The position numbers and the translations under genes are program-made. A stretch of DNA of 64,000 nucleotides from assembly GCF_035961655.1 (NCBI RefSeq), contig NZ_CP108393.1, positions 5,565,001 to 5,629,000 on the forward strand, written 5' to 3'. This DNA is from Streptomyces sp. NBC_01317. Its GTDB lineage: Bacteria; Actinomycetota; Actinomycetes; Streptomycetales; Streptomycetaceae. Of this stretch, positions 1-64,000 are shown piece after piece (positions within the stretch are counted from its first letter, which is position 1; every line of letters begins with the position of its first letter). A model generated the notes under the pieces. The model was not told the DNA's origin, did not search any database, and saw only the letters and a list, made by a program, of their open reading frames with translations.

Positions 1-79
1 TGGGTGGTGTGGTGGCGGCGTAGGCCGTTTCGTACCGGCCGACCGCTTTTGTTTCGCCGGAGAACGGGAAGAGAAGTGC

Positions 80-290
80 TCAGCCCGCCGTCTTCGCATC
101 GCGGGCGGTGTCGGCGTAGATCTTCGCCGAGACGAAGTTACCGTCGGTGACGTCGCATGCCCGCGCGTCTCGATGTTCATCGACTGCTGTGTCGTCGCCG
201 GCATTTTCAGCAGGAAGCTGTCACGCGGCATCCCGGTCCAGCGCTTCCCGCGCTTCCCGCGTCGGAACGGGGTCCGCCACGGAAGTCCCG
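80..290 (-). pseudogene. Frameshifted SnoaL/NTF2-like C-terminal remnant
   Basis: Read on the minus strand, one frame (about 270 to 165) gives a stretch including RDSFLLKMPATTQQ. The next frame (about 165 to 80) gives DVTDGNFVSAKIYADT and then a stop. Joined by one frameshift they resemble the end of a SnoaL-like or ester-cyclase NTF2-fold protein, where an 'MPATG...' segment is followed by a '..V.DGK.V..' strand. No single open frame covers it and no start is apparent. It directly abuts the truncated tautomerase, with a 9-bp tandem repeat GCGCTTCCC (241-258) at the junction. The family assignment is a guess from short motifs; that the region is non-intact is more secure. Confidence 0.25.
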
Positions 291-452
291 GCTGAAGACC
301 AGTTCTCCGGGCGCGAGTTGGTGGATGACCTGGAATCGGTCCTCGGGAAACATTCCGAGCCCTTCGACCAGCGCCTCGTGCACGGCGTCGGACACGGCTG
401 TCAGGTACTCGGGAGACTTCCCCCGGAGCAGGTCGATGTTCACGAATGGCAT
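207..452 (-). CDS. Tautomerase-family protein, probably truncated
   Basis: The product starts MPFVNIDLLRGK, with the catalytic N-terminal Pro-2 of the 4-oxalocrotonate tautomerase superfamily. The next 45 residues look normal for actinobacterial tautomerases of roughly 120-135 residues. The ATG at 452 is preceded by GGAAGGG at 5 bases. After FSRDFRGGPRSD the sequence turns into Gly/Ser/Ala-rich text and stops at 81 residues, so the C-terminal half is missing. The break coincides with the GCGCTTCCC tandem repeat at 241-258 and with unrelated remnant sequence downstream. It is divergent from tetR and probably its regulatory target. It is likely a non-functional or altered protein. Confidence 0.55.
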   Translation of the reverse strand: MPFVNIDLLRGKSPEYLTAVSDAVHEALVEGLGMFPEDRFQVIHQLAPGELVFSRDFRGGPRSDAGSAGSAGPGCRVTASC

Positions 453-492
453 GACGATCCCTTCCGGCCCCGGATCGGCGCGATGCCGCTGC

Positions 493-520
493 GCGGTCTG
501 CGGTCTGCGGTCTGCGGTCT
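493..520. repeat. Four tandem copies of heptamer GCGGTCT
   Basis: GCGGTCT is repeated perfectly four times without spacer between the tautomerase start codon (452) and its promoter (564-591). In transcript sense the unit is AGACCGC. It would lie in the 5' untranslated leader. Confidence 0.85.
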
Positions 521-563
521 GCGCCTGCGGTCCGAGGTCCACTGTCCGCTGCCTCCAAAATCC

Positions 564-591
564 ATACTATGTCGCTCGGTATAGATAGCAA
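564..591 (-). promoter_or_regulatory. Candidate tautomerase promoter
   Basis: On the minus strand a TTGCTA -35 (586-591) and TAGTAT -10 (564-569) are separated by 16 bases. The TetR operator at 568-583 fills the spacer and touches the -10, a classic repressor position. Start sites are inferred. Confidence 0.4.
568..583. promoter_or_regulatory. TetR operator 1, intergenic copy
   Basis: On the minus strand this reads TATACCGAGCGACATA, an imperfect inverted repeat (TATACCG / CGACATA arms). A second copy differing in two central bases lies at 1269-1284. The two copies flank tetR and are in opposite orientation, supporting them as binding sites of the encoded TetR protein. Confidence 0.6.
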
Positions 592-605
592 GTCGCCGGA
601 TCGGA

Positions 606-611
606 TAGACT
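606..611 (+). promoter_or_regulatory. tetR -10 box; possible leaderless start
   Basis: TAGACT is a consensus actinomycete -10 hexamer. It ends 7 bases before the tetR ATG at 619, so transcription could begin at or next to the start codon, giving a leaderless mRNA. No good -35 is visible. Confidence 0.4.
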
Positions 612-618
612 CGGGGAC

Positions 619-1215
619 ATGGGTAGGAAGTCGGACAGCAGGCAGCGGATGGTCGAGGCCGCACGGCAGCTCATCCGCGAGCGGGGCTACCACGGCACGG
701 CACTGTCCGACGTGGTGGAGCGGAGCGCGGCACCCCGGGGATCGGTCTACTACCACTTCCCCGAAGGCAAGGGGCAGATGGCGGCCGAGGCGGCCGCCAG
801 CCACGCCCAGGAGCAGGTGGAGATCATCAACCGGGCGGCGGCCTCGTCGTCATCGGCCGAGGACCTCGTCCGTACCTACTTCGACCTGGCCCGTGAAGGC
901 ATGGTGGGCAGCGGCTATCAGCGCGGCTGCGCCATCGCGCCGCTGGTGATCGAGGCGAGCGAGGAGTCCGAGGGGCTCCAGGACGCCACGCGCCGGTCGT
1001 TCTCGGCCATGGTCGACGGCATGGCCTTCCAGCTGATCGTCCACGGCGTGGGAAACGCCGACGCGCGGGAGCTGGCTCACGCCGTGGTGGCGGGGGTGGA
1101 AGGCGCCATGGTCACCTCGCGCGCGCTGCGCAGCCCGCAGCCGTTCGACGCGGTACGCGTCGTGCTGGCCGACCGCGCGCGAAACCTCACCGCCGGCATC
1201 CGGGCGGCGTCGTAG
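619..1215 (+). CDS. TetR/AcrR-family repressor, LmrA/YxaF-like
   Basis: A 198-residue protein with an N-terminal helix-turn-helix (roughly residues 8-55; GSVYYHFPEGKGQ is the typical recognition-helix and following segment). The all-helical C-terminal ligand domain resembles the LmrA/YxaF group. A canonical TAGACT -10 lies just upstream of the ATG. The gene is divergent from a truncated tautomerase, and near-identical 16-bp operators occur on both sides of it. Autoregulation plus control of the divergent promoter is inferred. The inducer is unknown; relatives answer to planar aromatic drugs or flavonoids. Confidence 0.9.
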   Translation: MGRKSDSRQRMVEAARQLIRERGYHGTALSDVVERSAAPRGSVYYHFPEGKGQMAAEAAASHAQEQVEIINRAAASSSSAEDLVRTYFDLAREGMVGSGYQRGCAIAPLVIEASEESEGLQDATRRSFSAMVDGMAFQLIVHGVGNADARELAHAVVAGVEGAMVTSRALRSPQPFDAVRVVLADRARNLTAGIRAAS

Positions 1216-1268
1216 GCGGGTTCCTGCCGTCTCGGGGAGGGGCGGGATCCGCTCCGTACCACAGCATG

Positions 1269-1284
1269 TATACCGGACGACATA
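1269..1284. promoter_or_regulatory. TetR operator 2, downstream copy
   Basis: TATACCGGACGACATA matches operator 1 (minus-strand reading) at 14 of 16 positions and sits 54 bases past the tetR stop. No gene begins nearby on this strand; the next feature is the minus-strand tRNA. Confidence 0.5.
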
Positions 1285-1481
1285 ACTACAGCGCCCCTGA
1301 CCGCCGAATGCTGCCGAACAGGTTCTCTTGTGGGCCGGGCCGCCCCGGTCCTGTGGCGCCGGGGGTGCCGGGCCGGGGTCGGCCCAGCGCTGATGTGGGT
1401 CTTACGCAGGGCCCGCTACGGTTGCTCTGACCTGCGGAAAGGCCCTCCCTTGGGGAGAGCTGCGCTTCGCGCGTAGAAATG

Positions 1482-1554
1482 TGCCCCCGGCAGGACTCGA
1501 ACCTGCGGCCAAGTGCTTAGAAGGCACCTGCTCTATCCACTGAGCTACGGGGGC
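1482..1554 (-). tRNA. tRNA-Arg (anticodon UCU)
   Basis: The minus strand folds as a full cloverleaf. It has acceptor arms GCCCCCG/CGGGGGC, D-stem GCTC/GAGC, anticodon stem GGTGC/GCACT with loop CTTCTAA (anticodon TCT, reading AGA), and T-stem GCAGG/CCTGC with loop TTCGAGT. The discriminator is A and the 3' CCA is not encoded. No integrase or duplicated tRNA end is seen beside it. Confidence 0.95.
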
Positions 1555-1863
1555 CGGACGAGCGGCCTCGGTTGTCCCGGAGCCCCCGGCGGGTGGTTCC
1601 GTGACCTTGCCGGGACAAGGATAGGGCTCCGATCCCCCTGACCCGGTTGCTTCACGTGCGTGGCACGATGTGGAGGTTCAGTGAAGCGAACCGATAATCG
1701 CAGGCAGGTGCGATTCCCGCACCGCTTTTTCGCTCTCGCGCCACGGGTGTTGTGCACTCGTTATGCCTGTGTCCCACTCATCCCGTCTGTCCCGAGTGTC
1801 TGATCGGCGCGCAGAGATGTCTATACGCTTCAAAAAGCCGCTAAAAGCGGGCATTCTTCGCAT
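1555..1863. other. Intergenic region between tRNA-Arg and dynA
   Basis: No convincing gene. It holds a 9-bp inverted repeat TTGTCCCGG (1572-1580) / CCGGGACAA (1610-1618) upstream of the tRNA. A small hairpin CCGCT-AAA-AGCGG (1838-1850) lies just before the dynA start. A -10-like TATACG near 1822 may belong to dynA, but no clear -35 accompanies it. Confidence 0.4.
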
Positions 1864-3684
1864 GTGGTGACCTTGGATGTACGCCCCCAGCTGATCGACG
1901 CACTCTCCGCGCTGCGCGACCGTGTCGCGGCGGTGCGTCTTCCACTGCCTCTTCCCGGGGCGCCGCGGGCCCGGCAGACCCGGGCCGAGCTGCTCGCGCA
2001 GCTCGACGACTACCTTCTGCCCCGGCTCCGGGAGCCCGACGCCCCGGTGCTCGCCGTCGTCGGCGGGTCGACCGGCGCCGGCAAGTCCACCCTCGTCAAC
2101 TCCCTTGTGGGGCGGCGCGTCAGTGAGGCGGGGGTGCTGCGGCCCACCACGCGTACCCCCGTCCTGGTGTGCCATCCGGACGACCACCACTGGTTCGCGG
2201 GCATGCGGATCCTGCCGCACCTGACCCGGATCTGGCTGCCCGAGGGGGAGGACGGGGACGAGGGGGAGGGAGACGGCGGGGACGGGAGACGGGACGGGAC
2301 ATCGGTCGGGCGAGACGCCGGACAGGGCGTTGGGCTCGGGGTCGGGCAGGGCGACGGCTCAGATGCCGGCACCGGCGTCGGCACCGGCGCCGGCCGTACC
2401 TTCGGCCCCGCCGGCGCACGCCCCCGGCCCTTCGGCCGCACCGGCCGGGGCGGGAGAGCCGCCGGCCGCGAGCGCGCCGGCGCCGACTCCCTCCGTATCG
2501 ACACCGCCGCCACCCTGCCCCGTGGCCTCGCGCTCCTCGACGCGCCCGACATCGACTCGCTCGTGGTGGAGAACCGGGTGCTGGCCGCCGAGTTGATCTG
2601 CGCCGCCGACGTATGGGTCATGGTGACCACCGCCAGCCGCTACGCCGACGCCGTGCCGTGGCATCTGCTGCGTACGGCCAAGGAGTACGACGCCTCGCTC
2701 GTGACCGTCCTCGACCGTGTCCCGCACCAACTGGTCGAGGAGGTGTCGCGGCAGTACGGGGCCCTCCTGACCAGGGCCGGGCTCGGGGACGTACCCCGCT
2801 TCACGATTCCCGAGCTGCCCGAGTCGGCCGGCGGCGGCAGCGGACTCCTGCCCACCACCGCCGTCGCCCCGCTGCTCGCCTGGCTCGCGCACCGGGTGCA
2901 GGATCCGGCGGCCCGTCAGCAGGCCGTCGTACGGACCGCGTCGGGGGTCATCGACTCGCTGGACGTACGGATGCCGGAGCTGGCGGGCGCGGTGGCCGCG
3001 CAGTACGCGGCGTCCGTACGGCTCATGGCCGCGGTGGAGGACGCGTACACCGCAGAAGGCGAGCGGGTGCGCCGTCAGCTTCAGCGCGGCGCCGTCCTGG
3101 CCGGGGACGCGCGCACCCGCTGGCGGGGCTATCCGAGGGACAGTTCGTCGCGGGAACTGCTCGACTCGCTCGTGGAGAGCCTCGGCGCGCTCCTCCAGTG
3201 CGCCGTCGCCGCCGCCGACGAACGGGTGGAGGAGGCCTGGCGGCGCGAGCCGGCCGCCGGGGCCGTCGACGTGTCGGGCGCGGACGGCGAGGTGACGGAG
3301 CGGATCGGGATGGCCGTACGGCGCTGGCGGCGCGTCCTGGAGGAGCTGGCGGAGGACGAGGTACGGCAGCTGGAACGCAGCGCCGCGCCCGAACCCGAAG
3401 CCGTCGCCGCCCTGCTCGCGACCGCCCTCCTAGGAGGGCGTCGCGCCCGGGTCGCGGGCGAGCGCCTCGCCGAGAGCGTCGGGGCGCAGGCCGCGCTGCG
3501 GCTGCGCGACCGGGGCGCCGAGCTGGTGACGACGTACATCGACCGTGTCCTGCACGGGGAGCGCGACCGGCGGCTCGCGCCCCTCGACGCCCTTGAGGTG
3601 ACTCCGGAGCCCCAGGCGGAACTGATCGCCGCGCTGTCCGTACTCCAGAAGGAAAGCAGGAGGAAAGGTGACCGACGTGACTGA
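1864..3684 (+). CDS. dynA: Dynamin-like GTPase, DynA type
   Basis: A 606-residue P-loop GTPase. G1 is [10 protein letters not shown] (about 67-76), a switch-type RPTTRTP follows at about 92-98, and a G3-like LLDAPDIDS lies near 220. The C-terminal half is helical. A Gly/Asp/Arg-rich insertion (about 125-205) separates the early motifs and looks like a lineage-specific disordered loop. The GTG start begins [10 protein letters not shown]; a second GTG follows immediately. It overlaps dynB by 17 bases, so the two are co-translated. In Streptomyces, adjacent dynamin-like proteins DynA and DynB stabilise FtsZ rings in sporulation septa; this pair with ssbB downstream fits. No transmembrane helix is seen here, unlike its partner. 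The symbol rests on arrangement and memory of the family. Confidence 0.75.
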
Positions 3685-5653
3685 TGTGAACGCCGCCGCG
3701 GACGTGACGACGGACGCCGATGCCGGGGGCGGGGACAGGGCGGACCGGGCGGGCGGTACAGGGAAGGGCGCCGGGCGCTGGGACGACGGGCTGATCGCCC
3801 GCCGGGCCGGAGAGCATGGCGCCAGGGGGCGGGCGGGCGGGCGCTCCGGGCTGGACGGTCTTACGGACGGCTTCACGGACGGTCTGACGGACGGACAGGC
3901 CGACGTGCGCGACCTGCGTGACCTACGTGCCCTCGGGCTGACCGACGGATCCGGCGGCCCGGACGGTCTCGACGGGACCGGCCGTTCCGGCGGCCCTGAC
4001 GGCCCTCACGGCGCCTCCGGCGCGCTCGGGGCGGGTGGTGAGACCCACACGCCCATCGGCGGGCCCTACGGCGGCGCCCTGCGGGTCCGGCTCGACGCCC
4101 TGGGCGAGTTGGTCGGCCTCTCCCGTACCCGTCTCGAAGGTTCCATCCTCGCCGAGGCGGGCCGCGTCCTCGACGAGGCGTCGGCCCGGCAGCGGCTGTC
4201 CTCGCGCCACACCGTCGTCGCCATCGCGGGAGCGACCGGCAGCGGCAAGTCGACGCTGTTCAACGCCCTCGCCGAGGTGCCGATCTCGGAGACCGGGCTG
4301 CGCCGCCCCACCACCTCCGCCCCGATCGCCTGCACGTGGTCGGACGGCGCGGCGGGGCTGCTCGACCGGCTCGCCATCCCAGGACGGCTGCGCCGCAGGC
4401 CGCTGGCGGGCGGGGACGGCGACGAGGAACTGCACGGGCTCGTCCTGGTGGACCTCCCCGACCACGACTCGGCCGTCACCCGCCACCGCGACCAGGTGGA
4501 CCGGGTGCTGGGGCTCGTGGACGCCGTGATCTGGGTGGTCGATCCCGAGAAGTACGCGGACGCCGCGCTCCACGAGCGCTATCTGCGCCCGCTCGCGGGC
4601 CACGCCGAGGTCACGTTCGTCGTGCTCAACCAGATCGACCGGCTGCCCGGCGACGCCTCCCACCAGGTGCTCGACGACCTGCGCCGGCTGCTCGACGAGG
4701 ACGGTATGGCCCTGGGCGAGCACGGCGAACCGGGCGCCACCGTCCTCGCGCTCTCCGCGCTCACCGGGCAGGGTGTGGGCGAACTGCGCGAGCTGCTGGG
4801 CCGGTTCGTACAGGAACGGAACGCCGCCGCGCGCCGCCTCTCCGCCGACGTCGACGCCGCTTCCGTACGGATGCGCTCGGCGTACGTCGCCGACGGGCAC
4901 CCCGGTCTCGGCGAGCGCTCGCGCGAGCAGTTCGCGGACCGGCTGGCCTGGGCCGTCGGCGCGGTGGCCGCCGGTGAGACGGCGGAGCGCGAGTGGCGCA
5001 GGAACGCGGGTCGTGCCTGCGGCACGCCGTGGCTGCGGCTGTACCGGTGGTACGAGCGCAAGCGCGTGCCCGGGGGTGAGGTCACGTCGTCCGAGGTGCT
5101 GGTGGAGGAGGAGCTGACGGCCCGCCAGCGGGTCGAACAGGCGGTCCGTACGGTGTCGGAGGAGGCGTCCGCCGGTCTGCCCGCGCCCTGGGCGCACGCG
5201 GTGCGTGAGGCGGCCGTACGGGGCGCGGAGGGGCTGCCGGAGGCGCTGGACGAGCTGGCGGTGACGGTGGGGGCGCCGACGGGCCGTCCGCCGCGTCCGG
5301 CGTGGTGGCCGGCCGCCGTCCTCGCCCAGGCCTCCATGACGCTGCTCCAGATCTTCGGCGCGCTCTGGCTGATGGGACAGATCGTCGGCGTCCTGGAACC
5401 GGGGCTGTTGCCGCCGGTGCTGGTGATGCTCGCGGGGATCATCGGCGGGCCGTTCGTGGAGTGGGCCTGCGGGGCGGCGGCGCGGGGGCCCGCGCGGCGG
5501 TACGGGCAGGACGCGGAGCGGCGGCTGCGGGAGGCGGCGGCCGGGTGCGGGCGGGCGAAGGTGCTCGACCCCGTCTCGGCGGAGCTGATGCGGTACCGGG
5601 AGGTGCGGGAGCAGTACGTCACGGTGTCGGGGGTGGTGCCGCTGGCGCGGTGA
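3668..5653 (+). CDS. dynB: Membrane-associated dynamin-like GTPase, DynB type
   Basis: A 661-residue GTPase with G1 GATGSGKST (188-196), switch RRPTTSAP, G3 DLPDHDS and G4 NQID, so a complete nucleotide site. The first 130 residues are low complexity and contain a short tandem DG(L/F)TDG repeat. Near residues 550-600 two adjacent hydrophobic segments ([12 protein letters not shown] and [14 protein letters not shown]) form a membrane hairpin. The start lies inside the end of dynA, indicating translational coupling. Paired bacterial dynamins act together at membranes, and here a role in sporulation septation is inferred. Other possible functions are membrane repair or vesiculation. The N-terminal repeat tract is unusual and may vary in length between strains. 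Confidence 0.75.
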
Positions 5654-5704
5654 GGGGGGTAAGGGGGCGGCAGGTGGGGCGTCACGGGTGACGGGGTGAT
5701 GGAC

Positions 5705-5731
5705 TTTTCCACAACTGGCGGGTAATCCACA
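5705..5731 (+). promoter_or_regulatory. Two DnaA-box-like 9-mers upstream of ssbB
   Basis: TTTTCCACA (5705-5713) and TAATCCACA (5723-5731) each differ by one base from the consensus TTATCCACA, in the same orientation 18 bases apart. They lie in the 158-bp gap before ssbB. Function as DnaA sites is inferred. Confidence 0.4.
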
Positions 5732-5811
5732 GGCGTCAGCGGATTCTTTCGGTTCGGCTCAGCATGGGTGCGGTGACATCACGCAATGCAGTCGGACGGA
5801 AGTGAGCGGTT

Positions 5812-6363
5812 ATGAGCGACACAGTGGTGACCGTGGTGGGCAATGTGGCGACCGGTGTGGAATTCAGGGAGTCGGCGACCGGAGGAGTGGCGCGGTTCAG
5901 ATTCGCGGTGACGGGCCGCCGCTGGGACCGGCAGGAGGAGAGCTGGGCGGACGGGCCCACGAGCTTCTACACGGTGTGGGCGTGGCGGACGCTGGGGGCG
6001 AATCTGGCGGCCTCGGTGTCCGTCGGGGAGCCCCTCGTGGTGCACGGCCGGCTGAGGGTGCGGGACGAGGAACGGGACGGCCAGCGGCGGACGTTCGTGG
6101 ACATCGACGCGGTGGCGGTGGGTCACGATCTGACGCGCGGGACGTCGGCGTTCAGGCGTGTGGCCAGGGCGACTCCCTCCTTGACGGAGCGTCACAACTC
6201 CGCGACCCAGGGCCAGGAGGCCGCGCCGCGAACGGATCGGGGGGAGCAGGCGCGGCAGGTCCGGGAGGTACAGGGGCAGTTGCCCGTGCCCGGGGCGGAC
6301 CAGGGGGCGCGGGAGGAGCCTGTCGGTGCGGGGGTGGGCGTGGGCGTGGGGGCCGGGGTGTAG
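5812..6363 (+). CDS. ssbB: Single-stranded DNA-binding protein SsbB
   Basis: A 183-residue protein whose first 115 residues form an OB fold (VVTVVGNVATGVEFRES, with WRTLGANLAASV in the middle). It lacks the acidic DDDIPF-like tip that recruits repair proteins in ordinary SSB; the tail ends in Gly/Val. That is the signature of Streptomyces SsbB, the paralogue linked to chromosome segregation during sporulation, rather than the replicative SsbA. The start is ATG with GGAAG upstream at 9 bases. It follows the dynamin-like pair by 158 bases, with DnaA-box-like sites between, so the locus clusters septation and segregation functions. Confidence 0.85.
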   Translation: MSDTVVTVVGNVATGVEFRESATGGVARFRFAVTGRRWDRQEESWADGPTSFYTVWAWRTLGANLAASVSVGEPLVVHGRLRVRDEERDGQRRTFVDIDAVAVGHDLTRGTSAFRRVARATPSLTERHNSATQGQEAAPRTDRGEQARQVREVQGQLPVPGADQGAREEPVGAGVGVGVGAGV

Positions 6364-6412
6364 GCGGCCGGGTCCTGAGAGGTGGCTGTGAAGACTTGTC
6401 GATACGTGCGGT

Positions 6413-6460
6413 CGTATTCCATGGATACGTCGATCATTCGATAACGATTCCGATTCGGAA
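6413..6460. promoter_or_regulatory. Inverted repeats upstream of surface-protein gene
   Basis: CGTATTCCATGGATACG (6413-6429) is an almost perfect 17-bp inverted repeat. TTCCGATTCGGAA (6448-6460) is a perfect 13-bp palindrome. Both lie in an unusually AT-rich part of the 239-bp gap before the thioester protein gene and are candidate regulator sites. Confidence 0.4.
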
Positions 6461-6602
6461 CGGTTGCCTGGTCGCTTGATTGGGCACCCGCGACACTCGC
6501 CATCCATAGGATTCCGGTGTACTCACGGGGCACTTGAGTCAGCCGGCGAGGCACAACCCCCCACGCGTCCCACGCGAAACTCCTCGCCCGAAGGGGAATT
6601 CT

Positions 6603-8114
6603 GTGGTCTCTGCGATATCCGAGTCACCCGCGCCGTCCGAGGCGTACGCGCCGTCCGGGGTCTCCGCGCTGTCCGTGCCGGCCGCGGGTTCCGCGTGGCG
6701 CCGGGGTGCCGCCCGCCTCGCCGCCGCCGCGCTGGTTCCCGGTCTCCTCGCGATGGGCGCTCTGGCCGGGGCCGGCACGGCCGCCGCCGCCGACGACGTG
6801 CCCCAGCACCAGGGCGGCGCGTCCGCAACGCTCGACGGACTGAAGACCTTCGGCGGCGCCGTGCTGCACACGGACGGCGCGGACCAGGAGTTGCCCGCCG
6901 GCCTGTTCGAGATGACGGTCGAGGGCGGCGGCACGCTCAAGACGTACTGCGTCGACATCCACAACCCGACCCAGGCGCAGGCGAAGTACCAGGAGACGCC
7001 CTGGGCCCAGACCTCGCTGGGCGCCAACGACGACGCGGGCAGGATCCGCTGGATCCTGGAGCACTCGTACCCACAGGTCGACGACCTGGCGGACCTCGCC
7101 GCGGCCGCGAAGACCGGGCCGCTCACCGACCAGACCGCGGCGGCGGGCACCCAGGTCGCCATCTGGCGCTTCTCGGACGACGCCGACGTCGACGCCAGCG
7201 ACCCGGCGGCCGAGAAGCTGGCCGACTGGCTGGAGAAGAACGCGCGGGACACCCCCGAGCCCAAGGCCTCGCTCACCCTGGAGTCCGCCGCGGTCTCCGG
7301 CAAGGCGGGCGAGCGACTCGGACCGGTCACCGTCCGCACGAACGCGGACCGGGTCACGGTGACCCCGCCCGTCGACGTGGGCGTGGCGGACGTCGCGAGC
7401 GCCACCGGCGTGAAGATCACCGACAAGGCGGGCAAGGAGGTCACCACGGCGGCCGACGGCGCGCGGCTCTACTTCGACGTCCCGGAGGGCGCCGACGACG
7501 GCACCGCGTCGCTCGCCGTGCAGGCCACCACCTCCGTGCCGGTCGGCCGGGCCTTCGCCGGCGTGACCAGGAGCCAGACGCAGATCCTGGCGGGGTCGAG
7601 TGACTCCACGGTCTCGGCGACGGCCACCGCCACCTGGGCCGAGGGCGGCGCCATCCCGGCGGTCTCCGCGGCGAAGAACTGCGCCAGGAGCGGGGTCGAC
7701 GTCACCGTCGCCAACGAGGGGGACGCGGAGTTCACCTTCGAGCTGTCGGGCGACGAACACGCGGTCGCGCCCGGCGAGTCCCGTACGGTCACGGTGCCCG
7801 TGGTCGAGGACCAGCCGTACGAGTTCGCGGTGAACGGCCCCGACGGATTCACCAAGACCTTCAAGGGCGTCCTGGACTGCCGCACCACCGGCACCGCACC
7901 CCCGCCGGACGAGAACATCACCACCCAGCTGGGCACGGACTCGGCAGGCGCGGCAACGGCGGGCACCCCGGCCAACCTCGCAGAAACAGGCGGCTCCAGC
8001 GCGACCCCCCTCATCGCGGGCATCGCGACAGCCCTCCTCGTGATCGGCGGCGGAGCGGTCTTCTTCCTCCGCAAGAAGAAGGCCACGCCCTCTTCCCCGA
8101 CCACCACCGAGTAG
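6603..8114 (+). CDS. Thioester-forming, sortase-anchored surface protein
   Basis: A 503-residue exported protein. The GTG start has AGGGG 7 bases upstream; a longer in-frame TTG start at 6534 lacks such a site. A signal peptide with twin Arg (WRRGAARLAAAALVPG) probably ends near the AAA at 60-63. A TQXA-type thioester domain follows: Cys-116 in TYCVDIHN and Gln-184 in GTQVAIWRF are placed as in proteins that form an internal Cys-Gln thioester able to bond covalently to surfaces. Beta-rich repeats follow. The end is a cell-wall sorting signal LAETG (459-463), a hydrophobic segment and FLRKKK, matching the LAxTG preference of Streptomyces class E sortases. Exposure on aerial hyphae or spores is inferred. 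Confidence 0.85.
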   Translation: MVSAISESPAPSEAYAPSGVSALSVPAAGSAWRRGAARLAAAALVPGLLAMGALAGAGTAAAADDVPQHQGGASATLDGLKTFGGAVLHTDGADQELPAGLFEMTVEGGGTLKTYCVDIHNPTQAQAKYQETPWAQTSLGANDDAGRIRWILEHSYPQVDDLADLAAAAKTGPLTDQTAAAGTQVAIWRFSDDADVDASDPAAEKLADWLEKNARDTPEPKASLTLESAAVSGKAGERLGPVTVRTNADRVTVTPPVDVGVADVASATGVKITDKAGKEVTTAADGARLYFDVPEGADDGTASLAVQATTSVPVGRAFAGVTRSQTQILAGSSDSTVSATATATWAEGGAIPAVSAAKNCARSGVDVTVANEGDAEFTFELSGDEHAVAPGESRTVTVPVVEDQPYEFAVNGPDGFTKTFKGVLDCRTTGTAPPPDENITTQLGTDSAGAATAGTPANLAETGGSSATPLIAGIATALLVIGGGAVFFLRKKKATPSSPTTTE

Positions 8115-8135
8115 AAGGAGAGAACGACAACACCA

Positions 8136-8177
8136 CGCACCCCCGTTCCTGGCCGAAGCCGGGGAGCGGGGGGTGCG
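8136..8177 (+). terminator. Hairpin after the surface-protein gene
   Basis: CGCACCCCCGTTCC (8136-8149) pairs, with minor bulges, with GGAGCGGGGGGTGCG (8163-8177). It lies between convergent genes and has no U-tract, as usual in Streptomyces. Confidence 0.5.
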
Positions 8178-8198
8178 CGGGGGAATCCCGGGCGGCTG

Positions 8199-8636
8199 TC
8201 AGCCTCGCCTCGATCGTTGTGCCGCTGGGGCGATTTCTTCGATGAGGGCGTGGACGCGGGTTTCGATCTCGTCGCGGATGGGGCGGACCGCGTCGACGTT
8301 CCGGCCGGCCGGGTCGGGAAGTTGCCAGTCCAGGTAGCGCTTGCCGGGGAAGACCGGGCAGGTGTCGCCGCACCCCATCGTGATGACGACGTCGGAAGCC
8401 TGCACCGCCTCGCTGGTGAGCAGCTCGGGGGCGTTGGCCGAGATGTCGATGCCGACCTCTCTCATCGCCTCCGCGACGGCGGGGTTGACGGTGTCGGCGG
8501 GTGCGGAGCCGGCGGAGCGGACCTCGACGCGGTCGGCTGCGAGGTGGCTCAGGAAGGCCGCGGCCATCTGGGAGCGTCCGGCGTTGTGGACGCAGACGAA
8601 CAGCACCGACGGCCGCGGTGCGGTGTTCTCAGGCAT
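8199..8636 (-). CDS. arsC: Arsenate reductase ArsC, low-MW phosphatase type
   Basis: A 145-residue protein with the low-molecular-weight tyrosine-phosphatase active loop CVHNAGRS (Cys-15 nucleophile, Arg-21). Further cysteines are in MGCGDTCP, the pair used in the redox relay of thioredoxin- or mycothiol-coupled arsenate reductases, with a DP general-acid motif in WQLPDPAG. It reduces arsenate to arsenite in the cytoplasm. It is the last gene of arsR-acr3-arsC and its ATG overlaps the end of acr3 by 8 bases, implying coupled translation. Expression should follow ArsR derepression by arsenite. Confidence 0.92.
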   Translation of the reverse strand: MPENTAPRPSVLFVCVHNAGRSQMAAAFLSHLAADRVEVRSAGSAPADTVNPAVAEAMREVGIDISANAPELLTSEAVQASDVVITMGCGDTCPVFPGKRYLDWQLPDPAGRNVDAVRPIRDEIETRVHALIEEIAPAAQRSRRG

Positions 8637-9744
8637 GGGCGGGGTCTTCCTGGGGTGTGGGCGGCTGGGCGGGGGTGAAGTAGCGGCGGGCGCGGAGGGC
8701 CACGTACACGAGACCGATCAGGACGGGCACTTCGATGAGCGGGCCGACCACCCCGGCGAGCGCCTGGCCCGAGGAGGCGCCGAAGGTCGCGACGGCCACG
8801 GCGATGGCCAGTTCGAAGTTGTTGCCCGCCGCGGTGAAGGCGAGGGTGGTGGCGCGCGGGTGGTCCAGGCCCACGGCGCGGCCCAGGAGCATGGATCCGG
8901 TCCACATGACCGCGAAGTAGACCAGCAGCGGCAGGGCGATGCGGACGACGTCGAGGGGCTGCGAGGTGATGGCGTCTCCTTGCAGGGCGAACAGGACGAC
9001 GACGGTGAACAGCAGCCCGTACAGGGCGAAGGGGCCGATGCGCGGGAGGAGGGCGGACTCGTACCAGGCGCGGCCCTTGGCCCTCTCCCCGATACGGCGC
9101 GTGAGGTAGCCGGCGGCGAGCGGGATCCCGAGGAAGATGGCCACGCTGCGGGTGATCTCCTGGATCGACACGTCGAGGCCCGTCTGTTCCAGCCCCAACC
9201 GGCCCGGCAGGTAGGAGAGATAGAACCAGCCGAGCGCGGAGAACGCGATCACCTGGAAGACCGAGTTCAGGGCGACCAGAACGGCGGCGGCTTCGCGGTG
9301 TCCGCCGGCGAGGTCGTTCCAGATGATGACCATGGCGATACAGCGGGCCAGTCCGACGATGATCAGGCCCGTGCGGTACGCGGGCAGGTCCGGCAGGAAC
9401 AGCCACGCCAGGGAGAACATGAGCGCCGGGCCGACGATCCAGTTCAGCAGCAGGGACGACAGCAGCAGGCGGCGGTCGCGGGTGACGGTGTCGAGGCGGT
9501 CGTAGCGGACCTTGGCCAGCACCGGATACATCATCACCAGCAGGCCCAGGGCGATCGGAAGGGACACCCCGGTCATGGTCACCTCGGCGAGAGCGTCGCC
9601 CAGGCCCGGGACGAGGCGGCCGAGGCCGAGGCCGGCGGCCATCGCGGTGAGGATCCAGACGGCGAGGTAGCGGTCGGGAAGGGACAGACGGCCGGCCACG
9701 TTCTCTTCCGGCCGTTCCGGTGCTTCCTGTCCGGCACCGCTCAC
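8629..9744 (-). CDS. acr3: Arsenite efflux permease, ACR3 family
   Basis: A 371-residue polytopic protein with about ten hydrophobic segments. It carries the ACR3 signature around GLARCIAMVIIWNDLAGG (Cys in the fourth helix, essential in the family) and FTAAGNNFELAIAVA. The GTG at 9744 overlaps the arsR stop (GTGA), so I use it rather than the longer upstream frame. It exports arsenite made by ArsC. The compact overlapping order arsR-acr3-arsC indicates a single transcript. Confidence 0.92.
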   Translation of the reverse strand: MSGAGQEAPERPEENVAGRLSLPDRYLAVWILTAMAAGLGLGRLVPGLGDALAEVTMTGVSLPIALGLLVMMYPVLAKVRYDRLDTVTRDRRLLLSSLLLNWIVGPALMFSLAWLFLPDLPAYRTGLIIVGLARCIAMVIIWNDLAGGHREAAAVLVALNSVFQVIAFSALGWFYLSYLPGRLGLEQTGLDVSIQEITRSVAIFLGIPLAAGYLTRRIGERAKGRAWYESALLPRIGPFALYGLLFTVVVLFALQGDAITSQPLDVVRIALPLLVYFAVMWTGSMLLGRAVGLDHPRATTLAFTAAGNNFELAIAVAVATFGASSGQALAGVVGPLIEVPVLIGLVYVALRARRYFTPAQPPTPQEDPAHA

Positions 9745-10136
9745 GAAACCGCTTCCGCGCCGCCGGGCCGGCTCAGGACGGTCGCGAGCCGGTCGGTCGT
9801 CTCCGGAACCAGCCAGTAGTAGACCCACGTGCCGCGACGCTCACAGTCGATGAGCCCCGCCTGCCGCAGCAGCTTGAGGTGGTGCGAGATCGTCGGCTGG
9901 GACAGGTCGAAGGCCGGGGTCAGGTCGCACACGCAGACCTCACCGCCCGCCCGCGAGCCGATCATCGACAACAGGCGCAGCCGGACCGGATCGCCCAGCG
10001 CCTTGAACACCTTCGCCAGCTCCCCGGCCTGGTCCTCGCCCAGAGGAGCGGCCAGCAGCCCCGCACCCGGACAGCAGGCCCTGGCCTCATCGCTCCGACC
10101 GAGCACCACCAACTCTGGATCCGACTGATTCGACAT
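9741..10136 (-). CDS. arsR: Arsenite-responsive repressor ArsR
   Basis: A 131-residue winged-helix ArsR/SmtB protein. The metal motif EVCVCDL (Cys-68, Cys-70) lies at the start of the recognition region and LSQPTISHHLKLLRQAG forms the helix-turn-helix. An extra Cys pair (CC at 21-22) precedes the fold and may contribute a ligand. On the minus strand the ATG directly follows AGAGGA with an AATATA -10-like sequence just upstream, so the message may be leaderless or nearly so. First gene of the arsenic operon, divergent from ettA. It should bind its own promoter and release with As(III). Confidence 0.9.
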   Translation of the reverse strand: MSNQSDPELVVLGRSDEARACCPGAGLLAAPLGEDQAGELAKVFKALGDPVRLRLLSMIGSRAGGEVCVCDLTPAFDLSQPTISHHLKLLRQAGLIDCERRGTWVYYWLVPETTDRLATVLSRPGGAEAVS

Positions 10137-10365
10137 TCCTCTATATTGACAGCCTTCGATTCAGACGCCAAGGCCGCATGCGGGAGTGAGGGATGTTGAC
10201 GGACAGCGACGAAGGTCGCTCCCGGTCACCGCAGGTCGGCGGGGTGTGTCCGGGGGCTGGACGGGCGGTTTCCCCCGGGGGATGGACGTCAGGCAAGATG
10301 GGGTGTATCTGCCCTCACGCGGCGGAGCCGCACATTGGCCCTTCTCGATTGCCGGACGGTTTCTC

Positions 10366-12030
10366 TTGGCTGAGTACATCTACACGATGCGCAAGACGCG
10401 TAAGGCGCACGGCGACAAGGTCATCCTCGATGACGTGACGCTGAGCTTCCTGCCGGGCGCGAAGATCGGTGTGGTGGGTCCGAACGGCGCCGGAAAGTCC
10501 ACCGTGCTGAAGATCATGGCGGGCCTGGAGCAGCCGTCCAACGGGGACGCCTTCCTCTCGCCCGGTTACACGGTCGGCATGCTCCTCCAGGAGCCGCCGC
10601 TCGACGAGACCAAGACGGTGCTGGAGAACGTCCAGCAGGGCGCGGCCGAGATCATGGGCAAGCTCCACCGCTTCAACGAGGTCGCCGAGTTGATGGCCAC
10701 CGACTACTCCGACGCCCTGCTCGACGAGATGGGCAAGCTCCAGGAGGACCTCGACCACGCCAACGCGTGGGACCTGGACACCCAGCTCGAACAGGCCATG
10801 GACGCCCTGGGCTGCCCGCCCGGCGACTGGCCCGTCACCAACCTCTCCGGTGGTGAGCGCCGCCGCGTCGCGCTCTGCAAGCTGCTCCTCGAAGCGCCCG
10901 ACCTGCTGCTCCTCGACGAGCCCACCAACCACCTGGACGCCGAGTCCGTGCAGTGGCTGGAGCAGCACCTCGCCAAGTACCCCGGCACCGTCGTCGCCGT
11001 CACTCACGACCGGTACTTCCTCGACAACGTCGCGGGCTGGATCCTGGAGCTCGACCGCGGCCGCGCCATCGGCTACGAGGGCAACTACTCCACGTACCTG
11101 GAGAGCAAGCAGGCCCGCCTCAAGGTCGAGGGCCAGAAGGACGTCAAGCGCGCCAAGCGGCTCAAGGAAGAGCTGGAGTGGGTCCGCTCCAACGCGAAGG
11201 GACGGCAGGTCAAGTCCAAGGCCCGGCTGGCCCGTTACGAGGAGATGGCCGCCGAGGCGGACAAGATGCGGAAGCTGGACTTCGACGAGATCCAGATCCC
11301 GCCGGGCCCGCGCCTCGGCAATGTGGTCGTCGAAGTCGAGCACCTCACCAAGGCGTTCGGCGACAAGGTGCTGATCGACGACCTCTCGTTCACGCTGCCC
11401 CGCATGGGCATCGTCGGCGTGATCGGCCCCAACGGCGCCGGCAAGACGACCCTGTTCAAGATGATCCAGGGCTTCGAGCAGCCCGACTCCGGCTCGATCA
11501 AGGTCGGCGAAACCGTCAAGATCAGTTACGTCGACCAGGGCCGCGGCAACATCGACCCCAAGAAGTCGCTGTGGGCCGTCGTCTCCGACGAGCTGGACTA
11601 CATCAACGTCGGCCAGGTCGAGATGCCTTCGCGCGCGTACGTCTCCGCGTTCGGCTTCAAGGGCCCCGACCAGCAGAAGCCGGCCGGCGTCCTCTCCGGT
11701 GGTGAGCGCAACCGCCTGAACCTCGCGCTGACCCTCAAGCAGGGCGGCAACCTGCTGCTCCTCGACGAACCGACCAACGACCTCGACGTCGAGACACTCT
11801 CCTCGCTGGAGAACGCGCTCCTCGAATTCCCCGGCGCGGCCGTGGTCGTCAGTCACGATCGGTGGTTCCTCGACCGGGTCGCGACGCACATCCTCGCGTA
11901 CGAGGGCAACTCCAAGTGGTTCTGGTTCGAGGGCAACTTCGACTCGTACGAGAAGAACAAGGTCGAGCGCCTCGGCGCGGACGCCGCCCGCCCCACCCGT
12001 GCCACCTACAAGAAGCTGACGCGAGGCTGA
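10366..12030 (+). CDS. ettA: Energy-dependent translational throttle EttA (ABC-F ATPase)
   Basis: A 554-residue soluble protein with two ABC nucleotide domains: Walker A GPNGAGKS at about 36 and 355, signatures LSGGERRRVAL and LSGGERNRLNLAL, and Walker B LLLLDEPTNHLD and LLLLDEPTNDLD. The linker between them is rich in Lys/Arg (PtIM, about 240-305). There are no membrane segments. EttA binds the ribosomal E site and gates elongation by ADP/ATP ratio. The start is TTG at 10366 (M-AEYIYTMRK), matching family length; a longer frame exists but its extra 60 residues are not family-like. The TTG may limit expression. It leads a tight run with the next two genes (gaps of 1 and -4 bases). Confidence 0.92.
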   Translation: MAEYIYTMRKTRKAHGDKVILDDVTLSFLPGAKIGVVGPNGAGKSTVLKIMAGLEQPSNGDAFLSPGYTVGMLLQEPPLDETKTVLENVQQGAAEIMGKLHRFNEVAELMATDYSDALLDEMGKLQEDLDHANAWDLDTQLEQAMDALGCPPGDWPVTNLSGGERRRVALCKLLLEAPDLLLLDEPTNHLDAESVQWLEQHLAKYPGTVVAVTHDRYFLDNVAGWILELDRGRAIGYEGNYSTYLESKQARLKVEGQKDVKRAKRLKEELEWVRSNAKGRQVKSKARLARYEEMAAEADKMRKLDFDEIQIPPGPRLGNVVVEVEHLTKAFGDKVLIDDLSFTLPRMGIVGVIGPNGAGKTTLFKMIQGFEQPDSGSIKVGETVKISYVDQGRGNIDPKKSLWAVVSDELDYINVGQVEMPSRAYVSAFGFKGPDQQKPAGVLSGGERNRLNLALTLKQGGNLLLLDEPTNDLDVETLSSLENALLEFPGAAVVVSHDRWFLDRVATHILAYEGNSKWFWFEGNFDSYEKNKVERLGADAARPTRATYKKLTRG

Positions 12031-12031
12031 G

Positions 12032-12505
12032 ATGGCCCGGCACATCTACAGCTGCCCCCTGCGCTGGTCGGACATGGACGCCTTCGGGCACGTCAACAAT
12101 GTGGTCTTCCTCCGCTACCTGGAGGAGGCCCGCATCGACTTCATGTTCCGGCTGGCGCCCGGGGACGGCTCGCCGTCGTTCTCCGGCGGGTCCGTCGTGG
12201 CCCGGCACGAGATCGACTACAAGCGCCCGCTGGTCCACCGGCACGAGCCGGTGATCATCGAGTCCTGGGTGACGGCGATCACGGCCGCGTCGCTGACGAT
12301 CGCGTACGAGATCAAGGACGCCGAGGGCGCGGACGAGGTGTACGTGAAGGCCTCGACGGTCGTGGTGCCGTACAACCTGGAGGCAGGGCGGCCCCGGCGC
12401 ATCACCGACGAGGAGAAGTCCTTCCTCCTCCACTACCTGGACGACGGTGCGAACGGTGCCGGCTCCCAGCGCGGCAACAACAAAAAGGATGCTCTCGCGG
12501 CATGA
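12032..12505 (+). CDS. Acyl-CoA thioesterase, hotdog fold (YbgC/FadM-like)
   Basis: A 157-residue 4HBT-type hotdog protein. RWSDMDAFGHVNNVVFLRYLEEAR contains the catalytic Asp and the HVNN segment of the YbgC/FadM family, which hydrolyses acyl-CoA thioesters. It begins one base after the ettA stop and overlaps the next gene by 4 bases (ATGA), so it is in one operon with them. The substrate cannot be read from sequence. Confidence 0.85.
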   Translation: MARHIYSCPLRWSDMDAFGHVNNVVFLRYLEEARIDFMFRLAPGDGSPSFSGGSVVARHEIDYKRPLVHRHEPVIIESWVTAITAASLTIAYEIKDAEGADEVYVKASTVVVPYNLEAGRPRRITDEEKSFLLHYLDDGANGAGSQRGNNKKDALAA

Positions 12506-13197
12506 CATCGCCCGTCCTGACACTGGACTTCGCCGATCCGAGGGAGGCGGCGGACCTCGCCGCCTTCCTCGGCCGGCTGATCCACTACGACCGCGCCGCG
12601 GCGGTCAGGATCCAGGCCGGCGGCGGCGCGCTCGCCGTGTTCGGCAGGCCGGCGTCGTTCGACGTGCTCGCCATCCGTTCGGCCAGGCTCGCCACCCCGC
12701 ACGTGCTGGACGTCACCGTCTCCGCGGGTGAACTCCTCGAAGGCATCGGGGAGTCGGCGGGCACGGCCGGGATCCCGGCCGCCGTCACCGGCCCCCCGTG
12801 GGCCGGGATGCTGCCGCCGCGCGGCGGCTGGCAGCAGCTCCCCGGGCTGCCGGAGGAGGACGCCATACGCGGTGCGGTGGCCGCGGCGGTCGGCGAATTC
12901 CGTTCGCGGGACGAACAGTTGGCGCCCGGCGACCGGACCAGGGCCCAGCGGGACCGGATCGGGCGCGAGATCTGGTCCAGGACGCTCGGGGAGACCCCGC
13001 TCCCGCTGCGGGCCGCGCATGCGGCCCAGTCGCTCGGATTCCTGCGTCCGGTACGGGCGTTGGTGCCGGCGGGCGGAGCCCCGGAGAAGACGGTGGCGCT
13101 GCTCGCGTCCGGCAACTGGCTGCGGCTGCGGACGCCGTACGGCTCGATCGCGGTACGCAGGGCCGGAGTCGGCGGCCTGTCGGTCACGCCCGCCTGA
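12502..13197 (+). CDS. Conserved actinobacterial protein of unknown function
   Basis: A 231-residue protein I do not recognise. It opens with LTLDFADPREAADLAAFLGRLI and looks soluble, with no signal peptide or membrane segment. An alpha/beta N-terminal part (1-80) precedes a Pro/Gly-rich middle holding the conserved-looking PPRGGWQ, and a helical-to-beta C-terminus ends in LRTPYGSIAVRR. The 4-base overlap with the thioesterase gene suggests co-translation and perhaps a linked role. No catalytic motif was found. Confidence 0.75.
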   Translation: MTSPVLTLDFADPREAADLAAFLGRLIHYDRAAAVRIQAGGGALAVFGRPASFDVLAIRSARLATPHVLDVTVSAGELLEGIGESAGTAGIPAAVTGPPWAGMLPPRGGWQQLPGLPEEDAIRGAVAAAVGEFRSRDEQLAPGDRTRAQRDRIGREIWSRTLGETPLPLRAAHAAQSLGFLRPVRALVPAGGAPEKTVALLASGNWLRLRTPYGSIAVRRAGVGGLSVTPA

Positions 13198-13209
13198 GCA
13201 TGCCCGCGT

Positions 13210-13238
13210 GAGGCCCCGGGCCTCAGGGCCGCAGCCCT
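13210..13238. terminator. Weak bidirectional hairpins between convergent genes
   Basis: GAGGCCC-C-GGGCCTC (13210-13224) and AGGGC-CGCA-GCCCT (13225-13238) lie in the short gap between a plus-strand gene and the minus-strand globin gene. Terminator role is inferred from position. Confidence 0.35.
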
Positions 13239-13248
13239 CAGCGAGCCC

Positions 13249-13653
13249 TCAGCCCGCCGTGTTCACCATCGACGCCGCCGCGTACGTCAGGTAGTCCCAG
13301 AGCTGTTTCCTGTGCTCCTCGGACAGTCCCAGCTCGTCGACCGCCACCCGCATGTGCCGGAGCCACGCGTCGTGCGCGGCCTGGTTCACCGCGAAGGGGG
13401 CGTGCCGCATCCGCAGGCGGGGGTGGCCTCGGTGGTCGCTGTAGGTGCGGGGGCCGCCCCAGTACTGCATCAGGAACAGCGTGAAGCGCTCCTCGGCGGG
13501 GCCGAGGTCCTCCTCCGGGTACATCGCCCGCAGCTCGGGGTCCCCGGCGACCCCCTGGTAGAAGCGGTGGACCAGGCGCCGGAAGGTCTGCTCGCCGCCG
13601 ACCTGCTCGTAGAAGGTCTGCTCCTGAAGCGTGCCGCGCGGAATCTCTTTCAC
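13249..13653 (-). CDS. glbO: Group II truncated haemoglobin (trHbO)
   Basis: A 134-residue 2-on-2 globin. Proximal His F8 is His-84 in RMRHAPFAV, Trp G8 is Trp-97 in DAWLRHM, and the B10 Tyr is Tyr-32 in RFYQGV. These are the hallmarks of group II (GlbO) proteins, which bind O2 and NO and are implicated in peroxide or NO detoxification. Length and start ([12 protein letters not shown]) match the family. Monocistronic; convergent with the unknown gene and divergent from the methyltransferase. Confidence 0.92.
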
Positions 13654-13833
13654 CTGACCATCGTCTCAGACACGACCGCCTCCCTGCCTCGGTCCAGCGA
13701 CCTAGGGCCTGCCGGACGTCGCGAGCCGGACACCACTTCGCGGACAGGCCCTGGGGCCCACCCCGTCCGGTGTGGACCGCCGTACGGACCCGGCCCGCTC
13801 GCTTCCTGGGCCCGTACCCAGGACAGTGGAGAG

Positions 13834-14886
13834 ATGGGCGCACACCGGGACCAGGACGTGTACAGACCGGACGAAGCGGCGGCCGGCGAGGCGCGGGCCG
13901 CGCTCGTGCAGGAGATCAGCCTGTCGGGGGTGCTGGACGATCCGGCCTGGCGTACGGCGTTCGCGCAGGTCCCGCGCCATCTCTTCGTCCCGTACTACTT
14001 CGTCGGGAGGCCCGGCGGCTACGACAGGCTCTGGTACGGGGACCCCGACCCCCGGCGGCGGGAGCGCTGGCTGCGCGGGGCGTACGCGGACAGCGCGATC
14101 GCGACGCGGGTACGGGACGGCGAGCTGATCTCGTCCAGCAGCCAGCCCTCCCTCATGGCCCGGATGCTGGACGAGCTGGACGTACGGGACGGCAACCGCG
14201 TCCTGGAGATCGGCGCGGGCAGCGGATACAACGCGGCGCTCCTCTCCCACCGGCTCGGCGAGGAGAACGTCACCACCGTCGACCTGGACCCGGAGATCAC
14301 GGAGTCGGCCCGCGCCCACCTCGCGACGGCCGGCTACCGGCCCGCCGTCGTCACCGGGGACGGGGTGCGCGGCTGCCCGGAGCGCGCGCCGTTCGACCGG
14401 ATCATCGCGACCTGCACCCTCCCGTCGGTGCCGAGCGGCTGGCTGGCGCAGTGCGCGCCCGGGGCCAGGATCCTCGCCCCGCTCGCCACCGGACTGATCG
14501 TCCTGAAGGCCGGGGAGGCGGGGACAGCGGGCAGGCCGGATTTCGCGGAGGGGCGGTTCCTCCGGACCGCGGCCTTCTTCGTACCGCTGCGGGGCACGCC
14601 CAAGGGGGTGCCCATGGCGGCACGGCCCCTCGGCGGACTGCCGAAAGGCGTCACCGACAACGACCTCTTCCGCTTCCTGCTCGCGCTGACCGAGGGCAGC
14701 CTCGACCCGCACGAGGCGCTCTCCCTCTGGGAGCTGGAGGGGCGCCCGGCTCGGGAGCGGTACGGCGTCACGGTCGGCGGCGGCCGCCAATGGGCGTGGC
14801 TGGACGACCCCGCGGGGCCGTACGTATGGCCGCTCGAACCGACGGGACCGGCCGCCGCCGGGCTGCTCAGCCCCGGCGGACCGTGA
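13834..14886 (+). CDS. PCMT-like SAM-dependent methyltransferase
   Basis: A 350-residue protein. The first ~230 residues have the protein-L-isoaspartate methyltransferase layout: a VPRHLFVP pre-domain, then ISSSSQPSLMARML and motif I VLEIGAGSGYNAALL, with acidic DLDPEI after it. Unlike ordinary PCMT (about 210 residues) it has a C-terminal domain of about 120 residues with no recognisable fold. Actinomycete proteins of this shape include both repair-like enzymes and maturases that modify ribosomal peptides. No precursor peptide gene is beside it, so I keep the general call. The ATG at 13834 has GGAG a few bases upstream. Its end overlaps the convergent FHA gene by 20 bases. Confidence 0.75.
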   Translation: MGAHRDQDVYRPDEAAAGEARAALVQEISLSGVLDDPAWRTAFAQVPRHLFVPYYFVGRPGGYDRLWYGDPDPRRRERWLRGAYADSAIATRVRDGELISSSSQPSLMARMLDELDVRDGNRVLEIGAGSGYNAALLSHRLGEENVTTVDLDPEITESARAHLATAGYRPAVVTGDGVRGCPERAPFDRIIATCTLPSVPSGWLAQCAPGARILAPLATGLIVLKAGEAGTAGRPDFAEGRFLRTAAFFVPLRGTPKGVPMAARPLGGLPKGVTDNDLFRFLLALTEGSLDPHEALSLWELEGRPARERYGVTVGGGRQWAWLDDPAGPYVWPLEPTGPAAAGLLSPGGP

Positions 14887-16090
14887 TCGTCGTCCAGGCG
14901 CCGACGTGCACCCGGTCGCCGTCCGACAGGGGGACGGGGACGTAGGGCTGGATCGGGTCCTCGGCGCCGTTGATCGTGGTGCCGTTCGTGGAGTTCTGGT
15001 CCACGACGGCCCAGGTGTCGTCCGGCTGGCGGACCAGGATCGCGTGCTGGTGCGAGACCCCGGGGTCCTCCGGCGGGACGGACAGGTCGATGTCGGGGGA
15101 CTCGCCGGTGGAGTGCCGGCGGCGGCCGATGGTCAGCTGGTGCCCGCCGAGCGTGAGCCGCTGCTCGGGGGAGTACGCGGGCAGATTGAGGCCCGTCGCC
15201 TCGGGGCCGCTGCGCTGCATCATCGCCATGAAGTACTCACGGTCGGGCCCGACGACGGCCGTCCATCCGACGGGCGGACCGTACTGCGCGGCCGGCGGGC
15301 CGTGCTGCGGGGAGGGCGGACCGTGCTGCGGCAGCGGCGACTGGCCGGCCGAGGGCGGCGGGAGCATCCAGTCGTCCTCGGCGGTCCCGCGCGACTGCGG
15401 CGGCGCGGGCGGGGCCGAGGACTGCTGCTGGAAGACGGGCGGGAGCGGGGGGCCCTGGTGCTGGTACGGCGGCGGGGGCGGACCCTGCTGGTGCGATCCC
15501 TGCTGGTGAGGGCCGCCCTGGTGCGGACCCTGCGGGTGCGACCCCTGCTGCGGCGGCGCCTGCCGCTGGAAGGCCGAAGGCGGCGGGCCCAGCGGCGATC
15601 CCTGCTGCGGCGCGTGGGGAGCGCCCTGCTGGTGGCCCTGTTCGGCCGCGAGCGGCTCCGCGGGCCGGTTCAGCTGGGAGGGGCGTGAGCTCTGGTACTC
15701 GTACGGGTCCGGCGGCCTCGGCGGTCCCTGGGACGGGAAGCCCGGCGGCGGATTGACGCCGGGGACCGGCCCTGTGGGCCGGCTGACCGGACCGCCCTGC
15801 GGAGCCAGCGGGGTGTACGACGTGGCCGTGTTCGTGAGGAAGTTCCACCGGCACTCCTCGCAGAACGGAGCCATCGGCTCGCGCGGGGTGCGGCACTGCG
15901 GGCAGAGCTGGGCCTGCATGGTCGCGTCGGGTCCGGGGCCCGGGCCGGGGGCGGGCGGAAAGCCGTAGCCCGGCGGCGGGGGAGGAGGCTGGGGCACGGA
16001 GCCCGTGGGCGCCTGGCCTGTCATGCGATGGCCGCAGACCTCGCACCAGTCGTCGGATCCCGACTGGTGTCCGTTCGGGCATGTCGGCAT
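14867..16090 (-). CDS. Zinc-ribbon and FHA-domain protein
   Basis: A 407-residue protein. It starts MPTCPNGHQSG at the ATG at 16090. Two zinc ribbons precede about residue 85: Cys-4 with WCEVCG, then LCPQCRTP with FCEECRW. A long Pro/Gln/Gly-rich disordered linker (about 90-285) follows. A C-terminal FHA domain (about 315-407) keeps the phosphothreonine-binding residues: GRR, a Ser-His in VSHQHA, and NSTNGT. It is the last gene of the glnX-glnH-pknG-PP2C-VWA-FHA run, so it is a natural reader or substrate of PknG, analogous in role to mycobacterial GarA, though it is much longer and shares only the FHA domain with it. Partner choice is inference. Confidence 0.85.
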   Translation of the reverse strand: MPTCPNGHQSGSDDWCEVCGHRMTGQAPTGSVPQPPPPPPGYGFPPAPGPGPGPDATMQAQLCPQCRTPREPMAPFCEECRWNFLTNTATSYTPLAPQGGPVSRPTGPVPGVNPPPGFPSQGPPRPPDPYEYQSSRPSQLNRPAEPLAAEQGHQQGAPHAPQQGSPLGPPPSAFQRQAPPQQGSHPQGPHQGGPHQQGSHQQGPPPPPYQHQGPPLPPVFQQQSSAPPAPPQSRGTAEDDWMLPPPSAGQSPLPQHGPPSPQHGPPAAQYGPPVGWTAVVGPDREYFMAMMQRSGPEATGLNLPAYSPEQRLTLGGHQLTIGRRRHSTGESPDIDLSVPPEDPGVSHQHAILVRQPDDTWAVVDQNSTNGTTINGAEDPIQPYVPVPLSDGDRVHVGAWTTITVRRG

Positions 16091-16182
16091 ATCGGCGCTT
16101 CCCCCTTCCTGTGCGGCCCGGAGGCCGGATTTCTCACCACTGGTTCCCGGGCGGTACCGCTCGGCGCCGCCCGGTCGCGCTC

Positions 16183-17541
16183 CTACTTCTTGACGCGAAC
16201 CGTCTTGGTGGAGCGGGTTTCGAGGGTCATCTCGTCCGCTTCCGCGACTTTCGCCTTCAGTCGCACAGTACCGCTCGCTTCGTCGACGACGTCCACCACC
16301 TTCGAAAGCAGTTTCGCCGTATCCGCGTTCCCGGAGAAGGCGGCGAGCTGTACGGCGCGGCCCAGCTTCGCCGTCGCGCCGTCCAGATCGCCCATCTTCC
16401 GTGCGTCCAGGCCCTGTTGGATGACCTGGGCCAGCTCGGCCTGGCCGGTGTAGTGGGCGACTTGGGGGTTGATGGAGGTGGAGGCCTCCATGTCGTCCGT
16501 CCACACCGCCCGTACCAACCCCTGGGACAGCATCTCGGGGGAGCCGCCGTCCGGCGCCGGGATGATGAGGGAGACGCGGGCGGCCAGCATCTCCCTGCCT
16601 ATGCCGGCCTCCGGGACCCGTACGCACACGTGGTAGTCGCGGGACTCGTCGCCCCACGAGCCGGTCGGGTAGTCGCCGGCCCGGGGCCCCGCTTCCGTAC
16701 GCCGGTCCGTGAGCTGCTCGACCCGGGGCGCGACCTGCTTGACGAACGCGATCTCCACCCCGACCGGCGTCCAGAGGCGCAGCGACACGTCCGCGACCTC
16801 CTTGCCCATCGCGTTTGTCATCATCTGCGTGAAGTCCGCGGCCAGTCCGGCGGGGTCGGCGACGATGTCGGAGGTGCCGAGCAGTGCCGACGCGATGCCG
16901 GTGACCTCCTTCACCTCCCAGTCCGTCCCCACGCCCCTGGCGTCGCAGGTGAAGCGGCCGGCGCAGTCGTCCAGCGCGGACCTGAGGGCCTCGGACGACT
17001 CGTGTTCGTTCCGGCCGTCGGTGAGGAGGATGCCGTGGCGGATGGTGACCTCGGCGGAGTTCAGCAGCCGGTCGGCCAGCCGCAGCCAGGTGCTGATCGC
17101 CGTACCGCCGGCCGCGTTGAGCCGGCGCAGCGCGTGCTTCGCCTCTTCCCTGGTCCGCGCGTCGGCGACGGCCAGCCGGCCGTTGCCCGGGTAGACCTCC
17201 TTCGCCAGGTGCGTACCGGCGACCACCGCGAAGGCGACCCCGTCGCGCAGGGTGTCCACGGCGGCGGCCGTCGCGTCGCGCGCGTTGCGCATCTTCGCCG
17301 GCGGGTACTCCATCGACCCCGAACAGTCGACCATGATCACCACGGCTGCGTCGGGGCTGTTGCCGGGCACGGCCGAGGGGGTGGCCGAGGCGCCGAGCAG
17401 CGGGACCCGGCCCGAGGTGCCGCCGCCCGTGGAGGTGACGGTGACGATGGCGTTGACCTCGCGGCCGCCCTCGGGCAGGTACTCGTTCTGGTACACGTCG
17501 ACCGAGAATTGCGGCACGTTCGACTTGGAGAAGTTGGCCAT
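16183..17541 (-). CDS. von Willebrand factor A domain protein
   Basis: A 452-residue cytoplasmic-looking protein without signal peptide. The start is at ATG 17541, with AAGGAG 10 bases upstream. Residues about 60-260 form a VWA domain with an intact MIDAS metal site: DCSGS (DxSxS), a Thr in GGTAIS and Asp in LLTDGR. A beta-rich middle and a helical C-terminal region (EASGTVRLKAKVAEADE near the end) follow. VWA proteins paired with PP2C phosphatases and Ser/Thr kinases are known from TerY-P type triads in tellurite/stress operons, where they act as metal-dependent adaptors. The same trio occurs here without ter genes. A scaffold role for the phospho-signalling block is inferred. Confidence 0.85.
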   Translation of the reverse strand: MANFSKSNVPQFSVDVYQNEYLPEGGREVNAIVTVTSTGGGTSGRVPLLGASATPSAVPGNSPDAAVVIMVDCSGSMEYPPAKMRNARDATAAAVDTLRDGVAFAVVAGTHLAKEVYPGNGRLAVADARTREEAKHALRRLNAAGGTAISTWLRLADRLLNSAEVTIRHGILLTDGRNEHESSEALRSALDDCAGRFTCDARGVGTDWEVKEVTGIASALLGTSDIVADPAGLAADFTQMMTNAMGKEVADVSLRLWTPVGVEIAFVKQVAPRVEQLTDRRTEAGPRAGDYPTGSWGDESRDYHVCVRVPEAGIGREMLAARVSLIIPAPDGGSPEMLSQGLVRAVWTDDMEASTSINPQVAHYTGQAELAQVIQQGLDARKMGDLDGATAKLGRAVQLAAFSGNADTAKLLSKVVDVVDEASGTVRLKAKVAEADEMTLETRSTKTVRVKK

Positions 17542-17588
17542 CGCGTTTCGCTCCTTGACGCTCCACAGACCGGAACAAGAGAAGGGGA

Positions 17589-19556
17589 TCAGGGGAGGAC
17601 GGGGGCCTTTTCGTACGCGGATCCTGCCCCTTGCCCAGGTACGGCGAACGGCACCAGGGCCACCGTTACGTTGTCGTGGCCCCCTCCGTCGAGCGCGTGC
17701 CCGACCAGGACCCGCGCGGCGTGCAGCGGGCGGGCCGCCGCGTCGGGCGGCAGGACCCTGGCCATGTCGTCGGCGCCCTCGGCGTAGTTCCACAGCCCGT
17801 CCGTGCAGACCACCACGACGCCGGGGCGGTCCGGTTTGAACGACGCGGTGTGCGGCTCCAGTTCGTACGCGTCGGCGCCGAGCCATCCCGTGATGGCGTG
17901 GGCGCGTTCGTCCGCGTACGCCTCCGCCTCGTTCATCAGGCCCGCCGCGACCATCTGCGCGGCCCACGAGTCGTCCTCGGTGAGGCGGGCCGGGGGGCCG
18001 CCGCGGTCGTCGGGGACCCAGTACGCCCTGCTGTCGCCGATCCAGCCGACGACCAGCAGTCCGCTCGCGACAACGGCGCCGACGATGGTGCAGGCGGGGG
18101 CGTTCTGGTGGCGGTGCGGCTCGTGCTCCGACGCCCTGCCGGGCTCCGGGGCCAGCGCGTTGACCGCTTCGGCGGCGGCGACGATCGCCTCGTGCATCGC
18201 CTGCTGCGGGTGCGTGCCGCGCGGCAGGGCGGTCAGCAACGACTCGTTGGCGGAGGCCGCGGCGGCGGCCGAGGCCTCGTCGGGGCGGGTCGCGGAGGAC
18301 ACGCCGTCGCAGACGATCGCCACGACGGCGGGGGAGGCGTCGGGGAGGGCCGCGGCGGACACGGCGAACGCGTCCTCGTTGCGGTGGTGGCGCAGGCCGC
18401 GGTCGCTGACCGCTGCCACCGTGCCCAACTCCTGCTCCATGTGGTCGCGTTCGCGCGGCTGGGCGTGGCCGCAGTTCTCGCAGTAGCCGTCGAGGTCCAC
18501 GCGGCCGGCCCGGCAGGCGACACAGAGCTTCGCGCCGGGCGCGGGGGACGCGGTACGGGGGTCTCCTGCGGGGCTCCCGGCGGGGGTGGCGCTCGTGCCG
18601 ACCGTGCCGTCCGTGCCGTCCGCGCCGTTCCCGCCGGGAGCGTCGGACCGTACGGGCGGGTGGGGCGCGGGCAGCTCGAAGTCACCCGCGTGCGGGGCCG
18701 TGCCGACCGTGCCGGCGGCCGGGGGTGGCAGCGGCGCACCGTTTCCCTGCAGGGGCGGGGCCTGCGCGGCGGCTGTGGGCGGTGCGGCCTGCGGGGGGCC
18801 CGCGATGGGTGGGGGTGGGCCGGCCGATGCGTGCGGAGCGGGCGGCCCGGGTGGTGTGGGTGGTACGGGCGGGTGCGCGGCGGCCGGGTGTTGGGCGGGC
18901 TGCGGGGGTACGGGCGGCGTGGCCGACGGACCGTTCGTGCGCGACGCGGGTGGTGCGGCTTGCGGGGGGCTCGCGAGCGGTGCGGGCGATGTGTACGGAG
19001 CGGGCGGTACGGGCGCGTGGGCGGCGTCGGGGTGATGGGCTGGCTGCGGGGGTACGGGCGGGTCGGCGGCCACGGACGGGTCCGGCCGCCGGGGTCCGGC
19101 CGGGGGCGTGGGCGGGTGGACCGACAGGGGGGAGCCGGACGAGTCCAGGCCCGGCAGCTCGCTGGGCACATGGACGGGCGCGGGCACGTTCGAGCTGTCC
19201 GTCTCGGCGGCGGGCGGCCATGCGACGGGACCGGCGGCGGCGGGGGTGCCGCCTACGGGACCGCTGCCGGCGGGCGAGCTGCCTACGGGACCGTGGGTAG
19301 GTGTGCCGCCCACGGGAGCGGGGCCGGCGGGCGCGCTCCTGACGGAACCACCGCCGGCAGGCATGCCGCCTACGGGACCGGTGCCGATCGGGCCGCCGGT
19401 CAGGGCGACCGTCGGGCGGTCACCGCCGCTCGTGCCCGTGGCCACGGCCGACAGGTCGTACCCGCACGCCCCGCAGAACAGGTCGGCGGGCTCCAGCGGA
19501 TCCCCGCAGCCGGGGCAGGTCGGGCCATCGGTCGACCGGTGCATCTGCGCCATCAC
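17589..19556 (-). CDS. Zinc-ribbon PP2C-type Ser/Thr phosphatase
   Basis: A 655-residue protein. The N-terminal zinc ribbon is TCPGCGDP with FCGACGYD. A Pro/Ala/Gly-rich linker of about 290 residues follows, then a second ribbon (LCVACRAG with YCENCG, about 345-370). The PP2C catalytic domain (about 380-640) has metal-binding motifs NEDAFAV, VCDGVSS, GDSRAYW and GGHDNVTVA, all intact. It should dephosphorylate PknG targets or PknG itself. The GTG at 19556 directly follows the pknG stop, with an ATG 3 bases later, so the two are translationally coupled. The two ribbons and long linker mirror those of the kinase and FHA protein, suggesting shared assembly through ribbons or linkers. Confidence 0.88.
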   Translation of the reverse strand: MMAQMHRSTDGPTCPGCGDPLEPADLFCGACGYDLSAVATGTSGGDRPTVALTGGPIGTGPVGGMPAGGGSVRSAPAGPAPVGGTPTHGPVGSSPAGSGPVGGTPAAAGPVAWPPAAETDSSNVPAPVHVPSELPGLDSSGSPLSVHPPTPPAGPRRPDPSVAADPPVPPQPAHHPDAAHAPVPPAPYTSPAPLASPPQAAPPASRTNGPSATPPVPPQPAQHPAAAHPPVPPTPPGPPAPHASAGPPPPIAGPPQAAPPTAAAQAPPLQGNGAPLPPPAAGTVGTAPHAGDFELPAPHPPVRSDAPGGNGADGTDGTVGTSATPAGSPAGDPRTASPAPGAKLCVACRAGRVDLDGYCENCGHAQPRERDHMEQELGTVAAVSDRGLRHHRNEDAFAVSAAALPDASPAVVAIVCDGVSSATRPDEASAAAAASANESLLTALPRGTHPQQAMHEAIVAAAEAVNALAPEPGRASEHEPHRHQNAPACTIVGAVVASGLLVVGWIGDSRAYWVPDDRGGPPARLTEDDSWAAQMVAAGLMNEAEAYADERAHAITGWLGADAYELEPHTASFKPDRPGVVVVCTDGLWNYAEGADDMARVLPPDAAARPLHAARVLVGHALDGGGHDNVTVALVPFAVPGQGAGSAYEKAPVLP

Positions 19557-22500
19557 TCACACCCACGTCCGGGGGCGGAAACGGTTGGCCCGCTCCACCA
19601 GTTCGATCCTCTCCTCGCCGCGCTGAGCGAGCCGGGCGAGTACCCGGTACGAGCGTTCCAGCCCGAAACGCAGGCCGCGCTCGTCCAGCGCGCTGCCGAG
19701 CAGCACGGCCGGGCCGGGGCGGCCCCCGGGACTACCGGAGAGTACCCAGTCCAGAGCCGTGCCCAGTACCTCCGTCGACAACTGTTCACGCCGCACCGCG
19801 TCCAGGCCGAACTGCTGGAGCTCGGAAACCTGCCGCGCCGCCGCCGACAGGTCGTCGATCAGCGCCGGTTCCGTGCCCGGGGTCCGGGCCGCTTCCCGGG
19901 CCGGTACGGCCACGTCACGCTCGCGCAGCCTGGCCCGTACGGCCGCGACACGCGCCGCCGTGTAGTGGATCGACGCCTCGGGCACGGACTCCAGGGTCCG
20001 TACGGCCGAGGCCCGGTCACCGGCGGCCAACTGCACCCTGGCCAGGCCGAACGCGGCGCTGACGTAACTCGGGTCGGTCATCCAGACCAGGCGGTAGTAC
20101 TCGGCGGCGTTGTCGAGCTGGCCGAGCACCTCGGCGCAGACCCCCAGCGCGAGCTTGGGCGCGGGCTCGCCGGGGAACGCGTCGTAGATGGCGTCGTACG
20201 CCAGCGCCGCGCTCTCGTGATCGCCGGTGGCCAGGGCGAACAGGCCCCGGTACCAGACGACCCGCCAGTCGTCGGGGTGCTCCGCCTCCAGCGCGCGCAG
20301 CGCCTCACCGGCGGGGACCAGGTCGTTCATCTCCAGCCGGGCCCGCAGCTCGCGCAGCCGGCGCTCCACGGTGTCGGCCGGGGCCGACGCCAGCGCGGAA
20401 ATGAGTTCGGCGGGGGCGGCGGCCATCAGGCTCGCCAGGAACCCCGCGTTCGGGTCGTTCGGGTCGACCCGGGGGACGGGCAGCGCGAGCGCGGTCGCGG
20501 GCGCGTCCATGGCCACGAGCCGCGGCCCCCGCCCCCCGCCGCCCACGGGCGCCAGGCTCTGCCCCTGCCCGAGGGCCGGAACGTACGCGGCGTGGCCCCG
20601 CCCGGCCGGCGGAACGGAACCCGGACCCTGTCCCGAAACGTCCGGAGACGCCGAACCGAGGCTTTGGCCGTGGCTGTTGGCCGGGCCCGGCCCGTAGCCC
20701 TGGCCCGCGCCCGGAACCGGCAGGGCTGAGCTGTGGCTCTGGCCCTGGGCCGAGCCGTGGCCCGCGCCGGGCGCCGGGCCGGCGGGCGGGGCGGAAGCCG
20801 GACCCGGGCCGAAGGCCGGGGTCCGGCCCCCGGCGGGAGCCGGCAGAGGTGAGCCGTGGTTCTGGCCCTGGGCCGAGCCGTGGCCCGTACCGGGGGCCTG
20901 TCCGGTGGGCGGGGTGGCAGCCGGGCCCGGGCCGTAGGCCTGGGCGCCCTGGCCCGGGGGCGAGCCGTGGCTCGCACCTGGGGTCTGCCCGGTCCGCGGG
21001 GCGGCAGCCGGGCCCGGGCCGTAGGCCTGGGTCCGGCCCCCGCCGGGAGCCGGCAGGGGGGAGCCGTGGCCCAGGCCCGGGGCCGAACCGTGGCCCGTAC
21101 CGGGCGCCTGCCCCGCGCGTGGAGCGGAGGCCGGGCCCGGGCCGTAGGCCGGGGCCTGGGCGCCGAGCGGCAGGGGCGACGGGGTCTCGCCCTGGGGCGG
21201 GATCGGGAGGGCCGAGCCGTGGCCCTGGCCCGGGCCGTACGCCGGGAGTTGGCCCGGGAGGGGACCTGGGGTGGAGGCGTACATGGAGGCCTGGACCTGT
21301 CCCTGGGGTTGGGCAGGCGCCTGGCCGGGGATCTGGGGGCGACCCTGCGCGGAGGCGTACTCCGGGGACCGGACCTCGCCGGGGAGCTGTGCCTGTGCCG
21401 CGAGGTCCGGGGTACCCGGCACCGTTCCCGGCGCCGCCGACGGCCGCGCCCCCCGGCCCTTCCGGCGGGCCGTCCGCGCGCCCAGGCGGGACACGTCCTC
21501 CGTCGGCTGTGCGAACAGCTCCGTGTCCGTGACCCGTACCTCCGTACCGAACAGCGTCGACAGTGCCGGGCGCGGGCGCCCCGTCTGGAGGGCCACGACC
21601 TCCCGCAGCACCCCCGTCAGCTGTTCCGCCATCTCCAGCGCCGAGGAGAACCGCCGCGCCGGGTCCGGGTCCGTCGCCCGCACCAGCAGGCGGTAGAACG
21701 ACTCGTACGTACGGAAGACCTCAATGGTGCCCGGGTCCGGGAGGGAGTCCACGAACACGTTCGTGTAGCCGTGGAAGTCGAAGGTCATCACCGCGAGCGT
21801 GCGCGCCACCGTGTACAGGTCCGAGGCCACCGACGGACCCGTCTCCGCGACCTCCGGCGCCTGGTACCCGACGGTGCCGTAGATCGCCGACTCGTCGTCG
21901 TCCACCCGGCGGACCGCGCCCATGTCGATCAGCTTGAGCTGGTTCTCCGTCTGGATCGCGTTGTCGACCTTGAAGTCGCAGTACAGCAGGTTCCTGCTGT
22001 GCAGGTGACCCAGCGCCTCCAGCGCCTCGATGCCGTACGCGCACGCCTGCTCCACCGGCAGCGGATCGCGCTGACCGGTGGCCGTCCGCCGCTCGTTGGC
22101 GATCTCCTTGAGCGACTTCCCGCCCACGTACTCCATGACGATGTAGCCGTCCATGGAGCCGGTCCGCTGGTCGAGGTGCTCCACGAAGTTGTAGATGCGG
22201 ACGATGTTCGAGTGCTCGATCTCGGCGAGGAAGCGCCGCTCGGAGATCGCCGCCTCCATCGCGTCCTGGTCGCCCGTGTCCAGCAGGCCCTTGAGGACGA
22301 CCCAGCGGTCCGAGACGGCCCGGTCGATCGCCAGGTAGACCCACCCCAGACCGCCGTGCGCCAGGCAGCCCTTGACCTCGTACTGCCCGTGCACCACATC
22401 GCCCCGGGTCAGCTTCGGCACGAACGAGTACGGGTGGCCGCACTTCGTGCAGAACCCTTCCGTACGGCCCGGCCGGTCACCCCGCGAACGCCCCACCGGC

Positions 22501-22967
22501 GCACCGCAGTCGGAACGCGAGCAGAACCGCTTGCGCTCCGGCACCTCCGCGTTCTCCATCACCGCGGCCTGCGGATCCGGACGCGGCACGTCCGGTACGG
22601 AGACCAGCCCGGCGCCCAGCCTGCCGCGCCCCGAGGTCGTGGAGGACGCACCGGAGCTGCGGACCGACACCGACCGGCCGGTCGCCGCCGTGCCCGACTG
22701 CGCCAGGGAGAGCCGGCCGGACACCGAGCGGCGGGAGGTGGCGGAGCGCGAGGAGGCCCGGGAGGAGGCGCGCGACGACGAACTGCCGCGCGCGGAGCGC
22801 CCGCTGGCCCGGCCGCCGCCCGTGACGCCCGTGGCCGGCGAGGACAGCTCGCCGCGCGCGCCCACCACCGGGGCGAGACCGCAGGTGTCGCAGTACAGCT
22901 CACCGCCGCCCATGTCCTCGTACGAGCCCTCGCACCCGGGGCGCTGGCATGTGCCCGTCCCGCTCAT
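19557..22967 (-). CDS. pknG: PknG-type Ser/Thr protein kinase
   Basis: An 1136-residue kinase with PknG architecture. An N-terminal ribbon (Cys-7, 12, 27, 30) and a Ser/Arg-rich segment lead to a rubredoxin-like metal site (CSRSDC at 149-154, CTKCG at 173-177). The kinase domain (about 192-460) has ATP lysine Lys-226 (VVLKGL), catalytic Asp-331 (YCDFKVDN) and DMG replacing DFG, as PknG proteins depart from consensus. A Gly/Pro/Gln-rich repeat tract (about 500-815) precedes a TPR-like C-terminus (830-1136). Mycobacterial PknG (about 750 residues) regulates 2-oxoglutarate metabolism through GarA in response to GlnH/GlnX; the upstream glnX and glnH homologues argue for the same input. The inserted repeat tract is absent from the mycobacterial protein. 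Confidence 0.92.
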   Translation of the reverse strand: MSGTGTCQRPGCEGSYEDMGGGELYCDTCGLAPVVGARGELSSPATGVTGGGRASGRSARGSSSSRASSRASSRSATSRRSVSGRLSLAQSGTAATGRSVSVRSSGASSTTSGRGRLGAGLVSVPDVPRPDPQAAVMENAEVPERKRFCSRSDCGAPVGRSRGDRPGRTEGFCTKCGHPYSFVPKLTRGDVVHGQYEVKGCLAHGGLGWVYLAIDRAVSDRWVVLKGLLDTGDQDAMEAAISERRFLAEIEHSNIVRIYNFVEHLDQRTGSMDGYIVMEYVGGKSLKEIANERRTATGQRDPLPVEQACAYGIEALEALGHLHSRNLLYCDFKVDNAIQTENQLKLIDMGAVRRVDDDESAIYGTVGYQAPEVAETGPSVASDLYTVARTLAVMTFDFHGYTNVFVDSLPDPGTIEVFRTYESFYRLLVRATDPDPARRFSSALEMAEQLTGVLREVVALQTGRPRPALSTLFGTEVRVTDTELFAQPTEDVSRLGARTARRKGRGARPSAAPGTVPGTPDLAAQAQLPGEVRSPEYASAQGRPQIPGQAPAQPQGQVQASMYASTPGPLPGQLPAYGPGQGHGSALPIPPQGETPSPLPLGAQAPAYGPGPASAPRAGQAPGTGHGSAPGLGHGSPLPAPGGGRTQAYGPGPAAAPRTGQTPGASHGSPPGQGAQAYGPGPAATPPTGQAPGTGHGSAQGQNHGSPLPAPAGGRTPAFGPGPASAPPAGPAPGAGHGSAQGQSHSSALPVPGAGQGYGPGPANSHGQSLGSASPDVSGQGPGSVPPAGRGHAAYVPALGQGQSLAPVGGGGRGPRLVAMDAPATALALPVPRVDPNDPNAGFLASLMAAAPAELISALASAPADTVERRLRELRARLEMNDLVPAGEALRALEAEHPDDWRVVWYRGLFALATGDHESAALAYDAIYDAFPGEPAPKLALGVCAEVLGQLDNAAEYYRLVWMTDPSYVSAAFGLARVQLAAGDRASAVRTLESVPEASIHYTAARVAAVRARLRERDVAVPAREAARTPGTEPALIDDLSAAARQVSELQQFGLDAVRREQLSTEVLGTALDWVLSGSPGGRPGPAVLLGSALDERGLRFGLERSYRVLARLAQRGEERIELVERANRFRPRTWV
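20690..21180. repeat. Degenerate ~40-residue coding repeats in pknG
   Basis: At least four imperfect units, about 120 bp each, one about 30 bp shorter, encode AYGPGPASAPRAGQAPGTG-like segments followed by HGS(P/A)xxGQ and LPAPxGGRT. They lie between the kinase and TPR parts of PknG. Repeat number may vary and assembly across it could be error-prone. Confidence 0.7.
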
Positions 22968-23064
22968 CGGTCCCCTCCTGTCCGTGTCCCTGACGGTGGA
23001 TCTGTCGGTTGTACGGCCGGCCGCACCCGCCCCGCTGCCGCTGCCGTCGCCGTGGTGGTGCCGC

Positions 23065-24417
23065 TCACGGCCGCCCCCCGCCGTCCGCCGGGCCCGGGGC
23101 GCGCGGGACCAGGAGGTCCGCCGCCGCCTGCTGGTACCGCAGGACGGCCTGCTCGGCGACCCGCAGGTCGCACGGCGCGCTCCACAGCATCCGGCGGGCC
23201 GCGTCGTACCGCTCGATCAGCACCGGGTCCTCCGCCATGCCGTGCCGGGCGACCTTGGCCTTGTAGGCGTCGAGCCGGCCGCGCAGCTCCGCGCGGACCG
23301 CGAGCGGCTGCGTGACGGCGGTCAGCGACTCGCGGGCCCGCAGCAGTTCGTCCTCGGCCTCGCGCTCCAGCGACTCCAGCAGCGGCGAGAGCCGGTGCCA
23401 CTGGGCGTGCCTGCGGTACTCGGCGGCGGTCGACAGCCGTTCGTGGAGGACGATCGGCGGCCCGCTGACGGCGGGCACCTCCGACGCGGCGATCTTCGCG
23501 AGCACCTCGCCCCGGGCGGCGCGGGCCTCGGTGAGCGTGCGGTCCGCGCGGGACACGACGTCCCGCAGCCGCATCAGCCGCTCCTCCGAGTCCTGGCGCA
23601 CCGCCAGGACCGCCTCTATCTCGCGCCGTACGTCCTCCAGCGCGCGGGCCGCCCGGTCGTACCGCTCCGTGTCCGGCCGGCCGCCGCCGGGGGCCGAACT
23701 CCCCGGCGCGGGCCGCCAGAAGCCCAGGGGGTCGGACACCACCTGGGCGCGCAGGGCGGTCAGTTCGTGCGTGATCGACTCCAGGTCGTCCCCGGCCGGG
23801 TGTTCCCCGGGCCGTACGCCCACCGAGTGCGCGAGCGACAGTGTCCGCCGCAGCTCGGTGGAGAGCAGGTCGATCCGGGCGGGCAGCGCGGACCACACCG
23901 AGTCGGCGGCCACGACCATGTCGAGAGCGCGCGCGTACAGCTCGTTCATCCGGGAGACCAGCTCCGCGAGCGTGAAGCGCTCGGAGAGCTGGGCGGGTCC
24001 CGTGATCGAGGACGGCGGCTGGTGTTCCGCCGACCCGGCGAGGGCGGCCGCGCCCGAGAGCGTGACGCTGCTGCCGCGCAGCGTCTCGGTCAGCTCCACC
24101 AGGTCGTCGCGGTTCGGCCAGCGGCGCCTGGCGCGGGTGTCACGGGCACCGCTCAGAGCCGCGCTGTAGGCGTCGAAGTACGTCCACAGCAGGGTGATCG
24201 ACTGCTCGGTCGCCGCCCAGCGGTCCTTCGTGACGCCGGTGAGCGCGGCCCCTTCGAGGAGTCTGCGGCCCGCGTGGTCCTGGAGGGCGAGGAGGGAGGT
24301 CTCGATGGCTTCGTGCTCGGCTTCGAGGCGCGCCAGCGCGCGGTCGGCCTCGTCCCGGTCCATCACCGGTCCGGATGGCACTCCCCTGGAGTCGGGGATG
24401 GAGCCCGCGCCGCCCAT
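23065..24417 (-). CDS. Coiled-coil protein of the glnX-pknG operon, unknown
   Basis: A 450-residue protein I cannot assign. It is almost wholly helical and charged (ARLEAEHEAIETSLLALQDH near the start; ERYDRAARALEDVRREIEAV near 255) with no signal peptide or membrane segment, consistent with a coiled-coil scaffold. The ATG at 24417 has AGAGG 7 bases upstream. It lies between glnH and pknG, where the mycobacterial glnX-glnH-pknG operon has nothing, so it is a streptomycete addition. An adaptor linking sensor to kinase is a reasonable hypothesis only. Confidence 0.75.
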   Translation of the reverse strand: MGGAGSIPDSRGVPSGPVMDRDEADRALARLEAEHEAIETSLLALQDHAGRRLLEGAALTGVTKDRWAATEQSITLLWTYFDAYSAALSGARDTRARRRWPNRDDLVELTETLRGSSVTLSGAAALAGSAEHQPPSSITGPAQLSERFTLAELVSRMNELYARALDMVVAADSVWSALPARIDLLSTELRRTLSLAHSVGVRPGEHPAGDDLESITHELTALRAQVVSDPLGFWRPAPGSSAPGGGRPDTERYDRAARALEDVRREIEAVLAVRQDSEERLMRLRDVVSRADRTLTEARAARGEVLAKIAASEVPAVSGPPIVLHERLSTAAEYRRHAQWHRLSPLLESLEREAEDELLRARESLTAVTQPLAVRAELRGRLDAYKAKVARHGMAEDPVLIERYDAARRMLWSAPCDLRVAEQAVLRYQQAAADLLVPRAPGPADGGGRP

Positions 24418-24460
24418 CGATCACCTCTCCGCTCGTTCGTGTCCTGCCGGAACTCCGTGT

Positions 24461-24520
24461 CGGAACAACGCACATCCTGGGGAACAACGCCCGTCCTCGG
24501 GGGACGAGGCACATCCCGGG
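24461..24520. repeat. Three imperfect ~20-bp tandem repeats
   Basis: GGAACAACGCACATCCTGG (from 24462), GGAACAACGCCCGTCCTCGG (from 24481) and GGGACGAGGCACATCCCGGG (from 24501) are head-to-tail in the 122-bp gap between glnH and the coiled-coil gene. Confidence 0.6.
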
Positions 24521-24539
24521 GCCCGCCCGAGCGGCCCGC

Positions 24540-25616
24540 CTACCCGTTCTTGTACTTGGCGGGAGGCGGCGCGGTGATCCCCGGCAGCCCCGCCGCCAGC
24601 CACTTCCGGTACGAGGTCATCCAGGGGCTGTTGTCCCCACCGGCGCGATACCCCACCAGCACCTCGTTCACCCGGCGGACCAGGTCGTCGTTCCCGAGCT
24701 TGGCCGCGACGCCGTAGTACTCCGTGGTGAACGGCTTGCCCGTGAGTTCGACCGTCGGGTCCTGCGCGGCCTGGCCCGCCGCGAGCGCGTTGTCCGTCAC
24801 CACCGCGTCCACCTCGCCCAACTGGAGCCGGACCAGGCAGTCGAGCTGGTTGGGGACCGTCAACAGGTCCTCGTCACCGGGCTTCCCGTCGTTCTTGTCC
24901 TGGTAGATCGCACCGAAGGACTCCTCCTTCATCGCTTCGTACGCCGTCGAGCCCTCCGCCGTGCAGACCCGCTTCCCGGCCAGCGACGTGTCGCGCCCGG
25001 TGATCGTCGAGCCCTTGGGGGCGAGCACCTGCTGGCCCGCCTGGAAGTAGGCGGTGGAGAAGGCGACCTGCTTGATCCGGGCGCAGTTGATCGTCATCGT
25101 CCTGACGACCAGGTCCACCGTGCCCTTCTCCAGCGCCGGCACCCGCTGGTTGGTGGGGATCGCGAGGAAGATGATCGCGTCCGGGCTGCCCAGGATGTCG
25201 TTGGCGATCGCCCGCGCGAGATCGATGTCGAAGCCCTGGATCTTGTTCGACTCAGGGTCGCGGTACCCCCAGCGGTAGCTGTTCTGGTCGACGCCCACGA
25301 CCAGTTTCTTCCGGGCCTTGATCCGCTCGATCGCCGGGCCGTCGGCGGTGGAGGGCGGCAGGCTGGCTTCCGGCTCCGAGCAGTCCTCGGCGGCGGCGGA
25401 CGCGGAGGTGACCACGCGCTGGGCCGCCCGGTCCGGACCCTTCTCCGACGTGCTGTGGGCGAGCGGCAGCAGGGTGAGCGACGCCGTCACCACACAGGCC
25501 GCGGCCATGGCGGTGACACCGCCCCAGCCACGGAGCCTGCCCGGGCGACGGAGCCTGCCGGCGCCGCGAGGGCCGCCGGACGGGCGCGGCCCGCCGGACC
25601 GGCGGAGCCTGTCCAT
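24540..25616 (-). CDS. glnH: GlnH-like amino-acid-binding protein
   Basis: A 358-residue family 3 solute-binding protein. An N-terminal hydrophobic segment (VTAMAAACVVTASLTLLPLA, about 30-50) anchors or exports it; an AAAC in it could serve as a weak lipobox. The ligand domain starts near 95 (KLVVGVDQNSYRWGY) and includes KIQGFDIDLARAIA and RTMTINCARIKQVAFS. Four Cys in the mature part could form two disulfides. GGAGGG 9 bases upstream favours ATG 25616 over ATG 25625. No transporter genes are adjacent; instead it is followed by the pknG run and preceded by glnX, as in mycobacteria, where GlnH senses Asp/Glu-type amino acids. A sensing rather than transport role is inferred. Confidence 0.85.
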   Translation of the reverse strand: MDRLRRSGGPRPSGGPRGAGRLRRPGRLRGWGGVTAMAAACVVTASLTLLPLAHSTSEKGPDRAAQRVVTSASAAAEDCSEPEASLPPSTADGPAIERIKARKKLVVGVDQNSYRWGYRDPESNKIQGFDIDLARAIANDILGSPDAIIFLAIPTNQRVPALEKGTVDLVVRTMTINCARIKQVAFSTAYFQAGQQVLAPKGSTITGRDTSLAGKRVCTAEGSTAYEAMKEESFGAIYQDKNDGKPGDEDLLTVPNQLDCLVRLQLGEVDAVVTDNALAAGQAAQDPTVELTGKPFTTEYYGVAAKLGNDDLVRRVNEVLVGYRAGGDNSPWMTSYRKWLAAGLPGITAPPPAKYKNG

Positions 25617-25636
25617 GGAAGTCATCCCTCCGCCTC

Positions 25637-26977
25637 TCACCGGTACTCCGAAAGCCTGCGGCCTATGCCCAGGATCGCGGCCACCGCGCCGAGCAGGGCC
25701 AGGACCCCGGCCCCGACGGCCAGTCCCGTCAGCGCGCTCCTGCCGTCCGTGGCGGAGGCGTCGAACTCCACCTGTTCGTGCGCGATCGCCTTCTCCAGGG
25801 CCGCGTCCACCTGGTCGAAGCACTCACCGGTGGATCCCTCGGTGCCGATCACCCGCTCCAGCGCGAGCTCGTAGTCACCGGCCTTGTCCGTGGCGCTGGC
25901 CGACCTGTGGCGCTTCTGCCACTCGTCGGCGGAGGCGATGGCGGCGGCCACCGGCGCGACGCCCGAGCCGTCGTCGGCCAGGCCCTTCGCCCGGTCGAGC
26001 GCGGTGGTGAGCCTCGCCATGCCCGACGTGTAGTCCGTCTCGTACTTGTCGTCGCCGTCCGCCGTGAGAACCGCGCCCCGTGCCACCAGCGTGAGGTTCT
26101 CGTTCGCCCGGGCCTTGAGCGAGTTGATCCGCGCGTCGTTCAGGACCGCGAGCGACTCCTGCCCGTGCACCTGGGCGTTGTTCAACTCGGTCCGCGCGAC
26201 CGTGTGTCCCACGGCCAGCCAGAGCAGGATGGCGGTGGACGCGGCGGTCGCCGCGAGCAGGCCGTGGTTAACCAGCCGGTTCGTACGACGGTAGTTGCGC
26301 CGCTGCGCCCAGAACAGCACGGCGAAGGCGAGCACGCCCAGCGCGAGGGAGACGAACGGCCACACCCGCGCGTCGTTGTTGTCCCGGTCGAGCCTGGCCG
26401 TCTCCTCCGCGTACAGCTTCTCGGCGGCCGGCAGCAGGTCGCTCGTCATCTGCTGGTTCGCGTACCGCAGATAGGCGCCGCCCAGCGGCAGCCCCTGACG
26501 GTTGTTCGCCCGGGCGCGCTCTATCAGACCCGTGTACCGGGGGAGGGCCTCGTTGAGTGTCGCTATCTGCCGGGCCGCGTCGCCGCCGCCCGAACCGCCC
26601 GTGTTGGCGGCGGCCTTGACCAGCAGCCGGGACGCCGTCTCTATGTCCTTCTGATACCGCGCCAGATCCTCGGGCCGCTCCTGCGCGCCCGCCAGGAAGC
26701 CCGTCGCCGCGGCCGTGTCCGCGTCGGCCAGCGAGCGGTATATGTTCGCCGCGTCCGCGCTCAGCGGCTGACTGCGGGTCACCACGTCGTCGGCGGCGGC
26801 GAAGCGGTCGGAGACCTCCCAGGCCGTCACCGCGCCGAAGGCCACGACCAGCAGGGCCAGCGCGGCCCCGATGATCCGCAGCCGCCCGGGCTCCGTCGTC
26901 GCGGAAGCGCGCAGGCGCTCCACGGTCTCGGCCCACGCGCCGTGCGCTGCGGGCGACGGAGACGCTGGGTATGTCAC
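25637..26977 (-). CDS. glnX: GlnX-like membrane sensor
   Basis: A 446-residue membrane protein. It has four hydrophobic segments at roughly 33-55, 205-228, 237-262 and 410-435, enclosing two extracytoplasmic helical regions of about 150 residues, as in mycobacterial GlnX. It has no HAMP, kinase or HTH domain, so it must signal through other proteins. The GTG at 26977 has GGGGGAGG just upstream; a longer reading frame lacks a comparable site. It is the first gene of the glnX-glnH-orf-pknG-PP2C-VWA-FHA series and only 11 bases before glnH. By analogy it would relay GlnH ligand state to PknG. Confidence 0.82.
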   Translation of the reverse strand: MTYPASPSPAAHGAWAETVERLRASATTEPGRLRIIGAALALLVVAFGAVTAWEVSDRFAAADDVVTRSQPLSADAANIYRSLADADTAAATGFLAGAQERPEDLARYQKDIETASRLLVKAAANTGGSGGGDAARQIATLNEALPRYTGLIERARANNRQGLPLGGAYLRYANQQMTSDLLPAAEKLYAEETARLDRDNNDARVWPFVSLALGVLAFAVLFWAQRRNYRRTNRLVNHGLLAATAASTAILLWLAVGHTVARTELNNAQVHGQESLAVLNDARINSLKARANENLTLVARGAVLTADGDDKYETDYTSGMARLTTALDRAKGLADDGSGVAPVAAAIASADEWQKRHRSASATDKAGDYELALERVIGTEGSTGECFDQVDAALEKAIAHEQVEFDASATDGRSALTGLAVGAGVLALLGAVAAILGIGRRLSEYR

Positions 26978-27366
26978 GTGACCTCCCCCTGGGTCGATCG
27001 GCCGGCGGTGGCTCACCCCCTCGCGAGCCCGGGAACCCCTCCCGACCAGCAGTATGGCCGCAGGGACGGACATTGGCAGCAGCCTTGACGCGATCTTGTA
27101 CGGATCGCGCCGGGCCGGTGTGCGCCCGCGTCTGTCCGGCTTCCCACCATGAATACGCCGCGCATGCTTGATCGGTTCCCGTTCCGGGGCGTTCGTGGGT
27201 GTTCGTGGCGATCATCCGCCATGTCCCCGGAGGGCGCGGCGAGGGACCCGTACCAAGTGCGACAGCCCCGTACGACGACAGGACCCGTACAACGACCGCT
27301 CCCTACAACGACGCTGCCGCCGCCGGGAGAACCCCGGCGGCGGCAGCGCCTACCCGAGACAACACG
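26978..27366. other. Intergenic region: glnX upstream and csn terminator
   Basis: No gene is supported. It contains the upstream region of glnX, where I find no clear -35/-10 pair, and the strong hairpin that closes the csn operon. GTCACGTGAC overlaps the glnX start codon and is palindromic. Confidence 0.5.
27312..27348 (-). terminator. Strong csn-operon terminator
   Basis: CGCTGCCGCCGCCGGG (27312-27327) and CCCGGCGGCGGCAGCG (27333-27348) form a perfect 16-bp stem with loop AGAAC. It starts 19 bases past the csnK stop on the minus strand. Confidence 0.85.
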
Positions 27367-28383
27367 TCACACGAAGTGCTCACCCAGCCGCACATGCGCC
27401 TCCGCGCTCGCCCCCACCCGGTCAAGACCCAGCAGCGCGGCCCCCAGCACCGGCGGCGCCGTGACCACCTCCACGTACGCCTTCGGCGCCTTCGCCGCCA
27501 GCCGCTCCGCGATCCCGTCGTCCAGCTGCGGATGACGCGCCGCCAGCACACTGCCGCCGAGGAGCACCGGCGCCTCCTCGCCCAGCAGGTCCAGCTTGCC
27601 GAGCGCGACCGTGGACAGCGCCACGACCTCCTCCGCCAGCCGGTCCACCAGCGACCGGGCGACCGGGTCGCCCGCCGCGCTCGTCGCGAACAGCACCGGC
27701 GCCAGCTCGTGCCGCCGCGCGTAGGGGATGTGCCCCCGGTGCAGCGCCTCGATCAGGTCGTACATCGTCGCCAGGCCGAAGTGCCCCGGCAGGGTCCGTA
27801 CCAGCTCCGTCGGCTCGCCCCGGCCGTCCTCGGCCCGGGCGCCGTAGTACATCGCCTCTTCCGCGAGCCCCGAACCGCCGCCCCAGTCACCGGAGATGCG
27901 CCCGAGCGCGGGGAACCGCGCCGTCCGCCCGTCCGGCAGCATGCCGACGCAGTTGATGCCCGCGCCGCACACGACGGCCACACCCCGCGGCTCCGCGCCG
28001 CTCGGCAGGCCGGCCCGCAGTATCGCGAAGGTGTCGTTGCGCACGTCGGTCGTACGCCCCCACCCCCGCGCCTGCACCGCCTCCGCCAGCTCCCGCTCCT
28101 CGACGGGCAGGTCGGCGTTGGCCAGACACGCCGACACATGGTCGGCGAAGTCCAGCCCCGGCAGCCCCGCCGCCGACGCGGCCTCGGCGATCGCCACCGC
28201 CAGGATGTCGATCGCCGCCTCGATCCCGACGACCGGCGGCTGGAAGCCGCCCCCGCGGGCCGTGCCCAGCACCGAACCGTCGGCGCCGATCACGGCCACA
28301 TCGGTCTTGCTGTTCCCGGCGTCGACGGCGAGGACGCTGCCGCGCCCCGCCGCCGGGCCGGCCGTGCCCGTCCCCGTGCTCAT
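27367..28383 (-). CDS. csnK: BadF/BadG-type amino-sugar kinase, CsnK
   Basis: A 338-residue ASKHA-fold kinase. The phosphate-1 motif is VLAVDAGNSKTDVAVI (17-32), and later motifs are VVCGAGINCVG and ISGDWGGGSGLAEEAM, which fit N-acetylglucosamine/glucosamine kinases of the BadF family. It overlaps csnH by 4 bases (ATGA) and ends the operon, followed by a terminator. The likely role is phosphorylating glucosamine or N-acetylglucosamine released intracellularly from chitosan oligosaccharides. The csn name rests on the complete csnR-E-F-G-H-K order; glucosamine specificity is inferred. Confidence 0.82.
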   Translation of the reverse strand: MSTGTGTAGPAAGRGSVLAVDAGNSKTDVAVIGADGSVLGTARGGGFQPPVVGIEAAIDILAVAIAEAASAAGLPGLDFADHVSACLANADLPVEERELAEAVQARGWGRTTDVRNDTFAILRAGLPSGAEPRGVAVVCGAGINCVGMLPDGRTARFPALGRISGDWGGGSGLAEEAMYYGARAEDGRGEPTELVRTLPGHFGLATMYDLIEALHRGHIPYARRHELAPVLFATSAAGDPVARSLVDRLAEEVVALSTVALGKLDLLGEEAPVLLGGSVLAARHPQLDDGIAERLAAKAPKAYVEVVTAPPVLGAALLGLDRVGASAEAHVRLGEHFV

Positions 28384-29645
28384 GCCCACGCGAGGTGCTC
28401 CCGGTTGTGCGCGATCAGCTGGTCGGTGAGCGCCTCGGCGTACTCGTACTGCCCGATCAGCGGATGCGACAGCAGCGCCTTGAAGACGCGCTCGCGCCCG
28501 CCGTGCAGCGCCGCCTGGAGGGCGAGATCCTCGTACGCCGTGACGTTCGCGATCAGCCCCGAGTACAGCGGGTCCAGCTTCGGCACCGCGAGCGGCACCG
28601 CGCCGGACGTGCCGACCTCCGCCTGGACCTCGATGACCGCGTTGTCGGGCAGGAACGGCAGCGTGCCGTTGTTGTACGTGTTCACCACCTGCACCGGACT
28701 GCCGCCGCCCCGCAGCAGCGACGCCGCCAGGTCCACCGCGGCCTCCGAGTAGAAGGCGCCCCCGCGCTTGGCGAGCAGCGCGGGCTTCTCGTCCAGGGAC
28801 GGGTCGCCGTACATCTCCAGCAGCTGCTTCTCCATCGCCGCCACCTCGGAGGCGCGCGACGGCTTCGTCCGCAACTCCCGTACGACGGCGTCGTGCTGGT
28901 AGTAGTACCGCAGGTAGTACGAGGGGACGACGCCGAGCCGCTCGACGATCTCGCGCGGCATGTGCAGGTCCTCCGCCACCGCCGTCGCGTGCTCGGACAG
29001 CAGCTTGGGCAGCAGGTTCTCGCCCTCGGGGCCGCCCAGGCGCACCCCCAGCTCCCACGTCAGGTGGTTGAGCCCCACGTGGTCCAGGTACACCTCGGAC
29101 GGCGCGACCTCCAGCAGCGCGGCGAACTTGCGCTGGAAGCCGATCGCCACGTTGCACAGCCCGACGGCCTTGTGCCCGGCCTCCAGCAGCGCGCGCGTCA
29201 CGATCCCCACCGGGTTGGTGAAGTCGATGATCCACGCGTCGGGGTTGGTACGGCGCACCCGCTCGGCGATGTCGAGCACCACCGGCACCGTGCGCAGCGC
29301 CTTGGCGAGCCCCCCGGCGCCCGTCGTCTCCTGTCCGACGCAGCCGCACTCCAGCGGCCACGTCTCGTCCTGGTTCCGCGCGGCCTGTCCGCCGACCCGC
29401 AGCTGGAGCAGGACGGCGTCGGCGCCCTCGACCCCCGCGTCCAGGTCGGACGTGGTGGTGACGCGCCCGGGGTGGCCGAGCTTGGCGAAGATGCGCCGGG
29501 CCAGGCCCCCGACCAGTCCGAGCCGGTCGGCCGACGGGTCGATCAGTACGAGTTCCTCGATCGGCAGGGTGTCCCTCAGCCGTGCGAATCCGTCGATGAG
29601 TTCGGGTGTGTAGGTCGATCCTCCGCCTACCACTGCGAGCTTCAT
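28380..29645 (-). CDS. csnH: Family 4 glycoside hydrolase, CsnH
   Basis: A 421-residue GH4 enzyme. It opens with the NAD-binding GGGSTYTPELIDGF, and has the metal-binding Cys in VGLCNVAIGFQ and His in YLDHVGLNHLTW. GH4 enzymes hydrolyse by NAD+/Mn2+-dependent oxidation-elimination and often prefer phosphorylated sugars. Placed between the permeases and the kinase gene, it is expected to split imported glucosamine-containing disaccharides in the cytosol. ATG 29645 lies 5 bases after the csnG stop. Confidence 0.85.
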   Translation of the reverse strand: MKLAVVGGGSTYTPELIDGFARLRDTLPIEELVLIDPSADRLGLVGGLARRIFAKLGHPGRVTTTSDLDAGVEGADAVLLQLRVGGQAARNQDETWPLECGCVGQETTGAGGLAKALRTVPVVLDIAERVRRTNPDAWIIDFTNPVGIVTRALLEAGHKAVGLCNVAIGFQRKFAALLEVAPSEVYLDHVGLNHLTWELGVRLGGPEGENLLPKLLSEHATAVAEDLHMPREIVERLGVVPSYYLRYYYQHDAVVRELRTKPSRASEVAAMEKQLLEMYGDPSLDEKPALLAKRGGAFYSEAAVDLAASLLRGGGSPVQVVNTYNNGTLPFLPDNAVIEVQAEVGTSGAVPLAVPKLDPLYSGLIANVTAYEDLALQAALHGGRERVFKALLSHPLIGQYEYAEALTDQLIAHNREHLAWA

Positions 29646-29650
29646 GGTTC

Positions 29651-30553
29651 TCAGCCCTTTACTCCGGTGAGCGTGACGCCTTCGACGAAGGCCTTTTGTG
29701 CGAAGAAGAACACGATGATGACCGGGGCCATCACCAGCAGAGTCGCCGCCATGGTCAGGTTCCAGTTGACCGAGTGCGCGCTCTTGAAGGATTCCAGTCC
29801 GTAACTCAGTGTCCAGGCCCCCGGGTTCTGCGCGGCGTAGATCTGCGGCCCGAAGTAGTCGTTCCAGCAGTAGAAGAACTGGAACAGGGCGACGGCCGCG
29901 ATGCCGGGCTTGGCCATCGGTACGACGATCTTCAGCAGCGTGCGCAGTTCGCCGCAGCCGTCGACCTTCGCCGACTCGATGTACTCCTGCGGGATGGTGA
30001 GCAGGAACTGCCGCAGCAGGAAGATCGAGTACGCGTCGCCGAACGCCATCGGGATGATGAGCGGCCACAGCGAGCCCGACAGGTGGAACTGCTGCGCCCA
30101 CACCAGGTACATCGGGATGATGATGACCTGCGGCGGCAGCATCATCGTGGAGATGACGAGGATCATGGCCGTACGGCGGCCCCGGAAGCGGAACTTCGCG
30201 AGGGCGTACGCGACCGGGACCGACGAACAGACCGTGAAGACGGTGCCCAGCACCGCGTACACCAGCGAGTTGCGCCACCAGGTCAGGAAGCCCGGCGTGT
30301 GGAACACCGTCGAGTAGTTCGACCAGTGCCACGAGGTCGGCCACAGGTCGCCGCTCAGCGCCTGCCCGTCGCTCATCACCGAGGTGAGGAAGACGAACAC
30401 GAACGGCAGGATGAAGAAGAGCGCCAGCGCGAGCGCCACGGAGTGGACCGCTATCCAGTTCAGGATCCGCTTGCGGCGGTGCCGGGCGGCGTCGGGCCCG
30501 CGGTCGCGGGTCCGCTCGGCGGCGGGTGGCGCGGTCAGGGTCGTGGTGGTCAT
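29651..30553 (-). CDS. csnG: ABC sugar permease, MalG type, CsnG
   Basis: A 300-residue inner-membrane permease with six hydrophobic segments and the EAA loop YIESAKVDGCGELRTLLKIV (near 195-215) that contacts the ATPase. It belongs to the MalG-like CUT1 permeases and pairs with the preceding csnF, whose stop is one base before this ATG. No ATPase gene is in the operon, typical of Streptomyces CUT1 systems that share MsiK. Substrate (chitosan oligosaccharides) is inferred from the operon. Confidence 0.88.
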   Translation of the reverse strand: MTTTTLTAPPAAERTRDRGPDAARHRRKRILNWIAVHSVALALALFFILPFVFVFLTSVMSDGQALSGDLWPTSWHWSNYSTVFHTPGFLTWWRNSLVYAVLGTVFTVCSSVPVAYALAKFRFRGRRTAMILVISTMMLPPQVIIIPMYLVWAQQFHLSGSLWPLIIPMAFGDAYSIFLLRQFLLTIPQEYIESAKVDGCGELRTLLKIVVPMAKPGIAAVALFQFFYCWNDYFGPQIYAAQNPGAWTLSYGLESFKSAHSVNWNLTMAATLLVMAPVIIVFFFAQKAFVEGVTLTGVKG

Positions 30554-30554
30554 C

Positions 30555-31553
30555 TCAGTCCTCCGCCGGGATGAGGCCGACGCTCTTGCGCATCAGCAGC
30601 AGGGTGACGGCCATGGCGATGGCGAAGAGCACGAGCGAGAGCACACATGCCGCGCCGGTGTTGAAGTTCTGGAAGCCCAGCGAGTAGACGAGCTGCGGGA
30701 CGGTCAGGGTCGAGTGGTCGGGATAGCCGGGCTGGATCACCGTGCCGGGCCCGATGGAGACACCCGACGCGAGCTTTCCGGCGACCAGGGCCTGCGTGTA
30801 GTACTGCATCGTCTGTACGACCCCGGTGACCACGGCGAACAGTACGATCGGGGTGATCGCCGGCCAGGTGACGTAACGGAACTTCGACCAGGCCCCCGCG
30901 CCGTCGAGATCGGCGGCCTCGTACTGCTCCTTGGGCACGTCCAGCAGCGAGGCCATGAAGATGACCATCAGATCGCCGATGCCCCACACGGAGAGCAGCA
31001 CCAGCGACGGCTTCGACCAGCTGGGGTCGTTGAACCAGTTCGGGCCGTGCAGGCCGATCCAGCCCAGCATCTCGTTGACCGGGCCCGTGGACGGGTTCAG
31101 CAGGAAGACGAAGGCCACGGTCGCGGCGACCGGCGGTGCCAGGTACGGGATGTAGAAGGCCGTACGGAACAGGCCGACGCCCGTCTTGATCTTCGTGACC
31201 AGCAGGCCGATGCCCAGGCCGAAGGCCACCCGCAGCGCGACCATCACGACAACCAGCCACATCGTGTTCCACAGCGCGGGACCGAAGAGCGGCATCTGCT
31301 GGAACACGTACTTCCAGTTCCGCAGCCCCACGAAGTCGGGGGCCTTGATCTGGTTGTAGTGCATGAACGAGAAGTAGACGGTGGCGATCAGCGGATAGGC
31401 GAAGAAGACCGAGAAACCGATCAGCCACGGGGACAGGAAGCCCAGGACGCGCATCCGGTCGCGGTTCTGCTTGCGGCGCAGCGGGGTGTTGCGCGGTGCC
31501 CCGGCCGCCCCGGACCTGGCGGCTTTCGCCGAGGTGGTGAGTGACAGTGCCAT
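30555..31553 (-). CDS. csnF: ABC sugar permease, MalF type, CsnF
   Basis: A 332-residue permease with six hydrophobic segments and EAA loop YEAADLDGAGAWSKFRYVTW. A basic N-terminal stretch (LRRKQNRDRMR) precedes the first membrane helix. GAGGAG lies 7 bases before the ATG and the gap from csnE is 11 bases, so it is co-transcribed with the binding protein. It forms the heterodimeric channel with csnG. Confidence 0.88.
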   Translation of the reverse strand: MALSLTTSAKAARSGAAGAPRNTPLRRKQNRDRMRVLGFLSPWLIGFSVFFAYPLIATVYFSFMHYNQIKAPDFVGLRNWKYVFQQMPLFGPALWNTMWLVVVMVALRVAFGLGIGLLVTKIKTGVGLFRTAFYIPYLAPPVAATVAFVFLLNPSTGPVNEMLGWIGLHGPNWFNDPSWSKPSLVLLSVWGIGDLMVIFMASLLDVPKEQYEAADLDGAGAWSKFRYVTWPAITPIVLFAVVTGVVQTMQYYTQALVAGKLASGVSIGPGTVIQPGYPDHSTLTVPQLVYSLGFQNFNTGAACVLSLVLFAIAMAVTLLLMRKSVGLIPAED

Positions 31554-31564
31554 GACCCGGCTCC

Positions 31565-32911
31565 TCAGTTCTCCGACTGGACGTTGTCGGCGTCGATCTG
31601 GTCGTCGAGTTCCTTCAGAGCGCCGTGCAGGTCCTTGAGCGGTGTCCTGCCCGATTCGACGGACTGCGAGAAGTCACCGAACGAGTTGATGTACTGGCCG
31701 CCGTTGTTGGACGGCGGGACCGCCTGGCTGTACGGGTTCTGGGCGATCTTGAGGAATTCCTGGAACGCCGGGTCCTGGTCCAGCTTCGGGGACTTGAGGG
31801 CCTCGTTCGTGGACGGCACGTTGTGGATCGCGTTGGCGAAGCTGACCACCGAGTCGGTGTCGACCGTCAGGAACTTCACCAGCTCCCACGCGGCGTTCTG
31901 GTGCATGCTGCTGTGCGCGATCCCGGCGACCGTGCCGGTCAGGTAGCCGCGCCCGTACGTGTCCGCCTGGTCGTCCGGTACGGGCAGCGGCGCCACGCCC
32001 CAGTCGAACTTCGCCTTCTCGTCGTCCAGCATCAGCCCGCGCCACTCACCGTCCAGGTGCATGGCGAGCTTGCCGTTCAGGAAGGCGTTGCCGTTCGAGT
32101 ACTCGTCGCCGAAGGTCTGGCGCAGCCGCTCCATGGCCGCGTACCCGCCCTGCGCGTCCGCGATGGACTTCATCGTCGTGAAGAAGTCCTCGGTCTTCGG
32201 CTCGTCGGCGAGCTGCGCCTTGCCGTTGCCGTCGAAGTACTTCGGGCCCCACTGCGCGAACATCCGGTCCGGCGCGTTCTGGTAGAGCTGGTAGTTCGGC
32301 ATGAAGCCGGCGCGCTTGACCGAGCCGTCCTTGTTCTTCTCGGTCAGCTTGACCGCGTCGGCCTTCAGCTCGGACATCGTCCGGGGCGGCGAGGCGATCC
32401 CGGCGGCCTTGAACGCGTCCTTGTTGTAGTACATGCCGAACGCGTCCGCGAGCAGCGGCACCGCGCACTGGACGCCCTGGTACTGCGTGTAGTCCAGCAG
32501 CGTCTTCGGGAAGACCTCCGCCTTGTCGATCCCGCTCTTCTTGAAGAAGGGGTCGAGGTCCACCCACATGTCGGACGAGCAGTACTGGCCGACGTTGTTG
32601 GTGGTGAACGAGGTCACCACGTCGGGAGCCTTGCTGCCGCCGGCGCGCAGCGCCTGGTTGATCGTCTCGTCGCCGACGTTGCCGGTGGAGACGACCTTGA
32701 TGTTCGGGTGGAGCTTCTCGAAGCGGGCGATGTTCGCGTTGATCGCCTTCACCTCGCCGGGCGCCGACCAGCCGTGCCAGAACTTCAGCGTGACCGGCTT
32801 GGTCGGGTCGTCGGTGTCGCTCCCGGTGCTCGGATTCGCGCAGCCGGACAACAGCAGCGCCGATGCGGCGAGCGCCGCGGACACGCAGGTGCGTATACGC
32901 CATCGCGCCAT
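31565..32911 (-). CDS. csnE: Extracellular sugar-binding lipoprotein, CsnE
   Basis: A 448-residue family 1 solute-binding protein with a lipoprotein signal ending in lipobox LLSGC (Cys-24). The mature part has the CUT1 pattern, with LKFWHGWSAPGEVKAINANI after the anchor and QAYFDGNGKA-like loops. It captures oligosaccharides for CsnF/CsnG. It begins 181 bases after csnR; this gap shows no second operator palindrome, so transcription probably reads through from the csnR promoter. Confidence 0.88.
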   Translation of the reverse strand: MARWRIRTCVSAALAASALLLSGCANPSTGSDTDDPTKPVTLKFWHGWSAPGEVKAINANIARFEKLHPNIKVVSTGNVGDETINQALRAGGSKAPDVVTSFTTNNVGQYCSSDMWVDLDPFFKKSGIDKAEVFPKTLLDYTQYQGVQCAVPLLADAFGMYYNKDAFKAAGIASPPRTMSELKADAVKLTEKNKDGSVKRAGFMPNYQLYQNAPDRMFAQWGPKYFDGNGKAQLADEPKTEDFFTTMKSIADAQGGYAAMERLRQTFGDEYSNGNAFLNGKLAMHLDGEWRGLMLDDEKAKFDWGVAPLPVPDDQADTYGRGYLTGTVAGIAHSSMHQNAAWELVKFLTVDTDSVVSFANAIHNVPSTNEALKSPKLDQDPAFQEFLKIAQNPYSQAVPPSNNGGQYINSFGDFSQSVESGRTPLKDLHGALKELDDQIDADNVQSEN

Positions 32912-33092
32912 GGCGGACTTCCTTTACGGGGGAGGGGTACGGGAAAACGGCGGCGGGTGGGTTCTGAGGGGACGCGGGGGCGTCGCGGGGAAGGCGGGGG
33001 ATGCACACCGGTGCGGGTACGGGTGCGGGACAGGAGCGGTATGGGACAAGGGGGTACGGGCGCGCGAGGCGCCGGTCCGCGGCGGCGCGGTG

Positions 33093-34262
33093 TCAGGTGG
33101 TGTCGAAGACGGTGTCGCGCGCCTGGGTCAGGGCCGACCGCAGCGCCCCGGTCAGGATCGGGTCGCCGTCGAGGTCGCTGATCCGCAGCAGGGGTCTGGG
33201 CAGGATGAGCCCGGTCAGCTCGGTCTCGACCCGCTCCCGCAGCGCCTCCCCGCCGGCCTCCGCGACCGCGCCGGAGAGCACGACCAGCTCGGGGTCGACC
33301 ACCGCGACCACGGCCGCCAGGCCGGTGGCCAGCATGGCCGCCACCTGGTCCCGTACGCCCTCGTCGGCGAGGGCCTCGGCCAGCGGCACCCCGCCGGCGA
33401 GTTTCCGTACGGCGGGGGTGGAGACCTGGCTCTGGAATCCGCCGCCGGCGTCGTCCCCGGCCCAGTCGCGGACCCCGCCCCGGGCGAGCGGCGCGCCGGG
33501 CAGCGGCATGTAGCCGATCTCCCCGGCGCCGCCGGTGGCGCCCCTGAGCAGGGTGCCGCCCAGCACGATCGCGGCGCCGACCCCTTCGTCGAGGTAGGCG
33601 AGCACGAAGTCGTCGTGGTCCTGGGCCGCGCCCTCGTACTGTTCGGCGATCGCCGCGAGGTTCACGTCGTTCTCGATGAAGACCGGGGTGCCCAGCACTT
33701 CCGCGAGATCGGCCCGGAGCGTACGGGAGTGCCATCCCGGCAGGTGCGGCGCGTACCGCAGCTGGCCGGTGTGCGGGTCGATGGCGCCGGGGGTGCCGAT
33801 CACCGTGCAGCGCAGGTCGTCGTGGCCGAGCCCGGCCGCGCGCAGCGCGCCGTCCACGGCCTCGGCGACCAGCTGGGCGGTGCGGTGGCCCACGTCCTTG
33901 GTGGCGGGTTCCGCCTCGACCCGGCAGCTGCCCACGACGGCGCCGGTGATGTCGGCGACCACCGCGTCGATGCCGGTGGGTCCCGCGGAGAGCGCCGCCA
34001 CGTGGCCGGCGCGCGGGTCGATCTCGTACAGCACGGCGTTGGGTCCCGGCCGGCCGCTCTGGCTGCCGGTCGTACGGACCAGGCCCGCGCTCTCCAGCCG
34101 GGTCAGCAGCTGGGACGCGGTGGGCTTGGAGAGGCCGGTCAGCTCACCGATCCTGGTGCGCGTGAGCGGTCCGTGGGCTATGAGCAGGTCCAGCGCGGCC
34201 CGGTCGTTCATGGCCCGCAGGACGCTGGGTGTCCCCGGTGACGGAGTGGATGATCCTGACAC
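33093..34262 (-). CDS. csnR: ROK-family repressor, CsnR
   Basis: A 389-residue ROK regulator. It has an N-terminal winged helix (LTRTRIGELTGLSKPTASQLLTRL spans the HTH, about 32-56) and a C-terminal ROK sugar-kinase fold (about 85-389). The ROK zinc-binding Cys cluster and GHxxx motif are not evident (LGEIGYMPL-like text instead), as in some ROK regulators. It is the first gene of the operon. Its promoter carries a perfect TAGGAAA-G-TTTCCTA palindrome and an overlapping half-site, the type of operator I recall for CsnR of S. lividans. Autorepression relieved by amino-sugar ligand is inferred. GTG start with AGGTG about 9 bases upstream. Confidence 0.85.
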   Translation of the reverse strand: MSGSSTPSPGTPSVLRAMNDRAALDLLIAHGPLTRTRIGELTGLSKPTASQLLTRLESAGLVRTTGSQSGRPGPNAVLYEIDPRAGHVAALSAGPTGIDAVVADITGAVVGSCRVEAEPATKDVGHRTAQLVAEAVDGALRAAGLGHDDLRCTVIGTPGAIDPHTGQLRYAPHLPGWHSRTLRADLAEVLGTPVFIENDVNLAAIAEQYEGAAQDHDDFVLAYLDEGVGAAIVLGGTLLRGATGGAGEIGYMPLPGAPLARGGVRDWAGDDAGGGFQSQVSTPAVRKLAGGVPLAEALADEGVRDQVAAMLATGLAAVVAVVDPELVVLSGAVAEAGGEALRERVETELTGLILPRPLLRISDLDGDPILTGALRSALTQARDTVFDTT

Positions 34263-34320
34263 TGACCGGACACCTGCCTTGTCTCTGCTCGTTCTCCTCG
34301 TGGCACGTCAGTGACACTGT

Positions 34321-34378
34321 TAGGAAAGTTTCCTATTGGGATGCGAGGAAAGTAGGCCCGGCGTCAGGAATCAGTCAA
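34321..34378 (-). promoter_or_regulatory. csnR promoter with CsnR operator
   Basis: On the minus strand, -35 TTGACT (34373-34378) and -10 TACTTT (34349-34354) are 18 bases apart. An AGGAAA half-site (34346-34351, forward reading) overlaps the -10. The perfect 15-bp palindrome TAGGAAAGTTTCCTA (34321-34335) lies just downstream near the start of transcription. Repressor binding there would block initiation of the whole csn operon. Confidence 0.75.
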
Positions 34379-34473
34379 TACCCCCCGGCACAAAGCACCC
34401 CCGAGGCAACCAAAGCGTTACCTGCGGGGGTGCGGGAGAAGACGGGCGGTCGGTGCTTGTTACACAGGACGTC

Positions 34474-34504
34474 ACCGGTACGGAGACCTCACCGGTACGG
34501 AGAC
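34474..34504. repeat. 14-bp direct repeat ACCGGTACGGAGAC
   Basis: Two perfect copies (34474-34487 and 34491-34504) separated by CTC lie between the csnR promoter and the end of the MscS gene. Each contains the palindrome ACCGGT. Confidence 0.7.
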
Positions 34505-34532
34505 GTCCCCGCGAGCCCGTCGTCGCGCACGG

Positions 34533-35612
34533 TCACTTGCCCTGGCCCGGTGAGCCCGGCGGCGGCACCTGCGGGGTCAGCGGGGAAGCGGCCTGGGACT
34601 GCGGTGACGTGGGGCTGGACAGGGCCGAGGGGGCCGACACGCCCGCCGACAGGTCCACGGGCTCCTCGTCCGCCTGGAGCGGGACACCCCCGACGATCCG
34701 TATCCCCTCCTCGTCGAACGCCCGCTTGACCCGCCACCGCAGCTCGCGCTCCACGCTCAGCGCCTGGCCGGGCATCGTCTTGGCCGAGAGCCGTACGGTC
34801 ATCGAGTCCAGCAGGACCGCGTCCAGGCCCAGCACCTCGATCGGGCCCCACAGGCGCTCCGCCCACGGGTCGTCCTTGGCCATCGTCTCCGCGACCTGCT
34901 TGATGACCGCGCGGACCTTCTCCAGGTCCTCGGACGGCCGGACCATCACGTCGACGGCGGCCGTGGCCCAGCCCTGGCTGAGGTTGCCGATCCGCTTCAC
35001 CTCGCCGTTGCGCACGTACCAGATCTCGCCGTTCTCGCCGCGCAGCTTGGTCACGCGCAGGCCGACCTCGATCACCTCGCCGGTGGCCACCCCCGCGTCG
35101 ATGCTGTCGCCGACGCCGTACTGGTCCTCCAGGATCATGAACACGCCGGAGAGGAAGTCGGTGACGAGGTTGCGGGCACCGAAGCCCAGCGCCACGCCGG
35201 CGACCCCGGCGGAGGCCAGCAGCGGCGCCAGATTGATGTTCAGCGCGCCCAGCATCATCAGCGCGGCCGTGCCGAGGATCAGGAACGACGTCACGGAGCG
35301 GAGCACGGAACCGATGGCCTCGGAGCGCTGGCGGCGGCGTTCCGCGTTCACCAGCAGGCCGCCCAGCGCGGTGCCCTCCACCGCCTGCACACTGCGGTTC
35401 ATCCGCTCGATGAGCTTGGTGAGCGCGCGGCGGATGACATGGCGCAGGACGAGGGCTATCACCAGGATCAGCAGGATGCGCAAGCCCACGCTCAGCCAGG
35501 TGGACCAGTTGTCCTCCACCCAGCCCGCCGCGTCGTTCGCCCGGTTCCCGGCCTCGTCGAGGGTGCCGGGACCGGACGGCGGGGCTGCGGCCGGCAGGGC
35601 GGACCAGGACAC
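34533..35612 (-). CDS. MscS-family mechanosensitive channel
   Basis: A 359-residue membrane protein. Hydrophobic segments are at about 40-65, 115-135 and 140-165; the last is the Gly/Ala-rich pore helix (LASAGVAGVALGFGARNLV), followed by the beta domain (DQYGVGDSIDAG, GLRVTKLR). The C-terminal tail is Pro/Ser-rich. GTG 35612 with GGAGG 8 bases upstream is preferred over the longer reading frame. It should relieve osmotic pressure; unusually short N-terminus, no extra sensor domains. Confidence 0.88.
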   Translation of the reverse strand: MSWSALPAAAPPSGPGTLDEAGNRANDAAGWVEDNWSTWLSVGLRILLILVIALVLRHVIRRALTKLIERMNRSVQAVEGTALGGLLVNAERRRQRSEAIGSVLRSVTSFLILGTAALMMLGALNINLAPLLASAGVAGVALGFGARNLVTDFLSGVFMILEDQYGVGDSIDAGVATGEVIEVGLRVTKLRGENGEIWYVRNGEVKRIGNLSQGWATAAVDVMVRPSEDLEKVRAVIKQVAETMAKDDPWAERLWGPIEVLGLDAVLLDSMTVRLSAKTMPGQALSVERELRWRVKRAFDEEGIRIVGGVPLQADEEPVDLSAGVSAPSALSSPTSPQSQAASPLTPQVPPPGSPGQGK

Positions 35613-35892
35613 GACGGAAACCTCCGGATAGGGGGCGGGCTGGCCAACCACACTAACGGGGCAGTGGACGGCCTCCGCCGCCCCGAGGGGGCGGAGAGAC
35701 ACTCCTCACGCGGTACGGGTGCGGTATTGGGCCGGGGAGGAGGGGCGGGCGGGTGTCCCGTGGTCGTCCTGTGGTCGAAAACACTCCGAGCCCGTTACCT
35801 GGACGTGGTGGCGTTTCGACCAGGCATGAGGAGAGACTGGAGCAGATCGTCCCGGCGCGAGCCACGCGCCGCCGGCGTAATAGGAGGCATCC

Positions 35893-36429
35893 GTGCCGCA
35901 TGTCTTGGTCCTCAACGCGTCGTACGAGCCGCTCGGCGTCGTACCGCTCCGCCGCGCGCTCGTCCTCGTCCTGGAGAACAAGGCCACCAGCCTCGAGGAA
36001 TCCGGCGCCTTCATGCACAGCGCGACCCGCGTCGTCCCAGCCCCCAGCGTCGTACGGCTGAAGCGGTTCGTGCGGGTCCCCTACCGGGGGCCCGTTCCAC
36101 TGACCCGTCGTGCGCTCTTCGCCAGGGACGGGGGCCGCTGCATGTACTGCGGCGCCGCCGCCACCAGCGTCGACCACGTCGTCCCCCGCAGCCGCGGGGG
36201 CCAGCACGCGTGGGACAACGTCGTGGCCGCGTGCCGCAGGTGCAACCACGTCAAGGCCGACCGGCACCTGCGTGAGCTGGGCTGGCGTCTGCACCAACAA
36301 CCGGCTCCACCGTCCGGGCTCGCCTGGCGGATCATCGGGACCGGACACCGTGACCCGCGCTGGATGCCGTACCTGCAACCGTACGGCGCGGAGGACGCGG
36401 TGGCCCGGATCGACGGCATTTCAGCCTGA
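35893..36429 (+). CDS. HNH endonuclease-family protein
   Basis: A 178-residue protein conserved in actinobacteria. The N-terminal half (VLVLNASYEPLGVVPLRRAL) is the typical partner region. The HNH/beta-beta-alpha-metal core is at about 80-130: CMYCGAAAT, SVDHVVPRSRGG, AWDNVVAACRRCNHVK, with both CxxC pairs present. GTG start with AGGAGG 5 bases upstream. Activity is likely DNA nicking; biological role unknown. Stands alone between MscS (divergent) and the GH84-like gene (convergent). Confidence 0.88.
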   Translation: MPHVLVLNASYEPLGVVPLRRALVLVLENKATSLEESGAFMHSATRVVPAPSVVRLKRFVRVPYRGPVPLTRRALFARDGGRCMYCGAAATSVDHVVPRSRGGQHAWDNVVAACRRCNHVKADRHLRELGWRLHQQPAPPSGLAWRIIGTGHRDPRWMPYLQPYGAEDAVARIDGISA

Positions 36430-36536
36430 GATCCGGGCCTTTGTCGTTCCCCCTGGTCAGGCGGGTGTACGCCGGGGGGATCGGAGGCGTGCGCGGGGGC
36501 CGGTGGCGTCGCCCGGTCTTGCCCGGCCTTGCCTCG

Positions 36537-39500
36537 CTAGGGCGCGACCGCGTAGACCTCGGCCGAGAACAGCGAGTATCCGTACTTCGTGGCGCGGGCG
36601 TCGCCCTGGACCCGTACGAACCGGGTGTCCTTCGCGTCCATCCCGATCGCCTCCCGCCCGCCCCGGCCGTCCGAGACGGTCGCAGCCGTCCGCCAGGTGC
36701 GGCCGTCGGCGGAGACCTGGACGCGGTAGCGGCTCGCGTACGCCTCCTGCCACGTCAGGACCACCTGCCCGACCCGCGCCGCCGCCGGGAGCTCCAGCTG
36801 CCACCAGGCGCCGTCCTCCACCGGGGACGACCAGCGGGTGGCGGGGTCCCCGTCGATCGCGGCCGACGCCGGGAAGTCCGGGGTCTCGTCGCCCGAGGAC
36901 GAGGCGGTCGCGCCACGCGCGAGGTCGGGGCCGCCGGTACGGGGCGAGGCCCGCACGGTCAGCGTGCTCCGCTCGCCGCCGAAGGCGACCGGCACGTCGT
37001 ACGAACCGGCCGGGGTGCCCGCCTTCACCTTGACCTCGATGGGGACCGTCGTCAGGGCGCCGCGTGGCACGGTCGTCTCCTTGGGCACCGTCACCCGGAT
37101 GCCGGACGGCGCCTTCGCGGTGAGCGACCCGCGCACCTCGCCGGGCCGCCGCCCCGCCAGCCGCGCCTCGACCGTCTCCGCCTTCCCGCCGATCTGGGCG
37201 TCCGCCTCGCGGGGCGCCAGGTCCAGCCGCGCCCCCGGCTCGTCCGCGAACCAGGGCACGATATGCCGTACGGAGGGGGCGGGCGCGCCCGGTCCCGAGA
37301 TGCCGGAACCGGGACCCGCGCCCGGCCACACGATCCGTACCGCGTCGGCGAGCAGGCCCTTCGCGTCCGACTGCGTCCAGCCGCTCGTCGACAGCGGTCC
37401 CAGCGGACGCCAGCCCTCGCCCGGCACCCGCACCTCCACGCTCGCCCCGGCGCCCGTGCCCGGCTCGGTCATCGCCGTCACCGCCGTGACCGGTCTCGCC
37501 CGGCCCAGGCCGACCGTGTAGGACCGGGCGTCCTGGGCGACGTCCCCGCCGGTGGCGCGGGCCGCGCCCGTCCACCCCGCCGCCGCCTCGACGGCCCGGT
37601 CGAGGAACGGGTCCAGGGCGCCCTCGCCCACCACGGCCTCGCTCGTGCGCAGCTCTTCGCGCAGCGGCTCCAGCGCCAGCGACGCCCGCCACGAGTCCGC
37701 GCCGTCACCGCGGTCCTGGGCGGTGAGCATGTCGACGGCCAGCTCCCCGGCGCGCCCGTAGCGCGCCAACTGGTCCAGCCACGGCCGTACTTCGTCGTCC
37801 AGCCGGCCCCCGGCCGTCCCCGCGAGACGCTCCGGCGCCCCGGCCATCACGGTGAAGGCGGCGCGCAGTCCGGCCGCCGCGCGGCTCCTGGCGCGTCCGT
37901 CCGACGTGGCGCGGGACGCCCAGAAGGCGGTGAACAGCGGCTTGAGATAGGCGGATTCGGACGGGTCGAGGAGGGACGAGGCGTCGTTGCCCGCGAGGGC
38001 GCGCAGGGCTTCGCGGGTCGCCGTGTCCTCGCCGGCCAGGTCGTCCACGGCCGCCCGCCAGGACTCCTCCGGCACGTAGCTCCGCGGATTCCAGGCGTAG
38101 TCGGCGGCGGTGAAGAGGGGGATACGGGACGCCGACGCCTGCTCCATGGCATTGGCGAGCAGCGCCACCGAGCCGCCGGCGACGGCCGGTTCGCGGCCGG
38201 TGTACGGGCCGAGGAAGAGACGTTCCGGCTCGTAGTCGTTGACCGGGTAGTTGTCCATCGTCACCATCGGATGCGCGAACGCGGCCTTCACGTCGGCCAG
38301 TTCACGGCCCGTGATGGTGCGCGGGACGACCCCGACCCCCGTCCACGCCACATGGACACCGCCGTCGAGCTGCCCGGCGAGCGCCGTGCGGTACGCGGTG
38401 ACGCCGTCCTGGTGGTACTCGGTCGGCATGACCGTCAGCGGCTCGGAGTCCGGGTGCCGCTCCGCCAGATGAACCGCCACCGCATTCGCGACCCGGGCCT
38501 GCGCCTTCGCCGCCGCCTCGGGCCCCGAGCCGAACGTGTCGGCGTCCGCGTCGCAGTGCCACTCGCTGTAACTCACGTCCTGGAACTGGAGTTGGAAGGC
38601 CCGCACCCCCAGCGCCCACATCGCGTCGATCTTGCGGTTCAGCGCCCCGAGGTCCTTCTCCGACGTCATGCACATCGACTGCGCGGGGGCCACGGCCCAG
38701 GCGAGCGTCACATGGTTACGGCCGGCCCGCTCGGCCAGCTCGCGGAACTGGGCACGCTCCGCCGCCGGGTACGGATCGCGCCAGCGCGCCTGCCGGAACG
38801 GGTCGTCACCCGGCGCGTAGAGGAAGCGGTTCTGCTTGGTACGCCCCATGAAGTCGAGCTGCGCCAGGCGCTCCTGGTGCGTCCACGGCTCCCCGTAGAA
38901 GCCCTCCGTCGTGCCGCGCACGAGCGTGCCGGGCCAGTCCCGTACGACAACGCCCGGGACGGTCGCTTTGGCGCCCGGCTTCACGCCCGGCTTCGCACCC
39001 GGCCTCACGCCCGGCCTCACGATCAGCTGGCGCAGGGTCTGCGCGCCGTGGAAGAGGCCGTCCTCGCCCACCCCGTCCAGCGCTATCGTGTCGCGGCCCG
39101 CGACCCGGCCCACCGCGATCCGGTACCCGCCGGACGGCAGGTCGGCGCTCTCGGGCGCGCGCAGGGCGCGCAGCGCGTCCCGCGCGCCGGTGCCGCCCGC
39201 CAGGACCACCGTGCCCGCGCCGGGCGGATCCGTGGCCCAGGCCTGGCCGACCGTACGGACACCGGCGGCGCGCAGCGCGTCCGTGAGCGCCTGGACGGCG
39301 ACGGGGTCGGCGCCCTCGCCCGCCACGACGGTGACCAGGTCACCGAGCGGGACAGCCCGCCCGGCCGCCTTGATCGTCTGGGGTCTGGGCCACACGTCCG
39401 GCACGTCCGCCTGGCCCTCGGGGCCGGGCGTGGCGGCCACCGGGGAACCCGGGTCGTGCGGCGCCGCGTACGCGCCCGGCGCCCCGCCGAGAAGCCCGCC

Positions 39501-39554
39501 GATCACGGCCATCGCAACCGCCGTAGCCGTCCGTCCTGTACGCCCGAGCCGCAC
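36537..39554 (-). CDS. Secreted GH84-like beta-N-acetylglucosaminidase with C-terminal F5/8 domain
   Basis: A 1005-residue exported protein with a signal peptide ending at AYA (about 30). A GH20b-like pre-domain (50-200) is interrupted by a PGVRPGAKPGVKPGAK repeat (181-196). The GH84-like barrel carries RGTTEGFYGEPWT (213-225), FLYAPGDDP and FQLQFQDVSYSEW. In characterised GH84 enzymes the last motif holds two adjacent catalytic Asp; here they read Gln-325/Asp-326, so one is replaced. An F5/8 type C carbohydrate-binding domain closes the protein (about 870-1005). GTG start with GAGGAG 7 bases upstream. Near the csn operon it may supply amino sugars from chitin, glycoproteins or peptidoglycan; activity is uncertain because of the changed residue. 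Confidence 0.8.
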   Translation of the reverse strand: MRLGRTGRTATAVAMAVIGGLLGGAPGAYAAPHDPGSPVAATPGPEGQADVPDVWPRPQTIKAAGRAVPLGDLVTVVAGEGADPVAVQALTDALRAAGVRTVGQAWATDPPGAGTVVLAGGTGARDALRALRAPESADLPSGGYRIAVGRVAGRDTIALDGVGEDGLFHGAQTLRQLIVRPGVRPGAKPGVKPGAKATVPGVVVRDWPGTLVRGTTEGFYGEPWTHQERLAQLDFMGRTKQNRFLYAPGDDPFRQARWRDPYPAAERAQFRELAERAGRNHVTLAWAVAPAQSMCMTSEKDLGALNRKIDAMWALGVRAFQLQFQDVSYSEWHCDADADTFGSGPEAAAKAQARVANAVAVHLAERHPDSEPLTVMPTEYHQDGVTAYRTALAGQLDGGVHVAWTGVGVVPRTITGRELADVKAAFAHPMVTMDNYPVNDYEPERLFLGPYTGREPAVAGGSVALLANAMEQASASRIPLFTAADYAWNPRSYVPEESWRAAVDDLAGEDTATREALRALAGNDASSLLDPSESAYLKPLFTAFWASRATSDGRARSRAAAGLRAAFTVMAGAPERLAGTAGGRLDDEVRPWLDQLARYGRAGELAVDMLTAQDRGDGADSWRASLALEPLREELRTSEAVVGEGALDPFLDRAVEAAAGWTGAARATGGDVAQDARSYTVGLGRARPVTAVTAMTEPGTGAGASVEVRVPGEGWRPLGPLSTSGWTQSDAKGLLADAVRIVWPGAGPGSGISGPGAPAPSVRHIVPWFADEPGARLDLAPREADAQIGGKAETVEARLAGRRPGEVRGSLTAKAPSGIRVTVPKETTVPRGALTTVPIEVKVKAGTPAGSYDVPVAFGGERSTLTVRASPRTGGPDLARGATASSSGDETPDFPASAAIDGDPATRWSSPVEDGAWWQLELPAAARVGQVVLTWQEAYASRYRVQVSADGRTWRTAATVSDGRGGREAIGMDAKDTRFVRVQGDARATKYGYSLFSAEVYAVAP

Positions 39555-39873
39555 GCCGTGCTCCTCTCGTGTGTCCTGGTCCCCCCAAGAGCCGCGAGGA
39601 TTCGCGAAGAGCCGCGAGGATTCGCGTCAAGCGGGGACGAGCCCACCACCCCGTGGTCGGGGTGTCAATGCGCGTGGCCGCTGTGTCTCCTTTGCCCGTT
39701 GTGATAGGCAGGGGTACCAACTGCCGGGCGGGGGAGGGATCGTGACACGCGGGAGACGGACGGAGACCCGACACCTCCTCACCGGCACAGGTTCACCCTC
39801 CGTACGTGCCTGCCTCCGCCTACGCTGGGTAGGGCTGTTGTGTCCTGTCTGCCCAGCCCTTGGAGAAGCCGCC
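39555..39873. other. Divergent intergenic region
   Basis: No gene is supported. It contains the 20-bp tandem repeat described separately and the upstream region of the minus-strand GH84-like gene and the plus-strand malQ pair. I see no DasR-type (ACTGGTCTAGACCACT-like) site and no convincing promoter hexamers. Confidence 0.45.
39587..39626. repeat. Perfect 20-bp tandem duplication
   Basis: AAGAGCCGCGAGGATTCGCG occurs twice without spacer, 33 bases upstream of the GH84-like start. Each copy contains the inverted repeat CGCGA-GGAT-TCGCG, so two hairpins or two operator copies result. Confidence 0.85.
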
Positions 39874-40101
39874 ATGGCCGCACCCGCACCGCGCCTGCTC
39901 CCCGGCCCCTCCGAACAGCCGATCCCCCGACCGTCGGTGCCGGGCCCCGCGCGGTCCGCGCCCGGTCCGCTGACCAGCGAACCGCCGCTCGCCGACGCGG
40001 AACCGCTGACCAGCGAGCCCCCGCTCGCCGACACCGCCCCGCTCACCAGCGAACCGACAGCTCCCGGCACCGCCGGGGGCACGGAGTCCCCAGGAGTCTG
40101 A
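39874..40101 (+). CDS. Small Pro-rich repeat protein upstream of malQ
   Basis: A 75-residue product with no recognised domain. The C-terminal half is a tandem repeat of PLTSEPPLAD (three partial copies). The ATG has GGAG about 9 bases upstream, and the stop is immediately followed by the malQ ATG, so it would be co-translated with malQ. A hydrophilic Pro/Ala/Ser composition suggests an unstructured peptide. It could be a leader ORF for malQ or a strain-specific gene. Confidence 0.45.
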   Translation: MAAPAPRLLPGPSEQPIPRPSVPGPARSAPGPLTSEPPLADAEPLTSEPPLADTAPLTSEPTAPGTAGGTESPGV

Positions 40102-42186
40102 ATGGGCCTGGCCAGGCTCGCCGCACTGCACGGTGTCGCCACCTCGTACGCCCCCTCGCCCGACGTCACCGTCCAGGTCCCGGACGACACCGTCGTGGCG
40201 GTGCTCGCCGCGCTCGGGGTCGACGCGTCCACCCCCGCGGCGGTGACGGACGCGCTCACCCGCGCGGAAGCCACCGCCGCGGAGCGGCTGCTGCCCCCGA
40301 CGGTGGTGCTGTGGAGCGCCCCCGAGGGGGAGCGGCCCGAGGTCCCGGCCGCCCTGACGGGGCTGCCGCCCGGGACGACCCTCCAGGTGGAGCCGGAGGA
40401 CGGCGGTACGCCGCTGCCCGCGGACCCCGCCACCGACCCCGCCGCCGTCGTGGCCCACGCCCCCCTCGGCGTCCACCGGCTCACCGCGCGCGCCCCCGAC
40501 GGGCGTACGGCCACCGTCACCCTGGTGGCCGCCCCCCATCAGGTGCCGCAGCCCCCGCCCCGTACCCACGGCTTCCTGGTGCAGCTCTACTCCCTGCTCT
40601 CCGAGCGCTCCTGGGGCATGGGCGACCTCGGGGACCTCGCCGAGCTGGCCGCCTGGTCGGGCCGTCACCTCGGCGCGGGCTTCGTCCAGATCAACCCGCT
40701 GCACGCCGCCGTCCCCGGCGACCCGACCGACCCCTCGCCGTACCGCCCCTCCTCGCGCCGCTTCCCCGACCCGGTCCACCTGCGGATCGAGGCCGTACCG
40801 GAGTACGCGTACGTGCGCGGCGCGGACCGCGAGCAGCTCGACGCCCTCGGCGAGAAGGCCGCCGCCCTGCGCGCGTCCGTCCTCGGCGAGGACGCGCTGA
40901 TCGACCGCGACGCCGTATGGGCCCTCAAGCTCGCCGCCCTGGAGATCCTGGCGGCCGTCCCCCTCGGCCCCGGCCGCCGTGCCGAGTACGGCGACTTCCT
41001 CGCCGCCCAGGGGCAGGCCCTGGAGGACCACGCCACCTGGTACGCGCTCGCCGAGGCGCACGGACCGGGGTGGCACGACTGGCCGGCCGGGCTGCGCGAC
41101 CCGCGCTCGCCCGAGACCGCCCGGGCCCGCCATGACCTGTCCGACCGCGTCGACTTCCACCGCCGGCTGGCCTGGCTGACCGACCAGCAGCTCGCCGCCG
41201 CGTCCGGCACCGCGCGGGACGCGGGCATGGCCGTCGGGATCGTCCACGACCTGGCCGTCGGCGTGCACCCCGGCGGAGCCGACGCCTGGGCCCAGCAGGA
41301 CGCCTTCGCCGCCGGCATGTCGGTCGGCGCCCCGCCCGACGCCTTCAACGCCCTCGGCCAGGACTGGGGCCTGCCGCCCTGGCGCCCCGACGTCCTCGCC
41401 GCGTCCGGCTACGCCCCGTACCGCGGCCTGCTCAAGGGCCTGCTGCGGAACGCCGGGGCGCTGCGGATCGACCATGTGATGGGGCTGTTCCGGCTCTGGT
41501 GGGTGCCGCAGGGCGAGCAGCCCACCCAGGGAACGTATGTACGGTACGACGCCGAGGCGATGCTCGCCGTCCTCGCCCTGGAGGCGCACCGCGCGGGCGC
41601 CCCGGTCGTCGGCGAGGATCTCGGCACGGTCGAGCCGGGGGTGCGCGAGGCGCTGGAGCGGCGCGGGGTGCTCGGCACGTCCGTGCTCTGGTTCGAACGG
41701 GACTGGGAGGGGCCGGGACAGCCGCCCCTGCCGCCCGGGACCTGGCGCGAGGGCTGCGTCGCCACCGCGACCACCCACGACCTGCCGTCCACCGCCGCCC
41801 GGTTGACCGGTGAGCACGTGGAACTGCGCCACCGGCTGGGCCTGCTCACCCGCCCGCTGGACCGGGAACAGGCCGAGGACCGCGCGGAGGTCGGGGAGTG
41901 GCTCACGTACCTGGGGCGCCTGGGGCTGCTGCCCGGGGGGCCCGGTGACGAGGAGGAGGAGATCCGCGCGGTCTACCGCTTCCTGCTGCGCACCCCGGCG
42001 CGGATGGTCGGGGTCTGGCTGCCGGACGCGGTGGGCGACCGCAGGCCGCAGAACCTGCCGGGGACGTGGGACCAGTACCCCAACTGGCGCCTGCCGGTGG
42101 CGGACGCGACGGGCCGCCCGATGACGCTGGAGGAACTGGCCGCGTCTCCCCGGCTGCACCGCCTGATGGACGTACTGCGACCGTGA
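40102..42186 (+). CDS. malQ: 4-alpha-glucanotransferase (amylomaltase)
   Basis: A 694-residue GH77 enzyme. It shows LRIDHVMGLFRLWWVP with the nucleophile Asp (about 455) and PVVGEDLGTVEPGV with the acid/base Glu region, plus the ATATTHDLPSTAARL motif and a final WDQYPNWRLP. It has an N-terminal actinobacterial extension (1-150). It disproportionates maltodextrins during glycogen or maltose metabolism. ATG directly follows the upstream small ORF's stop. Confidence 0.93.
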   Translation: MGLARLAALHGVATSYAPSPDVTVQVPDDTVVAVLAALGVDASTPAAVTDALTRAEATAAERLLPPTVVLWSAPEGERPEVPAALTGLPPGTTLQVEPEDGGTPLPADPATDPAAVVAHAPLGVHRLTARAPDGRTATVTLVAAPHQVPQPPPRTHGFLVQLYSLLSERSWGMGDLGDLAELAAWSGRHLGAGFVQINPLHAAVPGDPTDPSPYRPSSRRFPDPVHLRIEAVPEYAYVRGADREQLDALGEKAAALRASVLGEDALIDRDAVWALKLAALEILAAVPLGPGRRAEYGDFLAAQGQALEDHATWYALAEAHGPGWHDWPAGLRDPRSPETARARHDLSDRVDFHRRLAWLTDQQLAAASGTARDAGMAVGIVHDLAVGVHPGGADAWAQQDAFAAGMSVGAPPDAFNALGQDWGLPPWRPDVLAASGYAPYRGLLKGLLRNAGALRIDHVMGLFRLWWVPQGEQPTQGTYVRYDAEAMLAVLALEAHRAGAPVVGEDLGTVEPGVREALERRGVLGTSVLWFERDWEGPGQPPLPPGTWREGCVATATTHDLPSTAARLTGEHVELRHRLGLLTRPLDREQAEDRAEVGEWLTYLGRLGLLPGGPGDEEEEIRAVYRFLLRTPARMVGVWLPDAVGDRRPQNLPGTWDQYPNWRLPVADATGRPMTLEELAASPRLHRLMDVLRP

Positions 42187-42273
42187 CGGCGCGACAGGGC
42201 CGTACGGGAGCGGCGCGGAGCTGTACGGGACCCCGCGCGCGCGGCGGACCCGGCCATTCGCTACGTTTGCACC

Positions 42274-42528
42274 GTGGACAAGAAGAACGCGATGCGCGCG
42301 GGCGCCCTGGCGGCCGGTACGACGCTGATGATGCTGCTCATGACGTCCCCGGCGCTCGCACTGAGCCGCGACGACGGTGACGACCCGGGCCCCGGCCTGA
42401 GCGTGGTGGAGACCCTCGGCCTGTTCGTGGGCATCCCGCTGCTGCTGTTCGCCGTCATCACCGGCCTGGTGCTGGTCCTGGACAAGTCCCACCCGTCCCA
42501 CCGCGTCACCAAGCCGAAGCAGGGCTGA
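42274..42528 (+). CDS. Small conserved membrane protein
   Basis: An 84-residue protein with a signal-like N-terminal segment (AAGTTLMMLLMTSPALALS) and one clear C-terminal transmembrane helix (VGIPLLLFAVITGLVLVL), followed by a basic tail SHRVTKPKQG. GTG start. Function unknown; similar small proteins are widespread in Streptomyces. A perfect hairpin terminator follows 22 bases after the stop. Confidence 0.7.
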   Translation: MDKKNAMRAGALAAGTTLMMLLMTSPALALSRDDGDDPGPGLSVVETLGLFVGIPLLLFAVITGLVLVLDKSHPSHRVTKPKQG

Positions 42529-42550
42529 CCACCCGCCCCACGCAAACGGC

Positions 42551-42581
42551 AAAGCGCCGCACGGCCGCCGTGCGGCGCTTT
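42551..42581. terminator. Bidirectional terminator hairpin
   Basis: AAAGCGCCGCACGG (42551-42564) and CCGTGCGGCGCTTT (42568-42581) are a perfect 14-bp stem with a CCG loop, flanked by A and T runs. It separates the convergent small membrane protein gene and pepN. Confidence 0.9.
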
Positions 42582-42687
42582 CGCGTACCCGAATCCCCTC
42601 GGGGAGAAGGCCGCCGACATCCCGAAGTGACCCCGAAGAGGCCCCGCCGTCCAAGACAGCGGGACCCCCGGGACCGGCAGGCAAGGC

Positions 42688-45267
42688 CTAGACGACAGGC
42701 GCCGCCGCCGCGTCCGCCTCCTGGGCGCGCAGCGCGCGCTCCACGCCCGCGCGCGACTCCGAGATCAGCCGGCGCAGCGCCGCGTTCGGGCCGGCGGAGG
42801 CCAGCCACGCGTCCGTCGCGTCCAGCGTCTCGCGCGAGACCTGGAGCGACGGGTACAGCCCGACCGCCACCTGCTGCGCCATCTCGTGCGAACGGGACTC
42901 CCACACCTCCGCGACCGCCGCGAAGTACTTCTCCGTGTACGGCGCGAGCAGCTCACGCTGGTCGGTCTGGACGAAGCCGCCGATCACCGCCTCCTGGAGG
43001 GAGTTCGGCAGCTTGTCGCTCTCCACCACCGACGCCCACGCCTCCGCCTTGGCCTCGGCCGAGGGCCGCGCCGCGCGGGCCGCCGTCGCGTGCTGCTCGC
43101 CCGCCGAGGTCTTGTCGCGCTCGTACTCCGCCGCGATCTCCTCGGTGTCGTGCAGCCCCACCGCCGCCAGCCGCTGGACGAACGCCCAGCGCAGCTCGGT
43201 GTCGACGGCCAGGCCCTCGACCGTCTCCGTACCGTCCAGCAAGCCCTGCAACAGGTCCAGCTGCTGCGGCGTACGGGCGGTCGACGCGAACGCGCGCGCC
43301 CACGCCAGCTGGTGGTCGCTGCCCGGCTCCGCCGCCCGCAGGTGCGCCAGCGTCGCCTCCGTCCACTGCGTCAGACCCGTCTCGCGCCACACCGGCGCCG
43401 CGTACAGGTCGAGCGCCAGCTTCACCTGGCGGTGCAGCGACTGCACGACGCCGATGTCCGTCTCCTTGGAGATGCCGGACAGCACCAGCGCCAGGTAGTC
43501 GCGCGTCGCCAGCTCGCCGTCCCGCGTCATGTCCCAGGCGGAGGCCCAGGACAGGGCGCGCGGCAGCGACTCCGCGAAGTCCCCGAGGTGCGCGGTGACG
43601 ACCCGCAGCGACTCCTCGTCGAGGCGGACCTTCGCGTACGACAGGTCGTCGTCGTTGAGCAGGACCACCGCCGGGCGCGATGTGTTCTGCGGGAACGGCA
43701 CCTCCGTGCGCTCCCCGTCGACGTCCAGCTCGATCCGGCTCGTACGGACCAGCTTGCCGTTCCCGTCCAGGTCGTAGCACCCGATCGCGATCCGGTGCGG
43801 CCGCAGGACGGGCTCGCCCTTGGCGCCGGCGGGCAGCGCGGGCGCCTCCTGCGTGACGAAGAACGACGCCACGTGGCCCGCCGCGTCGAGGGTGATCTCC
43901 GGGCGCAGGATGTTGATCCCGGCCGTCTCCAGCCACGCCTTCGACCAGGCCTTGAGGTCGCGCCCGGACGTCTCCTCCAGCGCGCCCAGCAGGTCGGAGA
44001 GGCGGGAGTTCCCGAAGGCGTGGGCCTTGAAGTACGCCTGCACCCCGCGGAAGAACTCGTCCTGGCCGACGTATGCGACGAGCTGCTTGAGCACCGAGGC
44101 GCCCTTGGCGTACGTGATGCCGTCGAAGTTGACCAGCACGTCGTCCAGGTCGCGGATGTCCGCCATGATCGGGTGCGTGGAGGGCAGCTGGTCCTGGCGG
44201 TAGGCCCAGGTCTTCATGGAGTTGGCGAACGTCGTCCACGACTGCGGCCACCGCGAGCCCGGCGCGTCGGCCTGGCAGGCGATCGAGGTGTACGTGGCGA
44301 ACGACTCGTTCAGCCAGAGGTCGTTCCACCACTCCATGGTGACCAGGTCGCCGAACCACATGTGGGCCAGCTCGTGCAGGATCGTCTCGGCGCGCGTCTC
44401 GTACGCGGCGTCCGTCACCTTCGAGCGGAAGACGTACTGGTCGCGGATGGTCACCGCGCCCGCGTTCTCCATCGCGCCCGCGTTGAACTCCGGGACGAAC
44501 AGCTGGTCGTACTTGGCGAAGGGGTACGCGTAGTCGAACTTCTCCTGGAACCAGTCGAATCCCTGCCGCGTGACCTCGAAGATCGCGTCCGCGTCCAGGA
44601 ACTCGGCCAGCGAGGGCCGGCAGTAGATGCCCAGCGGCACCGACTGCCCGTCCTTCTCGTACGAGCTGTGCACCGCGTGGTACGGACCGGCGATCAGCGC
44701 GGTGATGTACGTCGAGACGCGCGGCGTCGGCGCGAAGTGCCAGAGGTTGTCCTTCGGCTCCGGCGTCGGCGAGTTGGAGACGACCGTCCAGCCCTCGGGG
44801 GCCCGTACGGAGAACTGGAACGTCGCCTTGAGGTCCGGCTGCTCGAACGACGCGAAGACGCGCCGGGCGTCCGGGACCTCGAACTGCGTGTACAGGTAGG
44901 CCTGTTCGTCGACCGGGTCGACAAACCGGTGCAGGCCCTCACCGGTGTTCGTGTACGCGCACTCCGCGACGACCGTCAGGTCGTTCGGGCCCTCCAGGAG
45001 GCCGGCCAGCGCGATCCGCGAGTCCTTGAAGACGGCGGCGGCGTCCAGCGGGGTGCCGTTGAGGACGACCTCGTGGACGGCGGGCGCCACCAGGTCGATG
45101 AAGGTCTCTGCCCCGGCCTCCGCGCTGTCGAAGCGCACCGTGGTCACGGACCGGTAGGTGCCGCCCTCCTGCGCGCCGCTCAGATCGAGATCGATCGCGT
45201 ACGAGTCCACGGTGAGCAGGCGCGCACGCAGCTGCGCCTCCTCGCGGGTCAGATTTGTGCCAGGCAC
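42688..45267 (-). CDS. pepN: Aminopeptidase N, M1 family (copy 1)
   Basis: An 859-residue zinc metallopeptidase. The exopeptidase motif is GAMENAG and the zinc site is HELAHMWFGD with the downstream Glu in NESFA. An ERAP1-like C-terminal helical domain follows (from about 530). GTG 45267 is chosen because GAGGAG lies 8 bases upstream; a longer frame exists. No signal peptide, so cytoplasmic peptide turnover. A second, clearly homologous copy lies at 53032-55620. Confidence 0.95.
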   Translation of the reverse strand: MPGTNLTREEAQLRARLLTVDSYAIDLDLSGAQEGGTYRSVTTVRFDSAEAGAETFIDLVAPAVHEVVLNGTPLDAAAVFKDSRIALAGLLEGPNDLTVVAECAYTNTGEGLHRFVDPVDEQAYLYTQFEVPDARRVFASFEQPDLKATFQFSVRAPEGWTVVSNSPTPEPKDNLWHFAPTPRVSTYITALIAGPYHAVHSSYEKDGQSVPLGIYCRPSLAEFLDADAIFEVTRQGFDWFQEKFDYAYPFAKYDQLFVPEFNAGAMENAGAVTIRDQYVFRSKVTDAAYETRAETILHELAHMWFGDLVTMEWWNDLWLNESFATYTSIACQADAPGSRWPQSWTTFANSMKTWAYRQDQLPSTHPIMADIRDLDDVLVNFDGITYAKGASVLKQLVAYVGQDEFFRGVQAYFKAHAFGNSRLSDLLGALEETSGRDLKAWSKAWLETAGINILRPEITLDAAGHVASFFVTQEAPALPAGAKGEPVLRPHRIAIGCYDLDGNGKLVRTSRIELDVDGERTEVPFPQNTSRPAVVLLNDDDLSYAKVRLDEESLRVVTAHLGDFAESLPRALSWASAWDMTRDGELATRDYLALVLSGISKETDIGVVQSLHRQVKLALDLYAAPVWRETGLTQWTEATLAHLRAAEPGSDHQLAWARAFASTARTPQQLDLLQGLLDGTETVEGLAVDTELRWAFVQRLAAVGLHDTEEIAAEYERDKTSAGEQHATAARAARPSAEAKAEAWASVVESDKLPNSLQEAVIGGFVQTDQRELLAPYTEKYFAAVAEVWESRSHEMAQQVAVGLYPSLQVSRETLDATDAWLASAGPNAALRRLISESRAGVERALRAQEADAAAAPVV

Positions 45268-45406
45268 CCGGTCATCTCCTCGGTATAGGGCGTTTCGGCC
45301 CATCCTTCCACGGCGGGTCGCGTTCACCCGATCGTGGGGACCTCGGGCTACCGTGGCGGGGAGGACGGGCGCCGTCCCTACGCTGACCGCGGAAGGAGGC
45401 GCCGCG

Positions 45407-45466
45407 ATGACCCTGACACATCACGAGACTGCCGAGGAAACCGCCCTGAGCGATGCGCCGAGGTGA
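45407..45466 (+). CDS. Candidate 19-residue small protein
   Basis: MTLTHHETAEETALSDAPR followed by TGA. The ATG has a near-perfect AAGGAGG ribosome site 8 bases upstream, and a hairpin terminator (45487-45514) starts 20 bases after the stop. It is divergent from pepN and convergent with asd. It is too short for domain assignment; mostly acidic and polar. It could be a small protein, a leader peptide or chance. Confidence 0.4.
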   Translation: MTLTHHETAEETALSDAPR

Positions 45467-45486
45467 TGCCTGTCCGATCGACGGGC

Positions 45487-45514
45487 GGGCCCGGCAGACC
45501 TCTCGGCCGGGCCC
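45487..45514. terminator. Hairpin between small ORF and asd
   Basis: GGGCCCGGC (45487-45495) pairs perfectly with GCCGGGCCC (45506-45514) around a 10-base loop. Convergent position serves both the small ORF and asd. Confidence 0.6.
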
Positions 45515-45529
45515 TCACACGCGTCCGGC

Positions 45530-46582
<1,053 letters not shown>

Positions 46583-46700
46583 TCATGTACGAGCGGCATG
46601 GGTGCCGCTCCATCATGCGTATCAGCATGCCCGTGTTGTCCAGTCGGTTGTCCAGGAGGCGGACCGGACGGCGGCCGGACAGCGGCCGGACAGCGGAAGA

Positions 46701-46726
46701 GGCGGGCGCCCGTACGGACGCCCGCC
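46701..46726 (-). terminator. Hairpin after the S8 peptidase gene
   Basis: GGCGGGCG (46701-46708) and CGCCCGCC (46719-46726) pair across a 10-base loop, 24 bases past the S8 peptidase stop on the minus strand. Confidence 0.6.
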
Positions 46727-46749
46727 CCTTCCTCAGCAGTACCGCGCCG

Positions 46750-49700
46750 TTACGGCGTGACGCTGGCGATCACCACACTGCCGGTGCCCGCGGACGTGCC
46801 GCGTGCGTTCAGCAGCTGCACGTCGCCGAAGAACTGACGTCCCTCGGGAGCCGCGCTGTTCACCACGACATCGGCCGTGACCTGCGCCGACGCGCCGTTG
46901 GCCAGCTTGACCGGCTTGGTGTCGTCGACCTTGATGGAGCCCAGCGACGGCGAGTAGTAGACGTCGCGGTAGTCGAACTCCGTCGTGCCGGCCGGGACCG
47001 AATAGCCGTCCACCGTCACGGTGTACGTACCGGCGGCGGGGTTGACGAGGCTGACCGACTCCTCGGAGTCGCCGTCCGCCGACTGCCCCACGACCACGTT
47101 GCCCCGGGCGACCGTCAGGTCGAGGTCCGCGGACGTGTCGGACGTGCTGCCGATGGCGACGTCCAGGCGGGTCACGCCTTCACCGACGACGATCGTGGAG
47201 ACGAGCTGCCCCTGGTCCTCGATCGTCGGCCGCTCGATCTTCGCCGAGCCCAGCGAGCCGCCCGCCAGCTTGCCGTCGATGGCGGCGAAGTTGTTCTTGA
47301 CCGTCCACTGGACCGGGGTCGGCGTGCCGATCTTCGCCTCGGGCAGCGTGGTCACCGCCGGGTCGAAGGTCGCGCCGAGCAGCGACACGTCCAGCGTGTA
47401 CTTGTTGTCGAGCAGCGGCGAGGTACGACGCGCCTCGACCTCGATCTCCCACACGCCGGGGGTCGGGTCCACGTACGAACGCAGGTCCGGGCGGCAGGTG
47501 TTGGAGGGGTTCTCGTAGTTCGGGTAGCAGAAGATCGTCGAGCTGTCCTCGACCGGCAGACCGTACGGGTGGATCGAGATGAACCGGGTCTGGCTGTCCT
47601 TGGCGAGTCCGCCGAGCGCCACCTCCAGGGTCTTCGCACCCTCCGGAACCGTCAGGAAGTACGACTTCGAGCTGTTGCGCTGCACCGAACCGGTCGCCTT
47701 GAAGGTGTACGACGGCTTCGCCAGCTCCTTGGAGACGACCACGGTGGCGAGGATCTGCTTGTCCACACCCTCCGTACGACGGTCGTCCGCCTCCAGGATC
47801 GCGCTGTGCACGCCGGCCGAGGAGGGCCGGGCCTGGACGGTGACGGTGACCGGCTGGTTCAGCGGCAGCTTGACCTTGCCACTGCCGAGCAGGCGGAACG
47901 TGCCGTCGTTGTTCTTCCAGTCCAGCCGGTGCTCCACCGCGCCCTTGGGGCCGGTGGTCCGGGTGATGGTGACGTCGTACGTCCGGCTCTTGCCGGTCTG
48001 GAGGCCGCCTTCGCGGTCGTACAGACCCGTACCGAAGCCGGGGGTCTCCAGCGCGTAGTCGATCGCGGTGTCGACCGGGGCCTTCACCGTGTACTCGTGC
48101 GCGGTGGCGCCGCGCTCGATCTCCTTCCACGCCCCGACGACGTCGATGAGACCCGCGCCCTGCTCGTGCGCCTGGAGACCGGGGATCTTGTCGGCGCTGC
48201 TGGTGAGCGCCGTCCGCAGGTCGGCGGGGGTGAGCGTGCGGTGCTTCTGCTTGGCGGCCGAGATCAGCAGCGCGCTCGCGCCGGTGGCCTGCGGGGACGC
48301 CATCGAGGTGCCCTGGAGCATCGAGTAGCCGGGCGGCAGGGTGTAGCCCGCCTCGGCGACCGGGCCGCCGGGGTACCAGGTCTGCGTGCTGTTGATCGCC
48401 GCGCCGGGCGCGGTGATGGTCGGCGTGAAGCCGCCGTCCTCACGCGGGCCGCGCGCCGAGAACGGCAGCAGGCCGTACTTCGTCGTCACACCGGAGCCGT
48501 AGTTGGCGGCCCAGGTCTCCTTGGAGATGGAGGCGCCGACGGAGATGACCTTGTCCGCCACGGCGGGGTCGCTGATGGTGTTGGTGCCGGGGCCGTCGTT
48601 GCCGGCCGAGATCACCAGCTGCACGCCGTACACGTCGATCAGCTGCGTGTACAGCTGGGCGCGCGCGTTGTTGGCGTCGTTGAGCGCCGGCAGGCCGCCG
48701 ATGGACATGTTGACGATGTCGACGCCACGGTTGGCGACGAGGTCGATCATGCCCTCGGTCAGGGCGATGTTGGTGCAGCCGCCGCTCCACGTGCAGGCGC
48801 GGGAGGAGACCAGCTTGGCGCCGGGGGCGGCGCCGTTCATCTTGCCGCCGAACAGGCCGTTGGCGGCGGTGATGCCGGCGACGTGGGTGCCGTGCTCGCC
48901 CTCGATGACGCCGATGTTGACGTAGTCCGACGTGGCGCCGGACCCGTTGTAGACGACGTCCTTGCGGATCTCGACGACGAACGGGATGCGCTCGACGATC
49001 GGGGTCGCCGGGTTGTCCGTACCGAAGTAGCCGATCTGGAAGCCGTCCTTGTACGGCTTCAGCGCGGTGTCGTTCGTGAAGTTGCCGTCGTTGTTCAGGT
49101 CGACCCGCACGGTGCCGTTCGCCGGGTCGTAGAGCACGCCCCAGACGTCGGTCGTGTCGCCGTCGCGGTTCAGGTCACCGGCCATGTCGCCGCCGACCGT
49201 GACCCGCTCGGCGAAGGGGAGGAACTTGTAGGCGCCGGCCGGCGCCGTCCAGGTCCGGCCCGACGCCGTGAACGTGGGACCGCTGACCGCCCCGTTCATC
49301 CGCAGCCAGGTGCCGTCGCCGTCGGACACCGGGTCCGTCGCGGTCACCCAGTCGACGATCTTGCGCTCGCCCGTGGTGGTCTTCTGGAGGGCCGGGTGGC
49401 CCAGGTCGACGCCGGAGTCCAGGATGCCGATGGTGACACCGCGGCCGTCGGCCTTCGGGTGCTGCTTGACGAAGTCGACCGCACCGGTCTCGAAGGACGG
49501 GTTGTACGGGTTCTTCGCCGGGGTCTTGCTGCTCGGCGCCGGGTACTTCTGGACGGCGGAGCCCTTCGAGCCCTTCGCGTGCGCCACCGTGTCGGCCGCC
49601 GGCGTCGGGTCGTCCAGCTGGATCTCCTGCTTGAGATCGATGCCGTGGACGGAGGAGAGCTTCGCGGCCGCCTTGATCGCCGCGTCCGCCTTGGCGGTCG

Positions 49701-50058
49701 GGAGCGTGGCGCGTACGTAACCGAGCTTGTCGTACGTCTTGCCGACGGTCGCACCCGCGACGTCGTTCAGCTGGCCCGCCACCTGCTCGGTCGCACCGGG
49801 GGCGGTGGCGACCATCAGCGTGACGGTCTTCGCGCCCTCGGCCTCGGCCTGGGACAGCAGTTGGGCGTCCACGGCGCCGAGCTTGTCGGACGACCGGTCG
49901 GACTTCACGGCGGCGGTGGCGGCCGGGTCGTCGGTGCCCGTCTCGGAGAACGCGGGGGCGGCGCCCGTGGCGATCAGCGCGGCCACCAGGCCGGCGGCTG
50001 CCGCGATCCTGGCCACGCGTCTCGGCCCGGATATGGAGCCTGCGGATTCGGAGGTCAT
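46750..50058 (-). CDS. Secreted subtilisin-like (S8) peptidase
   Basis: A 1102-residue exported protease. The signal peptide (VARIAAAAGLVAALIATGAA) ends near AFSE. A propeptide of about 100 residues precedes the catalytic domain with the triad Asp in ILDSGVDLG, His in GEHGTHVAG and Ser in GTSMASPQA. A large beta-rich C-terminal region (from about 620) resembles those of tripeptidyl-peptidase-like S8 enzymes of Streptomyces. ATG 50058 has AGGG 6 bases upstream and is preferred over ATG 50064, which abuts AGGG. It degrades extracellular peptides or proteins; exact specificity is not readable. Confidence 0.9.
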   Translation of the reverse strand: MTSESAGSISGPRRVARIAAAAGLVAALIATGAAPAFSETGTDDPAATAAVKSDRSSDKLGAVDAQLLSQAEAEGAKTVTLMVATAPGATEQVAGQLNDVAGATVGKTYDKLGYVRATLPTAKADAAIKAAAKLSSVHGIDLKQEIQLDDPTPAADTVAHAKGSKGSAVQKYPAPSSKTPAKNPYNPSFETGAVDFVKQHPKADGRGVTIGILDSGVDLGHPALQKTTTGERKIVDWVTATDPVSDGDGTWLRMNGAVSGPTFTASGRTWTAPAGAYKFLPFAERVTVGGDMAGDLNRDGDTTDVWGVLYDPANGTVRVDLNNDGNFTNDTALKPYKDGFQIGYFGTDNPATPIVERIPFVVEIRKDVVYNGSGATSDYVNIGVIEGEHGTHVAGITAANGLFGGKMNGAAPGAKLVSSRACTWSGGCTNIALTEGMIDLVANRGVDIVNMSIGGLPALNDANNARAQLYTQLIDVYGVQLVISAGNDGPGTNTISDPAVADKVISVGASISKETWAANYGSGVTTKYGLLPFSARGPREDGGFTPTITAPGAAINSTQTWYPGGPVAEAGYTLPPGYSMLQGTSMASPQATGASALLISAAKQKHRTLTPADLRTALTSSADKIPGLQAHEQGAGLIDVVGAWKEIERGATAHEYTVKAPVDTAIDYALETPGFGTGLYDREGGLQTGKSRTYDVTITRTTGPKGAVEHRLDWKNNDGTFRLLGSGKVKLPLNQPVTVTVQARPSSAGVHSAILEADDRRTEGVDKQILATVVVSKELAKPSYTFKATGSVQRNSSKSYFLTVPEGAKTLEVALGGLAKDSQTRFISIHPYGLPVEDSSTIFCYPNYENPSNTCRPDLRSYVDPTPGVWEIEVEARRTSPLLDNKYTLDVSLLGATFDPAVTTLPEAKIGTPTPVQWTVKNNFAAIDGKLAGGSLGSAKIERPTIEDQGQLVSTIVVGEGVTRLDVAIGSTSDTSADLDLTVARGNVVVGQSADGDSEESVSLVNPAAGTYTVTVDGYSVPAGTTEFDYRDVYYSPSLGSIKVDDTKPVKLANGASAQVTADVVVNSAAPEGRQFFGDVQLLNARGTSAGTGSVVIASVTP

Positions 50059-50454
50059 CAGCATCCCTGTGGTGTGGAAGAGAAGGTCCGGATTTCGGTA
50101 CCGGTGACCGCTCAGCTTTTCGTACATAACAGGGGTTTGTGGAGTGTTGCCGGAGGCGGGATTCGGTCATGGCGTACACCCGCCAACGCGACTCACCCGC
50201 CACGGAGGAGGAACCGGCCCAAACCGGCGAACGTGCCCGGCCCGCGCGGTCGTTCGGCGGCGCGGCGGAGCGATTCCGTCCGCTCTGCGGACACAGTGAC
50301 GCGCGTAGTACGCGGCCGGAGGCGGCCCTCCCGTATTCTGCGGCCGCCGCTTCCGAACGACCGGAACACGATCAACCCCGCCGCGCCGGGCAACTCCCCG
50401 CGCCCCTCCGCGGTCCTGTCCGCCGACCGCACCTCACGCACGGAGGAGTTCCCC
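50059..50454. other. Divergent intergenic region with palindrome
   Basis: 396 bases without a convincing gene between the S8 peptidase and the S12 gene. It contains the perfect 13-bp palindrome CGCGTAGTACGCG (50302-50314), a candidate operator for either gene, and a -10-like TATGTA near 50125 on the minus strand. Confidence 0.45.
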
Positions 50455-51693
50455 ATGTCGGCACGTACGGCCCCCACTCACCGCATCGGGCGACGCGCCC
50501 GTCTCGCCTGGACCGGAGCGCTGGCGGCGGCGGCCCTCGCGTCCACCGCGCTGGCCGGTCCCGCCGTGGCGGGTCCGCCGGTGGTGGGTTCCGGTTCCGG
50601 CGGGGCGGGTTCCGCCGTGGAGGCCGGCGGAGCGCGGCACTCCGCCACGCAGCGGGCCCTCGACGCCGCCGTCGCGGACGGTGTGCCCGGCGTCCTCGCC
50701 CAGGTGAACAGCCGTACCGGCACCTGGTCAGGCACCGCGGGGCTGGGCGACACGGCCACCGGCCGCGAGCGCGGGGCACGGGACCGCTTCCGCGTCGGCT
50801 CCGTCACCAAGACCTTCGTGTCGACCGTCCTGCTCCAACTGGAGGCCGAGGGACGGCTCGACCTGGACGACACCGTCGACCACTGGCTGCCCGGCGTGGT
50901 CGGCGGCAACGGACACGACGGACGCCGGGTGATCCTCCGTCAGCTCCTCAACCACACCAGCGGCATCTACAGCTACACCGCCGACCCCGGCTTCCAGCAG
51001 AAGGTCTTCACCACCGACTTCCTCAAGAACCGCTACCGGACCTGGCAGCCGGGCGACCTCGTCGCGATCGCCATGACGCACGCGCCGGACTTCGCCCCCG
51101 GCACGGACTGGAACTACTCCAACACCAACTACGTGCTCGCCGGCCTGGTCGTGGAGAAGGTGACGGGACGTTCGTACGCCACGGAGATCGAGCGCCGCAT
51201 CCTGCGGCCCCTGCACCTGACGGGCACCCGCCTGCCGGGTACGGACCCCCGGCTGCCGCGGCCCTCAGGACGCGCGTACGCCGTCCTCGCCGACGACCCG
51301 GAGCGGACGGTCCACGACGTCACCGAACTCAACGCGACGATGGCGGGGGCGGCCGGGAGCATGATCTCCGACGCCGCCGACCTCAACCGTTTCTTCAGCG
51401 CGCTGCTCACGGGCCGGCTGCTGCCCCCGGCCCAGCTCAAGGAGATGAAGACCACCGTCGCGCTCGGAAGCGGGGAGGACGGGGAGGACGGCGAGGCCGC
51501 CGGCTACGGACTCGGGCTGGAGAAGACCCGGTTGTCCTGCGGCACGGTCGTCTGGGGCCATGGCGGCGGGATCCACGGCTCCTCGACGGGCGCCTTCACC
51601 ACCGCCGACGGCACCCACTCGCTCTCCTTGAACTTCAACGCCGACTGGGCCGGTGACCCGGGGCGGGTCGTGGAGGCGGAGTTCTGCGGCTGA
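50455..51693 (+). CDS. Secreted S12 serine hydrolase (beta-lactamase / DD-carboxypeptidase fold)
   Basis: A 412-residue exported protein with a signal peptide (AWTGALAAAALASTALAGPAVA). Catalytic motifs are SVTKT (Ser-x-x-Lys), YSNTNY and a C-terminal HGGG in place of KTG, which fits DD-carboxypeptidase or esterase members of the class C fold rather than classical beta-lactamases. ATG 50455 has GGAGGA 7 bases upstream. Possible roles are cell-wall remodelling or D-amino-acid ester hydrolysis. Confidence 0.88.
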   Translation: MSARTAPTHRIGRRARLAWTGALAAAALASTALAGPAVAGPPVVGSGSGGAGSAVEAGGARHSATQRALDAAVADGVPGVLAQVNSRTGTWSGTAGLGDTATGRERGARDRFRVGSVTKTFVSTVLLQLEAEGRLDLDDTVDHWLPGVVGGNGHDGRRVILRQLLNHTSGIYSYTADPGFQQKVFTTDFLKNRYRTWQPGDLVAIAMTHAPDFAPGTDWNYSNTNYVLAGLVVEKVTGRSYATEIERRILRPLHLTGTRLPGTDPRLPRPSGRAYAVLADDPERTVHDVTELNATMAGAAGSMISDAADLNRFFSALLTGRLLPPAQLKEMKTTVALGSGEDGEDGEAAGYGLGLEKTRLSCGTVVWGHGGGIHGSSTGAFTTADGTHSLSLNFNADWAGDPGRVVEAEFCG

Positions 51694-51703
51694 GCGGAGA
51701 CCC

Positions 51704-51742
51704 GGAGAGGGGGCGGGCGCGGGCCGCGCCCGCCCCCTCTCC
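51704..51742. terminator. Very strong bidirectional hairpin
   Basis: GGAGAGGGGGCGGGCGCGG (51704-51722) and its exact complement (51724-51742) form a perfect 19-bp palindrome around one base. It separates the convergent S12 gene and the AbiEi-like gene. Confidence 0.85.
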
Positions 51743-51761
51743 TTGTGCCCCCGGTCCCGTC

Positions 51762-52886
51762 TCACCGAGGCAGGACCACCACATACGCGGCCGGATCCCT
51801 CTCGTCCGCCGCCGCCAGCGCCGTACCGACCACCATCGCCTGCTGCTCCAGGGACTCCCGCAGCTTTCTCGGCGTCAGATGCAGGACGGTGACGCCCAGC
51901 CGCTCCAGGTGCTCCCGCTTGCGGGCGTACTCCGTCCAGACCGCGTCGTCGTCCTGCGGGCCTCCCGGCCCGCCCAGCCGGGGCGCCCGCGTGTCCAGCT
52001 CCACGGCCACCGCCTGCTCCGGCCAGTACGCGTCGACCCCGCCCAGGTGCGGTCCGCCCGGCAGCGCCAGGTCGACGTTCCAGACCGGCTCGGGCAGCGC
52101 GTACGTCCGCACCATCTCGTACAGCCGCCCCTCCGCCAGCGACCGCCCCTCGGCGAGCAGCGCGTCCACCGCGTCGACCACATGCGGCCGGGCCAGCAGC
52201 CGTGCCTGGCTCAACTCCCGTACGACAGAGGCCGGTTCACAGTGCCCGCCCCGTACGGCCTCGGTCAGCAGCGCCCGTACGGCAGCCGCGTCCGACAGCT
52301 CCGCGACCGCGTCGGCCACCGCGCGGGCCACCGGCGCCACCGGCACCCCGGTCACCAGCTCGGGCCGGGGCAGGGCGTGGGCGCGGATCAGCCGGGCGAA
52401 CGCCGTGGACCGCAGCCGGCGGGTACGGGGCACCAGCACGTCGATCAGGTCGAGCTCCCGCAGCCCCGGGGTGGACCCGAAGCCGTGGAGGGCGAGCGCG
52501 GCGAGACCGGTGACCATCACCCCGCCGTACGGGGACGACGGCCGGGCCGACGACCGGGCCGGGGGCGCCGACCGGGACGAGGACCCCGGGCGGCCGCCGG
52601 GGGAGGAGCCGGGCTGCGCCGGAACGCCCTTCGCCGCCTCGGGGCCCGGGCGTCCCGCGTACAGCAGCACCGCGTGCAGCCGCTCCTCGCTCGTCGGCGG
52701 CCCCGGGTGCAACAGGTAGACCCCCGGCAGCAGTTGCTGCCAGGGGCCACCGGGGCGGCACTGCGCGGCGGCGCGCGCGGCCGCGACCCCGTGCTCGCGC
52801 AGCTGCGCGGCGGAGAGGACGCGGTGCCGCACGTCGTTACCGAGGTGACGGAGGGGGCGGGGGGTGACCGGGGTGTTGTTGTTCAT
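51762..52886 (-). CDS. AbiEi-type winged-helix plus Vsr/DUF559-like nuclease domain protein
   Basis: A 374-residue protein. The first ~75 residues (HRVLSAAQLREHGV, GPWQQLLPGVYLLHPG) match the winged-helix of AbiEi antitoxins. A low-complexity Gly/Ser/Pro insert (about 78-121) follows, then an AbiEi-like middle (VTGLAALALHGFG, RTRRLRSTAF). The C-terminus (about 270-374) has a PD-(D/E)xK/Vsr pattern: GVDAYWPEQAVAVELD with later TEYARKREHLERLGVTVLHLT. No AbiEii nucleotidyltransferase toxin is adjacent, so it is not a normal type IV pair. It is either an orphan antitoxin-like regulator or a nuclease. Role unknown. Confidence 0.75.
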   Translation of the reverse strand: MNNNTPVTPRPLRHLGNDVRHRVLSAAQLREHGVAAARAAAQCRPGGPWQQLLPGVYLLHPGPPTSEERLHAVLLYAGRPGPEAAKGVPAQPGSSPGGRPGSSSRSAPPARSSARPSSPYGGVMVTGLAALALHGFGSTPGLRELDLIDVLVPRTRRLRSTAFARLIRAHALPRPELVTGVPVAPVARAVADAVAELSDAAAVRALLTEAVRGGHCEPASVVRELSQARLLARPHVVDAVDALLAEGRSLAEGRLYEMVRTYALPEPVWNVDLALPGGPHLGGVDAYWPEQAVAVELDTRAPRLGGPGGPQDDDAVWTEYARKREHLERLGVTVLHLTPRKLRESLEQQAMVVGTALAAADERDPAAYVVVLPR

Positions 52887-53031
52887 GTCCCGGGGTCTGC
52901 CCGTCCTGTGACCACCTTCTAACCCGTTGTTACACGTTCGTCGGCAAAACCGGACAAGCTCGCCCTAAAGTAAGGGCATTCGACTGCCGATCATGTGCCG
53001 CTCACCGTTCGAACGCCGTAACGCCCGCTTC

Positions 53032-55620
53032 TCACCGCCCCGCGGCGGCCGCGTCGCACGCCTGCCCCCGCAGCGACCGCGCCAGGTCGTCCGTCGCCTC
53101 CAGCACCAGCCTGCGCAGCGCAGGAGCCACCTCCTCGTGCGAGGCCAGCCACGCCTCCGCCGCCTCCAGGGTCGAACGGTCGCCCTGCGCGGCCGGGAAC
53201 AGCCCGCGCACCACATGCATGGCGATCTGGATCGAACGCTCCGCCCACACCCGTTCGATCACCTCGAAGTACTTCTCCGAGTACGGCGCCAGCAACTCCC
53301 GCTGGTCCGACCGGGCGAACCCGGCGATCGTCGCCTCGACCAGCGCGTTCGACAGCGTGTCCGACTCCACCAGCCGTACCCACGCCTGCGCCTTCACCGC
53401 CGCCGACGGCCGGGCCGCCAGGCAGCGCACCTCGTGCCGCTTGCCCGACGCCGTGTCGTCGTGGGCCAGTTCGGCCGCCACGGCGGACTCGTCCGCGCGG
53501 CCGTGCGCGGTCAGCGGCTCCAGGAAGGCCCACCGCAGCTCCTGGTCGACGTCGAGCCCGTCGATCTTGGCCGTCCCGTCCAACAGTCCCTGGAGCAACT
53601 GGAAGTCCGCGTCCGTCGTGGCGACCGCGGCGAAGAAGCGCGCCCACGTCAGCTGGTGCTGACCGCCGGGCCCTGCCGTCCGCAGCTCCCGCAGCGCGCC
53701 CTCGGCGAGCAGCCGCCCGCCCTCCTCGCGCCACTCCGGGACCGCGTAGAGGGTGAGCGCGCCGCGCGCCCACGCGTGCAGCATCTGGAGCACCCCGATG
53801 TCCGTCTCACGGCCCGCGTGGGTGAGCACCAGGCCGATGAAGTCCCGGGCCGGCATGAGCGCGTCACGGGTGAGGCTCCACAGCGCGGACCAGCACAGCG
53901 CACGCGCCAACGGGTCGGTGAGAGAGCCGAGATGCGTGCGCAGGGTGTCCAGCGAGGCCGCGTCGAAGCGGATCTTGCAGTACGTCAGGTCCTCGTCGTT
54001 GACCAGGATCAGGTCCGGCTTCTCCGCGCCCGCCAGCTCCGTGATGACCGTCCGGGGCCCGGCGACGTCCGTCTCGCCGCGCGCGTACCGTACGAGATCC
54101 CCGTCGGCCGTGCGCCGGTAGAGCCCGACCGCCACCCGGTGCGGGCGCAGTTCGGGGTGGGACGGGGCGGCCTCCTGGATCACGGCCAGCTCGGTGATCC
54201 GGTCCTCGGCGTCATAGACGGCCTCCGGGGTGAGGGAGTTGACCCCGGCCGTCTCCAGCCAGGAGCGCGACCAGCCGGCCATGTCCCGCCCGGACGTCTC
54301 CTCCAGTACGGCGAGCAGGTCGCCGAGGCGGGTGTTCCCGTACGCGTGCCGCTTGAAGTAGCGCCGGGCGCCCTCCAGGAACGCGTCCTGCCCCACGTAC
54401 GCGACCAGCTGCTTGAGGACGGACGCGCCCTTGGCGTACGTGATCCCGTCGAAGTTCAGTTTGGCGTCCTCCAGGTCACGGATGTCGGCCGTGATCGGGT
54501 GGGTGGACGGCAGCTGGTCGGCGCGGTAGGCCCAGGACTTCCGGTTGTTGGCGAAGGTGATCCAGCCGTCCTCGAAGCGGGTGGCCCCGACCAGCGCGAA
54601 GGTCCCCATGAACTCCGCGAAGGACTCCTTGAGCCACAGGTCGTCCCACCAGGTCATGGTGACGAGATCGCCGAACCACATGTGCGCCATCTCGTGCAGG
54701 ATGACGTTGGCCCGGTGCTCGTACGACGCCCGCGTCACCTTGCCGCGGAAGATGTACTCCTCGCGGAAGGTCACCAGGCCCGGGTTCTCCATCGCGCCCA
54801 GGTTGTACTCGGGCACGAACGCCTGGTCGTACTTCCCGAAGGGGTAGGGGTAGTCGAAGCGGTCGTGGAAGAAGTCCAGGCCCTGCTTGGCCAGCAGGAA
54901 AACGTCGTCCGCGTCGAAGTGCCGGGCGAGCCCCTTGCGGCACATCGCGCCGAGCGGGATCTCCAGGACCGTGCCGTCGTCGAACGTACGCCGGTAGGAG
55001 TCGGTGACGTGGTGGTACGGGCCCGCGAGGATCGCCGTGATGTACGTCGAGATCGGCTTCGTCTCCGCGAAGCGCCACACCCCGTCGTCGCCCAGGGTCC
55101 CCGCGCCGTTGCTCCAGACCAGCCAGCCCTCGGGCGCGGTCACCTGGAAGCGGTACGGCGCCTTGAGGTCGGGCTGCTCGAAATTGGCGAAGACGCGGCG
55201 GGCGTCGGCCGGCTCGTACTGCGTGTAGAGGTAGACCTCGCCGTCCTCCGGGTCGACGAAGCGGTGCATGCCCTCGCCGGACCTGCTGTACGCGCACTGG
55301 GCGTCGACCACCAGCACGTTCTCCGCGCGGAGATCGTCCAGCGTGACCCGTGAGCCGTCGAAGACGGTGGCGGGGTCCAGGGCGCGGCCGTTGAGGGTGA
55401 CGGCGGTCACACTCGGGGCGATCAGATCGGCGAAGGCCGCCGCGCCCGGCTCCGAGGAGCGGAAGCGGATGGTCGTCACCGAGCGGAAGGTACGGGGCCC
55501 GGGGCCGTCCGGCGCCTCACCGACCGCCGAGCGCAGGTCGAGGTCCACCTCGTACCCGTCTACGGACAGCAGGCCGGCCCGTACACGGGCCTCGTCGCGG
55601 GACAGGTTCTCACCGGGCAC
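53032..55620 (-). CDS. pepN: Aminopeptidase N, M1 family (copy 2)
   Basis: An 862-residue enzyme with GAMENPG and HEMAHMWFGD plus Glu in KESFA, so fully catalytic. It is clearly homologous to copy 1 throughout but diverged at many positions; both keep ERAP1-like C-termini. GTG 55620 with AAGGAG 5 bases upstream is used; GTG 55626 overlaps that ribosome site. Two M1 copies 8 kb apart are an old paralogous pair rather than a recent tandem duplication, judging by divergence. Confidence 0.93.
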   Translation of the reverse strand: MPGENLSRDEARVRAGLLSVDGYEVDLDLRSAVGEAPDGPGPRTFRSVTTIRFRSSEPGAAAFADLIAPSVTAVTLNGRALDPATVFDGSRVTLDDLRAENVLVVDAQCAYSRSGEGMHRFVDPEDGEVYLYTQYEPADARRVFANFEQPDLKAPYRFQVTAPEGWLVWSNGAGTLGDDGVWRFAETKPISTYITAILAGPYHHVTDSYRRTFDDGTVLEIPLGAMCRKGLARHFDADDVFLLAKQGLDFFHDRFDYPYPFGKYDQAFVPEYNLGAMENPGLVTFREEYIFRGKVTRASYEHRANVILHEMAHMWFGDLVTMTWWDDLWLKESFAEFMGTFALVGATRFEDGWITFANNRKSWAYRADQLPSTHPITADIRDLEDAKLNFDGITYAKGASVLKQLVAYVGQDAFLEGARRYFKRHAYGNTRLGDLLAVLEETSGRDMAGWSRSWLETAGVNSLTPEAVYDAEDRITELAVIQEAAPSHPELRPHRVAVGLYRRTADGDLVRYARGETDVAGPRTVITELAGAEKPDLILVNDEDLTYCKIRFDAASLDTLRTHLGSLTDPLARALCWSALWSLTRDALMPARDFIGLVLTHAGRETDIGVLQMLHAWARGALTLYAVPEWREEGGRLLAEGALRELRTAGPGGQHQLTWARFFAAVATTDADFQLLQGLLDGTAKIDGLDVDQELRWAFLEPLTAHGRADESAVAAELAHDDTASGKRHEVRCLAARPSAAVKAQAWVRLVESDTLSNALVEATIAGFARSDQRELLAPYSEKYFEVIERVWAERSIQIAMHVVRGLFPAAQGDRSTLEAAEAWLASHEEVAPALRRLVLEATDDLARSLRGQACDAAAAGR

Positions 55621-55787
55621 GGGCACTCCTTCGTGACTCGTTCGTGGGTCGTTCGAAACAGTGACGATCCTCGCATGTGCCGCTGTGGGCGGTCAGCCGG
55701 GAATGCGGCCATCCGGTTGGAACGTTGAGGCGTCGAGGTCCGTCGGGCGCCCGCGGGTAGCCGGGACGCCCGTTTCAGAGGAGAGAC

Positions 55788-56420
55788 ATGTCCGAGAAGA
55801 CTCCCGTCGATTTCTGGTTCGACCCGCTGTGCCCCTGGGCCTGGTTGACGTCCCGCTGGGTCCTTGAGGTGGAGAAGGTCAGGGACATCGACGTCCGGTG
55901 GCACGTGATGAGCCTCGCCGTCCTCAACGAGGACAAGATCGACGAGATGCCCGAGCAGTACCGGGAGATGATGCGGACGACGGCGTGGGAGCCGGTCCGT
56001 GTGGTCATCGCCGCCCAGCAGAAGCACGGCGACGAGGTCGTCGGCAAGCTCTACACCGCGCTCGGCACCCGCATCCACAACGGGGGCGAGGGCCCCACGC
56101 GTGAGGCGATCGCCTCGGCCCTGGACGACGTCGGCCTGCCGGCCGACCTGCTGGAGTACGCCGACTCCGACGCGTACGACAAGGAGCTGCGGGCGTCGCA
56201 CAAGGAAGGCATAGACAAGGTCGGCCAGGAGGTCGGCACCCCGGTCATCGCGGTCCCCGGCGCGGACGGCGAGCAGGTCGCCTTCTTCGGCCCGGTCGTC
56301 ACCCCGGCCCCCAAGGGCGAGGAGGCGGCGAAGCTCTGGGACGGCACGCTGCTGGTCGCGTCGATCCCGGGCTTCTACGAGATCAAGCGGACCCGGACCG
56401 CCGCCCCGAGCTTCGACTAG
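55788..56420 (+). CDS. DsbA-fold mycothiol-dependent oxidoreductase (Rv2466c-like)
   Basis: A 210-residue thioredoxin-fold protein of the DsbA/FrnE group. The active site reads DPLCPWAWLTSRW: Cys is followed by PWA, so the second Cys of the CPWC motif of Rv2466c is replaced by Ala. It should act as a single-Cys, mycothiol-linked reductase. The cis-Pro loop is GTPVIAV. No signal peptide; cytoplasmic. Stands alone, convergent with sodF. Confidence 0.85.
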   Translation: MSEKTPVDFWFDPLCPWAWLTSRWVLEVEKVRDIDVRWHVMSLAVLNEDKIDEMPEQYREMMRTTAWEPVRVVIAAQQKHGDEVVGKLYTALGTRIHNGGEGPTREAIASALDDVGLPADLLEYADSDAYDKELRASHKEGIDKVGQEVGTPVIAVPGADGEQVAFFGPVVTPAPKGEEAAKLWDGTLLVASIPGFYEIKRTRTAAPSFD

Positions 56421-56458
56421 GACGACTGTTTCGGCACGTGTACGGAGACGTGGACGGA

Positions 56459-56497
56459 GGACGGCCCCCGCGAGTCATGTCCTCGCGAGGGCCGTCC
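56459..56497. terminator. Bidirectional terminator hairpin
   Basis: GGACGGCCCCCGCGAG (56459-56474) pairs with CTCGCGAGGGCCGTCC (56482-56497) with one mismatch, between convergent genes. Confidence 0.8.
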
Positions 56498-56577
56498 GTT
56501 CCATCCGCCCGCCGTGAAGGGTGAGAAGACGATCACGAGCAGGACGTGTGCGGCCTCCCGCGCGGGGAGGCCCCCCG

Positions 56578-57219
56578 TCAGGGGGCGATCAGGAGGTTGT
56601 TGGCGTTCTTCCGGGCGGCCGTGTAGCGCTTCGCCACGTCCTGCCAGTTGACGACCCGCCACATCGCCTCGACGAAGTCCACCTTCTGGTTCTTGTACTG
56701 GAGGTAGAAGGCGTGCTCCCAGGCGTCGAAGACCAGGATCGGGACCGAGCCCTGGCCGACGTTGCCCTGGTGGTCGTAGATCTGCTCCACGATCAGCCGG
56801 CCGCTGACGGGCTCGTACGCGAGGACGCCCCACCCCGACCCCTGCGTGGTCGCCGCCGCCTTCGTCAGCTGGGCCTTGAAGCCCGCGAACGACCCGAACG
56901 ACGCGGCGATCGCGTCGGCCAGCTCCCCGACGCCGTCCGCCGCGAGCGGCTCGCCGCCGCCGTCACCGGTCATGTTGTGCCAGTAGATCGAGTGCAGGAT
57001 GTGGCCGGAGAGGTGGAACGCCAGGCTCTTCTCCAGGCCGTTGACAGCCCCCCACGACTCCTTGTCCCGCGCCTCCGCGAGCTGTTCGAGCGTGTCGTTG
57101 GCGCCCTTGACGTAGGCCGCGTGGTGCTTGTCGTGGTGCAGCTCGACGATCTGCGGGTTGATCACCGGTTCGAGCGCCGCGTAGTCGTACGGAAGTTCGG
57201 GAAGTGTGTAAACGGCCAT
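56578..57219 (-). CDS. sodF: Fe/Zn superoxide dismutase SodF
   Basis: A 213-residue Fe/Mn-family SOD. Metal ligands are His in [11 protein letters not shown], His in [12 protein letters not shown], and Asp and His in [14 protein letters not shown] 57219 has GGAGGG 7 bases upstream. In Streptomyces, SodF replaces the nickel SodN when nickel is scarce, under the nickel-responsive repressor Nur; a Nur-box-like site sits on the promoter just upstream, supporting this assignment. It detoxifies superoxide in the cytosol. Confidence 0.95.
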
Positions 57220-57242
57220 GTCCAAGCCCTCCGAAACTCTTA

Positions 57243-57276
57243 TTGCACATCTTATGCAAGTGCACGCTAACAGCAA
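57243..57276 (-). promoter_or_regulatory. sodF promoter with Nur box
   Basis: On the minus strand -35 TTGCTG (57271-57276) and -10 TAAGAT (57249-57254) are 16 bases apart. TTGCATAAGATGTGCAA (57243-57259, minus reading) matches the Nur operator tTGCaa-n5-ttGCAA and covers the -10, so Ni-Nur binding would block sodF when nickel is sufficient. Confidence 0.7.
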
Positions 57277-57449
57277 GAGGACTCCGATGCGGGCAGGTGC
57301 CTTGTGACACCCCCGACAAGCCGCTGACCTCCTCTTTGTGGGCGTCCGACGGTGATCGGGCCAGGCCGGCCGGGTTACGGTCGGGCTGTCCCCCCGCCCG
57401 GAACACGCCACGGCCTGCCCGGCGCACCCTGACGACCGCCGGAGTCCCC

Positions 57450-58040
57450 ATGAGCACCGCCGCCCCCGCCCCCCGTACCGGAGTGGTCCTCGCCGATCTC
57501 CTCCCGGCCCACCGCGCCCGCGCGCGCGACCTCGCCCTGGTGGTCGGCGGCGCCGTCCTCACCGGCGTCGCGGCCCAGCTCTCCGTGCCGGTCCCCGGCT
57601 CACCGGTGCCGGTCACGGGACAGACCTTCGCCGCGCTGCTCATCGGCGTCTCCCTCGGTGCCCGCCGCGGCTTCCTCTCCCTGGCCCTGTACGCGCTGCT
57701 CGGCATGGCCGGGCTCCCGTGGTTCTCCGAAGGCGCCTCCGGCGTGAGCTTCCCGACCCTCGGTTACGTCCTCGGGATGCTGCTCGCCGCGACGGTCGTC
57801 GGCGCACTGGCCCGCCGGGGCGGCGACCGGTCCGTCGTCAGGACGGCCGGGACGATGGTCCTGGGCTCCGCGATCATCTACGCGGTCGGCGTCCCGTACC
57901 TCGCCGTGTCGGCGGACATGTCGCTGAGCGCCGCCGTCTCGGCCGGCCTGGTGCCGTTCCTGCTGGGCGACGCGCTCAAGGCCGCGCTGGCGATGGGCGC
58001 GCTGCCCGCCGCGTGGAAGCTGGCCGGCCGCCGGGGCTGA
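57450..58040 (+). CDS. bioY: Biotin transporter BioY
   Basis: A 196-residue membrane protein with about six hydrophobic segments and the BioY motif near [18 protein letters not shown], plus [11 protein letters not shown]. It is the S-component of an energy-coupling-factor biotin importer. ATG 57450 with GGAG 5 bases upstream. No bioM/bioN genes are adjacent, so it uses a shared ECF module or works alone. No BirA-type operator was seen. Confidence 0.9.
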
Positions 58041-58100
58041 CACGGACCGTCCCGGCCCCCGATGACGGTCACCCTGCGACACCCGTGCCACACTCGGAGC

Positions 58101-58589
58101 ATGCGCGTGTACCTCGGTTCCGACCATGCCGGCTTTGAACTCAAGAACCACCTCGTCCAGTGGCTCAAGGCCCAGGGCCACGACCCCGTCGACTGCGGGC
58201 CCCACATCTTCGACGCCCAGGACGACTACCCGCCGTTCTGCCTGCGCGCCGCGGAGCGTACGGCGGCCGACCCGGACAGCCTCGGCATCGTGATCGGCGG
58301 CTCCGGCAACGGCGAGCAGATCGCGGCCAACAAGGTCAAGGGCGTACGGGCCGTCCTCGCCTGGAGCGAGCAGACGGCGGCGCTCGGCCGTGAGCACAAC
58401 AACGCGAACGTCATCTCCGTCGGCGGCCGGATGCACACGGAGGAGGAGGCGACCTCCTTCATCGCGACCTTCCTGACCACGCCGTACTCGGGCGAGGAGC
58501 GGCACGCGCGCCGGATCGAGATGCTCGCGGAGTACGAGAGCACCCACGTCCTGCCGCCGATCCCGCCGCACCACCCGCGGCAGGACTAG
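58101..58589 (+). CDS. rpiB: Ribose-5-phosphate isomerase B
   Basis: A 162-residue RpiB. Motifs are YLGSDHAGFELKNHL and GIVIGGSGNGEQIAANKVKG, where Glu in NGEQ replaces the catalytic Cys of enterobacterial RpiB, as in actinobacteria. It interconverts ribulose-5- and ribose-5-phosphate. GGAG is only one base before ATG 58101, so translation may start without a standard ribosome site or use a near-leaderless message; conserved starts favour this ATG. Confidence 0.92.
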   Translation: MRVYLGSDHAGFELKNHLVQWLKAQGHDPVDCGPHIFDAQDDYPPFCLRAAERTAADPDSLGIVIGGSGNGEQIAANKVKGVRAVLAWSEQTAALGREHNNANVISVGGRMHTEEEATSFIATFLTTPYSGEERHARRIEMLAEYESTHVLPPIPPHHPRQD

Positions 58590-58687
58590 CAAGGCCGGCA
58601 GAACCCCACGACCCCTGTGCCGCCGGGCACCCCTGAACGGCCGCCCGGCGGCACCGTCATGCCGACAGCACTTCCGAGGAGACCACC

Positions 58688-59512
58688 GTGCCCGAGGGGC
58701 ATACGATCCACCGCCTCGCCGAGGACCACCTCGACCGCTTCGGCGGCCGGCCGGTACGGGTCAGCAGCCCGCAGGGCAAGTTCTCCGACAGCGCGGCCCT
58801 GCTCGACGGCCAGGTCCTCGACACGGTGGACGCCCACGGCAAGCACCTCTTCCTGGGCTTCGGACCGGGCGGCTGGGTCCACATCCACCTCGGCCTGTTC
58901 GGCAAGGTCGCCCTCGGGGACGCGCCCGCCCCGCCGCCCACGGACACCGTCCGGCTGCGCCTCGTCTCCGCCACGGCGTACATGGACCTGCGGGGTCCCA
59001 CGACCTGCGCCCTGATCACCGATCCCGAGAAGCGGGCGATACACGACCGGTTGGGCCCGGACCCCCTGCGCCCGGGCGACGACGGCGAGAAGGCGTGGGC
59101 CCGGATCTCCCGTTCCCGTACGACCGTCGCCGCCCTCCTCATGGACCAGAAGGTCATCGCCGGGGTCGGCAACGTCTACCGCGCCGAAGTCCTCTTCCGG
59201 CACGGCATCGACCCGTACCGCCCCGGCAAGGACCTCACCCGCGCCGAGTGGGACGCGATCTGGGCGGACCTGGTGGAGCTGATGCGCGAGGGCGTACGGA
59301 ACAACCGCATCGACACCGTCCGCCCCGCGCACACCCCCGAGGCCATGGGCCGGCCGCCCCGCGTGGACGACCACGGCGGCGAGGTCTACGTCTACCGCAG
59401 GGCGGCGCTGCCCTGCCTCCTCTGCGGTACGGAGATCCGTACGGCACCGCTAGCCGCCCGCAACCTCTTCTGGTGCCCGCGCTGCCAGAGCGCCGACCCC
59501 GCTTCTTCTTAG
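58688..59512 (+). CDS. nei: Fpg/Nei-family DNA glycosylase (Nei type)
   Basis: A 274-residue base-excision repair enzyme. It begins PEGHTIHRLAEDH (Pro-2 nucleophile; PEGH rather than PELP indicates the endonuclease VIII/Nei group). A helix-two-turn-helix (DQKVIAGVGNVYRAEVLF) and a C-terminal zinc finger with PCLLCGTE and WCPRCQS close the protein. It removes oxidised pyrimidines. GTG start. Convergent with the Eis-like gene 10 bases downstream. Confidence 0.9.
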   Translation: MPEGHTIHRLAEDHLDRFGGRPVRVSSPQGKFSDSAALLDGQVLDTVDAHGKHLFLGFGPGGWVHIHLGLFGKVALGDAPAPPPTDTVRLRLVSATAYMDLRGPTTCALITDPEKRAIHDRLGPDPLRPGDDGEKAWARISRSRTTVAALLMDQKVIAGVGNVYRAEVLFRHGIDPYRPGKDLTRAEWDAIWADLVELMREGVRNNRIDTVRPAHTPEAMGRPPRVDDHGGEVYVYRRAALPCLLCGTEIRTAPLAARNLFWCPRCQSADPASS

Positions 59513-59522
59513 CCGGGGGGTG

Positions 59523-60767
59523 CTAGAAGCCGTGCGGCAGCCACGGGGCGACGTCCGAGCCGAAGGCCGTCGACGCCTCCGCCAGCGCGCCCGGGCGCAG
59601 TTCGGTCACCCGGCCCGCGCCCGCCAGCGAGATCAGCGACACCCCGCCCAGATACGCCGCGCCCAACTCCCGTACCGACAGGGCCAGATCGGCCTGGTCC
59701 GCCGTACGGACGCAGGACGCGCCCTTCGTGTCGCCGGTCAGCCGCCAACGCCCCTCGTTCCAGGGGCAGAAGGTGTCCTTGACCTCCACCACGACGTCCA
59801 CGGGCGTCCGGTACGTACGTGCCTCCAGCGCCGCGCCCACCTCCACCAGCCGTACGTACAGCGCGTCCCTGACCTGGAGACCGCAGCGCCGCACGTCCGA
59901 GACCAGGTACTGGAAGGGATCGTCCAGGGGCCGGTTGCGCGCCCGGACGGTCGAGGTCAGGTCGATGCCGAAGAGGAAACGCCAGAGTTCGCCGTACGCC
60001 TCCGCGTCGCGCGCGTACAGCTCACGCAGCTCGACCGTGCCCTTCGGGCCCGAGCGGTCCCACTCCGGCTTCACGCGGTAGAGGGTGAACCCCGCCACCT
60101 CGCCGTCCCTCTCCACCAGCACACACTGGAGCGGCGACATCCCGTCCTGCTCGCGCTCGCCGTTGACGACGGGCAGCCGCTCCCAGCCGGGCCCGCGGGC
60201 GATCATGCCGGGCCGTACCGGGACCTGCGAGGCGTAGACCTTCTCGCACGCGGCCTGTACGGCGGGGTCGTTCGGCCTGACCTGCCGCAGCCGGACCCGG
60301 CCGGCGTTCCCGGCGGGGGCGGCCGGGGGAATCCGTACCCGTGCCGTGTCGATCTCCGCGGACAGCTCCTGCGTCGCCGCCGCGTACCCGAACCGCCCGT
60401 AGATCGCCGGTTCCGACGCCGTCAGCACCGCGAGCGGCTCGCCCCACGCCCGTACGTCGTCCAGCTGGCGCCGCATCATCGCCGAGAGCACCCCGCGCCG
60501 CCGGTACGTCGGCGCCACGCTCACCATCGTGACCCCCGCCGCGTCCACGCGCGCGCCGCCCGGCACCGTGAGACCGAAGCGGAACGCCCCCGCCGTCGCG
60601 ACGCACTCGTCCTCGTCCCACGCGCCGATGAAGCGCCCGAACTCCGTGAGGTCCCGCCACAGGGCACGTTCCTGGGAGATCTCGGAGACACCGCCGAAGG
60701 CGTGTTCGAGCACGGTGTACCAGCGGTTCCAGTCGGCCGGCACCAGCTCGCGCAGATCAGTCGTCAT
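59523..60767 (-). CDS. Eis-like N-acetyltransferase
   Basis: A 414-residue protein with two GNAT halves plus a sterol-carrier-like C-terminus, the Eis layout. The acetyl-CoA motif VAPTYRRRGVLSAMM is at about 84-98, and YGRFGY (about 130) provides the catalytic Tyr region. The protein ends PHGF with the C-terminal Phe carboxylate used by Eis enzymes. Mycobacterial Eis acetylates aminoglycosides and polyamines; here the substrate is unknown. Confidence 0.85.
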   Translation of the reverse strand: MTTDLRELVPADWNRWYTVLEHAFGGVSEISQERALWRDLTEFGRFIGAWDEDECVATAGAFRFGLTVPGGARVDAAGVTMVSVAPTYRRRGVLSAMMRRQLDDVRAWGEPLAVLTASEPAIYGRFGYAAATQELSAEIDTARVRIPPAAPAGNAGRVRLRQVRPNDPAVQAACEKVYASQVPVRPGMIARGPGWERLPVVNGEREQDGMSPLQCVLVERDGEVAGFTLYRVKPEWDRSGPKGTVELRELYARDAEAYGELWRFLFGIDLTSTVRARNRPLDDPFQYLVSDVRRCGLQVRDALYVRLVEVGAALEARTYRTPVDVVVEVKDTFCPWNEGRWRLTGDTKGASCVRTADQADLALSVRELGAAYLGGVSLISLAGAGRVTELRPGALAEASTAFGSDVAPWLPHGF

Positions 60768-60873
60768 ATGCCATGAGTAGCAGGGGTACGACGATCGGGC
60801 GACCCGATTTCGAACACAATGTCACGGGGGTCCCCCTGCACGTGGGGCAGGCGGATGGATAGGGTCCACAACA

Positions 60874-62019
60874 ATGGCCGGTAACGCGAGAACGGACTCC
60901 TTCACGGCCCGGATGCGCAGAACGCTGCACCGGGGCCGTATCGCCCTGCGCAAATCAGGGGTCGACTATTTCCGCGGGGACGGGTCCGACTGGATCGCCC
61001 TCGTGGGGCTGTTGCTCACCGTTCCGGTCATCGCCGTCGTCACGGTCGCGGTCCCGGTCTGGTGCGCGCCCTCCACCCTCGTCCTGCCCATCGTGGCCGG
61101 CGGTCTGCTGCTGCGGCCCGCCAGCCTGCTCGGCCTGTACGCCGCCGCGGCCACCGCGCTGATCGTCGAGTCGGTCGTCCTCGGCCCGTACACGGAAGGC
61201 ACCGGCCGGGTCACCCCCGGCGTGGTCCTGGTCGTCGCGGCCTGCGGGCTCTTCGGCCTGCTGATCGCCCAGTTCAGAGCCCGGGTCGGGGTGCCGTGGC
61301 GGCGCGGCGGGACGATGCTCTTCGACCTGCGCGAACGCATCCGCGTGCAGAGCGCGCTGCCGCAGCTGCCCAAGGGCTGGCACCACGAGATGGCGCTGCG
61401 CCCGGCGGGCGGGCAGTCCTTCTCCGGGGACTTCGTCGTGGCGGCCCGTACGCACGGCGGGCGCACGCTGGAAGTGGTCCTCACGGACGTGTCCGGCAAG
61501 GGGATGGACGCGGGCTCGCGGGCGCTGCTGCTGTCCGGTGCCTTCGGGGGCCTGCTCGGGTCGCTCCCTCCGCACGGCTTCCTCCCGGCGGCCAACGGCT
61601 ATCTGCTCCGCCAGGACTGGGACGAGGGCTTCGCGACCTCGATCCACTTGGTCCTCGATCTGGACTCCGGCGACTACGAACTGCTCTCCGCCGGCCACCT
61701 GCCCGCCCTCCAGCTGCACGCGGGCAGCGGCCGCTGGGACGAGATGTCGGGGGAGGGCCCGCTGCTCGGTGTCTACGACGCGGCGCAGTTCGACCCGGTG
61801 AAGGGCTCGTTGCGGCCAGGTGACGTCCTGATGTTGTTCACGGACGGTCTGGTGGAGGCCCCGGGCCGCGATCTCGCGGAGGGGATCGACCGCCTGACCG
61901 GCGAGGCCGACCGGTATGTGGCGGGCGGGTTCGAGGGGGCGGCGTGGCATCTGATCGAGGCGGTGGCGAAGGACGTCAACGACGACAGGGCGCTGCTGCT
62001 GATCTGCCGCGAGGCGTGA
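60874..62019 (+). CDS. Membrane PP2C/SpoIIE-type phosphatase
   Basis: A 381-residue protein with about four hydrophobic segments in the first ~135 residues, then a cytoplasmic SpoIIE-type PP2C domain (about 165-381; SGDFVVAARTHGG, VLTDVSGKGMDAGSRA, LLFTDGLVEAPG). Such phosphatases act on anti-sigma-factor antagonists. No sensor domain or anti-sigma gene is nearby. Confidence 0.88.
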   Translation: MAGNARTDSFTARMRRTLHRGRIALRKSGVDYFRGDGSDWIALVGLLLTVPVIAVVTVAVPVWCAPSTLVLPIVAGGLLLRPASLLGLYAAAATALIVESVVLGPYTEGTGRVTPGVVLVVAACGLFGLLIAQFRARVGVPWRRGGTMLFDLRERIRVQSALPQLPKGWHHEMALRPAGGQSFSGDFVVAARTHGGRTLEVVLTDVSGKGMDAGSRALLLSGAFGGLLGSLPPHGFLPAANGYLLRQDWDEGFATSIHLVLDLDSGDYELLSAGHLPALQLHAGSGRWDEMSGEGPLLGVYDAAQFDPVKGSLRPGDVLMLFTDGLVEAPGRDLAEGIDRLTGEADRYVAGGFEGAAWHLIEAVAKDVNDDRALLLICREA

Positions 62020-62117
62020 CGTTCCCCTTCCGTAAGACTTTCCCGGCCTCCGGCGGGGCTCCGAAGGGCGAAGCTGGGGCGGTCACGCGCGTACCCGCGC
62101 GGACCGGGCAACCCGGA

Positions 62118-62324
62118 ATGGAACAGAACATGGTGGTTCGCGGAGTCGGCGGGGTCATTCTGTGCGTGCTGGGAGCGCTCTGGATCGCCCAGGGCACGGG
62201 CGCGGTGAGCGGCTCGGGCATGTCGGGCAAGAGCCAGTACGCGTTCCTGGGCGCCCTGGTGGTCCTGGTGGGCGCGTATCTCCTCTACCAGGCCTGGCGC
62301 ATCCGGGGCCGCACGCGCCGGTGA
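62118..62324 (+). CDS. Small membrane protein
   Basis: A 68-residue protein with two hydrophobic segments (GVILCVLGALWIA and AFLGALVVLVGAYLLYQAW) and a basic tail. Start uncertain: ATG 62118 or ATG 62130. Function unknown; follows the SpoIIE-type phosphatase by 98 bases. Confidence 0.65.
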   Translation: MEQNMVVRGVGGVILCVLGALWIAQGTGAVSGSGMSGKSQYAFLGALVVLVGAYLLYQAWRIRGRTRR

Positions 62325-62336
62325 GCGGCGGGCACG

Positions 62337-62891
62337 TCAGGCGGTGTCGGGGGCCTCACACACCCAGGTGAGCAGCGTGTACGTACGCCCCTTGTCCGTG
62401 ACGGTCTCCGGCGGCGCGTCCGTGAGCCGGAACCCGGCCGCGCGGGCCACCGCCATGCTCGGGTGATTGTCCGGCTCGATCTCCAGCACGACGCGGGGCA
62501 GCCGCGCCACGCCCAGCGCGTGCGCGACGACGAGCCGCACCGCCCGCACGGCGAGCCCCCGCCCCCGGTGCGCGGCGCCGACGGCGTAACCGATGCCGCC
62601 GGTACGGCGGTTGAGAAGCACCTCTCCGAGGGCGCGGCCCCCGTCGACGGTGACGGCGAGGTGCAGGGCCCTGCCCTCCTCCCGCGCCCGCCGGGCCCGG
62701 CGCAGATACGCGCGGGCGGCGGCGAGGTCGAAGGGCGCGGCGAGCGGGGTACGAAGGGCCACGCCGGGCTCGTCGAACAGCTCGACCATCACAGGGAGAT
62801 CGTCCTCGGTCCACTCCCGCAGCACCAGCCCGCCGCCGGGCGGGGGAACCGCCAACGGCCCCCGGGGCGCGTGCGCCTGGTTCTCGTCCAT
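62337..62891 (-). CDS. GNAT N-acetyltransferase (RimJ/RimL-like)
   Basis: A 184-residue acetyltransferase. The acetyl-CoA loop is AHRGRGLAVRAVRLV and the GIGYAV strand precedes it; NHPSMAVARAAGF is the usual C-terminal motif. It lies 7 bases from the SDR gene and is likely co-transcribed with it. Substrate unknown. Confidence 0.85.
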   Translation of the reverse strand: MDENQAHAPRGPLAVPPPGGGLVLREWTEDDLPVMVELFDEPGVALRTPLAAPFDLAAARAYLRRARRAREEGRALHLAVTVDGGRALGEVLLNRRTGGIGYAVGAAHRGRGLAVRAVRLVVAHALGVARLPRVVLEIEPDNHPSMAVARAAGFRLTDAPPETVTDKGRTYTLLTWVCEAPDTA

Positions 62892-62898
62892 GGCCCTC

Positions 62899-63639
62899 CT
62901 ACCGCCCGCCCGCGACCCGTAGCACCGTGCCCGTCGTGTACGAGGCGTCGGGGGAGAGGAGCCAGGTGATCGCGGCGGCGATTTCGTGGGGTTCGCCCGG
63001 GCGGCCCAGGGGGATCGTGGGGGCCGCCTTGGCGGGGCGGTCGGGGTCGCCCATCGTCGCGTGCATCTCGGTGTTGATGATGCCGGGCGCGACCGCGTTG
63101 ACGCGGATGCCCTCGGGGCCGAGTTCCTTCGCCAGGCCGACCGTCAGGGAGTCGGTGGCCGCCTTCGTCGCCGCGTAGTGGACGTATTCGCCGGGACTGC
63201 CCAGCCCGGCGGCGGTGGACGAGACGTTGACGATCGCGCCCGAGCCCCTCGCTCCCATGTCCCGGGCCGCCCTGCGGCAACACAGCAGGTAGCCCAGGAG
63301 GTTCACCTCCAGCACCCGCCGCAGGTCGGCGGTGCGCGTGTCGGCGAGCCGGCCCAGCGGGCCCGTCACCCCGGCGTTGTTGACCAGGTTGTTCACCGGC
63401 CCCAGCGTGGCCGTGGCGACGTCGAACAGCCGCTCCACGTCCGCCTCGTCGGCGGTGTCCGCCCGTACGGTGACACACCGCGCCCCGGCCGCCCGCACGG
63501 CGAGCGCCGTCGACCCGGCGGCGGCGCCGTCACTGACGTACCCGAGGACCAGGTCGTGCCCATCGGCCGCCAGCCGGACGCACGTCGCCGCGCCGATCCC
63601 CCGACTGCCCCCGGTGACGATGGTGACCGGACGTGACAC
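62899..63639 (-). CDS. Short-chain dehydrogenase/reductase
   Basis: A 246-residue classical SDR. NAD(P) motif TGGSRGIGAA (8-17), NNAG, and the catalytic triad Ser (VSSTAAG), Tyr and Lys (YAATKAA). Similar to FabG-like 3-oxoacyl reductases. GTG 63639 has GGGAGG 5 bases upstream; a longer frame is less likely. Substrate unknown. A 17-bp palindrome with further GTGATC half-sites lies upstream. Confidence 0.88.
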   Translation of the reverse strand: MSRPVTIVTGGSRGIGAATCVRLAADGHDLVLGYVSDGAAAGSTALAVRAAGARCVTVRADTADEADVERLFDVATATLGPVNNLVNNAGVTGPLGRLADTRTADLRRVLEVNLLGYLLCCRRAARDMGARGSGAIVNVSSTAAGLGSPGEYVHYAATKAATDSLTVGLAKELGPEGIRVNAVAPGIINTEMHATMGDPDRPAKAAPTIPLGRPGEPHEIAAAITWLLSPDASYTTGTVLRVAGGR

Positions 63640-63651
63640 GCGTTGCCTCCC

Positions 63652-63691
63652 GTGATCCCCGTGATCGCCGCGATCACTGTGGCGTGATCGC
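63652..63691. promoter_or_regulatory. GTGATC palindrome cluster upstream of SDR
   Basis: GTGATCGCCGCGATCAC (63661-63677) is a perfect 17-bp palindrome. Additional GTGATC (63652-63657) and GTGATCGC (63684-63691) half-sites flank it. It lies 13-52 bases upstream of the SDR start and is a strong candidate operator. Confidence 0.6.
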
Positions 63692-63744
63692 TGCGGACCC
63701 AGTCGTACCGCATCGCCCACACCCCCGGCCACCAGGGGCCCGGG

Positions 63745-64000
63745 TCAGCCCACCGGCTCCTTCTCCCGCACCGCCGCCGCCCCGCCACTCCCGCCCGCCG
63801 CCCCAGGCGCCCGCCCGCCCGGCAGCAGCCGCGCCAGCCAGTGCGACCGGCCCGCCGCCAGCGGCCCGAGGACCGCCAGGACCAGCACATAGCCCGCGAT
63901 GAACGGCGCCAGCCGCTCGTCCAGCGCGGCCCCCGCCGCCATCGTCGCCAGGATCAGGGCGAATTCGCCGCGCGCCAGCAGCGTCGTGGAGATGTTCGCC
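63745..64000 (-). CDS. Cation/proton antiporter, partial (C-terminal end)
   Basis: The reading frame is open through the window edge. It contains LLARGEFALILATMAAGAA and the hydrophobic IAGYVLVLAVLGPLAAG, matching the last two membrane helices of CPA2 (KefB-type) antiporters. A hydrophilic tail ends EKEPVG. N-terminal part lies beyond 64000. Confidence 0.7.
   Translation of the reverse strand, partial: ANISTTLLARGEFALILATMAAGAALDERLAPFIAGYVLVLAVLGPLAAGRSHWLARLLPGGRAPGAAGGSGGAAAVREKEPVG

Follow-up and report, generated by a model that had tools for sequence, protein, structure and literature searches.

A seven-gene PknG operon in Streptomyces consists of two separable modules and may act on glutamate catabolism

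The operon surrounding pknG in Streptomyces sp. NBC_01317 is composed of two separable modules, GlnX-GlnH-PknG (module 1) and CC-PP2C-VWA-FHA (module 2), where CC stands for a coiled-coil protein. We read it as an aspartate/glutamate-sensing kinase (module 1) joined to an output arm (module 2) that would act on glutamate catabolism, and put the probability of this reading at about 0.5; its biochemical steps are predicted from gene content, conserved residues, separate losses, protein fusions and gene neighbourhoods. The window, the whole 64,000-nucleotide stretch of DNA that was analysed, carries the genes in the order glnX-glnH-CC-pknG-PP2C-VWA-FHA, and their catalytic, MIDAS and FHA residues are intact (Table 1).

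Table 1. Coordinates and features of the seven-gene locus in the window.
Feature	Position	Strand	Description
GlnX	25637..26977	-	Membrane signal transducer with four hydrophobic segments by hydropathy, 446 aa; GTG start at 26977
GlnH	24540..25625	-	Amino-acid-binding protein, 361 aa; Pfam SBP_bac_3 82 bits (cut-off 26.4)
CC	23065..24417	-	Unnamed all-helical coiled-coil protein, 450 aa
PknG	19557..22967	-	Rubredoxin, Ser/Thr kinase and TPR domains; 1136 aa; long linker of low complexity
PP2C phosphatase	17589..19556	-	655 aa, four CxxC (two likely zinc ribbons); PP2C_2 50 bits
VWA protein	16183..17541	-	452 aa; Pfam VWA_3 and VWA_3_C
VWA MIDAS DxSxS, residues 72-76	17314..17328	-	Read in translation
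FHA protein	14867..16090	-	407 aa; CxxC pairs at the N-terminus (likely a double zinc ribbon); long linker; FHA 57 bits

Families were assigned from scores against curated cut-offs (Pfam, NCBIfam). GlnX reaches 476 bits with NCBIfam NF058618 (cut-off 250) and thus belongs to the GlnX family, while its score with the narrower equivalog NF041460 stays under the cut-off (182 vs. 780 bits). GlnH is a family 3 solute-binding protein adjoining glnX. PknG matches PknG_TPR (275 bits), PknG_rubred (108 bits) and Pkinase (92 bits), has the solved relatives 2pzi, 7q52 and 7mxb, and is the single PknG match found by a genome-wide search of the window's genome. Among solved structures, 4fx5 is a relative of the VWA protein (E 5.4e-134); we draw no function from it. 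For CC, no Pfam or NCBIfam family scores over its cut-off, and one weak Pfam coiled-coil match was obtained (E 0.09); the protein has at least 2564 homologues, and of the 120 listed, those with names are annotated as "hypothetical" or "uncharacterized". Its AlphaFold2 model (mean pLDDT 86.7) is all-helical and built of long helices, and a Foldseek search of PDB gave no match at E ≤ 0.001 (best 0.7), so CC is described here simply as helical and unmatched. The isolated FHA domain likewise had no PDB match at E ≤ 0.01. At its 3′ end the FHA gene overlaps a convergent gene (13312-14886) by 20 bases. Reading of the translations identified a methyltransferase and a csn-like sugar operon among the neighbours.

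Alignments covering all fetched loci, in which non-matching rows represent gaps or substitutions, confirmed the intact VWA MIDAS site reported in the initial annotation: DxSxS is present in 155 of 160 rows, the T in 153 and the D in 156. Similarly conserved are the FHA motifs GR (142/147 rows) and SxxH (143/147), the metal-binding motifs of PP2C (DG in 151/155 rows) and the catalytic residues of PknG (Lys in 178 and DxKxxN in 173 of 189 rows). The kinase, phosphatase and FHA protein had each been suggested to carry N-terminal zinc ribbons. Three CxxC precede the FHA domain in 69 of the 72 named Streptomycetaceae rows, four occur in PP2C in 69 of 79, and the counts are similar across most other families; the kinase counts vary, and since the Pfam ribbon matches of PP2C (21 bits) and FHA (17 bits) lie under the curated cut-off of 27 bits, the zinc-ribbon call depends on the CxxC pairs. 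The linkers look Pro/Gly-rich on reading of the sequence.

Linkage of the seven same-strand genes, first noted in the window, extends well beyond it. All 58 named loci of at least 21 kb (57 titled Streptomyces and one "Actinobacteria bacterium") contain the complete set, and the 80 named loci keep identical order and orientation as far as their contigs extend; these 80 are the best of at least 586 matches by VWA similarity, so the sample is biased to close relatives possessing a VWA gene. The seven genes, VWA, PP2C and FHA included, are linked in nearly all Streptomyces examined, and the outcome that the initial annotation had named as speaking against it, unlinked genes in most Streptomyces, was not observed. 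Across 197 genomes sampled from the whole class, PknG is present in 56, and 36 of these have a VWA match at E < 1e-40 (broken in G022 and G202); the 141 genomes without PknG have none. Most named Streptomyces loci that extend far enough also keep a BadF-like gene upstream and a methyltransferase-like gene downstream.

The set is not confined to streptomycetes, as had been supposed: all seven genes are present in family codes f1, f3, f19, f20, f39, f46 and f53, and six of them, with no CC found, in f13 and f28. In f19, GlnX-GlnH is placed downstream of FHA in all six loci showing both, so the linkage outlasts rearrangement. In f20, a PP2C-VWA-FHA trio occurs with no PknG in the 20 kb that were read (L199, on a short contig, was excluded). 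VWA is missing, weak or broken in genomes G104 and G100, in four of six kinase-losing genomes described below and in three loci each of f19 and f39, and thus is not essential everywhere. Duplicate cassettes of operon genes occur, and one locus (L132) encodes a kinase-VWA fusion protein.

The two modules are lost separately, which rejects the notion of a single unit or seven-part complex standing or falling as one. In six Streptomyces genomes (G022, G040, G044, G084, G087 and G111), GlnX, GlnH and PknG are absent or broken at the locus; PknG was searched genome-wide, GlnX and GlnH were judged at the locus only, and G089 was excluded, its contig ending beside PknG. All six keep CC, PP2C and FHA, the PP2C claim using three of five patterns (the other two matched few rows, intact relatives included). 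VWA is whole in two of the six, and G084 and G087 possess VWA without PknG. In intact relatives CC is flanked by GlnH and PknG, yet it is retained when both are lost. A CC tree was built from 44 rows, made up of the loci of interest and every fourth named locus; on it, this distribution requires 4 changes (bootstrap 4-5, no fewer than 3 forced), corresponding to about four independent losses. The reverse loss, with module 1 kept and module 2 gone, is seen in f6 and f55: among 11 rows of each family, GlnX-GlnH-PknG stands alone in 9 for f6 and 8 for f55, and the 11 f6 loci read show no CC, PP2C, VWA or FHA next to PknG. As f6 includes a Mycobacterium-like genome, this agrees with the earlier statement that mycobacteria have only glnX-glnH-pknG here. 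Module 2 persists without PknG and may therefore be fed by another kinase or act on another target.

The FHA protein is not GarA. It represents a separate FHA family with a CxxC-rich N-terminus and a long linker, lacks ETTS and TTS, and scores 21.2 bits with the OdhI model (cut-off 200). GarA was correctly said to lie elsewhere in mycobacteria; in the window's genome it is also a separate gene (L223), located elsewhere and carrying SETTSTISISG. All six kinase-losing genomes retain GarA, so a second FHA protein is not obviously required.

Protein fusions point to a possible target of this FHA protein. In G144, the operon FHA gene runs in one frame into NB-ARC, TPR and NAD-dependent glutamate dehydrogenase (GDH; Bac_GDH_CD 763 bits), and the same FHA-GDH fusion is found in P0130 and P0131, the latter additionally with a kinase domain. 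With the module FHA model, the fused domains reach 142-147 bits, whereas other FHA proteins, GarA included, stay at or below 43 bits per domain (74 summed for two-domain proteins) in a comparison set of 30 loci from seven Streptomyces genomes; the G144 domain belongs to the training set of the model, P0130 and P0131 lie outside it. The fusion comprises three proteins only and sits at the operon position in one genome, G144; there, only a weak C-terminal match remains of the adjacent VWA, and the GDH lacks its first ACT domains, with an internal start possible. GDH was detected in 3 of 245 loci and not within the window. In two genomes of f6 genus g35, second PknG copies lie downstream of NAD-dependent GDH and an amino-acid permease. 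GarA is reported to inhibit the same GDH type in mycobacteria, and a Streptomyces clavuligerus GDH of this type to be directly regulated by amino acids (PMC8175468). The FHA-GDH fusions hint that the mycobacterial circuit may be a slimmed-down version of a larger glutamate-use switch.

In the proposed mechanism, binding of extracellular aspartate or glutamate by GlnH would start the signal, GlnX would pass it across the membrane and PknG would be activated; this relay is established in mycobacteria and corynebacteria, and studies of mycobacteria and C. glutamicum describe Asp/Glu binding by GlnH as activating PknG (PMC6069109, PMC9769921). The FHA protein would serve as a second GarA-like phospho-regulator, distinct from GarA and governed by Thr phosphorylation, binding and controlling most likely NAD-dependent GDH or another enzyme of the glutamate/2-oxoglutarate node. 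PP2C would reverse this phosphorylation, the MIDAS-bearing VWA would most likely couple the kinase to the output arm, and CC may serve as a helical scaffold. Lineages f6 and f55, with mainly module 1 retained, would depend on GarA, and some Streptomyces would operate with module 2 alone.

Such an arrangement shares with the GlnX-GlnH-PknG-GarA/OdhI circuit of Mycobacterium and Corynebacterium a single operon holding the sensor pair and the rubredoxin-kinase-TPR kinase, an FHA protein that is tied to PknG and is its likely phospho-partner and, as a best guess, an output on the glutamate node, with GDH as partner (known for GarA, suggested by fusions here). It differs in the added CC, PP2C, VWA and FHA genes. 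A bolder version, which we regard as possible though rather doubtful, holds that the seven-gene operon is near ancestral in the class and the three-gene circuit reduced, and that CC-PP2C-VWA-FHA is an undescribed cassette that would control NAD-dependent GDH directly and in parallel to GarA, could work independently of PknG and, in its duplicate copies, has come under other sensors. The PknG tree (82 rows, four named loci used; rows under about 690 bits, bar a few second copies, and most f1 rows were dropped) has midpoint rooting only, and an ancestral set of seven would rely on seven-gene forms on either side of the root.

Module 2 could instead mainly regulate PknG, with PP2C and FHA/VWA/CC setting the phosphorylation and docking of the kinase and GarA as the sole metabolic output. 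We consider this unlikely, yet more probable than the readings below. N-terminal phosphorylation of PknG is reported to recruit its FHA substrate (PMC8546545), the kinase-VWA fusion suggests direct contact, and GarA is available in the window's genome and in every kinase-losing one; against it, CC, PP2C and FHA outlive PknG in about four lineages, the f20 trio has no PknG within its 20 kb, and the FHA-GDH fusion points towards an enzyme target.

The initial annotation also likened the kinase/PP2C/VWA trio to the TerY-P triad, and a metal/stress phospho-switch or defence module of this class, captured beside PknG and not acting on glutamate, is an improbable reading of module 2. Both share consecutive VWA, PP2C and Ser/Thr kinase genes (here PknG-PP2C-VWA) and likely zinc ribbons, a theme described for TerY-P (PMC11090510). 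Actinobacterial sets of zinc-ribbon kinase, active PP2C and standalone vWA in neighbouring genes have further been tied to GAP1-N2 GTPase conflict systems (Kaur et al. 2020, PMC7159879); the window operon differs from them in its sensor pair and FHA. In G079, a CHAT protease is fused to a VWA paralogue of 73% identity. However, the TerY-P kinase is described as C-terminally fused to a zinc ribbon or OB fold (PMC11090510), whereas the window kinase is PknG-type, with an N-terminal rubredoxin and a C-terminal PknG_TPR in place of either, and its set is joined to an amino-acid sensor and includes an FHA gene. No Ter-like genes were recognised on reading the neighbour translations, and PADLOC models gave no match to FHA, PP2C, VWA or CC; PknG matches them through its kinase domain only, among 25 of 26 matches listed. 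The near-universal occurrence of the locus in sampled Streptomyces contrasts with the patchy distribution expected for defence, and the FHA-GDH fusions likewise speak against this reading. Membership of TerY-P is rejected on the architecture of the kinase, and the likeness is analogy. Least probable of all is that functionally unrelated genes are merely held together by ancestral synteny in a slowly evolving core region, as retention of the BadF-like and methyltransferase-like flanking genes might suggest, given that the genes stay linked in f19 despite rearrangement, recur in duplicate cassettes and form kinase-VWA and FHA-GDH fusions.

In S. coelicolor, the window genes seem to correspond to SCO2663-SCO2669, with SCO2666 as the kinase, a placement made from the csn cluster and not from alignment: csnR is reported as SCO2657, the first of six genes (PMC6097792), and SCO2662 as a saccharide kinase (PMC6520443). 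SCO2666 has been detected as phosphorylated, and the S. rimosus phosphoproteome contains a phosphorylated VWA protein, SRIM_014225, not mapped onto the operon VWA (PMC9600765). A search of the available literature for SCO2663 and SCO2665-SCO2669 yielded one paper, which names SCO2666 alone. As this kinase is already reported phosphorylated, the idea is open to immediate testing in common laboratory strains, and natural strains that have lost one module offer ready comparisons.

Few bacterial Ser/Thr kinases have been studied as closely as PknG. Should its mycobacterial circuit prove to be a reduced form, the four genes it lacks would point to possible substrates, a docking protein and the cognate phosphatase. 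If our reading is true, the Streptomyces operon would tie external aspartate and glutamate to glutamate catabolism and hence to the nitrogen supply for antibiotics.

The operon encodes, in transcription order, GlnX, GlnH, an unnamed coiled-coil protein (CC), PknG, PP2C, VWA and FHA; all seven genes lie on the minus strand, overlapping or separated by short gaps, and their families were established with Pfam and NCBIfam. PknG possesses the complete rubredoxin–kinase–TPR architecture and has solved relatives; a solved relative of VWA is 4fx5. Of the N-terminal zinc ribbons ascribed to this set by the initial annotation, those of PP2C and FHA match below the Pfam cut-offs and are supported by conserved CxxC pairs. 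The CC family is large (at least 2564 homologues) and without a domain model; its predicted fold is confidently all-helical and has no match in the PDB at E ≤ 0.001. By reading of translations, the operon is flanked upstream by a csnR-K-like sugar operon and downstream by a convergent methyltransferase gene. Coordinates of the features discussed are collected in the table.

Features of the window and of related loci
Locus	Genome or family	Coordinates	Content
Window	NBC_01317	14867–26977	Seven-gene operon, minus strand
Window	NBC_01317	27367–34262	Genes reading as chitosan-oligosaccharide csnR-K operon, immediately upstream of glnX
L085	f6, genus g35	204–10621	NAD-GDH, amino-acid permease, second PknG in series on one strand, then MerR gene
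L086	f6, genus g35	1340–10583	As L085
L195	f20	12407–14491	PknG-derived kinase between CC and PP2C-VWA-FHA
L196	f20	12435–14573	As L195
L200	G202, f20	8482–11976	Genes for PP2C and FHA flanking a truncated VWA
L132	f3	8412–11324	Kinase, VWA and weak DnaJ-like match in one protein; T and D of the MIDAS metal site substituted
L141	G079:C30	7837–10824	VWA with 73% identity to that of the window, fused to a CHAT protease domain as in conflict-type systems
L129	G085:C7	4733–12910	Second cassette: trypsin-like protein (weak CC similarity), PknG2, VWA2, weakly GlnX-like protein, sugar-type solute-binding protein

Both the glnX-glnH-pknG operon and its conservation, which extends to Streptomyces, have already been published (PMC6069109); the accessible portion of that paper names no PP2C, VWA, FHA or CC neighbour. 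No description of the extended seven-gene operon was found in the open-access literature under PknG with PP2C/von Willebrand/FHA, TerY, GDH or SCO numbers. Judging from the accessible parts of the sources, the likeness to the TerY-P triad of tellurite-resistance operons, and to the vWA-PP2C-kinase sets of PMC7159879, is one of analogy.

In nearly all Streptomyces examined, VWA, PP2C and FHA are indeed linked to pknG, as the initial annotation had supposed. The 80 named loci, the best 80 of at least 586 matches retrieved via VWA, share the order and orientation of the seven genes to the limit of each contig, and the complete set is present in 58/58 of those spanning at least 21 kb; the csnR-K-like gene nearest glnX is kept beside it in most of the named loci that reach so far. 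Twenty loci were taken from among the least identical VWA matches: 16 are complete (one of them, L192, with PknG split across two frames), two are cut by contig ends and two are without GlnX, GlnH and PknG. Across 119 genomes drawn from the order, 114 have a VWA match, which is weak in G104 and fragmented in G022 and G100, and 113 have PknG_TPR (a remnant in G022).

Contrary to the initial suggestion, the operon is not confined to streptomycetes. Gene surroundings were examined using models that were derived from Streptomyces genes and later widened, and the complete seven occur in families f1, f3, f19, f20, f39, f46 and f53. Six genes are present in f13 and f28, where the model search of loci found no CC over threshold, and PknG, PP2C, VWA and FHA are seen on one f43 contig. 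Family f19 takes in Planomonospora (99.8% to L094) and a Nocardiopsis relative (83% to L095), f28 lies near Nocardioides and Pimelobacter (91%), and f46 is Fodinicola acaciae (99.8%). PknG_TPR is found in 53/160 genomes of the order containing G121 and in 56/197 genomes of the class (55 above cut-off). Of the 56 genomes with PknG in the class sample, 36 have a VWA match at E < 1e-40, versus none of the 141 without PknG; eight of these 141 give matches that are short or weak (2e-11 to 3e-5). Gene order varies: GlnX-GlnH lie downstream of FHA in all six f19 loci showing both (L092 is cut), and after PP2C in L091 (f19), where VWA and FHA were not found. Three loci each of f19 and f39 lack VWA or show it only as a very weak match. 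In f6, which includes a Mycobacterium-like genome, glnX-glnH-pknG stand alone in 9/11 rows, as the initial annotation stated for mycobacteria, the other two being second copies; PknG of the f6 locus L082 is very close to the solved M. tuberculosis PknG 2pzi. In f55 the three genes stand alone in 8/11 rows, PP2C joins them in two and one is a second-type cassette.

The seven genes originally annotated are thus real and more widely spread than claimed, but the single streptomycete unit resolves into two modules, GlnX-GlnH-PknG and CC-PP2C-VWA-FHA. PknG_TPR is absent from five Streptomyces genomes (G040, G044, G084, G087 and G111), and likewise from G002 of another family. These five and G022 all retain CC, PP2C and FHA at the locus, and 6/6 match three motif patterns each for PP2C and FHA; GlnX, GlnH and PknG have been lost or disrupted there, and VWA is intact solely in G084 and G087. 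A single simple deletion is ruled out, because CC separates GlnH from PknG in relatives with an intact locus, and the CC tree requires four changes (bootstrap 4–5; at least three forced by starred branches). G104 has lost only VWA; in G100, VWA is without residues 53–243, MIDAS included. The reverse loss, leaving GlnX-GlnH-PknG, characterises f6 and f55. Since seven-gene forms lie on both sides of the midpoint-rooted PknG tree, the three-gene form would more simply be a reduction.

Duplicated cassettes also occur. In f20, the second cassette of L195 and L196 comprises CC, a kinase that lacks TPR (by Pfam in L195) and is degenerate at its catalytic positions, PP2C, VWA and FHA; this kinase is likely a pseudokinase. 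Loci of f20 genus g39 (L197, L198, L205) have PP2C-VWA-FHA alone within the stretch read, and the G202 cassette (L200) has a broken VWA; the PknG locus of G202 (L106) has GlnX-GlnH-PknG-PP2C only. The second cassette adjoins a gene reading as cysteinyl-tRNA synthetase in L195, L197, L200 and L205. Among 12 VWA-paralogue loci in the order (L128–L139), a PknG-like kinase is adjacent in 10, and in L132 and L133 kinase similarity lies inside the VWA reading frame, Pfam confirming the fusion in L132. Loci L116–118 likewise have the kinase next to VWA, VWA is missing beside the PknG-like kinase of L119, L120 and L140, and L141 has VWA without PknG, joined to a CHAT protease, with no Pfam match in the four adjacent reading frames examined. 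Therefore, the VWA family mostly accompanies kinases of the PknG type, possibly with exchange of the sensor; in L129, to judge from its gene content, the ligand sensor has perhaps been swapped.

A possible output is suggested by fusions with glutamate dehydrogenase (GDH). In G144 (f29), the final gene after PknG-PP2C-VWA (VWA being a weak C-terminal match only) would encode 2316 residues comprising a CxxC pair, FHA, NB-ARC, TPR and NAD-GDH minus the first ACT domains; coding bias follows a single frame, and translation may start internally, near residue 1234. Searching its FHA part among like-length proteins returned three, all FHA-GDH fusions: P0129 (identical over the searched part), P0130 and P0131, the last with an N-terminal kinase. 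P0131 combines, in 2567 residues, a kinase, a region that reads as cyclase-like, FHA, a STAND-type ATPase, TPR and NAD-GDH. Each of the three fusions shares 47% identity over ~130 residues with the FHA domain from the window; that domain does not truly match GarA, encoded by a separate FHA gene. The module FHA model gives 142–147 bits for fusion FHA domains versus at most 43 per domain for other FHA proteins (at most 74 summed over two domains), compared across 30 loci of seven Streptomyces genomes with 57 FHA matches listed. GDH is present in 3/245 loci (L099, L085, L086) and was not found in the window; in L085 (by Pfam) and L086 (by tblastn) it precedes, with the permease, a second PknG copy. 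According to the available text of PMC8175468, this GDH type is inhibited by GarA in mycobacteria, and the Streptomyces clavuligerus enzyme is directly regulated by amino acids. Together, the fusions, the FHA similarity, GDH beside second PknG copies and GarA inhibition of GDH point to, without proving, glutamate breakdown as an output of the operon, which would be reached by a route apart from GarA.
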